A DNA stretch of 36,313 nucleotides from a virus (IMGVR_UViG_3300010883_000154:1-36313); one strand, 5' to 3'; shown: positions 1 through 36,313, counted from the first letter of the stretch. Notes: generated by a model from the letters alone, not told the origin. Translations and numbers: made by a program.

Positions 1-424
1 AAGCAACATACACACAATTAGGGTTTTTACCACTGCTAGGAGCAAGAGTAAATTTATACCCATCACCAGCAATTATCTTAGCTTTTAGATTTTTAGCATC
101 GGCAAGTAATAGCTTATCTTTAATCACCGTTAAATCGACAATAGCAGTCGGTGTAGGTTTTACTTTAGCACAACTATTCCCTTTAGCTTCTTTTATCCTT
201 AATAAAGCAGCAAGTTGCTTATCAGAAAGCGCACCATTCTTCCTTATATATTCTACAAGGCTTTCACAAAACTCAAAAACCCAGGAATCTTTTAGATTAC
301 CACATTTAAAATTGCGAATGTTCCAACCTAAGTACATCCAAAGATTCTCATTATCTTTTTTAAACAACTCAACGTTAAACGCACGTTCCTCGAGTCTTTT
401 ATTTTTTCTATTTACTGTATTCAT
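1..424 (-). CDS. Partial phage protein of unknown function (C-terminus off the left edge)
   Basis: An uninterrupted minus-strand reading frame of 141 codons begins at the ATG at 424 and runs off the left edge without a stop. A strong Shine-Dalgarno (AAAGGAG) lies 7-8 bases upstream, and a promoter of the phage-wide type sits at 463-491. The N-terminus (MNTVNRKNKRLEERAFNVEL) is basic. The middle has aromatic and cysteine residues (WMYLGWNIRNFKCGN) and is followed by a helical stretch, SDKQLAALLRIKEAK. I do not recognise the family. It is separated from the rest of the minus-strand genes by a terminator and the divergent oxygenase gene, so it begins a new transcription unit. Confidence 0.75.
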   Translation of the reverse strand, partial: MNTVNRKNKRLEERAFNVELFKKDNENLWMYLGWNIRNFKCGNLKDSWVFEFCESLVEYIRKNGALSDKQLAALLRIKEAKGNSCAKVKPTPTAIVDLTVIKDKLLLADAKNLKAKIIAGDGYKFTLAPSSGKNPNCVYVA

Positions 425-462
425 AACTTTCTCCTTTCTTTTTGTTTGTTAATACAAGTTCC

Positions 463-491
463 ATTCTCTTCCTCTTTATTCTACAAGTAAA
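463..491 (-). promoter_or_regulatory. Promoter of the phage-wide CCTTTACT type, for the leftmost gene
   Basis: On the minus strand, TTTACT (491-486) is followed by a 17-base spacer and GAGAAT (468-463). The -35 is preceded by CTCC, as in the other copies of this motif in the window. The -10 is a weaker match than the TATGAT seen elsewhere. It lies about 40 bases upstream of the start codon at 424. Confidence 0.6.
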
Positions 492-503
492 GGAGTTTAT
501 TAT
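475..503 (+). promoter_or_regulatory. Candidate promoter for the 2OG oxygenase gene, overlapping a divergent promoter
   Basis: TTTATT (475-480), a 17-base spacer and TATTAT (498-503) on the plus strand fit sigma70 spacing. They lie 24 bases before the oxygenase start. The site overlaps almost completely with the minus-strand promoter at 463-491, so the two would compete for polymerase. Confidence 0.45.
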
Positions 504-527
504 CCTTTTTTAAGATACAATACAACA

Positions 528-1214
528 ATGGTTGATGTAAGTCGTATATATAACTATAACCCCAACAATATTGCTCCTGAGCTTTTACAAGCAACACAAG
601 ACTACGTTCTTGTTCCCGAAGAGAATTTTATGCCGACTGATGAAGTAAAGGCATCTGTCATGGAGTTAGTTGAGGAACCAGCCCCAGATATTATTAGCTT
701 TCCTTTCTTAACCCCAGAATATTGTGCCCAGCTTGTAGAGTTATGCGAAGGGATCGGGAAGTTCGATCATCGTCCTGGTGATGCATACCCTGCCCCAGAG
801 ATGGACCTAAAAGATATTTCTCCTTATGTGAACACAACACACATACAGAACATCGAGAAGCACATTCTACCCATCGCATGCAGTCGATGGAGTTTTCCCT
901 TAGTTTGGTTATCATCAGCGTTTGTGGTTAAGCACAGCATGGATGGTCAGATTGGCAATCCTGGATGGCATCACGATGGCTTGGCAGATATCTCACTGTC
1001 AGTCCAACTAAATGATGACTTCGACCATGGCGGAGTTTACTTCGAAAACCAGAAATTTGGTGCTGGTCAATTACCTGTTGGTCATGCCATATTATTTCCT
1101 TCGCGTGTCACTCACAGACACACAGCTCTGAATATCACAAGAGGCAAGAGGTATTCGCTCACATACTGGATGAAAGGTGATATTCCAGATGATCTATCTG
1201 CTAGAACTACCTAA
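528..1214 (+). CDS. 2-oxoglutarate/Fe(II)-dependent oxygenase (prolyl-4-hydroxylase-like)
   Basis: This 228-residue protein has the double-stranded beta-helix signature of the 2OG-Fe(II) dioxygenases. H148 and D150 (WHHDG) form the HxD motif. A distal histidine follows at H198, with R208 ten residues later to bind 2-oxoglutarate (THRHTALNITRGKRYS). The strand GGVYFE at 168-173 is typical of the prolyl-4-hydroxylase subfamily. The target could be protein or modified DNA; the sequence does not decide. The gene is alone on the plus strand and its base composition looks visibly more GC-rich than its neighbours, which hints at separate acquisition. No Shine-Dalgarno precedes the ATG at 528. An internal ATG at 627 is an alternative start but would remove conserved-looking N-terminal sequence. 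Confidence 0.88.
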   Translation: MVDVSRIYNYNPNNIAPELLQATQDYVLVPEENFMPTDEVKASVMELVEEPAPDIISFPFLTPEYCAQLVELCEGIGKFDHRPGDAYPAPEMDLKDISPYVNTTHIQNIEKHILPIACSRWSFPLVWLSSAFVVKHSMDGQIGNPGWHHDGLADISLSVQLNDDFDHGGVYFENQKFGAGQLPVGHAILFPSRVTHRHTALNITRGKRYSLTYWMKGDIPDDLSARTT

Positions 1215-1267
1215 CTTCGATAAGTCGACTCCCAGTCCACCTCTCTAAGAAACTCCATGTCATGAAC

Positions 1268-1289
1268 AAAAAAGGCTCCCGAAGGAGCC
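1268..1289 (-). terminator. Rho-independent terminator of the early minus-strand operon
   Basis: On the minus strand a perfect 6-bp GC-rich stem, GGCTCC/GGAGCC, closed by a UUCG tetraloop, is followed directly by six T residues (1273-1268). This is a textbook intrinsic terminator for transcription coming from 1414 and beyond. Six A residues on the other side give some bidirectional character, but the plus-strand version lacks a good T tract. Confidence 0.9.
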
Positions 1290-1363
1290 AGTCGTTTGTG
1301 TGATATATAGGCAACATTTTTAGGAGACCGACTGATAGGACCTATATATCTTGAATGTTACCC
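1289..1363 (-). other. Crossing inverted repeats just before the terminator (candidate structured 3' RNA)
   Basis: Three complementary pairs occur in the order A-B-C-A'-B'-C' on the minus strand. A is GGTAACATT (1362-1354) with AATGTTGCC (1318-1310), nine pairs with one G-U. B is GATATATAGG (1350-1341) with CCTATATATC (1311-1302), a perfect ten. C is CAGTCG (1334-1329) with CGACTG (1294-1289), a perfect six. Every pair crosses the others, so they cannot nest as simple hairpins. The stretch sits between the last gene (stop at 1414) and the terminator. It has no ORF and no tRNA signature that I can see. Confidence 0.55.
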
Positions 1364-1413
1364 ATGCTTCACAAAACAAAAACATGGAATATTCCAAACA
1401 GCCGATACAACTT

Positions 1414-1605
1414 TTAATTTCTCAATATGTAAAACCTCGCAGCGAGAGATAAACAATCTATCTTCGCATTCGCAATAGTTCTAATATCTCCTCTTTCCAA
1501 CCAAGAGATGGATGTCTCAATCTCATCTCTTTCTTTAACGGGAAGGTCTGCCATACGCACACCTTTCCATGTTTCTCGAAGTTCGTTAAGTTCTTCTATG
1601 TTCAT
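1414..1605 (-). CDS. Small phage protein, unknown function
   Basis: This 63-residue, mostly helical and charged protein (MNIEELNELRETWKGVRMADLP) has no family that I recognise. Its ATG overlaps the stop of the upstream gene as TAATG, which fits translational coupling. It is the last gene before the terminator at 1268-1289, so it closes the early operon. Confidence 0.65.
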   Translation of the reverse strand: MNIEELNELRETWKGVRMADLPVKERDEIETSISWLERGDIRTIANAKIDCLSLAARFYILRN

Positions 1606-2009
1606 TATATACTCACGCTAAACTTATGCTCATCAGAGTATTTGTATAAAGTATTCATTTTATGATAACCACCAACTAATACTCTAAATAATTTAGGACT
1701 ATAAACATCCGCAATCATTTTTTTAGCAACTTTTTTACCAAGCCTGACGTGTATATTGTTAGACATTGCGTAAACTCCAGTAGTCTCACCATCTTTAAAA
1801 CATTCTTCGTCGTAACCACCTAAATCAGTACTAAGAGCAACATAATTACATCTTCGCATTCCTATAGTAGCTATTAGTTCTTCGGCAGTAAGATACACAT
1901 ATTCGCTAGAATTTTCTATAAGTTCTTCTGGGTTATCGCCGTAACCTTTAGCTTTTAGTTTTGGCTCTATAGCCTTTTCTAGTTTTTTAATTAATTTTGC
2001 TTTATTCAT
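1605..2009 (-). CDS. Phage protein of unknown function
   Basis: This is a 134-residue protein with a lysine-rich N-terminal helix (MNKAKLIKKLEKAIEPKLKA) and a mixed alpha/beta remainder. I do not recognise the family. The start at 2009 is well supported by AAAAAGGAG seven bases upstream and by a promoter at 2041-2068. The stop overlaps the next gene's start (TAATG). Confidence 0.75.
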   Translation of the reverse strand: MNKAKLIKKLEKAIEPKLKAKGYGDNPEELIENSSEYVYLTAEELIATIGMRRCNYVALSTDLGGYDEECFKDGETTGVYAMSNNIHVRLGKKVAKKMIADVYSPKLFRVLVGGYHKMNTLYKYSDEHKFSVSI

Positions 2010-2040
2010 TTTAATTCTCCTTTTTCGTTAATATAAATTA

Positions 2041-2068
2041 ATCATATACTCATTAACTTTAAAGTAAA
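2041..2068 (-). promoter_or_regulatory. Promoter of the phage-wide CCTTTACT type
   Basis: On the minus strand, ACTCCTTTACT with -35 TTTACT (2068-2063) is followed by a 16-base spacer and TATGAT (2046-2041). The next start codon is at 2009, giving a leader of about 25 bases with a strong ribosome binding site. Confidence 0.75.
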
Positions 2069-2082
2069 GGAGTTTTATTAAA

Positions 2083-2478
2083 TTAATTTTCTACTCTTTT
2101 TCTAAGCTCACTCGACGAAAAGTTATGCCCTCGCTTATTAAAGTAACAAGAGTCAAGAGTATCTTCCCTTCCAGTAAATGGAGCCTCCCTGTACTCTTCT
2201 CCTATGATGCGAACATCCCAATGTAAACCTTTTAGGATATTCATCACGTCTTCTTCGGATTCGTAAACAATTACATCATCAACATGCACACAGGCTTTAA
2301 CTTGTATCTGTCTTTCGACAATAGTTTGTATTGGTTTATTTTTATCTGGTCTGTCAAAATTTGGGTCTCTCTGGATGCACACAGTTAAATGGTCACAAAC
2401 AGTTTTACCTTCTTCTAACATCAGGACATGTCCAGTGTGAAATAAATCGAATGTTCCGAAAGTAATTCCTTTTTTCAT
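2083..2478 (-). CDS. Cytidylyltransferase-fold nucleotidyltransferase (TagD/glycerol-3-phosphate cytidylyltransferase-like)
   Basis: This 131-residue protein belongs to the HxGH nucleotidyltransferase superfamily. It opens with the nucleotide-binding strand-loop GITFGTFDLFHTGH, which contains the HTGH motif, and ends with NFSSSELRKRV, the position of the second phosphate-binding motif (ISSTxIR-like). The length matches TagD-type enzymes, which make CDP-activated small alcohols from CTP. The real substrate is unknown. In a phage it could activate a group for DNA or surface decoration. An ATG at 2493 is in frame, but the one at 2478 has GAGAGAGG just upstream and leads straight into the conserved strand, so I chose it. 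Confidence 0.85.
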   Translation of the reverse strand: MKKGITFGTFDLFHTGHVLMLEEGKTVCDHLTVCIQRDPNFDRPDKNKPIQTIVERQIQVKACVHVDDVIVYESEEDVMNILKGLHWDVRIIGEEYREAPFTGREDTLDSCYFNKRGHNFSSSELRKRVEN

Positions 2479-2539
2479 TTCCTCTCTCTCCATAATCTAT
2501 CTTTTGTTCTCTGAAAAGACCATTCTAAGAATCTGTTCA

Positions 2540-2740
2540 TTAAGCTACTAAAACATTTTTGCATTTCTTCTCTTTTAATAATAATTTTTTTATTTTACGC
2601 ATCTCGTTTTCACAAGCACGACTTCTTGATATAAAGGATAGGTCTTTTTGAGTTTCATCTACTGCGTGATCTAACCCAAGTTGATAACCACTCCACCATT
2701 GTAATTCATTCTTAAGTTTTTTAATTTGTTTTTTCTTCAT
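2540..2740 (-). CDS. Small lysine-rich phage protein, unknown function
   Basis: This is a 66-residue, highly basic, helical protein (MKKKQIKKLKNELQWWSGYQ). Its ATG overlaps the stop of the upstream gene (ATGA). I do not recognise the family. The charge would allow nucleic acid binding, but there is no motif to prove it. Confidence 0.6.
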   Translation of the reverse strand: MKKKQIKKLKNELQWWSGYQLGLDHAVDETQKDLSFISRSRACENEMRKIKKLLLKEKKCKNVLVA

Positions 2741-3003
2741 TTCTTTACACCTCTAAAGTTTCTAGCTGTTGCGTTTGCTTTAGTAGTTGGCTCGTAATCG
2801 TAAACTTTTATGTCGCCTAAATTACCAACCCAGCCAATCATCATATTAGCCTCGTCACGAACAATCCAACCACCCATACGTTCGTCGGAATATTCCTCGC
2901 TTACAACCTTGTCATAACCCTTAACTAAATGCTCGGCTTTTACCTCGAACTTGGCTTTCATTTCTGGGTAAGAATGTGTTATCCAATCTTTTACGTTACT
3001 CAT
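2737..3003 (-). CDS. Small phage protein, unknown function
   Basis: This is an 88-residue protein with beta-rich character (GGWIVRDEANMMIGWVGNLG). The start at 3003 is strongly supported by AAAGGAG and by the promoter at 3034-3062. It overlaps the following gene by four bases. No family is recognised. Confidence 0.72.
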   Translation of the reverse strand: MSNVKDWITHSYPEMKAKFEVKAEHLVKGYDKVVSEEYSDERMGGWIVRDEANMMIGWVGNLGDIKVYDYEPTTKANATARNFRGVKK

Positions 3004-3033
3004 ACATTTCTCCTTTCTTGTTAATGTTCTTAA

Positions 3034-3062
3034 ATGATATATCAGTCTTTTCTAAAAGTAAA
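3034..3062 (-). promoter_or_regulatory. Promoter of the phage-wide CCTTTACT type
   Basis: On the minus strand, GTCCTTTACT with TTTACT (3062-3057) is followed by a 17-base spacer and TATCAT (3039-3034). It overlaps the 3' end of the small ORF ending at 3042 and drives the gene starting at 3003. Confidence 0.75.
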
Positions 3063-3221
3063 GGACTTTTTTTCAAGAACACTAGTTGTTGTCTTATACC
3101 ATAGCTGTTGTTCTGCAACCAGCTTTAGTAGATGTTTACAAATAGCTATGTAATTTGGTCTACCTGGCATTGTAAATCTAACCTCTACTTCTGTCTCGTG
3201 TTTACTCTGGTGTCTGGTCAT
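3042..3221 (-). CDS. Small phage protein, unknown function
   Basis: A 59-residue frame (MTRHQSKHETEVEVRFTMPG) starts inside the end of the upstream gene. An earlier in-frame ATG exists at 3233. Neither start has a strong ribosome binding site, so expression would depend on coupling to the upstream gene. The 3' end runs into the next promoter. I do not recognise the family. Confidence 0.45.
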   Translation of the reverse strand: MTRHQSKHETEVEVRFTMPGRPNYIAICKHLLKLVAEQQLWYKTTTSVLEKKSFTFRKD

Positions 3222-3375
3222 CAGGCATACCATTAGGGTATTTCATAGCATGTATGTACATGGCGTAATCATCCTTTGATAGAATCTTAGGTATTTTCTC
3301 AAATGGAATGCTAAGAGGCAATCCATATTTATTTCTGATGTACTTCATAATACTTTTAGGTGCTTTATTCGTCAT
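3202..3375 (-). CDS. Small basic phage protein, unknown function
   Basis: This is a 57-residue protein (MTNKAPKSIMKYIRNKYGLP). I prefer the ATG at 3375, which overlaps the upstream stop as ATGACGAATAA, over the longer frame beginning at 3408 deep inside the upstream gene. No family is recognised. Confidence 0.55.
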   Translation of the reverse strand: MTNKAPKSIMKYIRNKYGLPLSIPFEKIPKILSKDDYAMYIHAMKYPNGMPDDQTPE

Positions 3376-3565
3376 TTGGTTTTTCCCAGTAGCGATAAAG
3401 AAATTCACATTCTTTACCTATGCTTTGTAAAATTCTCCCAGCAACACCGAATTCTGATAACTGATTTTCAGATATCCTGCTAGTGTCTATTTGTGAGAAA
3501 GTATGGTCTATTTCTGCAACCAAATCATACACTCGTTGCCATTGTTTTTCTTGTGCTTTATTCAT
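3365..3565 (-). CDS. Small phage protein, unknown function
   Basis: This is a 66-residue helical protein (MNKAQEKQWQRVYDLVAEID). Its start overlaps the upstream stop as TAATG. It is part of the coupled set of small genes transcribed from the promoter at 4187-4215. No family is recognised. Confidence 0.62.
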   Translation of the reverse strand: MNKAQEKQWQRVYDLVAEIDHTFSQIDTSRISENQLSEFGVAGRILQSIGKECEFLYRYWEKPNDE

Positions 3566-3759
3566 TACGCTACCTCTATCTTTTGAATCATAGGAACAGT
3601 TCTTCCTCTACAAGAGTCAAAATGTTCATAACACTCATAACCAAGACTTTCTGCTTTGTCATGAAATTTTCTGTACTTAGGGCATGACATGCCCAAAGTA
3701 GTAAGTTTTTTAAATTCTTTTTTTAACATCTGTATTGTTGTTATTTCTAGGCTTGTCAT
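3565..3759 (-). CDS. Small cysteine-containing phage protein, unknown function
   Basis: This 64-residue protein carries three cysteines spread over its second half (SCPKYRKF, YECYEHFD, SCRGR). The spacing does not give an obvious CxxC zinc ribbon. Both start and stop overlap the neighbouring genes as TAATG. Function unknown. Confidence 0.62.
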   Translation of the reverse strand: MTSLEITTIQMLKKEFKKLTTLGMSCPKYRKFHDKAESLGYECYEHFDSCRGRTVPMIQKIEVA

Positions 3760-4142
3760 TACGCTATCTCCCTTTTAGTTATATTTATGTATCCCCATGT
3801 TCGACAGTAATTAAGGTCTGCCTCGCAAATACCAAGTTCCTTTTTAAGGATTTCGACGGAACGGTTTTTAGCACCAATCCCTTCTACTATGTCCAGAATA
3901 TTTAATGAACGAGGTTTTTTTCGACCGTCAAGATATTGCGACGATTGGTTAACGATATCCACTGGGGCAATACCATAGGTCTTAGAAGTTTTTTCTTTAC
4001 TTCTAGGTGTTTTACGTTTTACGTGTTCCGAAAGTAATGTTAATGCTTGTTCTGCATTTGGGTTACCAGCAACAACTTTTCGTAATGTTTTGAATACCGT
4101 TGATAGATTTTTATCGTACGGATTTATAGTAGTATTATTCAT
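3759..4142 (-). CDS. Basic phage protein, unknown function
   Basis: This 127-residue, lysine- and arginine-rich protein has a central stretch, HVKRKTPRSKEKTSKTYG, followed by a helical C-terminal half (DIVEGIGAKNRSVEILKKEL) that could be DNA-binding. No known domain is certain. The start has a strong AAAGGAG site seven bases upstream. This is the first gene after the promoter at 4187-4215. Confidence 0.72.
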   Translation of the reverse strand: MNNTTINPYDKNLSTVFKTLRKVVAGNPNAEQALTLLSEHVKRKTPRSKEKTSKTYGIAPVDIVNQSSQYLDGRKKPRSLNILDIVEGIGAKNRSVEILKKELGICEADLNYCRTWGYINITKREIA

Positions 4143-4186
4143 AAGTCTCCTTTCTTTAGTTAGGCTTTATTGCCAAACATACAATC

Positions 4187-4215
4187 ATTCTATTCCTCTT
4201 CTAAAAGAAAGTAAA
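4187..4215 (-). promoter_or_regulatory. Promoter of the phage-wide CCTTTACT type
   Basis: On the minus strand, AGTCCTTTACT with TTTACT (4215-4210) is followed by a 17-base spacer and TAGAAT (4192-4187). It lies in the short gap after the nuclease gene (stop at 4229) and drives the small-gene cluster from 4142 leftward. Confidence 0.7.
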
Positions 4216-4228
4216 GGACTTTGTTGTA

Positions 4229-4609
4229 TTAATCTAAAAAAGTTTTTACTAGTAAATTCCAGTCATAAGGTTTTTTAAGACAAAGATAAGGAGTCATTCG
4301 TAAACCTTCGTCGGCTACTTGCCTTGCATCCTTACCTTTATACAAATATATGTCTGCTTCAGGAGTTCTAACTAAAACAAAACATCGTCCTCCAAACATA
4401 GATCTTTTTACTAACCAACCTATTTGTTCTGGTCGTAATCCGATCTTCTTTCCAGAATTAACAACTTTTAGTTCTACCCAGAATTCTGTTCCTTCGCAAC
4501 ATGCATTAAAGTCAGGGATTCCTCTACCTGTTCCTCCCGTTTCTATTCTTTGTACATGCATGTTGCTCAGGTTCTTATTCACAAGAGACCAGAAGGCACT
4601 TTCTTTCAC
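4229..4609 (-). CDS. VRR-NUC domain nuclease (PD-(D/E)xK superfamily)
   Basis: This 126-residue protein has the VRR-NUC pattern. GIPDFN carries catalytic D33, WVELKV carries E46 and K48, and LRPEQIGWL carries the trailing glutamine (Q62). Stand-alone phage VRR-NUC proteins are endonucleases thought to act on branched or flap DNA. Here the gene follows polymerase and would suit repair, recombination or resolution of replication intermediates. Translation starts at a GTG at 4609 that overlaps the upstream stop as GTGA. There is no good ribosome binding site, so it is probably coupled. Confidence 0.85.
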   Translation of the reverse strand: MKESAFWSLVNKNLSNMHVQRIETGGTGRGIPDFNACCEGTEFWVELKVVNSGKKIGLRPEQIGWLVKRSMFGGRCFVLVRTPEADIYLYKGKDARQVADEGLRMTPYLCLKKPYDWNLLVKTFLD

Positions 4610-4884
4610 ACAAATCTAGATTTTACTTTCTTGATTCCTTTAGTTTTTAGCCAATCAGAAAAATCATCTGTATCTAAATGTCTTTTCTCTTGTTCTATTT
4701 GATGGGCATTGTAGTAATGTCCTTCACCTATCTTGCATCTTCTTATAATCTGATGAACTCTTTGTTTTGAAATATTATACACATCACCTATGCTTTCCAT
4801 AGTTTGACCTTCTTTGTGTAAATCAAACATTTCTTTATTTCTATCTAAAAAGTTCTTCGCCGTTTTATCATCTATTCCTTGCAT
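4606..4884 (-). CDS. Small helix-turn-helix protein (sigma region 4/resolvase-type HTH)
   Basis: This 92-residue protein contains TMESIGDVYNISKQRVHQII at about residues 28-47. That is an HTH of the kind seen in sigma70 region 4 and resolvase C-termini (sigma-like ISKQRVHQI recognition helix). It could be a transcription regulator or a DNA-end adaptor. The start at 4884 overlaps the polymerase stop as TGATG and has GGAG seven bases upstream. A longer frame from 4929 would extend far into the polymerase gene and has less support. Confidence 0.72.
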   Translation of the reverse strand: MQGIDDKTAKNFLDRNKEMFDLHKEGQTMESIGDVYNISKQRVHQIIRRCKIGEGHYYNAHQIEQEKRHLDTDDFSDWLKTKGIKKVKSRFV

Positions 4885-6764
4885 CAATTGCTCCAATATT
4901 TTGTGTGGTCGACAGTAGCAGTACCCCAAGTCTTACCTATCTCGGCATCTACTTTGGAAGGGACATCTAAGTCAACACAAGTTTCCATAATTTCAACAAT
5001 CTTTCTGCTTTCTTCTTTATTTTTAACAGATATGTCTAATTCGTCATGTACTTGAATATGTGGAACGATTCCTTCATTCCATAAATCCAACATAGCTTGT
5101 TTTGTCATATCTGCTGCACTGCCTTGTATCAACCTATTGAATGCTCTATAGGTGTATGCTCGGCGAATGTTTCCTCCATATTGATCGTACGCTTGTTCAT
5201 ACGGCAATGGTAGTTCTTTCTCGTTTCTTGGTTCATACATATCAAAACGACATTTTCTATCTAACAACGTTGTGATATATCCGACATTCTCTGCTTTTCT
5301 AGAGCAAGCTAATGTTAATTCTTTAATAAAGGGAACTTTAGAATGATAGTTATTAAACAACGCATCAGCCTCAAGTTCGTTAATACCTAATGCATTTATC
5401 AACTTAGCTTTGCCCATACCATAACTCAAAGATAAGTTTATTACTTTAGCATCCTTCCTCGATATACCTGCCATATCTGCGACTATTTGATGGAAGTCAG
5501 CATCATCATGTCGATAAGCAGAAACTGCTTCTTCTGCCCCAGCGAGATTCATTCTAGATGCATAATGAACAGTCAGTCTAGGTTCTTGTTGTGAGTAATC
5601 GAAAGCACCCCAGCTGTAGCCCTCTTCTGGTAAGAATAAACCACGAACCAATGGACCAAGTATAGGGTCACGAGCAGGAACTTGTTGTAGATTAGGTGTG
5701 CTATAACTAAACCTTCCACTAACAGTACCCCCAGAGTCTCCTCGTAGAGGATGCATTTGTCCATGTATCCTACCATTATGCGAATGTTTTAGTATCATAT
5801 TTTCTATAAAAGCACTGCGAATCTTTTGGTATTTTCTTGCTTGTACAATTAGTTTAGGTAATCCGTGGTTCAAACTTTCTAGCCATTGTCCAGTAAAACT
5901 AGGTGCGTTTGTTTTCTTAGTTCTAGGATATGTCAGTCCTGCTTTATCAAATGCTTTTGCTACACTTTGAGATGCCCATACATCTACATCGGCACCATAT
6001 TTATATTTTATTTGTTTAATACATTCCTGTTCTTGTTTTTTAAGTTCATCTACAGACTGCTCAGCTTTGTTTACATCAACACGTACACCTCGCCATCTCA
6101 TCTCTATTAACAAAGGAATTAAGTTAGATTCTAACTCATATATAGATTGTAGGTTCTCTTTTTCTAGCTGTTTACTTAATTTATCCCATAATTTTAGCGT
6201 CAACACGGCATCTTGTTCGGCATACTCCCCTACATATTTCGCAGGAAGCCTCCACATTTCTGACTTAGGGTCTACATCGTAAGATTGTGCTGCTTCTCTA
6301 AGCAAAGTTTCATCTTTAATGTCCCCACAATAATCTGCACCTAGAATATTTAAAGAATATCTTCTTCTGTTTTCGTTTACTAAAGGAGCAGCAATAACTG
6401 TGTCGTGTATTTTACCATTAAGTTGTATGTCTTCTCGTTTCAACCAACCCACATCGTACAAAGCATTATGGAATATTTTATCACAACGACTAGACAAAGT
6501 CTTATTTAACCAACGTTTCACTAAACCTGTGTCTAAATTACCACCACCTTCATGTCGGATAGGTAAATATCCACTCCATTTGTCGGTAGCTATAGCGAAT
6601 CCTGTAACATAACCATCTCCAGTCGCCCATCCTGGACCAGATGTAGTTAAATTAGGGTCTTTTGTCTCTAAATCTATGGCTATACGTTTAGCTGAAGATA
6701 AATCAGGTAATGTATCAGGAGCAACCCAATCTGATTTAGGAGGGAACATGGGATTCTGCCTCAT
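4884..6764 (-). CDS. polA: DNA polymerase I family A with 3'-5' exonuclease, Leu762 type
   Basis: This 626-residue replicative polymerase has an N-terminal DnaQ-like proofreading domain. Its exonuclease motifs are D31/E33 (AIDLETKD), N100/D104 (HNALYD) and Y181/D185 (YAEQD). The polymerase domain follows with motif A at D389 (AFDYSQQEPR), motif B R436-K440-L444-Y448 and motif C H573-D574-E575 (VHDEL). There is no 5'-3' exonuclease domain, as expected for phage replication enzymes. The residue equivalent to E. coli Phe762 is Leu444, a variant common in marine virioplankton. The ATG at 6764 overlaps the upstream stop (ATGA) and has GGAG eight bases upstream. Confidence 0.96.
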   Translation of the reverse strand: MRQNPMFPPKSDWVAPDTLPDLSSAKRIAIDLETKDPNLTTSGPGWATGDGYVTGFAIATDKWSGYLPIRHEGGGNLDTGLVKRWLNKTLSSRCDKIFHNALYDVGWLKREDIQLNGKIHDTVIAAPLVNENRRRYSLNILGADYCGDIKDETLLREAAQSYDVDPKSEMWRLPAKYVGEYAEQDAVLTLKLWDKLSKQLEKENLQSIYELESNLIPLLIEMRWRGVRVDVNKAEQSVDELKKQEQECIKQIKYKYGADVDVWASQSVAKAFDKAGLTYPRTKKTNAPSFTGQWLESLNHGLPKLIVQARKYQKIRSAFIENMILKHSHNGRIHGQMHPLRGDSGGTVSGRFSYSTPNLQQVPARDPILGPLVRGLFLPEEGYSWGAFDYSQQEPRLTVHYASRMNLAGAEEAVSAYRHDDADFHQIVADMAGISRKDAKVINLSLSYGMGKAKLINALGINELEADALFNNYHSKVPFIKELTLACSRKAENVGYITTLLDRKCRFDMYEPRNEKELPLPYEQAYDQYGGNIRRAYTYRAFNRLIQGSAADMTKQAMLDLWNEGIVPHIQVHDELDISVKNKEESRKIVEIMETCVDLDVPSKVDAEIGKTWGTATVDHTKYWSN

Positions 6765-7279
6765 TCTGTTGCTCCATAAGACTTAACTAAATGTGCAAGG
6801 AGTGCTTTGCCTTTATCATTTAATTGCATGTCAACTAATTTTTCCACACCATTACTAAATACAACATTAACGTTAGTATTACCTAGACTTCTTTGGTTTA
6901 CACAATACAGTAAAAGCTCAAATAAATCAGATTGTTTAAAAAACTCTCTTTCCTCTGGGCTGACATCATAGTCTACACCGAGTTCTTTTTCTATACCTTT
7001 CTCCACTATAGACAATTCTTTAGCTAATTCTGGGTTATTCCATTTAGTTGGTGCTGGCATGTCTCCTGTTCTTTTTTCTGCTACATCGTGGGTCAATGCT
7101 TTTAGCAATGCAATTTTACTAATGTCTGGTTTTAACCAATTAAGTATAGTCGCTACACCCCAAGAATGCTCTGCAACAGTTTGCTCGCCTATAGTTTTCA
7201 TAGTGTGGTAACGTTTCACCTCACCTCCACTTAACACATTTAATATATTCACAACATTTTTAGATCGATCTGTATTCAT
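6761..7279 (-). CDS. HD-domain phosphohydrolase (YfbR-like 5'-deoxynucleotidase)
   Basis: This 172-residue protein has the HD metal site: H38 in TVAEHSW and H64-D65 in ALTHDVAEKRTGDMPAP. The RYHTMKTIGEQTVAEHS segment matches the YfbR-type deoxynucleoside monophosphatases, which remove phosphate from dNMPs. In a phage that probably alters thymidine nucleotides, it could trim unwanted dNMP or shape the nucleotide pool. I chose the ATG at 7279; a GTG one codon earlier is also possible. It overlaps the end of the nuclease gene upstream. Confidence 0.88.
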   Translation of the reverse strand: MNTDRSKNVVNILNVLSGGEVKRYHTMKTIGEQTVAEHSWGVATILNWLKPDISKIALLKALTHDVAEKRTGDMPAPTKWNNPELAKELSIVEKGIEKELGVDYDVSPEEREFFKQSDLFELLLYCVNQRSLGNTNVNVVFSNGVEKLVDMQLNDKGKALLAHLVKSYGATE

Positions 7280-7946
7280 CACATAATCCTATTTTGCCAA
7301 AATGACACCAGCGACAGTTTTCTACACTTGCTTTTGCTGGGTAATCTATAGCTTCAGTTAGTTTTAACGCTCTTTCGTGGAACGTTGCTTGTCTTTCTCT
7401 TAGTTCGTCAGCAGTATATGAATGTCTAGATATTTTACCATGGTCTAGATACCAAAGTTCTGCCTGAACCACTTCTATACTAGGGTCTCTATTAAAGGTT
7501 GCTACTGCATATAAAGCACATTGCTGTTCGTGGGTCTTCTCGTTACCCATATATCTACCTGTTTTAAAGTCTATGACTACTGTGCGATCGGGTTTTTTAA
7601 TATAAGCGTCTATTTTATATCTGCACCAAGTCTTAAGTTCGTTCCATTGAGCAGGTTGCCACTTAATATCAAATGCCCAATCCTCCTCGACAGAAACATT
7701 ACCATCACAATAACCTTCCTTTAGATTCTCAAAACCTTCTTCGAACATTCTTAAACCTTTAGTCATTTTGCCTTCTCCTTTAATGAACATCTCTGCCTCA
7801 TTATGGATATCAGTTCCTCTAGTTGCAGCAGGATGCTGTGGTGTAGGAATTTTTTCTATACTAGCATAATAATATCTTTTAGGACATTGCTCAAATACAG
7901 AAAGTCTGCTGTATGACCAAGTTTTATGCGTGGCACGGTCCGACAT
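7260..7946 (-). CDS. RecB/Cas4-like PD-(D/E)xK exonuclease with Fe-S cysteines
   Basis: This 228-residue protein opens with the RecB-family box WSYSRLSVFEQCPKRYYY (C21). It has a nuclease core with TRGTDIHNEAE and VVIDFKTGRY (Asp and Lys of the active site) and QQCALYA. It ends with CRWCHFGKIGLC, giving three more cysteines. The four cysteines fit the 4Fe-4S cluster of Cas4/AddB-like nucleases. The likely role is 5'-3' or end-directed DNA degradation or recombination. The ATG at 7946 has a strong GGAGG and overlaps the end of the ThyA-like gene by 23 bases. The frame extends to 7970 but with weaker support. Confidence 0.9.
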   Translation of the reverse strand: MSDRATHKTWSYSRLSVFEQCPKRYYYASIEKIPTPQHPAATRGTDIHNEAEMFIKGEGKMTKGLRMFEEGFENLKEGYCDGNVSVEEDWAFDIKWQPAQWNELKTWCRYKIDAYIKKPDRTVVIDFKTGRYMGNEKTHEQQCALYAVATFNRDPSIEVVQAELWYLDHGKISRHSYTADELRERQATFHERALKLTEAIDYPAKASVENCRWCHFGKIGLCDEYRSI

Positions 7947-8994
7947 CTTTCTCCTCCACTTCTTCGTCAACTAGGTTGACGTTTAATCTTCTCTCTAACC
8001 ACTCTGTACAGGCAAGAGTCCAATCCTCTGCTTTACAATTTGAACGCAGCATGTTTATAGCACCTTTAGTATTACCTTTTTCTCTATGTAATTCCCATGC
8101 GAACTGCATAGGAGCAACAACATCAAGGAAAAAACCATGTTTAAAATGTGGGTTGGTCGATGTAAAGAAATTATTTAGATCTTCCTCAAACAGCTCACAA
8201 AAGTTAGTGTCTTCTTGATCGCTAGGCATCATAGGGTAAGTAGAGACTGTGTCGTATGGACTTTTCGTCATAGGATACTTCATGGCATAGTAATCTACTT
8301 CTGGTAACCTAGATTCCATTTCTTTAAATAGATCTTTGTACACATGGTAACTATCACTAATTTGATTATAAACACCTACATCAACTCCGATTCTACCAGC
8401 CATGTATTCCTGCAACATAGACATATGAACTGCGTTAGCACCATATGCTCCCCAAATCATATCGTTAGATCTGCAACATACAGTCATGTTAAGTTTGTTA
8501 TCTCTTATCTTAAAATATATGTGTGTATTACAAGGTGTATCTAATGTATCTTTATCTAAATCATTATCACAATCCCACATAGACAAAACACATCTCCTAT
8601 CTGTATGATCGTTTTTTAGCCTCTTAGCTATAGTGTCTAATTGGTCTTTCTTAAAAAAGTTTCTCCATCTGTAGCCATAAGCACCATTAAAAGTTACACC
8701 ATTGTCGCTAAAAGAAGACATACGTTTGTTATATTCTGTGACAAAATGTACATCGTCTCTACCAGCTAACATCCATAAACCTTCCATAAAATGAAAAAAT
8801 GGGTTAGCATCTCGTGGTTCCCAGAAAACAACACGTTCACAAGGGTTTTTAAAAGTAGTTATCACTGGTCCAGGGTATTCAAGAGTCACCCCTGCCCTAC
8901 TATCTTGTTCTATGATAGCTGGATCCCACCTAAAAGTGTCTATTCCTAGTATGAATGCCTCATGTACATTCGTGCAATTTATAATCTTCGCCAT
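7924..8994 (-). CDS. ThyA-like enzyme: thymidylate synthase or dUMP hydroxymethylase
   Basis: This 356-residue member of the thymidylate synthase/dCMP-hydroxymethylase family keeps the key residues in the right spacing. They are R133-R134, nucleophile C155 (DTPCNTHIYF), R175-S176 and D178, N187 (GAYGANAVH) and H217/Y219 (SYHVY). Asn at 187, rather than the Asp of dCMP hydroxymethylases, points to a uracil base. The product is therefore dTMP or 5-hydroxymethyl-dUMP. The latter is favoured by the 5-hmdU kinase-family gene at 11365-12201, but that is inference. It is longer than E. coli ThyA (264 residues). A GGAGG site precedes the ATG. Confidence 0.88.
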   Translation of the reverse strand: MAKIINCTNVHEAFILGIDTFRWDPAIIEQDSRAGVTLEYPGPVITTFKNPCERVVFWEPRDANPFFHFMEGLWMLAGRDDVHFVTEYNKRMSSFSDNGVTFNGAYGYRWRNFFKKDQLDTIAKRLKNDHTDRRCVLSMWDCDNDLDKDTLDTPCNTHIYFKIRDNKLNMTVCCRSNDMIWGAYGANAVHMSMLQEYMAGRIGVDVGVYNQISDSYHVYKDLFKEMESRLPEVDYYAMKYPMTKSPYDTVSTYPMMPSDQEDTNFCELFEEDLNNFFTSTNPHFKHGFFLDVVAPMQFAWELHREKGNTKGAINMLRSNCKAEDWTLACTEWLERRLNVNLVDEEVEEKDVGPCHA

Positions 8995-9009
8995 ATCTAT
9001 AACCTCCAG

Positions 9010-10347
9010 TTATAATTCAGTTGGTAATTTAAAGAAATTAGACATAATCTCTTTGGTTTTATTTTTTATTTTTTCGCTAACAGTCCCTACTTCCAGTTTA
9101 TTATAAAATCCTGTAGGTATACCTAATGCTAAAGATACATATTGTTGAGCAACTCTTTCTCTTTCAAAATTAGTTAAAAGTTGTCTATTGTTATTGTGTA
9201 TATCTTCAGCTAAATAGTCAGCTAAAAAACAAGTCTCTTCTATTTTATCGGCAAACTCAAGAGGCGTGGCGTCATGAGGAACCATTATATAGTTTTCATA
9301 AGGTTTAAATACTTCACCCAAACCTTCCGCATTAGTAGAGATACCATAATTTCTAGCGATTGGTATTGCTCCCTCTATTATACCATCTACGACTACACGA
9401 TTAAAGTGATCACCAACTTTAGCGTAAGCAACAGACCAAGATGGATCTATAACTACTTTTGTTTCTCTAAGTAATTTTCTTATATTATTCTGTGATAGAT
9501 ATCCTAACCATTCCATTCCATGGTCTAGGGCGACATCCCATATTTTCTGTCCATGGTGTATTTCGTCTATATCAGGATCCCTGTCTGGGGACACAAAATA
9601 CTGTGGTTTACACTTATCGACAGAAGTCATGTAGTTTTGTTCTATACCACCACCAGCCATAAGTTTTTTTATATTAGGAGATAGATGTGGGATTGCCCTA
9701 ACTAAGTCATCAACATGTTTCCAACCTTTAAATGTCTGCATAGATATAAAACTGTTCCTCCTTTGCTTCCAATCATTATTCCTCGTTAACGAAGACAGGT
9801 CTTGTGGGTTAAATATCAATGCTCTTGGGACATCTAATACTGCAGCACCATGGTAAGCACACGGATGAACACACGCAAGACCACTTAAATGGTGGGATAT
9901 TTGGTGAATCCAAGGGTAACTTTTTTCCATATTTCCGTCGTGAACTATAGCTACTTGCTTTATCCTTTCTGGTAAATCGTAAAGAGCCAACCAATCTGTG
10001 TTACCCTCATTATCCCTTTGTTTTGTAGGAACAGGAATCTGCCATATAATTATATCGTAGTCTTCTGCAAATCTTTTCCAACGCTTTATATTCCAATCAC
10101 CCTTATATGCAAACCTATTTATCCTAGGAAACAACCAGCCTTTACCTTGATGAACAGGGATACCAGACGCACCTAGTTCATACTCTGTGTCGTCTTTAGT
10201 TGTTTTTCCTTTTATTTCTTCTCGCCAACTAAGTTCAACGAAATTTACTTCGTGACCTTGTTGTTTTAACCCAGCTATAAGTTGTTCGTTATGGTTAATT
10301 ATTCCTCCAGGACTATTTATACCATACATTGTTATCAATACCTTCAT
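9010..10347 (-). CDS. Glycosyltransferase, GT-B type (group 1/GT4-like)
   Basis: This 445-residue protein begins with MKVLITMYGINSPGGIINHN, the N-terminal strand and Gly-rich loop of GT-B glycosyltransferases. The second Rossmann half contains FISMQTFKGWKHVDDLVRAI and a region (GDHFNRVVVDGIIEGAIPIA) at the place of the sugar-nucleotide binding EX7E motif. The acceptor is unknown. It sits in the probable DNA-modification block, next to the ThyA-like enzyme and upstream of FkbM and 5-hmdU-type genes, so a hydroxymethyl base in DNA is a plausible acceptor. A cell-surface glycan is the alternative. GGAGAG precedes the start. Confidence 0.82.
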   Translation of the reverse strand: MKVLITMYGINSPGGIINHNEQLIAGLKQQGHEVNFVELSWREEIKGKTTKDDTEYELGASGIPVHQGKGWLFPRINRFAYKGDWNIKRWKRFAEDYDIIIWQIPVPTKQRDNEGNTDWLALYDLPERIKQVAIVHDGNMEKSYPWIHQISHHLSGLACVHPCAYHGAAVLDVPRALIFNPQDLSSLTRNNDWKQRRNSFISMQTFKGWKHVDDLVRAIPHLSPNIKKLMAGGGIEQNYMTSVDKCKPQYFVSPDRDPDIDEIHHGQKIWDVALDHGMEWLGYLSQNNIRKLLRETKVVIDPSWSVAYAKVGDHFNRVVVDGIIEGAIPIARNYGISTNAEGLGEVFKPYENYIMVPHDATPLEFADKIEETCFLADYLAEDIHNNNRQLLTNFERERVAQQYVSLALGIPTGFYNKLEVGTVSEKIKNKTKEIMSNFFKLPTEL

Positions 10348-10348
10348 T

Positions 10349-10660
10349 TTAACTCTCCTTTCTATTTGTAATTGACGTCACATGCTCTTCTACTAGTAGT
10401 AAGTACCTACGCAGATCTTGGATATCGTCTAAAATACCCTCTTTTCTATCATCGTCGAAGTATGCATCAAACACGTCATAGTTATAACCTAAAACCTGAT
10501 TCTCTATTCTATCCCACTTTCTCGCTAACATCATAAAAGCACCAACTCCACCTCTTCTTTTCCAAGAATCTCCGTAAGATTTACCAGCTTCTTCTAGTTT
10601 AGTTACATCTGTTTGTGCTATACCACGCATTTTTTCATAAGGTGTAAACATATTACTCAT
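10349..10660 (-). CDS. Conserved small phage protein (nucleotide-modification-associated-like)
   Basis: This is a 103-residue protein with the segments GKSYGDSWKRRGGVGAFMML, RKWDRIENQV and DIQDLRRYLLLVEEH. The pattern is familiar from many phages and resembles the DUF1599/Nmad1 type named for its association with nucleotide modification genes, but I am not certain of the family. It overlaps the FkbM gene by four bases (ATGA) and has GGAG upstream. Its place inside the modification block supports a role there. Confidence 0.65.
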   Translation of the reverse strand: MSNMFTPYEKMRGIAQTDVTKLEEAGKSYGDSWKRRGGVGAFMMLARKWDRIENQVLGYNYDVFDAYFDDDRKEGILDDIQDLRRYLLLVEEHVTSITNRKES

Positions 10661-11352
10661 AGTCCTAACTCCTTTAATTTATCTTTCACTAAGCCTAACC
10701 CTTCTTTCTTTCTATGTAGAACTAAAGTGGTTATATGCCAACTAAACCTAAATTTATTGTGGTAATGCCAATCATTAAATAGTTTAGCTACATCTACACC
10801 AAGTTCTCTGTAACCTTTTTTACCTAGATGGAGTTCTATCGCTATCTGCTCAACATAATCAGGCATATCTTCTTGAAACATAAAGTCATACTCACCACCT
10901 TCTACATCTACTTTTAATACTTGTGGTTTATGTTCTTTAACCTTTTTCCAAAAGTTAGCTGCATCTACAGTAAGTTTTTGCCTTCCTTTAACAGGCATGT
11001 GTGTATGGCAAGTAGGGTAGGACTTAGATAAATAAAAATCTACAGTTGGTTTGTCGTCTCCTGTTAAGGCTGAGTTGTATAAACTAGTTTTGTCATTATT
11101 AACGTTCATAACCATTAAAGCGTAACTCTCTGGTGTAGGTTCATATGTCCACACATGTTTTGCACCATGTTTAAGTGCGAAAGCTGTGAAACAACCTATA
11201 TGCCCACCAACATCCATAACTGTTTTACCTTCAAAATCTAATTTAGAGTATTGGGGCTGTTCGTGTATTACAAATAACTCACCTAATTCTGGTCTATAGA
11301 ATAGTCCTGACTCCTCGTCTAATTTTATTTCTGCGTTTTGCTCATCAATCAT
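10657..11352 (-). CDS. FkbM-family SAM-dependent methyltransferase
   Basis: This is a 231-residue Rossmann methyltransferase. Motif I is VMDVGGHIGCFTAFALKHG, followed by the acidic strand end WTYEPTPESYALM. Later, VLKVDVEGGEYDFM has the FkbM-type DVEGxE signature. FkbM enzymes usually O-methylate sugars or small hydroxyl groups. With a glycosyltransferase two genes away, methylation of an added sugar or hydroxymethyl group is a reasonable guess. AAAGGAG precedes the ATG. Confidence 0.85.
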   Translation of the reverse strand: MIDEQNAEIKLDEESGLFYRPELGELFVIHEQPQYSKLDFEGKTVMDVGGHIGCFTAFALKHGAKHVWTYEPTPESYALMVMNVNNDKTSLYNSALTGDDKPTVDFYLSKSYPTCHTHMPVKGRQKLTVDAANFWKKVKEHKPQVLKVDVEGGEYDFMFQEDMPDYVEQIAIELHLGKKGYRELGVDVAKLFNDWHYHNKFRFSWHITTLVLHRKKEGLGLVKDKLKELGL

Positions 11353-11364
11353 AATTACTCCTTT

Positions 11365-12201
11365 TTATTTATTATTTTTATAAAGAGATCTTGGTTTACC
11401 TTGACCAAGCCTCACACGTTCGTATTTATCAAACTCACATAAAGAATGCTCTATGTCTCTCATCTCTAAATCTGGGACTTGTCCGTGTAGGAAATCCTCG
11501 CTTATTTTTAACAATTCCTGCATCTCTACAATATTCTGTGGACTTCTAACATGTTTATCTACAGGTCTGTCATAGATTCTGTTAAGTCCTCGTTTTGCTC
11601 CTGGACCAGGATTAGCCCACGTCCATATATCTTCAGCTTCGTCACCTAACCAAGTATGTCTCCAGTCCGTAACTACTTCATAAGCCATAAATGGACCCAT
11701 GTATGGGTAGGGAAGCAAAACTTCCCAAAGTTTTTCTAAAGAATGTTTAGCTTCGTGTATATCATTCATAAACTTATTATGGTTGTTCATTATCTGGTCT
11801 ATACAATGGCAGACTCCTGCTAATTTATTCATACCATTAGGTGTCTTAATAATATACGCACCTGTAATCCATTGTGGCTGGTCTTTTAGAACTTCGTAAC
11901 AAAGTTTACTGTCCCAGTATCTATGGAGATGGTTTTCTATTAAAACTTCACCTGTAGCGATTAAATTAAACCATCTGAATATAATGGTTGCTAAAACTAC
12001 ATCCTGTTCGTCGCGTAAAGGTTCACGAATGTTTTTCTTAAACCATTGCGTAGTCTTGTCGTTCTCCCTAAAAACATTAGTAAATTTATATTTTTGTAGT
12101 ATAGGATCTTCTGTCCAAGGAAACTCTTGGCCACGTAATCTGCGTAAATGTATTAAGTGTCTTTCGTTTATAAAATCGAAAAAGTTAGTGTGATTTATCA
12201 T
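11365..12201 (-). CDS. 5-hmdU DNA kinase helical-domain protein (alpha-glutamyl/putrescinyl-thymine family)
   Basis: This is a 278-residue helical protein. The opening FFDFINERHLIHLRRLRGQE, then FPWTEDPILQKYKFTNVFREND, and later GPFMAYEVVTDWRHT and NPGPGAKRGLNRIYDRP match the family once called alpha-glutamyl/putrescinyl thymine pyrophosphorylase, now described as the helical domain of 5-hydroxymethyl-dU DNA kinases. Such proteins act on 5-hydroxymethyluracil in DNA on the way to hypermodified thymines. No P-loop kinase domain is fused here. It is the strongest sign that this phage alters its thymidines. AAAGGAAAA precedes the ATG, which overlaps the upstream gene. Confidence 0.82.
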   Translation of the reverse strand: MINHTNFFDFINERHLIHLRRLRGQEFPWTEDPILQKYKFTNVFRENDKTTQWFKKNIREPLRDEQDVVLATIIFRWFNLIATGEVLIENHLHRYWDSKLCYEVLKDQPQWITGAYIIKTPNGMNKLAGVCHCIDQIMNNHNKFMNDIHEAKHSLEKLWEVLLPYPYMGPFMAYEVVTDWRHTWLGDEAEDIWTWANPGPGAKRGLNRIYDRPVDKHVRSPQNIVEMQELLKISEDFLHGQVPDLEMRDIEHSLCEFDKYERVRLGQGKPRSLYKNNK

Positions 12202-12682
12202 GTTTTCCTTTTGTTTTTGTAAAATATACTTCTAATTCTTTTTTCTTATTGTTAGCTTCTATAGCATATGAGCCGTACGTGGTCTCGTGGTTCTCGTTGT
12301 AAGATTTTACGAACTGCTCTAAACCGTCGATCACTACTTTTTGTTCGTAATCCCCTCTGGCTTCCATATTTAAATCATGGTTGGTTTCAGCTATAGCTAA
12401 TATGTTTTGGTCTACACTGTAGTCCCCAAGTACTGCGTGACCTTGACCAAAGACCATTACTTCTTCTTTTTTAATGGAGCTTTTAGTTGCTCGTCCTCGT
12501 GGACCACCTACCCAATTTAAATCTTTATAAACGTCTTTGTAATCCTCCATAGTTGCTATTTGGCTACATTTTTTACTACAGTATTTCCTTTGGGTACCAG
12601 TTAATACATTGCTACATATAGTACAGTTTTTATTATTATCTTTAGTAGTCATCACATTAATCATATCGTAAGTCCTATACAT
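12185..12682 (-). CDS. Zinc-ribbon protein of unknown function
   Basis: This protein is up to 165 residues long. An N-terminal zinc ribbon, CTICSNVLTGTQRKYCSKKC, is followed by a mixed region without known motifs. The sequence favours DNA or RNA binding, or an accessory role to the modification enzymes that follow. The start is uncertain. The open frame begins at 12682, but the promoter at 12660-12688 covers the first codons, so the ATG at 12652, only about eight bases past the -10, may be the real (leaderless) start. No Shine-Dalgarno is seen at either ATG. Confidence 0.7.
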   Translation of the reverse strand: MYRTYDMINVMTTKDNNKNCTICSNVLTGTQRKYCSKKCSQIATMEDYKDVYKDLNWVGGPRGRATKSSIKKEEVMVFGQGHAVLGDYSVDQNILAIAETNHDLNMEARGDYEQKVVIDGLEQFVKSYNENHETTYGSYAIEANNKKKELEVYFTKTKGKHDKSH

Positions 12683-12688
12683 TGTAAA
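12660..12688 (-). promoter_or_regulatory. Promoter of the phage-wide type, at the head of the modification block
   Basis: On the minus strand, CCCCTTTACA with TTTACA (12688-12683) is followed by a 17-base spacer and TATGAT (12665-12660). The expected transcription start is at or next to the ATG at 12652, which would give a leaderless or nearly leaderless message. It lies directly after the helicase stop at 12694. Confidence 0.6.
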
Positions 12689-12693
12689 GGGGT

Positions 12694-14202
12694 TTATATA
12701 ATTGGTCTAAAAAACTTAGACGTGGAGGGTTGTACTATGTGAAGATTCTTCCTGGTCCGAGTAACAGCGACATAGAACGCACGATTCTCCCCATCTGGTC
12801 TGGAATAAAGTTCATTAGCAGTCTTGACAGATACATCTGTAAACACAACTACGTTGTCTGCCTCACCTCCCTTAGCAGCATGTATAGTAGATAAACGAAT
12901 CCTTGGCTTAGACGTTTTTTCTCCTCGCCTTAAACAAGCAATTAAATACTCCCTTTGCTGTGCTCCTACTCTATCTAATGCTTCATGCCAAATAGCATCA
13001 GTTAGGAGTCCATGCTTACTTTTTAATTCGTGTATATCCACTAGCTCATCTTCTAGAAGTCCAGGTAATTTCTTTTTACCACGTGCCACACCTTTCCCTA
13101 CAGACATAAAATAATAGATATCCCTTACTCTGGAAACAGAAACTTTTCTGTCTTTTCGTAATAGTTCCCAATTACCGATTGCATCTAATAGTTCCTGCTT
13201 AACAGACAACACATTATTCCTAGCATAAATGAAACCAATTTGTTGCAAAAATTTTTCAACACGATTTAATATATAACCGTTGCGTGCAAGAACTAGCCAG
13301 TCTCCCTCACTAAAGTCTATGTGTTCATGTGAGGTATGAACATGAACTTCTCCTTCTACTGACCTAGGATTCCAGGATTTCTCTCGTCTATTTTCTTTAG
13401 GTATTCTATTCAATATACCTTGGGCAACTTCATGTACTTTTCTAGGAATACGATAAGAGTTTTCTAAAACTTCAACATCTCCCTTTAAGTCTATGAAGGA
13501 TTGTACGTCAGCACCAGCCCATTGATAAATAGCTTGGTCATCATCACCAGCTATGTGTATATTTTTTACACCTCGAGCTAATTTCTTTATGCATTCCCAT
13601 TGCAACTTAGATAAATCTTGTGCCTCATCTACAATAAGTACATCGAGACTAGGCTTAGATTTCTCTCTTATAAATAAATACAGCATGTCTGTGTAATCTT
13701 TAAGGAACCTCTCTTCCTTATATCTTTCTAGTCCACTACAAAACCAATGTACATGGTTCCAAGGAATATCAAGATTAGACATTTTCCACTGCTCTTTAAT
13801 AGATATTTGTTTGTTCCTAGCTATGTTTTCTACGAAAAGCATTTGGTCACCTTTTGATAAACCAAACACAGCACCTTCCTCTTTCCTAAGTTGTCCATTT
13901 AATGGTTCACCCATTAGTTTGCTAAACTCTTTATAATGTGTGCGAGCCATAATGTCTGAAGTTTTAAGACCAAGCCAATTATAGCACAAGGAATGTATTG
14001 TTCTGAAATAAACAAGCTGTTTCTTGTCTAGATCAAAACGTATGCTTGCTCTTTCTAACGCCTCGTTTGCAGCCTTCTTAGTAAAAGCTAAGTAACCTAT
14101 TTTATGAGGCTCCACACCATCCTGCAGATATCTCTCCGTCAGGTTTAGTAGACTGGTTGTTTTACCTGTTCCTGGTGGACCAAGAAGTATGTTCCAAGTC
14201 AT
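12694..14202 (-). CDS. UvrD/Rep-like superfamily 1 DNA helicase
   Basis: This 502-residue helicase has Walker A at residues 8-15 (GPPGTGKT), motif Ia (GYLAFTKKAANEA), motif II (VDEAQD), motif III (IAGDDDQAIYQWAGAD), motif IV (LENSYRIP) and motif V-VI (LSTIHAAKGGEADNVVVF, FYVAVTRTR). It is shorter than UvrD (about 720 residues) and close to phage Dda-like size. It would unwind DNA during replication or recombination in the 3'-5' direction typical of UvrD. Its start overlaps the upstream stop (ATGA) and has GAGGA just before it. Confidence 0.93.
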   Translation of the reverse strand: MTWNILLGPPGTGKTTSLLNLTERYLQDGVEPHKIGYLAFTKKAANEALERASIRFDLDKKQLVYFRTIHSLCYNWLGLKTSDIMARTHYKEFSKLMGEPLNGQLRKEEGAVFGLSKGDQMLFVENIARNKQISIKEQWKMSNLDIPWNHVHWFCSGLERYKEERFLKDYTDMLYLFIREKSKPSLDVLIVDEAQDLSKLQWECIKKLARGVKNIHIAGDDDQAIYQWAGADVQSFIDLKGDVEVLENSYRIPRKVHEVAQGILNRIPKENRREKSWNPRSVEGEVHVHTSHEHIDFSEGDWLVLARNGYILNRVEKFLQQIGFIYARNNVLSVKQELLDAIGNWELLRKDRKVSVSRVRDIYYFMSVGKGVARGKKKLPGLLEDELVDIHELKSKHGLLTDAIWHEALDRVGAQQREYLIACLRRGEKTSKPRIRLSTIHAAKGGEADNVVVFTDVSVKTANELYSRPDGENRAFYVAVTRTRKNLHIVQPSTSKFFRPII

Positions 14203-14438
14203 TCCTCGCTATCTTTAGCAAGTAATTCTCTAATCTCATCCTCTTCTTTATCAGAAATACTGATGATACTTTCTGTTTCTTGAGGCTTAATGGATGTGAT
14301 TGGGTCTTGTATAACTGCGTCGGCTAATTCTGCCATAGCATACAATGCATCTTTCACCTGACCTCGTAAGTTCTCTGGTGTGTAGTGTGACTCTAGCAGT
14401 ACTATGTACTGCTCCATATTTTGTTTCATACTAGTCAT
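14199..14438 (-). CDS. Small acidic phage protein, unknown function
   Basis: This is a 79-residue protein with helical N-terminus (MEQYIVLLESHYTPENLRGQ) and a strongly acidic end (SDKEEDEIRELLAKDSEE). The ATG overlaps the upstream gene and has CAGGAG at good spacing. It precedes the helicase by an ATGA overlap, so the two are probably coupled. No family is recognised. Confidence 0.68.
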   Translation of the reverse strand: MTSMKQNMEQYIVLLESHYTPENLRGQVKDALYAMAELADAVIQDPITSIKPQETESIISISDKEEDEIRELLAKDSEE

Positions 14439-14742
14439 GATTCTCCTGAATGTGTGACTCGATAAAAAACCCTTCAGAAGATTTTTTTAACTTGTCTAAT
14501 ATACTTTTATCGTAACCACTAGAGGATAAACAACACGTGACTTTAGCTCCCAGTATTTTATAGTTAACAGTATTTATAATTTCTGCTTTTGCCCTATCCA
14601 CATCAATATCATGTAGAGGACTTTCGCTACTAAACTGACCGACTATGTATTTATTCCATATCCCCCAAGGTTGCTTGGTTTCTGGATCCTGAACGTCTAT
14701 AGTGATTACCGAGACGTGTTCTTTTAGTTCTTCATCTTTCAT
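14431..14742 (-). CDS. Small phage protein, unknown function
   Basis: This is a 103-residue alpha/beta protein (VITIDVQDPETKQPWGIWNK). AAAGGAG precedes the ATG. It is the first gene after the promoter at 14770-14798, leading the helicase operon. I do not recognise the family. Confidence 0.72.
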   Translation of the reverse strand: MKDEELKEHVSVITIDVQDPETKQPWGIWNKYIVGQFSSESPLHDIDVDRAKAEIINTVNYKILGAKVTCCLSSSGYDKSILDKLKKSSEGFFIESHIQENHD

Positions 14743-14769
14743 CTTTTCTCCTTTCTTAGTTAAGATACA

Positions 14770-14798
14770 ATCATATCTCCTTTACTGTGTAAAGTAAA
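14770..14798 (-). promoter_or_regulatory. Promoter of the phage-wide type
   Basis: On the minus strand, TACTTTACT with TTTACT (14798-14793) is followed by a 17-base spacer and a perfect TATGAT (14775-14770). Inside the spacer, GTAAAGGAG forms an inverted repeat with the -35 (CTTTAC...GTAAAG), which could serve as an operator. Confidence 0.75.
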
Positions 14799-14806
14799 GT
14801 ACTTTA

Positions 14807-15052
14807 TTAATGTATTGTTTCGTGATGTAAAGGTAGGTCTTCCAGAAGTGCTTCTGTTGCATAATGTACCACTACTTTTAGTAGAGGTGGCTCTATCTCT
14901 GACTTTAAACCAACAGCCATTGCTGACCATATTATTGCTAGCACTAAAGAGGAGTTGTCTAAATCTTCTTTTGGTATTTTTTCGTAGATTAACGCAGTAA
15001 TTTTTTCTGCCAGAACCATAGCTTCTTGTATGTCTAACTCGTAAGTACTCAT
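14807..15052 (-). CDS. Small phage protein, unknown function
   Basis: This is an 81-residue helical protein (MSTYELDIQEAMVLAEKITA) with a hydrophobic middle (SLVLAIIWSAMAVGL) that could be a buried helix or a weak membrane segment. Only a weak ribosome binding site (AGAAG) is seen. Overlapping longer frames at this place lack sensible protein character. It is the last gene before the promoter at 14770-14798. Confidence 0.55.
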   Translation of the reverse strand: MSTYELDIQEAMVLAEKITALIYEKIPKEDLDNSSLVLAIIWSAMAVGLKSEIEPPLLKVVVHYATEALLEDLPLHHETIH

Positions 15053-15090
15053 ATACTTCTATCATAGTCTTTAATCTATTCATCGTATAG

Positions 15091-16605
15091 TTAAAATGGT
15101 TCCTGTCGCATGTTAGGTATTTCTATGTTTGCATCTTCGTTCATGTAGGCAGGGATTCCCCATGCGTTCACACCTCTACCTTTTATGTTAAAGAATATAT
15201 GTTCTGCTCCCATATCCTTTAGTTTAGAAGCAACTTGGTTAGTACGCATATCCATAAACCTGTGTCTTAATAAATACTCCATTAAATCTCTAATCCTGAA
15301 ATGGGTAACACCTTCATTGGTCCAAGGTTTACCTAAAAGCATTTCTTCTCTAGTGGAAGCTTGAGCAATATCTGTACAAAAAGATTCCAATAGTTCGTTA
15401 AACTGTCCTTGTACAGAGGCATCTTCACTAACCTCTATTATTTCTAAACCGTTCTCTAATAGTTGTTGTACTAAACCTTGCCAAGAAATCTCTTTCATCT
15501 TAGGTGGCATGACATTTAAAGTTTCCATACACACACGCTGAAAACGTATTTGATTTTGTAATTGTTCAGTAGTTAGCTCTAAACGTTTGTCGTTTACAGA
15601 CATAAACCATAGAGGTGGTTGCGTGTTTAACTTAGCTAAACTAGAGAAGACAGGAGCATCGTGCCCTGCACCAACTCCAAACTTACATGTTTTACACTTA
15701 GTTGGATTACAATAAGATTTTATAGGTTCGTCATTACATTTATAATTGTAGTCTTTCTTTTCATGCTGTGAAATTAAATTCATAACTTCCCTAGCAGGTA
15801 AAGGTGGCTGAAAATATTTACGATTGTATTCTTCTAACCTGTCCTTCCATTCTTCTGGGTGTGCTTTTTGTAAATACACAGCAACATTAAATAGTCCATT
15901 ATTTCTAGTGCCTTCAGGAAAACCTTGTTTCAACAGTATTTTTAAACAAGGTGGACCACCTTCTAAATCATCAACGACTGTAGCGATCTCTATCTTAAAC
16001 AACTCATCTACGGTTGTTAATTGTCTCGAAATTGCATGGGTTAGGAAATCATCTATATTTAGAGCTTCACCTTTTTCGGATAGACCATACCTAGTGGAAT
16101 CTTCGCCACCATAATAAGGCATGTTTAACCATGATCCTATGTCTCCTCTATCTGCTAATACTTGACGTTGTTTAGGGAATATTTCTATACCACCGTAACC
16201 TAAACCTGCCGACACTTCTCTTAACTTATCTTGCATATCTCCAGCCCCTACAGGCTCTGAAACAAACAACAATATATGTGCCCCACCACTCTTACTTCTA
16301 CAAACTACTAAAGGTAACTTTAGTTTTTCTATTTTACCCACCAGTTCAGCAATATCCAAAGGATACACATCTACATCTATACAACCCCAATGACACATAT
16401 TATCATCGTTAATCGGAATAACTCCTAAGCCATAGTTACCAAGTAAATGCTTTTCCCAAAAGTCGACAGTTGGACCAGACGTTTTAATAGTAATTGCCTT
16501 ACCTTGCTTTTTACCATCACCCCTGTCTTTAATAACTTCAAAATGTCCATGTGCTCTTTCAGATCCTTTGAATAGCTGAGAAAATTGCTCTGCTATCTTT
16601 CTCAT
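15091..16605 (-). CDS. Archaeo-eukaryotic-type primase (AEP/PrimPol superfamily)
   Basis: This is a 504-residue protein. Its N-terminal half has the AEP catalytic core: D77 and D79 in WGCIDVDVYP, SKSGGAHILLF at about 104-114, and GGIEIFPKQ at about 138-146. The set is close to the primase domain described in TOTE conflict systems and many phages. A cysteine-rich segment follows (YKCNDEP, YCNPTKCKTC) and is a likely zinc site. The C-terminal third has no motif that I know and no helicase P-loop. It would make primers for the family A polymerase. The start at 16605 has no strong Shine-Dalgarno; an unusual structure at 16624-16657 lies in its leader. Confidence 0.85.
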   Translation of the reverse strand: MRKIAEQFSQLFKGSERAHGHFEVIKDRGDGKKQGKAITIKTSGPTVDFWEKHLLGNYGLGVIPINDDNMCHWGCIDVDVYPLDIAELVGKIEKLKLPLVVCRSKSGGAHILLFVSEPVGAGDMQDKLREVSAGLGYGGIEIFPKQRQVLADRGDIGSWLNMPYYGGEDSTRYGLSEKGEALNIDDFLTHAISRQLTTVDELFKIEIATVVDDLEGGPPCLKILLKQGFPEGTRNNGLFNVAVYLQKAHPEEWKDRLEEYNRKYFQPPLPAREVMNLISQHEKKDYNYKCNDEPIKSYCNPTKCKTCKFGVGAGHDAPVFSSLAKLNTQPPLWFMSVNDKRLELTTEQLQNQIRFQRVCMETLNVMPPKMKEISWQGLVQQLLENGLEIIEVSEDASVQGQFNELLESFCTDIAQASTREEMLLGKPWTNEGVTHFRIRDLMEYLLRHRFMDMRTNQVASKLKDMGAEHIFFNIKGRGVNAWGIPAYMNEDANIEIPNMRQEPF

Positions 16606-16623
16606 AATTAAATCTTATAATAT

Positions 16624-16657
16624 GCTGGATGTTTAAGAGTACCCAGCAAACTCTTAA
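16624..16657 (-). promoter_or_regulatory. Hairpin with loop-complementary tail in the primase leader (candidate pseudoknot)
   Basis: On the minus strand, TTAAGAGT (16657-16650) pairs with ACTCTTAA (16640-16633), a perfect 8-bp stem. The loop contains GCTGG (16647-16643), which is complementary to CCAGC (16628-16624) just downstream. The pairs cross, as in an H-type pseudoknot. The 4-nt loop that must cross the 8-bp stem is short, so the two pairings may instead be alternatives. Confidence 0.5.
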
Positions 16658-16665
16658 GACCATTA

Positions 16666-17442
16666 CTAGAATGGTGCGTCTTCTTGACTAGCTGTTTTAA
16701 CAGAACCAGTGTTTATGTTCTGACTAAACTGTTTAGCAGCAGAGTAGATAAAACTATCTCCTGCACTTAACTGTTCGTCCATAGCTATGTCCCAACCGTA
16801 CCATGACCCCTGGTCATTCTGCTCTACTACAGAAGTTAATCTGTATTTATGGGAGAAAGTTGGTGGGGTAAACACATTACCATCTTTCGTCCTAATCTTT
16901 AGACCAGACATTATAGAGTTCCATTTTTTAGACTTCTTAAGCTGACTACCACCAAACGCAATAATTGCTTGGCTAAATCCACCTTTGTCGTCTAAAATAA
17001 GCACATAATGATTAGCAGTAGTTGCTAATAGATTACCGTTCTCCAAGTAGTCTTGACCTTTATCATTTCTAACAACTTTAGATAAGATCTCAGAGTTATC
17101 GTGAACAGCAGCAAGACCTTTACGCTCTGGCAACCATTCTAAAAAGTTACGTTTATACGCAACAGGTACTACAACTACACCTTCACCACCTTTAAACAAC
17201 GTGTTATCGACAGTGTTAAATATATCTCCTTGCTCACACCCTTTAATGTGTTTGCCATCACGGGAATTAGCCTGTGGGCTCATAGCTTGGATTACTCTTA
17301 GAAAAGGTATAGCCAAATCTTCAGAGGACACATTCTCAAGACCTGAGTTTGCATCTGCCATCATGTCATTTATATCTAACACGTTTGACAGTTCTGTCTT
17401 AGCTTTCTTTTCTATTGGTTTTTCTTTACTTATTTCATTCAT
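16666..17442 (-). CDS. Probable single-stranded DNA-binding protein
   Basis: This 258-residue protein has a beta-rich central part (GDIFNTVDNTLFKGGEGVVV, VLILDDKGGFSQAIIAFGGSQ, YGWDIAMDE) and a C-terminal tail that ends in SQEDAPF. An acidic tail closing with Pro-Phe is the hallmark of SSB proteins, where it recruits partner enzymes. The gene sits next to the primase, where phage SSBs often lie. No OB-fold signature can be proven by eye, so the family call rests on tail and context. AAAGGA lies before the ATG. Confidence 0.62.
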   Translation of the reverse strand: MNEISKEKPIEKKAKTELSNVLDINDMMADANSGLENVSSEDLAIPFLRVIQAMSPQANSRDGKHIKGCEQGDIFNTVDNTLFKGGEGVVVVPVAYKRNFLEWLPERKGLAAVHDNSEILSKVVRNDKGQDYLENGNLLATTANHYVLILDDKGGFSQAIIAFGGSQLKKSKKWNSIMSGLKIRTKDGNVFTPPTFSHKYRLTSVVEQNDQGSWYGWDIAMDEQLSAGDSFIYSAAKQFSQNINTGSVKTASQEDAPF

Positions 17443-17451
17443 AATTATTAA

Positions 17452-18018
17452 TTATCCTTTGGTTATTTTAGTTTTCTGACCTACAAATACATTAAAGATA
17501 TCAAATGGGAGGTCTTTACCATTTTCTACCTGCTCTCGTGCAAACGCTTTGAGAGTCATAGGCTCCACCCAGCGTTTGTTTGTTGGGGAATATCCCTGAG
17601 AAATAAGTTTCTCAGACACATCACTAGCAGACTCATCTTCGCCTCTACCAAATTGCACAGAAATAACATTTTTTATAATGTCCTCGTGTCCATTTTGTTT
17701 TAGCCAAGCAAATGCTTCTGCTTCCCTTTCCTTACCTATACGTGCAGAATAAAACTGCTGTACAGTAATCTTTGAACCATCAGCTAATTTAATCTCAGAA
17801 AGATTACATTCACGCATAGCGTCTGGTAGTTTTTGTTCTATTATATCCTTGAGTGCTTTTTTACTGTCAGCAAGAGATTCTTCTTTATCCCTAACTTTTT
17901 CCTCAAGTTTTAGTTGTTCTTGTGCCCAATAGGAAACTTCTTTAAGGTTATCGTTTGTAAGACTAATGTCAACACTAGGTGCAGCATCATCTTCCCATAT
18001 ATCTTTAAACTCTACCAT
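17452..18018 (-). CDS. Coiled-coil phage protein adjacent to SSB, unknown function
   Basis: This 188-residue protein has a long heptad-like helix (AQEQLKLEEKVRDKEESLAD) near the N-terminus and a compact C-terminal half. I take the ATG at 18018, which has GAGGAG eight bases upstream, rather than the frame start at 18045. The gene overlaps the 44-residue gene upstream by 14 bases. Its constant place beside SSB-like genes in related phages, as I recall it, suggests a replication accessory. Function unknown. Confidence 0.72.
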   Translation of the reverse strand: MVEFKDIWEDDAAPSVDISLTNDNLKEVSYWAQEQLKLEEKVRDKEESLADSKKALKDIIEQKLPDAMRECNLSEIKLADGSKITVQQFYSARIGKEREAEAFAWLKQNGHEDIIKNVISVQFGRGEDESASDVSEKLISQGYSPTNKRWVEPMTLKAFAREQVENGKDLPFDIFNVFVGQKTKITKG

Positions 18019-18139
18019 TTTTTCTCTCCTCTTTTTTAGATCCATTTGGATTTTTAACCAACATAGCTTTTATCTCTTCTAAGGATTTTTTACCCATAGA
18101 TGTTTCTGATAATATTTTTGCCATCTCGTCTAGTGTCAT
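18005..18139 (-). CDS. 44-residue phage protein, unknown function
   Basis: A short frame (MTLDEMAKILSETSMGKKSL, then a lysine-rich tail) starts at the ATG at 18139 with a textbook AAAGGAGAAACAAT ahead. Its stop lies 14 bases inside the next gene, whose ribosome binding site is embedded in it, so the pair is probably translationally coupled. It fills what would otherwise be a gap between two genes. No family is recognised. Confidence 0.65.
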   Translation of the reverse strand: MTLDEMAKILSETSMGKKSLEEIKAMLVKNPNGSKKEERKNGRV

Positions 18140-18151
18140 ATTGTTTCTCCT

Positions 18152-18457
18152 TTATTTAAACTCGACTTCAACAGGAAAATATTTATATTCCCTGTTATCC
18201 CATTTTAACATGTTTACTTTTTTAGAATTCATACCAGCATAGTAAGTAGCAATCCCTATCGAAACAGGATCACCAACTAATAGTAGGTAATCATCTTTCG
18301 TAAAGAACTCTAAAGCAGAACGTATTCTGGTTGTAGCGTCTTCTGTAGAAAACATTAAATTGGTTTTAGGTGGGAGAAGGAACTCTAGTTCACCGAAATT
18401 GGTAGCAGCAAGGAGATTCTTGCCAGGAGTTTCTTGTATCGCATATACTTTTGCCAT
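18152..18457 (-). CDS. Small phage protein, unknown function
   Basis: This is a 101-residue alpha/beta protein (MAKVYAIQETPGKNLLAATN; YLLLVGDPVSIGIATYYAGM). It is the first gene of the replication operon read leftward from the promoter at 18493-18521. The ribosome binding site is weak (GAGGTAAGAATTAAG). I recall similar small proteins near replication genes of marine phages, but cannot name a function. Confidence 0.72.
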   Translation of the reverse strand: MAKVYAIQETPGKNLLAATNFGELEFLLPPKTNLMFSTEDATTRIRSALEFFTKDDYLLLVGDPVSIGIATYYAGMNSKKVNMLKWDNREYKYFPVEVEFK

Positions 18458-18492
18458 TCTTAATTCTTACCTCTAGTTTCTATTGAGTACTG

Positions 18493-18521
18493 ATCATATA
18501 ACAAGTTTTAAAAAAAGTAAA
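18493..18521 (-). promoter_or_regulatory. Promoter of the phage-wide type, for the replication operon
   Basis: On the minus strand, TACTTTACT with TTTACT (18521-18516) is followed by a 17-base spacer and TATGAT (18498-18493). It starts the leftward replication block. With the plus-strand promoter at 18682-18710 it defines a divergent control region. In the 286-base gap between the genes I see no other ORF. Confidence 0.78.
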
Positions 18522-18681
18522 GTATATTTATATATTACTTACATGAGCAGTTATTTTTGTAATCATGATGGACTAAAAGTTATCAAAAAGCTAATAACCT
18601 AATACGATAGCAAGCAAACACAGTAGTTCAAAGGGATGGAGACATATTACTTCTCCCTATTAGTGCACTATTGGTTAGTCC

Positions 18682-18710
18682 TTTACTATTCTAAGGACAT
18701 AGGTTATCAT
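18682..18710 (+). promoter_or_regulatory. Promoter of the phage-wide type, plus strand
   Basis: TCCTTTACT with TTTACT (18682-18687), a 17-base spacer and TATCAT (18705-18710) lie 33 bases before the plus-strand gene at 18744. TCCTT...AAGGA around the -35 forms a short inverted repeat like those seen in other copies. Its position shows that the frame extending back to 18636 is not the real start. Confidence 0.75.
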
Positions 18711-18743
18711 TTCAGTAAGTTACTAAAAAGAAAGGAGAAACTT

Positions 18744-19235
18744 ATGAATATATTTTACGTTTACGAAGACCCAGCCGACGCTGCAATATGCTTACCTGAC
18801 AAGCTTGTAGTTAAAATGCCTTTAGAATCAGCTCAAATGTTATGTACAGCCCATCGTGTACATAATGGTGACGATTGGTGTGATTTTAACGGTATCTATA
18901 AAACTGCTCACCTAAATCACCCATGTACTATATGGGCGAGGGAAACTACTAAAAACTACATGTGGTTGTATTACCATTTTTATGCCTTGTCTAAAGAATA
19001 CGAAGCTAGATACGGTAGACAACATCTTAGTTTCATTAAACTTAATAAGGTGTTATCTAATCCTCCTACTGGTGTCCCCGAAGGTGAGTTGACTACTATG
19101 CCTCAGGCTATGCCTATACAGTATAAAAATACAGATCCTGTAAAAGCCTATCGTGATTACGTGGTGAACGAAAAGACTTATGCTAAGTGGAATAAATTAC
19201 CTGATAGGCAACCTACTTGGTGGGCGATAGCGTGA
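18744..19235 (+). CDS. Conserved phage protein, unknown function
   Basis: This is a 163-residue protein with a pattern that I recognise from T4-like and marine phages: LVVKMPLESAQMLCTAHRV, HLNHPCTIWARETTKNYMWL, EYEARYGRQHLSF and a Trp-rich end (PTWWAIA). The family has no function that I can name with confidence. Conserved His, Asn and Trp residues suggest an enzyme. The ATG at 18744 follows AAAGGAG and the promoter at 18682-18710. It overlaps the helicase start by four bases (GTGA), so both are one operon. Confidence 0.78.
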   Translation: MNIFYVYEDPADAAICLPDKLVVKMPLESAQMLCTAHRVHNGDDWCDFNGIYKTAHLNHPCTIWARETTKNYMWLYYHFYALSKEYEARYGRQHLSFIKLNKVLSNPPTGVPEGELTTMPQAMPIQYKNTDPVKAYRDYVVNEKTYAKWNKLPDRQPTWWAIA

Positions 19236-20677
19236 ACCAAGCATTCGTATTTAAAACTGAGCCATACGCACACCAATTAACTGCGTTAGAAAAAAGTTGT
19301 GATTTAGAAAATTATGCTTATTTTATGGAGATGGGTACAGGTAAATCTAAGGTTCTAATAGATAACCTGTCACACCTTTACACTAAAGGTAAGATTAATG
19401 CTGTTGTTATTGTAGCACCAAAAGGAGTCTATCGTAATTGGGCTCAAAGAGAAATACCAATACATTTACCTGACTTTATAGAAAAGAAAATGTATCTGTG
19501 GACTCCTGGAGAGTCAGCTAGTATAGTTAAAGAAAGGGAAGAGTTACTAAAACCTTCCCAAGAGTTAAAGATATTAGTTATGAATGTAGAAGCGTTAAGC
19601 ACTATTAAAGGTGTAAAATTTGCATGGAAGTTTATAGCTAATCATGACACACTTATGGCTGTTGACGAAAGCACAACTATAAAAAATCCTGGAGCTAAAC
19701 GAACTAAAAATATAATAAAAATAGGTAAGTATTGTCACTATCGTAGAATTTTAACAGGTTCACCTGTAACTAGATCACCTATGGATGTCTACACACAGTC
19801 CCAGTTTTTAGATCCAGCTTTACTAGGGTTTAGTTCTTACTACTCGTTTAGAAATCGTTACGCGTTGTTAGTGGATAAGCATGCAGGAGGCAGGAGTTTT
19901 AAACAAGTCGTCGGTTACCAAAACTTAGAGGAGTTAAATAAATTATTGCAAAATTTTAGTTACAGAGTTTTAAAGGAAGACTGTCTGGATTTACCAGATA
20001 AAGTCTACACTAAACGTGAGATAGAAATGTCCCCAGAACAGAAAAAAGTTTATAAAGAAATACAGAAGTATGCTATATCAGAATTATCAAACATAGGTAC
20101 TGTTTCTGCATCGTCAGTTATTACACAGATAATACGTTTACACCAAATATCCTGTGGGTTTGTGTCTACTGATGAAGGAGTTGTTAAGGATATACCAAAC
20201 AGTAGAACTGATGAGCTAATGCAAATATTGACAGAAACAGAGGGTAAGGCAATTATATGGGCGAACTATAGACATGATATAAAACGACTACAAACTATGA
20301 TTGCTAAAGAATATGGTGAGGAGTCGGTTGGTACTTATTTTGGTGATACGTCAGATGCAGATAGAGAATCTCTTATAATTAAATTCCAAGATAAAGATAA
20401 TCCTTTGCGTTTCTTTATAGGTAATACACAGACAGGTGGATATGGTATAACTTTGACAGCTGCAAATACTGTAATATATTTCTCTAATAATTATGATTTA
20501 GAAAAACGTTTACAGTCAGAAGATCGTGCTCATCGTATAGGACAGACTAATAAAGTTACATATATAGATATAGTTTGTAAGGATACTGTTGATGAAAAGA
20601 TAGTAAAAGCATTAAGGAGCAAACTAAACCTTGCTCAGACAGTATTGGGTGAGGATGCTTGGGAGAACTGGTTGTAG
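19232..20677 (+). CDS. SNF2-like superfamily 2 helicase/ATPase
   Basis: This is a 481-residue SF2 protein. Walker A MGTGKS (about residues 34-39), a motif II variant VDESTTIKNP, motif III LTGSP, and motifs V-VI TGGYGITLTAANTVIYF and EDRAHRIGQ are the set of SNF2/Rad54-type ATPases, which translocate on double-stranded DNA. Phage copies are thought to aid replication, recombination or remodelling of DNA-bound proteins. The GTG at 19232 overlaps the upstream stop (GTGA). A TTG at 19217 is in frame but less likely. It is the longer of the two genes in this plus-strand island. Confidence 0.92.
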   Translation: MNQAFVFKTEPYAHQLTALEKSCDLENYAYFMEMGTGKSKVLIDNLSHLYTKGKINAVVIVAPKGVYRNWAQREIPIHLPDFIEKKMYLWTPGESASIVKEREELLKPSQELKILVMNVEALSTIKGVKFAWKFIANHDTLMAVDESTTIKNPGAKRTKNIIKIGKYCHYRRILTGSPVTRSPMDVYTQSQFLDPALLGFSSYYSFRNRYALLVDKHAGGRSFKQVVGYQNLEELNKLLQNFSYRVLKEDCLDLPDKVYTKREIEMSPEQKKVYKEIQKYAISELSNIGTVSASSVITQIIRLHQISCGFVSTDEGVVKDIPNSRTDELMQILTETEGKAIIWANYRHDIKRLQTMIAKEYGEESVGTYFGDTSDADRESLIIKFQDKDNPLRFFIGNTQTGGYGITLTAANTVIYFSNNYDLEKRLQSEDRAHRIGQTNKVTYIDIVCKDTVDEKIVKALRSKLNLAQTVLGEDAWENWL

Positions 20678-20681
20678 TCGT

Positions 20682-20741
20682 TTGCACAGAGTACTTAGTC
20701 GTAACTATACCCTACTAATTTAATTTAGAACGTCTGTGCAA
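20682..20741. other. 9-bp inverted repeat between convergent genes
   Basis: TTGCACAGA (20682-20690) and TCTGTGCAA (20733-20741) are perfect complements separated by 42 bases, between the stop codons of the SNF2 gene and the minus-strand virion gene. It may act as a bidirectional terminator or mRNA 3' end, although the loop is long and there is no T tract. Confidence 0.5.
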
Positions 20742-20748
20742 CCATGGT

Positions 20749-22191
20749 TTATTTGGTTCGACTTGCTGTAATCTCTGCTTTTAGTTTTCCTATCCTAGCA
20801 TCAAGAGCAGATAAGCTCTTAGTCGTCATATACTGTGCTTCTTGACTTCTTTCAGCTTCAAGTCCCATTAACACTTGTTTTTTATTAGCAATTTTAAGTT
20901 TACTTTCTTCTATTTTAGAAAAAGGTTTAGTGCCTCTAGGTCCTTGGTTGGGGGTAAAATACGCATCAAACCCACCTGCATATGGATCTGATCCATAATG
21001 TCTTGCGACTGGTTTACCATCTACCGTAAATGTTTGCACTTTGTCTATAGCTTCTTCTCCATTCTCAAGTCTAAATGTATAATTTTTAACTGAACCTGGA
21101 TCTGGTTCCATGTTTTTAAATTTAGCCATATTTTCAAAGCCTGTTGTGTCATCATCAAAAACTTTAATAGAATTTTTATCGAATCCCATATCGTCAAAAT
21201 GTTTTGCGACCACAGCATTGCTTTTGTTGTTTACATCGAAATCGTCTAGTCTAAATGATTTAGCGTCAACATCAAATACTGAATCACCTGTTTTACGAAC
21301 ATTAAGGTTTACTGGCGTGCTAACTTCTTCAGGTAAATCATTGAAACGGTAAGATCTTTCTTTAGGAATACTATCAGAAAACATTAATCTTCTTGAAGAT
21401 TTCTCAGCTAACACATCAGCTTCAGTTGGTGCTTTGCTATAAATTTTCGATATACTTAACTCGATTCCTTTTTCTCCAGGCATGGTTTTTATTTCATAAG
21501 ACGCACCATCTTTTCTAGCAACCATAGTTAAAGGTTTATCATAACTTTGATTGTATGTAATTCCATCAAGACCATTATCAGAAAGATCGTTTAGAATATT
21601 GTCTACTTTTGCACCAGCAGAAACACCATTAGACGACATCACATTAGTTTGTAAGCCATCTCCCATATTTATACTTTTTGTGTTAGCAAAAGTTCCAGGC
21701 ATTTGTTTTCTGTTAAAAACATTAGGAAGTTTATTTTGTTTAAAGAAATCTCCGATAATTGTATTTCCTTCTTCAAATAATGAACCTTGTTTTGGTCCAC
21801 CTCCACCTCCAGGAATACCATCATCCATTCTAGAACGTACTCTATTCATTAAACCACCTATACCACGCTCAGCTATTTTTCCTCCAACTCTAGCAGCATC
21901 TACTACTGAGCCAACAAGAGGTATGGTACTAGCAGCAGCAATACCACCAGTCAAATAATTACCTAAACTCTCACCATAGTTTCCTTCTTGAAAATTTTGT
22001 TTACCTTTTTCCATCTCTGCAGCACTTTCCACATAAGCTATGACATCACCGACTCCAGGTTGCATGTACAGTCCCATCTGGTCCATAAAAGGTAGTTTTT
22101 GAAAAGCTCCATAAGCAGCAAATGAGTCGCCATCTTTTATGTTTTGTAACACTTGGTTATATGCTTCGTTTTGTTCTTCTCTAGTAGCCAT
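20749..22191 (-). CDS. Probable virion-associated protein, unknown function
   Basis: This 480-residue protein has a glycine- and alanine-rich segment, GNYLTGGIAAASTIPLVGSV, at about residues 91-110 that could insert into a membrane. A long polar C-terminal half ends in a coiled coil (KLKIANKKQVLMGLEAERSQ). It is the last gene of the structural cluster. Placement and composition suggest an internal or ejected virion protein, but I do not recognise the family. A possible Shine-Dalgarno, AGGA, lies nine bases before the ATG. Confidence 0.72.
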   Translation of the reverse strand: MATREEQNEAYNQVLQNIKDGDSFAAYGAFQKLPFMDQMGLYMQPGVGDVIAYVESAAEMEKGKQNFQEGNYGESLGNYLTGGIAAASTIPLVGSVVDAARVGGKIAERGIGGLMNRVRSRMDDGIPGGGGGPKQGSLFEEGNTIIGDFFKQNKLPNVFNRKQMPGTFANTKSINMGDGLQTNVMSSNGVSAGAKVDNILNDLSDNGLDGITYNQSYDKPLTMVARKDGASYEIKTMPGEKGIELSISKIYSKAPTEADVLAEKSSRRLMFSDSIPKERSYRFNDLPEEVSTPVNLNVRKTGDSVFDVDAKSFRLDDFDVNNKSNAVVAKHFDDMGFDKNSIKVFDDDTTGFENMAKFKNMEPDPGSVKNYTFRLENGEEAIDKVQTFTVDGKPVARHYGSDPYAGGFDAYFTPNQGPRGTKPFSKIEESKLKIANKKQVLMGLEAERSQEAQYMTTKSLSALDARIGKLKAEITASRTK

Positions 22192-22196
22192 AATTT

Positions 22197-22225
22197 ATTA
22201 TCCTATATTGCCTTTTATAAGTAAA
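22197..22225 (-). promoter_or_regulatory. CCTTTACT-type promoter-like element next to the start of the 480-residue gene
   Basis: On the minus strand, AAGTCCTTTACT with TTTACT (22225-22220) is followed by a 17-base spacer and GATAAT (22202-22197). The predicted start falls at the ATG at 22191, so a message from it would be leaderless and would lose the AGGA ribosome site that overlaps the -10. It may be a promoter, or a copy of the element used as a binding site. Confidence 0.5.
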
Positions 22226-22229
22226 GGAC

Positions 22230-22502
22230 TTAACAATTCCAATCTCTTCGTGCCCAATAGTTAGCACTGCATCGATCACTTTTTATTCCACCACTTCGAG
22301 CACAATAGCTTTTCTTTCTACTTTTGTCTCCTGGATGTTTACCCATTTTCTTATCGCCAAAAGTTATACGCTTTACTCGATCACCGTCACTACTGCAATT
22401 CTTAACGTAAACTTCTTTACGTTTCACACCATAACCACCATTCCCTTTAGGAATAGCACGAGGTGTATTGAGAGTAACAGTTTTGCCTTTGAACTCTGCC
22501 AT
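22230..22502 (-). CDS. Small basic conserved phage protein (DUF5872-like C-terminal pattern)
   Basis: This 90-residue protein is very basic. The C-terminal part, RITFGDKKMGKHPGDKSRKK, followed by YCARSGGIKS and ANYWARRDWNC, matches a pattern found in many phage and giant-virus proteins, with conserved Cys, Tyr, Trp and Arg. The function is unknown and the exact family name is my recollection. The ATG overlaps the upstream stop (TAATG). It is flanked by virion genes. Confidence 0.78.
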   Translation of the reverse strand: MAEFKGKTVTLNTPRAIPKGNGGYGVKRKEVYVKNCSSDGDRVKRITFGDKKMGKHPGDKSRKKSYCARSGGIKSDRCSANYWARRDWNC

Positions 22503-22654
22503 TATTTTCCTGCTTTAACCATTGCTGTTTTATGGGACTGTGAAAAAGTTTTACCTTTTCTCATTTCACTACGCATAATGGACATGTGTTCTTTAGTGTG
22601 GTGTTTCTCGTGTTTCTTCATAGTTTCTTTTTGTTTTTTAGTTAATTCTGTCAT
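22502..22654 (-). CDS. 50-residue conserved basic phage protein
   Basis: A short frame, MTELTKKQKETMKKHEKHHT followed by KEHMSIMRSEMRKGKTFSQS and HKTAMVKAGK, starts at the ATG at 22654 and stops at 22502. I recognise this type as a common tiny His/Lys/Met-rich protein in the structural regions of phages; its function is unknown. Both ends overlap neighbours (ATGA upstream, TAATG downstream). Confidence 0.75.
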   Translation of the reverse strand: MTELTKKQKETMKKHEKHHTKEHMSIMRSEMRKGKTFSQSHKTAMVKAGK

Positions 22655-23583
22655 CTTCTGTTACCTCTAAGTAGATCTCTAACATCAAAACTTTCTATAC
22701 CAGAACGCGATCCAGGTAGTTGTTCAAAACTTGGTGGTGCCATTGGAGGTGCCATCATCATTGGTGGTTCTTCAAATCTTGGTGGAGGAGGCATCATGAT
22801 TGGCTCTTCAAAACCTGGAGGAAACATAGGTGGTGCAAACGGTGGATCAAACGGTGGTCTGAACGGTGGATCAAACGGTGGTTCAATTGGTGGATCAAAC
22901 GGTGGTCTGAACGGTGGATCAAACGGTGGTGTGATCGGTGGATCAAACGGTGGTCTGAACGGTGGTTTGGGTTCATACGGTGGTGTGATCGGTGGATCAT
23001 ACGGTGGTCTGAACGGTGGATCATACGGTGGATCAAACGGTGGTCTGAACGGTGGATCAAACGGTGGTGTGTACGGTGGTCTAGGTTCATACGGTGGGTC
23101 AATTGGTGGATCAAACGGTGGTTTGTATGGTGGTTTGTATGGTGGGTCATACGGTGGATCATACGGTGGATCATACGGTGGATCATCAGGTGGTGGATCA
23201 TCAGGTGGATCATCAGGTGGTGGATCATCAGGTGGATCATCATCAGGTGGTGTCATACCTAGTAAACTTGCAAAAGAATTTGCTTGTTGATTTGCTAAAT
23301 CCTGGGCACTAAGTGCAGTTTGTGAGTTTCTGTAATTTTGTTGACGTGCTTGTTCTTGTAAATTTGTAGGAGGTTCATAAGTATTAACTAAAGACTCTAT
23401 TCCTGCAGGTTGTTTAGGAGGAATTACTCCTGGTACTTTTGGATTAAATGGAGGATGTCTATACCCATCATCCGAGATGATAGTATAATTATCTCCTGCT
23501 CCACCACCAGTGAATTGATTTTGAGTTATGTTGGTGCCATAATTTATTCTACCATTCTTTAATGCTTTTCGTAAAAAACTCAT
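22651..23583 (-). CDS. Proline-rich repeat virion protein
   Basis: This 310-residue protein has an ordinary N-terminal part (to about residue 110). A long low-complexity region of PP-D/E/F/Y units (DPPFRPPFDPPYDPP-like), about 150 residues, follows, and then a Met/Pro-rich tail (MMPPPPRFEEPPMMMAPPMA). Such a stretch would form an extended polyproline rod or flexible linker. It is likely to be a virion or tail-associated protein by position between a large internal protein gene and two small conserved ones. I do not recognise the family. The start at 23583 overlaps the upstream gene (ATGA). Confidence 0.78.
   Translation of the reverse strand: MSFLRKALKNGRINYGTNITQNQFTGGGAGDNYTIISDDGYRHPPFNPKVPGVIPPKQPAGIESLVNTYEPPTNLQEQARQQNYRNSQTALSAQDLANQQANSFASLLGMTPPDDDPPDDPPPDDPPDDPPPDDPPYDPPYDPPYDPPYKPPYKPPFDPPIDPPYEPRPPYTPPFDPPFRPPFDPPYDPPFRPPYDPPITPPYEPKPPFRPPFDPPITPPFDPPFRPPFDPPIEPPFDPPFRPPFDPPFAPPMFPPGFEEPIMMPPPPRFEEPPMMMAPPMAPPSFEQLPGSRSGIESFDVRDLLRGNRR
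22830..23250 (-). repeat. Tandem short DNA repeat coding for Pro-Pro units
   Basis: About 420 bases are built from degenerate 9-12 base units. On the plus strand they read GGTGGATCAAACGGTGGT, GGTGGTCTGAAC, GGTGGATCATAC and GGTGGATCATCA. They encode the Asp/Phe/Tyr/Arg-Pro-Pro units. Because the units are multiples of three without stop codons, long open frames appear in several other frames on both strands; these are repeat artefacts, not genes. Confidence 0.92.
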
Positions 23584-26537
23584 TCTTCATTTTCCTCTTC
23601 AGTGTTCATATAATTATATACGCCATTTGATAGTTTCAGAAGCATTTCTTTTTTATGTTCTGGTCGTATAGCTACCTCGTTCTCCATAAGTGTTATCACA
23701 TCTGTACCTAAATTAGTTACAGCAAAACCGACAGCTCGTTTACTAGGGTTCTCAATTATTGTTGTTAAGTATTTAAGAGTTGTTGGGTTAGATAATACTC
23801 CCCCAAGAATTTTTAACTGTGCTAATTTACCAAGATTGTCTAATGGATGTAAACCTATGTTAGCTGCAGCAAAACCACCAGCTTCTTGTCCTGCTTTTGA
23901 AGTTAAGAAAGAGGCTTTCTGGGCAAATTTTTCCATAGCTTGTGTAGTTTCAGCACCAAAAACAGCATTTAATTTTGACACCTGCCCTTCTTTTTTTAAG
24001 AATTTAACTAAATTTTCACCATTTAAAAATGCTGCAACTGGGCTTTCTTTTTGTGTAACGAACATAGAATCAAGAACATTTTGCATATAAGTTTGTTTAA
24101 ATCCTATGAACTCATCAGACTCTTTACCATAATAATTCATGAAGTCAACGATATCTGTGGTCTTAGCTCTGTTTATAAGCCAAGGAACGACTTCCTCAGG
24201 AGAATATTTTTCTATGGCTTTGTTAAAATTATTGTCTAAAAAATCAAAACGTTTATTAGTTGCATCAACGTATACCTTAACCTCTTTCGTAAACATTCCA
24301 GGTTTACCTTCGTCTAATGCACTCGTTAATGATTTAGTTATCCTAATCATGTCTTCTTTAGGTACATACTTTATAGCAGAACTAAGTTGCTCTAGAGAAG
24401 ATTTAATGATAGGTGCTGAATCACCATACAATGCAGGATACGATGTACCCATTTGTTTTATCTGCGATAAAACTCGACTGACAGAGAAATTACCATCTAC
24501 GTCTGTAGCATTTACTAGCATAGAATCATAATGCCCTGCTTGTAACATTTTACGTGTGGCTTCAGGGTCATCTGTAGCATTTATTACGTCTTTTATTCTT
24601 TTAGGGGAGTTTCTTGTTACAATTGTTTGTATAATTAAACCTGGTTCAACACCGTCTTTTTTAGTTAAACTTTTCACCAGTCTATTGTCAAATAAATCTA
24701 TACCCTCTGCATAAGTTTTTTTAGCATTTTTTAATAAGTCTAACCCAGTGTTTATATTTTCTAATTCTTTGGGGTCAGTTATTTTTTTAGTGCCAAGAAC
24801 TGTGTTACCACTGGCATCAACATACCTAAAACCTTTTACACCATTGTTAAGAGCTACATCAAACGCTTCGTTTGCACCTTCTTTTAACAAATTGAATTTT
24901 ACAATATCAAAACCTTTAAGCATATCTGGATCAAAAGCACTTTGTGAGAATAAAGTTCTATATCTAGCCATTTGTCCAGCAGATATATAGTCAGTAGTGT
25001 TAAGTATGTCTTGAAGCATTTTAACTGTATCGTCGTTGAATCCAGCAGATACTTTACCGTCAGCAGTTTTAGGTAAACCTTCTAACAGATCAGCAGCTAC
25101 TTTTTTTATTGGTTGTGTAGGTATTATCGCCCGACCTTTTAACAGTTGATCGGCTTCATCGTAAAGTGTGTTAGTTGTTGCTCTAAAATTATCAAAAGCA
25201 TCAGTAACATTTTTTACAACAACTTCACCTACTTCCGAGGGAGCTTTACCAGAAACATCAGCAGTTTTAGTACTCTCCTCCTTTATTGCATTTTTAAGTA
25301 TCTGTAGTGCAGAATTAGCACTTTCTTCTGTAACAGTAGCAGCAGCATTTCTTTTGGCTTGTATTAATGCACCTAATTGTTCTTCGTTTAGTTTAGGGAA
25401 AACATTATTCATGAAAGGTTCGAAAGTTTCTAACCCTTCGTCAGATAAGAATCCATTAATTCTGTCTGACATGTACTTAACATTTTTAGTATTCTTAAGA
25501 GTGTTGTAACCCAAAACTTCTTCTATAAGACCAGCAGTTCGACCTAATACCTTTCTATTAGTTGCTTTGTAAACATCAGGTATTGCACCTTCATCTAGTA
25601 ATTCTCTAACCAAATCATATGTTTGTCTTTGTCCTGGACCAGAAGCTGCATCTACTTTAGGTTGGTAAGTGTATGTTTTAAAATTAAAAACACCTGTGTT
25701 ACCTGTAGGTACACGAACTTCACCAGGAGAAAATAAATATTTACCAGTTCCTAATAGAAGTCTGCCTCCAGCTTCCCCACCAGCACCTATTGCTGCTTCA
25801 AAAGCAACGTCTTTACCTACTTCACCTAACGATTGCTCTTGTGATGCAGGGAAACCTAATAGATCTAAACCAGTTTCAAACCCTTCTTCTAATGCCTTAG
25901 CACTACCTGTAGCAGCTCCACTAGCCATCATAGCAGCACCTGTACCATAGTTTCTTGTAGCTATACTGGCTGCGATTGCAGAAACTATCTCAGGAGCAGA
26001 ACCAGCTAAATCTGAAATATCTTCTCTCTCAAATCCATCAGGGTTGTCTATTATTAAAGGTTTATCACCTGGAGTAGCACCTAATGCTTCTCTATACTCT
26101 GGCATAATAGCGTATCTACCATACTTATCCATCACCCACCCTTCGCCTTTGCCTGCACCAAGAGTTTTAGTCATGAAGTTTTCTTTTTCTTCACCAGTAT
26201 CCATGAACCCTAATTTTCTTCTAAAGGATTTATTCTTTAATCCTGTGTATTCAAAACGATCGTCTTTCATTCCAGACATTATTTCTTTTACAGTTGCCGC
26301 AGCAGCAGAACCCTCCATAGGAAAATCATACATACTCATGCCACCTGTTCCTGTTGTTGCAGGAGGATATTGTGTACGACTCTGATAACCAGTTGCTACG
26401 GAAGCCCTATCTTGACCAGTTAGTCTAGCTTCCATATCGATCAACTCATCGTTATCTAACTCTTGTAAAAAAGTTTGCTGACCTAACGCATTCATTTGAA
26501 GATAGTTAGCGTAGATTTCGTCAGTTATGTTTGACAT
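23580..26537 (-). CDS. Large probable internal/ejection virion protein
   Basis: This is a 985-residue protein, the largest here. It has an N-terminal acidic helical region. A small hydrophobic Ala/Gly-rich stretch (SAPEIVSAIAASIATRNYGT; GAAMMASGAATGSA) lies at about residues 181-215, and a long mostly helical remainder follows. It lacks known enzyme motifs. Size and place in a run of large structural genes resemble T7-like internal core proteins that are ejected with DNA, but this is inference. The ATG has AAAAGG about eight bases before it. The neighbours overlap or adjoin closely. Confidence 0.8.
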   Translation of the reverse strand: MSNITDEIYANYLQMNALGQQTFLQELDNDELIDMEARLTGQDRASVATGYQSRTQYPPATTGTGGMSMYDFPMEGSAAAATVKEIMSGMKDDRFEYTGLKNKSFRRKLGFMDTGEEKENFMTKTLGAGKGEGWVMDKYGRYAIMPEYREALGATPGDKPLIIDNPDGFEREDISDLAGSAPEIVSAIAASIATRNYGTGAAMMASGAATGSAKALEEGFETGLDLLGFPASQEQSLGEVGKDVAFEAAIGAGGEAGGRLLLGTGKYLFSPGEVRVPTGNTGVFNFKTYTYQPKVDAASGPGQRQTYDLVRELLDEGAIPDVYKATNRKVLGRTAGLIEEVLGYNTLKNTKNVKYMSDRINGFLSDEGLETFEPFMNNVFPKLNEEQLGALIQAKRNAAATVTEESANSALQILKNAIKEESTKTADVSGKAPSEVGEVVVKNVTDAFDNFRATTNTLYDEADQLLKGRAIIPTQPIKKVAADLLEGLPKTADGKVSAGFNDDTVKMLQDILNTTDYISAGQMARYRTLFSQSAFDPDMLKGFDIVKFNLLKEGANEAFDVALNNGVKGFRYVDASGNTVLGTKKITDPKELENINTGLDLLKNAKKTYAEGIDLFDNRLVKSLTKKDGVEPGLIIQTIVTRNSPKRIKDVINATDDPEATRKMLQAGHYDSMLVNATDVDGNFSVSRVLSQIKQMGTSYPALYGDSAPIIKSSLEQLSSAIKYVPKEDMIRITKSLTSALDEGKPGMFTKEVKVYVDATNKRFDFLDNNFNKAIEKYSPEEVVPWLINRAKTTDIVDFMNYYGKESDEFIGFKQTYMQNVLDSMFVTQKESPVAAFLNGENLVKFLKKEGQVSKLNAVFGAETTQAMEKFAQKASFLTSKAGQEAGGFAAANIGLHPLDNLGKLAQLKILGGVLSNPTTLKYLTTIIENPSKRAVGFAVTNLGTDVITLMENEVAIRPEHKKEMLLKLSNGVYNYMNTEEENEE

Positions 26538-28484
26538 TTATGAACCTTTTGATAATTCCATTAATCTAGCTATTCTTTCTTTGTTTTGTAAAGATTGATC
26601 TTCTGAAGACATAGTTGTGATCGGTTTATAGTTACCTTCTAATTGATTCATGATGACAGTTTCTGTTCTATCAATTACTTCCATTACTTCTTTATAACGT
26701 ATCAGAGCTTCTGCTTGAGTTTTATAACTGTCGCCTTTTATAAATTCTCTCACCATTTTTCTATCTGCTTCTGTGAATCTGTCTTCTTTTATAATTCCTT
26801 CTATTAAATCTATTTCAGCTACATTTAACAAAACTTTGGTTAACGTAAAGTCTTCTGGGATCTTAAACCCAGTAATATCAGAAAGTATTCTCGCTGCATT
26901 TGTATCTAAAAGTTCTCCCTTGATACCAACTACATTCGCAGGAGCATTAGTTAAAATACCCCCAACAAGTTCCATCTTGTTTCGTAAAGATTTATTTGCT
27001 AAGTAACGTGTAGCCAGTTCAGCTGGTGCTGTGGGAAGTAGATTAACAGGTATTCGAGCAAGTTCAGCTATCTTTGGATCATTAAGATCTAAACCTATTT
27101 GAGTAGCAAACTGTTTAGGAGTAACATTAACAAAAGGCTGTCTTTCCTTTAGTGTATCTAATGCACCTGTTTTAGTAATCTGGGTGTCTGATGTAGCTTT
27201 GTATAAACCAGCATAGGTGTTTAATTGATCAATTTTAGTGTCTAAGTCCGCAGTTTTTAATTTCTCTATATAATCACTTTTAATCATATTAGTGATATTG
27301 TTCATCATTGTACCTGAGCTGTCGCTTCCGAACACACTATCACCACCGATAAGACCATTGTCTGTTTTTTTAACTAATAAAGAAAAATCGTAACCAGAAT
27401 TTTTAAATTCTTCTACACTAGCAGCAGTATGGTCTTCTAATAGTCCTGTTAATTCTGATAAATCATTTTCTCCTTTTCCAGGTTTTCTTACTAAAAGACT
27501 AGAGTCTTGTCTACCACCTTTTTCGTAGTCAGCTACACTAGCAGGAGTAAAGAGTTTTAAATACTCAATCACTTTAGTATCTTTATCACCTTTTTCTTTT
27601 AAACGTATGAGGTCACTATATTGTCCTGACTCTGCATATTTACCAACAGAAGCAACAGTAAATTTATCCAATAGATCTTCTTTATTAGTTTCTTCATCCA
27701 CTAATTTTAAATCACCTACTTTACCAGATTCTTGGAATGTTTTTAACGAATCAGTGGTTACTTTACCCACTAAAGCTAACAAGTCATTTGTTTTTATTTC
27801 ACGAGAGGCGTATAGATCGAGTGCTTTTTTCCTAATATCCTGATCTAATTTAGCTTTGTCTGCTTTAGCTTTCTCACCTTTATTAAACATGTATGTAGCA
27901 GTTTTACCTTTGGCTTGTAGATAGGCTTGTTTCCAATCCCCAGGTTCATTCATCATAAATGTTCCAAAGACAGAAGCAGGTAATGCCCACTCAGGAATAC
28001 TTTCACTGTTATCACTTTCTGTGTACATAGAACGTACAAATTCCTCAACAGCTGGTATACCACCTTCATCAATCATGTCAGATATAGAACGATAAGCATC
28101 TTGTTTTTCTTCTGTAGTCCCAGAAGCGTTGTCTAAACCTAATGCAGCCACAGCTCGTATTCCGTCTTCTTCTTCCCCAGCTCCAGCATTAGTTAAAACA
28201 GACATTACTTCTTCTTCTGCAGCTAGTTTAACCTCAGGAGTTAGGTTATTGGTTTCTTCCATAAATAGTTGTGGGTCCACAAGACTTCTGATATCTAAAT
28301 CTAAACTTGGTAAAGAACCAGCTTCTGCAAACTGGACATCTTCGTAAGTAGGAGTCATCATTTGGTTGATGGATGTTCCAGCTGGTGGTGTTCCTGGGAC
28401 AGGAGGTCTTCCTTGAGGAAGACTGTTATTCATTCTATCGTATTCATCTAATGCTTGTTGCATCATGTTTGGATCTATTGCCAT
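26538..28484 (-). CDS. Probable virion protein, unknown function
   Basis: This is a 648-residue protein rich in Lys/Asp/Glu helices. It has internal degenerate repeats of a segment like VGKVTTDSLKTFQESGKVGD, KFTVASVGKYAESGQYSD and LFTPASVADYEKGGRQDS at about residues 235-340; each has a [AT]SV-x-(E/K)(Y/F)-x-x-[SG]G core. I do not know the family. It abuts the 985-residue gene and is likely to be in the same particle component. Confidence 0.78.
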   Translation of the reverse strand: MAIDPNMMQQALDEYDRMNNSLPQGRPPVPGTPPAGTSINQMMTPTYEDVQFAEAGSLPSLDLDIRSLVDPQLFMEETNNLTPEVKLAAEEEVMSVLTNAGAGEEEDGIRAVAALGLDNASGTTEEKQDAYRSISDMIDEGGIPAVEEFVRSMYTESDNSESIPEWALPASVFGTFMMNEPGDWKQAYLQAKGKTATYMFNKGEKAKADKAKLDQDIRKKALDLYASREIKTNDLLALVGKVTTDSLKTFQESGKVGDLKLVDEETNKEDLLDKFTVASVGKYAESGQYSDLIRLKEKGDKDTKVIEYLKLFTPASVADYEKGGRQDSSLLVRKPGKGENDLSELTGLLEDHTAASVEEFKNSGYDFSLLVKKTDNGLIGGDSVFGSDSSGTMMNNITNMIKSDYIEKLKTADLDTKIDQLNTYAGLYKATSDTQITKTGALDTLKERQPFVNVTPKQFATQIGLDLNDPKIAELARIPVNLLPTAPAELATRYLANKSLRNKMELVGGILTNAPANVVGIKGELLDTNAARILSDITGFKIPEDFTLTKVLLNVAEIDLIEGIIKEDRFTEADRKMVREFIKGDSYKTQAEALIRYKEVMEVIDRTETVIMNQLEGNYKPITTMSSEDQSLQNKERIARLMELSKGS

Positions 28485-28487
28485 AAT

Positions 28488-30311
28488 CTAAGTTCCCATG
28501 TATGTTTGCCCTAAAGCATTTGTTAACCCACCTAATGCGGAACCAGTTCCACTAATTCCTGGAGATCCTGTTGTTTGTGTAGCACTTCCTCCTGCTAACG
28601 GTGCAATTCCCTGAGCTATGCCAGAATATTGTCCTAAAAGATTAGCAGGTAAATTATATTGACCAACAAAGTTTTGATATGCTAAATCATTACCAGCTTG
28701 GTTCATATTACGATTAGCTCCACCAACAGAGCCAAGTAGACTGATGTCTCCTCTCTGTAGTTGACCTAAGTTATTACCTAAAGCACCAAACTGTTGACCA
28801 GTTCCTTGCATTAAACCTGCTCCTTGCATACCCATATTACCTATGCTACTGCCTAAGTTAGATAAAGCAGAGCCTCCAGCTTGTCCATAATTAGCCAATG
28901 TAGAACCTAAACCACTCATAGCACCTCCTGCGGAAGCACCTATGTTACCTAACGTTGAACCTAGATTACCTAGAGTCTGACCACCCATAGAACCTAGACC
29001 TGCTATACCACTAGCAAGATTTTGACCTAGATTAACCTGTTGGTTCGTCATATTAGACATCTGATTACCTAAACCAGTTTGAGCTGCACCACGCATTTGA
29101 CCTAAACCAGCTTGTGTTGCACCTAAGTTAGATAAAGCGTTACCCCCTGCTTGACCAAAATTAGATAATTGATTAGCATAGTTTTGACCAGCTGTAGCTT
29201 GTTGTCCTGCTAAACTTCCTAATCCACCAGCTATATTACCTAATTGACTAGCAGCTCCAGATTGTCTTCTTTGTTGATTTTCAAAATTAGTTGCAGCTTG
29301 TTGTTGTGCTGAATCAAAACCACCTCTACGTATGCCAGAAACAGCATCTATTTCGGCACCTCTTTGTGCTTCAGCTAACTCTCCAGCTTGTAGTCTAGAT
29401 CTAGATCCACCAAAAGCACCACTGCCTATCTCTCTCGCTCTTCTTGCTTGATCTGCGACAGAACCTTGCTCTCTTACATCACGTAAGGTTTGTTGTACAA
29501 CTTGATCTTCGAATGGATTCATATAAGCAGAAGCGGAACTAGGATCAAACTGTTGAGTCGCACCTAATGATGTTCTAGCAGCATCTTGAAGAGTACCTCT
29601 AGCAGTTAAGTCAGTACCACCTAATTGACTACCTAGTAAACCGTATGCTCCACGAGCAGCAGAAGTTGCATTACCCAACCCTGCTAGTGACATATCTGTA
29701 CCAGCGCCATATAAATTTGAGGCTCTATCTGCACCAGACATTATTTCACCAGCACCTCTGTTGTATAAATCTTGAGCTTGACTAAAACCTTGGTTCTGTA
29801 ATCCTTCTAAACCTCTATATCTTTGCCCTGCTTCATCGAAACCACCTAATGCTCTATCTGCACCTTGTCTTTGTAGTTGTTCTGCTTGACCATACCCTTG
29901 TAAAGCTCTGTCTGTACCTTGTCTTGCTAAACCAGCACCAGTGTCGTAACCTGCTAAAGACCTATCTACACCTTGTCTTTGTAGTTGTTGAGCTTGGTCT
30001 AAACCACCTAAACCTCTTTCTAAACCACCTTGGTAAAGATCTTGTTGTCTGTTAACATATGGCATGTAACTACCAATGGCTTGGTCTGCTAATTCAAAAC
30101 TAGCTGTTTCTCTTGGGTCAAACCCTGCTATACGTTCGCCTTGATAAGTATAAGGAGTTGCTCCAGGTTGTCCTATATTTTGGAACTGATTCACCATAGA
30201 TTGGTTTAAAAGTGGGAATAATCCAGGAACTCCTGCACCTCCGCCTCCTAAAAAATCTTGTATATACTGTGGAGGCAGTTGTTGATTAGTTGTTGTTGAA
30301 GTTTCAGCCAT
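28488..30311 (-). CDS. Gly/Gln-rich repeat virion protein
   Basis: This is a 607-residue protein. The N-terminus is typical of a marine phage structural protein (TPYTYQGERIAGFDPRETAS). Residues about 107-159 hold a tandem repeat, QGxDRxLxGYxxAxxLxR. The second half is a run of GLGxxLxNxGQAGGxAL-like units. Such composition suggests an elongated or self-associating virion component. I recall similar proteins in uncultured marine phages but no proven function. The start overlaps the upstream stop as TAATG. Confidence 0.82.
   Translation of the reverse strand: MAETSTTTNQQLPPQYIQDFLGGGGAGVPGLFPLLNQSMVNQFQNIGQPGATPYTYQGERIAGFDPRETASFELADQAIGSYMPYVNRQQDLYQGGLERGLGGLDQAQQLQRQGVDRSLAGYDTGAGLARQGTDRALQGYGQAEQLQRQGADRALGGFDEAGQRYRGLEGLQNQGFSQAQDLYNRGAGEIMSGADRASNLYGAGTDMSLAGLGNATSAARGAYGLLGSQLGGTDLTARGTLQDAARTSLGATQQFDPSSASAYMNPFEDQVVQQTLRDVREQGSVADQARRAREIGSGAFGGSRSRLQAGELAEAQRGAEIDAVSGIRRGGFDSAQQQAATNFENQQRRQSGAASQLGNIAGGLGSLAGQQATAGQNYANQLSNFGQAGGNALSNLGATQAGLGQMRGAAQTGLGNQMSNMTNQQVNLGQNLASGIAGLGSMGGQTLGNLGSTLGNIGASAGGAMSGLGSTLANYGQAGGSALSNLGSSIGNMGMQGAGLMQGTGQQFGALGNNLGQLQRGDISLLGSVGGANRNMNQAGNDLAYQNFVGQYNLPANLLGQYSGIAQGIAPLAGGSATQTTGSPGISGTGSALGGLTNALGQTYMGT
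29835..29993 (-). repeat. Tandem repeat coding QGxDRxLxGY units
   Basis: This repeat stretch lies inside the 607-residue gene. The translation gives three clear copies of a roughly 18-residue unit: RQGVDRSLAGYDTGAGLA, RQGTDRALQGYGQAEQLQ and RQGADRALGGFDEAGQRY. On the plus strand the matching DNA reads like CCTTGTCTTTGTAGTTGTT repeated. Confidence 0.7.
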
Positions 30312-31918
30312 TATGCCATCCTTTCGAAGTTATTCATCATTTTATACATTTTATCTGCACCGTTTTGTATGCTGCCATTACCTGCTCCACGAACAGCATC
30401 AGCAGTCATTACGAATTCATTATTAGAGAGTTTAGCGTTTACTAGGTCTTCTTTCTCTCCTCCTGGACCTTGTACGTATCCACCACCCATAAACATTGGT
30501 CTGTCAACACCTACTACACCACCTGTTTGTTGTGTACGCAAATCTTGTCCTAAACCACCATCTTGAGCATACACAGGTTGCTGGAATGTAGGGAAAGGAG
30601 AATTTAAACTAGCCAGTTGAGGAGCAGAAATACCAGATGCTCTCTTAGCGTTACCTCCTATCATGTCTAGTAACTCACTTCCTTTAGTGATACGTTCCAT
30701 AGCTGTTTCGTAACCTGGACCAGAAGATGATGCTAAAGTGTTTTGAGGTGCATTCGCATTGCTACCTTGTACACCAGTATTTTGACCACCAGTATTTTGA
30801 CCACCAGTACTAACATTTTGTTGTTGTTGTGCGCTTGAGGTTAATGAAGTTGGACCAGCTGATCCTGGTAGACTACCAATACCTGTTCCTTGTACTCCTT
30901 GAGCATTAATATTTGGACCAGATCTCAGATTAGAAGTTAGATAAGGGCTAGTTGCTCCTCCACTATAACTTCCGTCTTCTTGGTTTATACCAACAGCAGC
31001 TTCAAAACCTGTTTGGACTGCCCATTTTTCTAAAGGGTTTAAAGAAGCATACGAAGATGTCCCACTTGACACTAATCCTGGACCAAACGACGAAGACACA
31101 CTTCCTAAGTTACTTATTATAGTTGGGTCTGTGATTCCTATTTTTAAAGCAGCATCTACTGCTGGTAGCCCACTTGATGCCATCTCTGCTTGAACTAATT
31201 TAGCTTGTTCTGCAGTTAGACCAGCACTTTGAAAACTAGCTGTTCCACCTAAACCTAAACTTCGAGCAGCACCTGAGCCTGCATTTTGGAAAAATCCTGT
31301 TATACCTGTTTGACCAGCAGCCATAGGAGTCCAGTTAGCACCACTAAAGAATGCACCTACACCTTCACCCATTCCACCACCAAACCAACCACCACCTGCT
31401 TGAGCTGCAGTATTAGCAGATGTACTAGCACCCCCAATTCCTGCACCCTGCAATCCTGCAGATGCACCAAAAGCTATAGCCATGTTTCTTAATATATTTT
31501 CATCAGGCTGGGCAGAAGTTTTAGTTCCTACCCCTGCACCTATCGCAGCACCAGCTGGACCAGCAATAACACCACCAATTATAGCACCTATAACTGGACC
31601 AGCTTTTTTAACTGTTTTTCTTACACTTTTCCATGTTTTCTTTAACCAACCAGCTTCGTATAAACCTGTTTCTGGGTTAACTGACATAATACCTGAGCCA
31701 ACTACATATTGCTCCATAGGTATATCTTCGTTCTCATAAGCTAAACGTAAGTCTTTTCTTAAATTTGGATTTTTGGCTAACAGTTCCTCAGGAACAATTG
31801 TTTCACCTGTTGTTGTGTGTGTAAGATGGGTGTCCCCCTTACGTCCTTTGGCAGCTAGATACTCAGCAGCACCTAGTATTCCTTGTCTTGGACTCGATGT
31901 ACTCGAAACTCCAGGCAT
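30311..31918 (-). CDS. Virion protein with glycine-zipper segment and conserved phage C-terminus
   Basis: This is a 535-residue protein. The N-terminal part (GDTHLTHTTTGETIVPEELL; YVVGSGIMSVNPETGLYEAG) is common in marine phage structural proteins. Then comes a membrane-prone Gly/Ala segment, AGPVIGAIIGGVIAGPAGAA (about residues 106-125). The C-terminal segment (GGYVQGPGGEKEDLVNAKLS, NNEFVMTADAVRGAGNGS, GADKMYKMMNNFERMA) is a widespread phage pattern. The zipper suggests insertion in the host membrane on DNA delivery. It is the first gene of the 31.9-20.7 kb operon. CGGAG precedes the ATG. Confidence 0.85.
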   Translation of the reverse strand: MPGVSSTSSPRQGILGAAEYLAAKGRKGDTHLTHTTTGETIVPEELLAKNPNLRKDLRLAYENEDIPMEQYVVGSGIMSVNPETGLYEAGWLKKTWKSVRKTVKKAGPVIGAIIGGVIAGPAGAAIGAGVGTKTSAQPDENILRNMAIAFGASAGLQGAGIGGASTSANTAAQAGGGWFGGGMGEGVGAFFSGANWTPMAAGQTGITGFFQNAGSGAARSLGLGGTASFQSAGLTAEQAKLVQAEMASSGLPAVDAALKIGITDPTIISNLGSVSSSFGPGLVSSGTSSYASLNPLEKWAVQTGFEAAVGINQEDGSYSGGATSPYLTSNLRSGPNINAQGVQGTGIGSLPGSAGPTSLTSSAQQQQNVSTGGQNTGGQNTGVQGSNANAPQNTLASSSGPGYETAMERITKGSELLDMIGGNAKRASGISAPQLASLNSPFPTFQQPVYAQDGGLGQDLRTQQTGGVVGVDRPMFMGGGYVQGPGGEKEDLVNAKLSNNEFVMTADAVRGAGNGSIQNGADKMYKMMNNFERMA

Positions 31919-32002
31919 AATATACTCCGATATATGTCTACATTTATATAAGCAGGTTGTCTTACTTTACCTGAAAAGCTGCAGCTATGCACTGATATCA
32001 TA

Positions 32003-32031
32003 ATCATACTTAATTATTCCCGAATAATAAA
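32003..32031 (-). promoter_or_regulatory. Promoter for the structural operon
   Basis: On the minus strand, TTTATT (32031-32026), a 17-base spacer and a perfect TATGAT (32008-32003), followed by a second overlapping TATGAT, give a strong sigma70-like promoter about 85 bases before the ATG at 31918. It has no CCTTTACT element, unlike the others. A palindrome lies in the spacer. Confidence 0.65.
32013..32028. promoter_or_regulatory. Palindrome within the structural-operon promoter (candidate operator)
   Basis: ATTATTC-CC-GAATAAT is a perfect 7-bp inverted repeat with a 2-base centre. It occupies the spacer and part of the -35 of the promoter at 32003-32031. A dimeric repressor or activator site would look like this. 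Confidence 0.5.
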
Positions 32032-32046
32032 TAGTATATTTAATTT

Positions 32047-32073
32047 AAAAAAACCCCTTTACTTTAGTAAAGG
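32047..32073 (-). terminator. Terminator on the minus strand embedded in a plus-strand promoter
   Basis: On the minus strand, a perfect 7-bp stem, CCTTTAC-TAAA-GTAAAGG (32073-32056), is followed by GG and seven T residues (32053-32047). The stem is AT-rich, so its strength is moderate. It would stop leftward transcripts coming through 32918 before they enter the structural operon. Confidence 0.55.
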
Positions 32074-32086
32074 TGTATAGTATCAT
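32058..32086 (+). promoter_or_regulatory. Promoter of the phage-wide type, for the metallopeptidase gene
   Basis: CCCCTTTACT with TTTACT (32058-32063), a 17-base spacer and TATCAT (32081-32086) lie just before the plus-strand gene at 32118. The -35 is part of the hairpin CCTTTAC-TTTA-GTAAAGG. Confidence 0.78.
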
Positions 32087-32117
32087 TGTTTTATATTAAC
32101 AAGAAAGGAGAATAGAT

Positions 32118-32921
32118 ATGACAGATAGACAGAAAGGTAAAGTGTATAACTGGGAAGATAGTCTTATACCAACCACTAACGAACTTTCTAAACAAGAATG
32201 TATTCACATAATAAACGAGTTAAATAAAGTTTATGGTTGTTTAGGTAGATTAAATTTTGTTAACAGAAACCAAAATGCTGATGCTCAGAGTAATGGTTTA
32301 ATTACAATACCTACTGGATGGGCAATGTGCTGGAAAGTATTACTCCACGAATATGCTCATGTATTATGTTTTGGTAAATATGGTTGGCGTGATGATGTAG
32401 AAGTACACGGTAAAGAATTCGTGACAACGTATTGCACATTACTAAAAAACTTTCACCCAACTAAACCTACATATAAAAAACTAGCCCAAAGCCTAAACGA
32501 AAAAAATATTGAGTTCCTAAGTTTTGACACACCCTTTGAGAAAAAAGCTAAACGTCGCACTGTTTCTTTAAGTAATTTTAAAGAGGATAAATTCTATGAT
32601 GAGCTAACTACTACCAGAGTTGCGGTTACATCAAATGGCGCAAAACGTTACTTTACTAGAAAAACCAGAATAGACAAAATATGTTTTGTTATACTAGCGT
32701 TGAAAAAATCAGAGTTTGCTACCACACTTCCTTTAGAAAAAGTATTAAAAGTATTTAAACTTGGCTTTATTCCTGCTTGGGAAGGCAGAACAAAGTATCC
32801 AAGTTTTGTTGATGACATAAACAAAGAGATTAGAGTAGCGTTACGTTCTATGCCTAAAGTTACTATTGCAGATCTCAAGTACATAGATAAACATAAACGA
32901 GGCATAAAGTTAATTACTTAG
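32118..32921 (+). CDS. Zinc metallopeptidase (HExxH...HG, SprT/zincin-like)
   Basis: This is a 267-residue protein. Residues 76-81 read LHEYAH, giving HExxH with H77, E78 and H81. H97 in VEVHGKEF is the likely third zinc ligand; an HG-x-x-F segment after HExxH is typical of SprT-like and related minimal zincins. The C-terminal two thirds has basic alpha/beta character with no other motif. The target is unknown; phage zincins may process host or virion proteins. It has its own promoter and AAAGGAG before the ATG. It lies alone on the plus strand amid late genes, and its end overlaps the convergent gene by four bases. Confidence 0.78.
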   Translation: MTDRQKGKVYNWEDSLIPTTNELSKQECIHIINELNKVYGCLGRLNFVNRNQNADAQSNGLITIPTGWAMCWKVLLHEYAHVLCFGKYGWRDDVEVHGKEFVTTYCTLLKNFHPTKPTYKKLAQSLNEKNIEFLSFDTPFEKKAKRRTVSLSNFKEDKFYDELTTTRVAVTSNGAKRYFTRKTRIDKICFVILALKKSEFATTLPLEKVLKVFKLGFIPAWEGRTKYPSFVDDINKEIRVALRSMPKVTIADLKYIDKHKRGIKLIT

Positions 32922-33262
32922 GTGTAGGTTGGTGCTGTTATTATAATTGTAACATCACCATTAGTAGTTACTGTAACACCACCTAGTTTTGCATCTGCTT
33001 GGAATCCTTTCGGGGTTTTAGGTGTTCCAATATCCAACCAAGTGTTACCAGTATAAACCTGTAAAACTTCTATAGACGTATTCCAAACAATAGATCCTGG
33101 GTCAAAGTAAAGCGTGTCGCGTAAAGCAGTATCTATTTGTCTTGTGTTATCTGGATTAAACGAACCTATGTTTAATTCTATTACTCTCACCAACCTGTTG
33201 TATATTTCAGGTGTAACTTCTGTATTGGCTATAGGTAACCTAGTTGTCAGCAACCTGCTCAT
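32918..33262 (-). CDS. Small probable virion protein
   Basis: This is a 114-residue protein with a helical N-terminal part (EIYNRLVRVIELNIGSFNPD) and a beta-rich end (GGVTVTTNGDVTIIITAPTY). Its ATG overlaps the stop of the gp10-like gene, so they are coupled. I recall similar small proteins next to the same gene in marine phages and infer a role in the tail or head-tail region. Its stop overlaps that of the convergent metallopeptidase gene. Confidence 0.72.
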   Translation of the reverse strand: MSRLLTTRLPIANTEVTPEIYNRLVRVIELNIGSFNPDNTRQIDTALRDTLYFDPGSIVWNTSIEVLQVYTGNTWLDIGTPKTPKGFQADAKLGGVTVTTNGDVTIIITAPTYT

Positions 33263-35139
33263 CGTCTGCCATCGCTTTTAACATCAATCCTTGTAGCACC
33301 TAATCTCCAACCAGTATCGTTATTACTTGAATTTGTATTAGTGTCATCAGATTCTAAACGTATCACAGCTTGTCTTGCTCGACCCCTTATATGTGCTTGT
33401 TGAGTTGTACTAGCTATAGCGTTAGTACTATTAGTCGTAAGAGAATCTCCAGGGAAATTTCTAGTTTTTAAAACTAAATTAACTAAACCAGATTCACCAT
33501 TATTTAAAAACTTGACATCTGGTATAATTTTAGAGAGGAAAGCAAACTGTTCACCTTCACCTATGTCGAAATCACTACTTTCTATAAACACATTAGTCAT
33601 AGGACTACCATCATCGTTGTACCCAAACTCATGCTGATAAAGATAATTACTAGATGTTGCTCTTGGGTAATTAACTATTCCTTCATCGAGCCACGCAGTT
33701 CTGCTTAATTGTCCATATGTCCAGATTTTGTAGACATAGTCATACATAACGTATCTATCTATTTCAAGAGAATTAGAAGAACAATAGAACCAACCTACTT
33801 CGTCAAACTTAGTATTACTGAATCCAAGTACTTTAAAAATCTGACTATCATTAAAATCATCGAAAACATAACTAAGTACATTACAAGGAACTTTTTGTAC
33901 TGAACCATTATATGTGTAGAAGTTTTCCTGACCCATCCAAAAGACTCCAGGAGGTGTATTAACTGCAGCATTGGGACTAGCTAAACCTGAATCATTGTTT
34001 AATAGATTGATTCCAAAAGTATATGGTGGTCCAATAAACTGCATACTATATAAAGCAGTATCAGTCCAAATTAAAACTTCTTGTCTACTCTTAACTGCAC
34101 CAACAATTAAACTTCCCTCATCTAATCTTAAATCACCAGCTGTGTTTGTGGTTAATGGTTCAAAGTCTAAAGCATTCTCTTGGTCACTAAACGCAATCAA
34201 CATAGGGTCTATAACACCTGTTCTTACACCACCGACTATAGGGTCAGCACCCAGAACAATAACATGTCTATCTGTATTTGAAACTAAAGTTTGTAGACCA
34301 ACAGTCGGAACTAAGTTTGCTCCAGTTTTCGTTGATAGATTAACAGCTCTTATTTGTGAGCTTGATGTAAACTCTGATTCACTCCAATAAAACACACCAC
34401 CTGCACGTGGATTAATAATTAAATCTTGTCCAAAATGATCGTGGGTCCAAAGTCTCAGCTGTCCAGCTTCAGTAATAGAACTAGATGAACCCCATGTAGA
34501 GTCCCCCCAAGTGCTAACACCCCAACCAGTAGCATTAACATAGACATCTAAGCCACAATTGATTTGATATGCTCCAACCACAGTTCCTTGACCGTTGCCA
34601 GAATCACTTGAGTTTGCTGTTACAGTCACACCACTAGTGTTTTTAGCTGTAATTGTGTAAACATTGACACTAGTTACGTTAGTAATTTCATATTCTTGAT
34701 TTAAAACTTCAGCAGTAATTAAACCACCTAAGGAAGCACACCCACTATACGTGACAAAATCACCAACTACAGCACCATGAGCAGTGTCGGTGACAGTAAG
34801 TAAAGAACTGCCATCAACAGCAGCAAAAGATATTTCATTATTACCTGTGGTTAAACGTATAGGTGTTATATCTGTATATGTCGTACCACCTTCCTCTATG
34901 TAGTATTTACAAGTAGTTCCTAAACCCAGGTAACGTGTTCCTGCTAGTGAGACCCATGCATGTAGAGCTCTACACGTACCAGAAAATGTTGTATCATTAA
35001 CTTTACGCCATCCACCTACTTTCTGTGGTCTTCCTTTATTAAACCTTACTAAATTAACATCAAACCAACCACCTTCAGTGTCGTAAGAAGTTCCTTCTCT
35101 GTCGATTCCTGGTCTTAATTGAAATTTAGATAATGGCAT
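33259..35139 (-). CDS. Tail-accessory/stopper-like protein (P22 gp10-like, inferred)
   Basis: This 626-residue, beta-rich protein opens with MPLSKFQLRPGIDREGTSYD then GGWFDVNLVRFNKGRPQKVG, a widespread phage pattern. The middle has WTDTALYSMQFIGPPYTFGI, GVFWMGQENFYTYNGSVQKV and VGWFYCSSNSLEIDRYVMYD, repeated Trp/Tyr-Gly blades like the beta-propeller tail accessory proteins (P22 gp10 type) that plug the tail after packaging. Assignment to that role is inference from pattern. I chose the ATG at 35139, right after the lysozyme stop, with GGAG 11 bases upstream, over the frame start at 35169. Confidence 0.75.
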   Translation of the reverse strand: MPLSKFQLRPGIDREGTSYDTEGGWFDVNLVRFNKGRPQKVGGWRKVNDTTFSGTCRALHAWVSLAGTRYLGLGTTCKYYIEEGGTTYTDITPIRLTTGNNEISFAAVDGSSLLTVTDTAHGAVVGDFVTYSGCASLGGLITAEVLNQEYEITNVTSVNVYTITAKNTSGVTVTANSSDSGNGQGTVVGAYQINCGLDVYVNATGWGVSTWGDSTWGSSSSITEAGQLRLWTHDHFGQDLIINPRAGGVFYWSESEFTSSSQIRAVNLSTKTGANLVPTVGLQTLVSNTDRHVIVLGADPIVGGVRTGVIDPMLIAFSDQENALDFEPLTTNTAGDLRLDEGSLIVGAVKSRQEVLIWTDTALYSMQFIGPPYTFGINLLNNDSGLASPNAAVNTPPGVFWMGQENFYTYNGSVQKVPCNVLSYVFDDFNDSQIFKVLGFSNTKFDEVGWFYCSSNSLEIDRYVMYDYVYKIWTYGQLSRTAWLDEGIVNYPRATSSNYLYQHEFGYNDDGSPMTNVFIESSDFDIGEGEQFAFLSKIIPDVKFLNNGESGLVNLVLKTRNFPGDSLTTNSTNAIASTTQQAHIRGRARQAVIRLESDDTNTNSSNNDTGWRLGATRIDVKSDGRR

Positions 35140-35140
35140 G

Positions 35141-35581
35141 TTATACTTGACTCCAGTCTTTACCTTCAAAAAATAAAGCTTCTGCTTCTCTACGTCTAAT
35201 CAGACCCTCTAAAACTTTACCTTTTGCTTTATTCCAACGTTTCATTTGATTTGGAACTTCTTCGTATTCTTTGTTGTTCAATACTTTTAGCATAGTAGAA
35301 GCTTTTAAATTAGCTGGTCCAAGATTGAAGACCCAACTTACTAAAGAATCAAATTGGTTTTGATCAAGGTCAACAGTCACATAGTCTTTGATATATCCTT
35401 CATACTCATCCATCTCATGAAGAAGTAAGTTATCTGCTTCTTCTTGGGATATACTGTCACCTTCTTTTACACCTTTAGTAGAACCATACCCTATAGTCCA
35501 TACTCCAGCAGCACAAACGTAAGCTTCTAACTCACAGCCTTCAAATTTTTTGATTAATGATAAACCTTCTTGTGATATGTT
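35141..35581 (-). CDS. Endolysin, T4-type lysozyme (glycoside hydrolase family 24)
   Basis: This is a 146-residue muramidase that cuts the glycan strand of peptidoglycan. E15 (KKFEG) is the acid catalyst. T30 (WTIGYGST) is in the spacing of the T4 E11-D20-T26 triad. The Asp position is C24 (AYVCAAG), a substitution seen in many phage lysozymes. FDSLVSWVFNLGPANLKAST and LEGLIRRREAEALFF are further family marks. I prefer the ATG at 35581 with AGAGGA upstream. A longer frame from 35647 would add a basic N-terminal stretch, but it lacks a convincing signal or SAR segment. No holin is evident. Confidence 0.93.
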   Translation of the reverse strand, partial: NISQEGLSLIKKFEGCELEAYVCAAGVWTIGYGSTKGVKEGDSISQEEADNLLLHEMDEYEGYIKDYVTVDLDQNQFDSLVSWVFNLGPANLKASTMLKVLNNKEYEEVPNQMKRWNKAKGKVLEGLIRRREAEALFFEGKDWSQV

Positions 35582-35588
35582 CATATTT

Positions 35589-35957
35589 TTAGTCCTCTGT
35601 ATTTGTAGTAACCGTCCTATAATAGACAACAACTTCTTTAAGTTCATTTATATACCTCTTTAATTCTTGCATATTATATGCCATTAACTCGTAATCTGGT
35701 ACAGACATAGCTAAAAACACCACTTGTCCTTGGTCTTTTTCTACTCTAGCTAAAAACTCTTCTAAGTTTTTATCACTAACTACATACCAATACGGATCTT
35801 TTAAATCAATCTCTCTAGGTAGTATAGGCTGAACTATAGTTCTTTGTATAGGTTTAGCTATAACTTCTATCTGTTTACTTGGTATCAGGCTGCAACTGCA
35901 AGCCATCATCAAGACTGTCAATGTTACGACTATCTTTTTCAATGCTATCAAATACAT
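35589..35957 (-). CDS. Outer-membrane spanin-like lipoprotein
   Basis: This 122-residue protein has a signal peptide and a possible lipobox at residues 10-20 (VVTLTVLMMAC), with C20 as the likely lipid site; C22 is an alternative. The mature part (YWYVVSDKNLEEFLARVEKD; VVFLAMSVPDYELMAYNMQE) fits a family of phage lysis lipoproteins that I know from marine and T4-like phages. Its start lies inside the end of the preceding gene in another frame, as in Rz/Rz1 pairs. AAAGGAACTAAAG precedes the ATG. It would join the inner and outer membranes with the partner at 35875-36270. Confidence 0.75.
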   Translation of the reverse strand: MYLIALKKIVVTLTVLMMACSCSLIPSKQIEVIAKPIQRTIVQPILPREIDLKDPYWYVVSDKNLEEFLARVEKDQGQVVFLAMSVPDYELMAYNMQELKRYINELKEVVVYYRTVTTNTED

Positions 35958-36270
35958 CTTTAGTTCCTTTATTTACTCTTGGTTCAATTAATCCAGGTTT
36001 TGCTGCTGCTAATTTAGTTAGGTTATGTCGTTTAAACATATCCAAGTAACGGTTCATCTCTGTCTCTATCTCTTGGTTTTTAGCCTGTATAGACAACAAA
36101 CCTTTAGTTTGCAGTGCGAAATCATTTTGTAGTGATTCTATTGTAAGTTTTTGTTCTTGACTTCTTAATTCAAACGCTTGATTAAGGGCAGAAAGTTTAG
36201 AGTTTTGATTCCATAAAACAAAAGTTGATAAACCTAATACTAATATAATTCCTATAAATATTTTACTCAT
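35875..36270 (-). CDS. Inner-membrane spanin-like protein
   Basis: This is a 131-residue protein. One N-terminal membrane segment (residues about 4-20, IFIGIILVLGLSTFVLW) is followed by a long coiled coil (QAFELRSQEQKLTIESLQND) and a periplasmic end (FKRHNLTKLAAAKPGLIEPR). The layout is that of Rz-type inner spanins. The gene for the outer partner starts 83 bases before its stop, in another frame. An upstream gene tail overlaps its start. Confidence 0.8.
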   Translation of the reverse strand: MSKIFIGIILVLGLSTFVLWNQNSKLSALNQAFELRSQEQKLTIESLQNDFALQTKGLLSIQAKNQEIETEMNRYLDMFKRHNLTKLAAAKPGLIEPRVNKGTKDVFDSIEKDSRNIDSLDDGLQLQPDTK

Positions 36271-36313
36271 ACGTATAAATTTCCAATGCCTTTGCTTTAC
36301 CCTTAACTTTAAT
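36263..36313 (-). CDS. C-terminal tail of a gene cut by the right edge
   Basis: A minus-strand frame is open from the right edge and ends with TAA at 36263. It gives IKVKGKAKALEIYTYE and overlaps the start of the inner-spanin gene by eight bases, as other neighbours do here. Only 16 residues are visible, so no function can be given; it may be the end of a lysis or structural gene. Confidence 0.45.
   Translation of the reverse strand: MKVKGKAKALEIYTYE

Follow-up and report, generated by a model that had tools for sequence, protein, structure and literature searches.

Glycosylation of cytosine is a familiar DNA modification in phages. For thymine, phage M6 carries 5-NedU in its DNA, formed via 5-hydroxymethyl-dU (5-hmdU) and a 5-hmdU DNA kinase (PMC6449724). 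In M6, PaMx11 and Sonora the HMUDK_hel protein (PF18723; here HEL) is encoded as a stand-alone gene, and the P-loop kinase (PF18748-like, annotated as terminase small subunit or nucleotide kinase) and an amino-acid:DNA transferase (ADDT, PF18724) are separate neighbouring genes. An association of hydroxymethylase, HEL and glucosyltransferase was remarked upon in pelagiphages in 2022, namely that of the HTVC023P-type ThyA-family enzyme (TS) with aG/PT-PPlase1 partner genes (PMC9599517). The transferase name used there belongs to TAGT (PF20691), which includes the T2/T6 enzyme adding a second glucose to glucosylated 5-hmC DNA (PMC13216743). TAGT is a proven DNA-glycosyltransferase family and fills the glycosyltransferase slot in other loci. 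Beyond the 2022 pelagiphage remark, our literature search returned no hydroxymethylase-based route to a glycosyl-thymine, and the word FkbM is absent from PMC9599517. Here we analyse a 36.3 kb IMG/VR virus record (IMGVR_UViG_3300010883_000154) from a marine phage, called the window throughout, and report a gene block that is likely a thymidine-hypermodification system of a glycosyl type, replacing the kinase and ADDT branch of M6 and PaMx11.

Results

A compact gene block on the minus strand

Pfam, PHROGs and NCBIfam searches confirmed the gene families. The genes discussed below are:

2083–2493, minus strand: HldE-II/TagD-like nucleotidyltransferase (TIGR02199 1.5e-14, TIGR01518 1.3e-12, both under curated cut-offs)
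6761–7282, minus strand: YfbR-like HD 5'-deoxynucleotidase, possibly serving pool management (PF12917 1.2e-16)
7260–7970, minus strand: PD-(D/E)XK nuclease (PF12705 1.5e-20), at the equivalent position in clade-mates and travelling with the block
7924–8994, minus strand: ThyA-family enzyme (TS), probable dUMP hydroxymethylase (PF00303 4.6e-22, phrog_5131 7.6e-114)
9010–10347, minus strand: GT-B glycosyltransferase (GT), proposed to act on 5-hmdU in DNA (PF00534 1.6e-7)
10349–10660, minus strand: P3, small conserved protein with an RGGxGAFMMxARKxDR motif; no Pfam, NCBIfam or PHROG family
10657–11352, minus strand: FkbM-family methyltransferase, proposed to O-methylate the added sugar (PF05050 1.2e-10, TIGR01444 3.5e-16)
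11365–12201, minus strand: HMUDK_hel protein (HEL), proposed recognition or transferase module for 5-hmdU in DNA (PF18723 4.2e-52)
12185–12682, minus strand: zinc-ribbon-like protein, fast evolving, of uncertain role in the block; no family above cut-off

On the minus strand the order is UvrD helicase, zinc-ribbon protein, HEL, FkbM, P3, GT, TS, PD-(D/E)XK nuclease, HD nucleotidase and polymerase A (PolA), almost without gaps. TS, GT, P3, FkbM and HEL form one tight operon within a 4.8 kb span. From upstream to downstream, UvrD and the zinc-ribbon gene are separated by 11 bp, the latter overlaps HEL by 17 bp, 12 bp lie between HEL and FkbM, FkbM overlaps P3 by 4 bp, and gaps of 1 bp and 15 bp follow between P3 and GT and between GT and TS. 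The ThyA-like, GT-B, FkbM and HMUDK_hel genes thus lie where the original prediction from the DNA had placed them. The synteny search it had proposed found the identical gene order again in independent contigs, so the gene set is far beyond chance.

The window polymerase A is nearest to those of 023Pt_psg01, HTVC023P, DSL-LC04 and HTVC027P (49–53% identity), which places the phage near the HTVC023P-type pelagiphages. HTVC023P, 023Pt_psg01 and DSL-LC04 keep primase, helicase and PolA, and nowhere in their records is there a match to HEL, FkbM or GT. The block behaves as a unit that is missing whole from these three phages. No phage record matched the block in a Megablast search.

The ThyA-family enzyme resembles hydroxymethylases

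The nearest phage relatives of the window TS are the enzymes of M6, PaMx11, MP1412 and Sonora (42–44% identity over 93–94%), and some of the M6, PaMx11 and Sonora enzymes are annotated as deoxyuridylate hydroxymethyltransferase. Its best solved relative is a CMP 5-hydroxymethylase (2e-19), ahead of ThyA (2e-12). Asn187, already singled out in the original prediction, aligns to Asn177 of E. coli ThyA, the uracil-type residue; the ThyA sequence for this residue alignment was entered by hand and is consistent with the PDB alignment. Trp80 of ThyA, which in genuine thymidylate synthases is important for the reduction step, is absent from the window TS and from the M6 and PaMx11 enzymes. The phrog_5131 assignment, the identity to the M6/PaMx11 type and the common loss of Trp80 all point the same way, and the enzyme is most likely a dUMP hydroxymethylase making 5-hmdUMP.

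HEL is present without kinase and ADDT

The HMUDK_hel family proposed for the gene next to FkbM was recovered with a strong PF18723 match, and the protein is 46% identical to PaMx11 gp50. Its AlphaFold2 model is confident (pLDDT 94.8). Among solved structures its fold comes closest to that of the PaMx11 5-PmdU glycinyltransferase (8z2n; prob 0.99, E 0.15), followed by a queuine salvage enzyme and an 8-oxoguanine glycosylase; these structural matches, weak by E-value, would suit a helical fold that handles bases. Across 38 aligned HEL proteins 40 columns are invariant, many of them charged or aromatic, whatever the partner gene. A scan with the HEL of one further locus (L066) yielded no new lineages.

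The original prediction had suggested that a stand-alone HEL without a fused kinase, in combination with GT and FkbM, would be a new route. A stand-alone HEL is by itself not unusual, because HEL is already a separate gene in M6, PaMx11 and Sonora. The real peculiarity of the block is that it has no kinase and no ADDT: both PF18748 and PF18724 are missing from the window and from clade-mates of 61–62 kb, and a Walker A search of the window revealed no other kinase. PF18748 alone proved too weak as a test, missing the kinase of one record (G017) and scoring PaMx11 below cut-off, and we therefore built and searched a profile from 18 kinases. It was positive in 4 of 37 records (M6, PaMx11, G017 and G018) and negative in the other 33, among them the window and clade-mates of 61 kb and 62 kb. 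The absence is strong but not absolute, as the records come without completeness estimates and the window and many of the others are fragments.

The glycosyltransferase family adjoins makers or handlers of 5-hydroxymethyl pyrimidines

PF00534 is the sole family above cut-off for the window GT, and TAGT (PF20691) gave no match. The AlphaFold2 model has a confident GT-B fold (pLDDT 91.9), and Foldseek returned 402 PDB matches at E <= 0.001, headed by GT-B enzymes, which confirms the class originally assigned. By E-value, the nearest solved structures are GT4 enzymes for small molecules or glycans, and the fold is therefore no proof of a DNA acceptor; T4 DNA alpha-glucosyltransferase is among the best 50 structural matches. 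The sequence matched none of 50,697 phage records and nothing in PHROGs or among PDB sequences, and so has no characterised relative by sequence.

A search with the GT alone found 26 loci. Ten lie in a HEL/TS block, 14 lie by Tet_JBP and two are broken off upstream. Eight of the ten are contigs belonging to the clade of the window; the remaining two (L135, L136) come from other phages, where a GT of about 41% identity immediately precedes HEL and TS. In the 14 loci, from T4-like phages, the GT follows a Tet_JBP dioxygenase directly or after one gene. The family thus adjoins HEL/TS or Tet_JBP in all 24 readable loci, which are not all independent. A further relative (32% identity; L146) also lies near HEL/TS.

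The distal nucleotidyltransferase at 2083–2493 has a relative (E 2e-42) between Tet_JBP and GT in two loci (L125, L138). It might tentatively be seen as a supplier of activated sugar, a role that stays a mere lead because no such gene lies in the flank examined of one clade-mate (L009).

FkbM, P3 and the zinc-ribbon protein

The predicted FkbM assignment stood, with scores above the curated cut-offs (PF05050, 42.3 versus 22.7 bits; TIGR01444, 60 versus 37.7 bits). Enzymes of the FkbM family usually act as methyltransferases on glycans or lipids. The window protein is 75% identical to that of one clade member (L002). In three others (L006, L007, L009) the FkbM in the equivalent slot shares only 34–36% identity with it, compared with 65–86% for the other common genes, so the slot has apparently been refilled by another FkbM. 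A further clade-mate (L085) has HEL, P3, GT and TS without FkbM at the locus, which makes the gene optional. An FkbM gene also adjoins HEL in two other loci, with TAGT alongside in L167 and a kinase alongside in L152. These observations support a recurrent yet optional final decoration, and we give even odds to the FkbM enzyme methylating the added sugar.

P3 had been likened to Nmad1/DUF1599. This identity is ruled out: PF07659 has no match at E <= 10 in the record and none in 22 P3 relatives. No Pfam, NCBIfam or PHROG family was found for P3. Its 22 relatives share 28 invariant columns, and a search matched 62 proteins near TS/PolA, both with and without a kinase.

Between clade-mates the zinc-ribbon protein has 40–45% identity, against mostly 65–90% for their other genes. 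A private promoter for its gene, another element of the original prediction, was dropped, since 20 promoter-like sites compare with 25.3 +/- 4.9 in shuffles and the gene starts directly behind UvrD.

Neighbours are exchanged around a fixed core

When fetched loci were compared by gene order, the core of HEL and TS was fixed and its neighbours were exchangeable. Some loci combine kinase and ADDT with genes of the radical SAM/PLP or FAD/acetyltransferase kind, others have TAGT, and others again a GT-B-like protein accompanied by genes for nucleotidyltransferase and radical SAM proteins; in further loci a methyltransferase stands alone, and the window's clade has FkbM with GT. A large group of HEL/TS phages lacks both GT and kinase near the block and has just another methyltransferase there. 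Among 83 non-redundant loci with HEL and hydroxymethylase, 27 had kinase/ADDT only, 41 GT only, 2 both and 13 neither, where GT includes two family-less proteins (c62, c112) judged GT-B-like by eye. Kinase/transferase and glycosyltransferases are almost mutually exclusive, with both in 2 of 70 loci (Fisher p ~1e-9, a value inflated by relatedness). Well-supported branches of the HEL tree force at least six changes of the GT label and at least four of the kinase label, so exchange happened repeatedly. Related phages keep the core but pair it with a kinase and amino-acid enzymes, so the block resembles a kit of exchangeable parts with which phages disguise their DNA.

Discussion

The window shares with M6 and PaMx11 (Mesyanzhinovviridae) a homologous hydroxymethylase (~43%), HEL, an HD gene after TS and a nearby PolA. 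It differs from them in lacking kinase and ADDT and in having GT, P3 and FkbM in their place. Compared with the HTVC023P-type pelagiphages (PMC9599517), it has a different GT-B family plus FkbM. TAGT and phage Tet_JBP systems likewise pair a glycosyltransferase with a source of 5-hydroxymethyl pyrimidine, and relatives of the window GT directly follow Tet_JBP; however, the window GT does not match TAGT and its hydroxymethyl group would come from a hydroxymethylase rather than a dioxygenase. T4 alpha-glucosyltransferase has the same GT-B fold (1y8z, with HMU-containing DNA, being the structural match) but acts on 5-hmC, and the window GT matches no phage record by sequence.

Gene identity and order, the absence of kinase and ADDT, the exclusivity and the linkage are observed; the reactions of the route are predicted as follows. 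The ThyA-like enzyme would make 5-hydroxymethyl-dUMP for the triphosphate pool, and the phage polymerase A would place 5-hmdU into DNA, by the precedent of M6. HEL, helical and distantly like a DNA-acting amino-acid transferase and DNA glycosylases, may recognise or flip 5-hmdU in finished DNA. The GT-B enzyme would then move a sugar from a nucleotide-sugar onto the 5-hydroxymethyl group, as its linkage and fold suggest, and FkbM, optional and exchangeable, may O-methylate it. The GT branch would thereby replace kinase and amino-acid:DNA transferase while the core of hydroxymethylase and HEL is kept, and its likely role is to shield the DNA from nucleases of the host. We have good confidence that 5-hmdU is incorporated into DNA and then glycosylated. 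In short, the block probably converts part of the phage DNA thymine to hydroxymethyluracil, attaches a sugar and perhaps methylates it. The original prediction had proposed essentially this sequence of events. Comparative genomics strengthened it, through a GT family tied to makers or handlers of 5-hydroxymethyl pyrimidines and TAGT in the slot elsewhere; the identity of P3 and the novelty of a stand-alone HEL fell away, and FkbM turned out to be only optional.

Other readings of the same genes have to be weighed. That the ThyA-like enzyme is a plain thymidylate synthase in a fortuitous neighbourhood would fit its fold and its uracil-type Asn187, but its nearest relatives are hydroxymethylases of hypermodified phages, its top structural relative is CMP 5-hydroxymethylase, Trp80 is lost as in M6/PaMx11 and the partnership with HEL recurs; we regard this reading as hardly credible. 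GT and FkbM might instead be a surface-glycan or virion-glycosylation pair that happens to lie inside a nucleotide-metabolism operon, given a GT4-like fold similar to cell-envelope and small-molecule enzymes and the usual glycan or lipid substrates of FkbM proteins. Yet all readable loci of the GT family lie by HEL/TS or Tet_JBP and none in an apparent glycan cluster, DNA-acting TAGT fills the equivalent slot elsewhere, and the single FkbM per genome is located in the slot, which makes this reading quite unlikely.

Two further readings concern HEL. It could act through an unrecognised or host kinase towards a phosphorylated or amino-acid-type modification, with GT working on minority residues or on something else. 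HEL does adjoin a kinase in M6, PaMx11 and Sonora, and the two loci with both kinase and GT indicate that the branches can coexist; against this, the kinase profile matched its positive controls and was negative in 33 of 37 records including the 61–62 kb clade-mates, ADDT is absent too and the window has no other Walker A kinase. We consider this reading very unlikely. Alternatively, HEL could be the main enzyme on 5-hmdU and GT could modify its product instead of 5-hmdU itself, as the 40 invariant columns and the resemblance to the 5-PmdU glycinyltransferase might suggest. This is unlikely but deserves mention; Tet_JBP adjoins the same GT family in records that give no HEL match, and GT therefore seems not to need a HEL product.

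The block of the window is thus preferably read as a real, probably functional variant of thymidine hypermodification. Our comparison adds the GT-B family and its linkage to both Tet_JBP and HEL/TS, the exclusivity of kinase and GT, and the replacement of FkbM. A bolder interpretation, which we put forward as a tentative possibility, is that HEL is a general docking or base-flipping module for 5-hydroxymethyl-dU with interchangeable effectors (kinase and amino-acid transferase, TAGT, GT-B or methyltransferase). The window version would make an O-methylated-sugar thymine in DNA, via a family of DNA glycosyltransferases that isolated phage genomes lack and that Tet_JBP systems share.

If the glycosyl-thymine route is real, the label 'kinase, helical domain' in Pfam would be too restrictive for HEL, since its invariant residues persist where the kinase is absent, and the real role of HEL would become testable. 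The route would also put a name to a DNA glycosyltransferase family that sequenced isolates lack and that occurs in two kinds of hydroxymethyl-pyrimidine system, and it would suggest that oceanic phages vary the disguise of their DNA by swapping decorating enzymes round a fixed core.

Genes accompanying the probable modification block

Several genes outside the HMUDK_hel gene and the GT-B glycosyltransferase gene, or in their vicinity in related phages, are of note:
528-1214, plus strand, PKHD-type 2OG-Fe(II) dioxygenase-like protein
2083-2493, minus strand, HldE-II/TagD-like nucleotidyltransferase (relatives at L125 7116-7523 and L138 6714-7121)
10349-10660, small conserved protein P3 with the motif RGGxGAFMMxARKxDR, shared with related loci
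18636-19235, plus strand, pyrimidine-dimer DNA glycosylase-like gene (PF03013; also in L054-L080)
22651-31918, minus strand, five large proteins of 310-985 aa
L123 9495-10859, GmrSD_N protein (PF03235, match below cut-off)

The PF03013 gene immediately precedes the HMUDK_hel gene in relatives carrying the alternative glycosyltransferase TAGT (L054-L080). A Methyltransf_23 protein takes this position in the large group L011-L043 (e.g. L042 9144-9980), which has HMUDK_hel protein and ThyA-family hydroxymethylase and no glycosyltransferase or 5-hmdU DNA kinase close by; these phages possibly methylate 5-hmdU directly. P3, which matched no known family, is encoded near the hydroxymethylase/PolA both with and without the kinase.

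The same block lies on phage contig L085 (PAUP01000097.1), binned in a genome labelled Cytophagaceae and likely a misbinned virus. The five large proteins had no Pfam matches, and that of 985 aa matched no isolate phage record. The PKHD-type protein, kept by clade-mates, is not the dioxygenase Tet_JBP.

In the T4-like phage L123, the GmrSD_N-like gene lies immediately 3' of the glycosyltransferase gene, next to Tet_JBP. In L125 and L138, also T4-like, Tet_JBP and the glycosyltransferase flank a close relative (E 2e-42) of the HldE-II/TagD-like nucleotidyltransferase, an enzyme that may supply the donor sugar.
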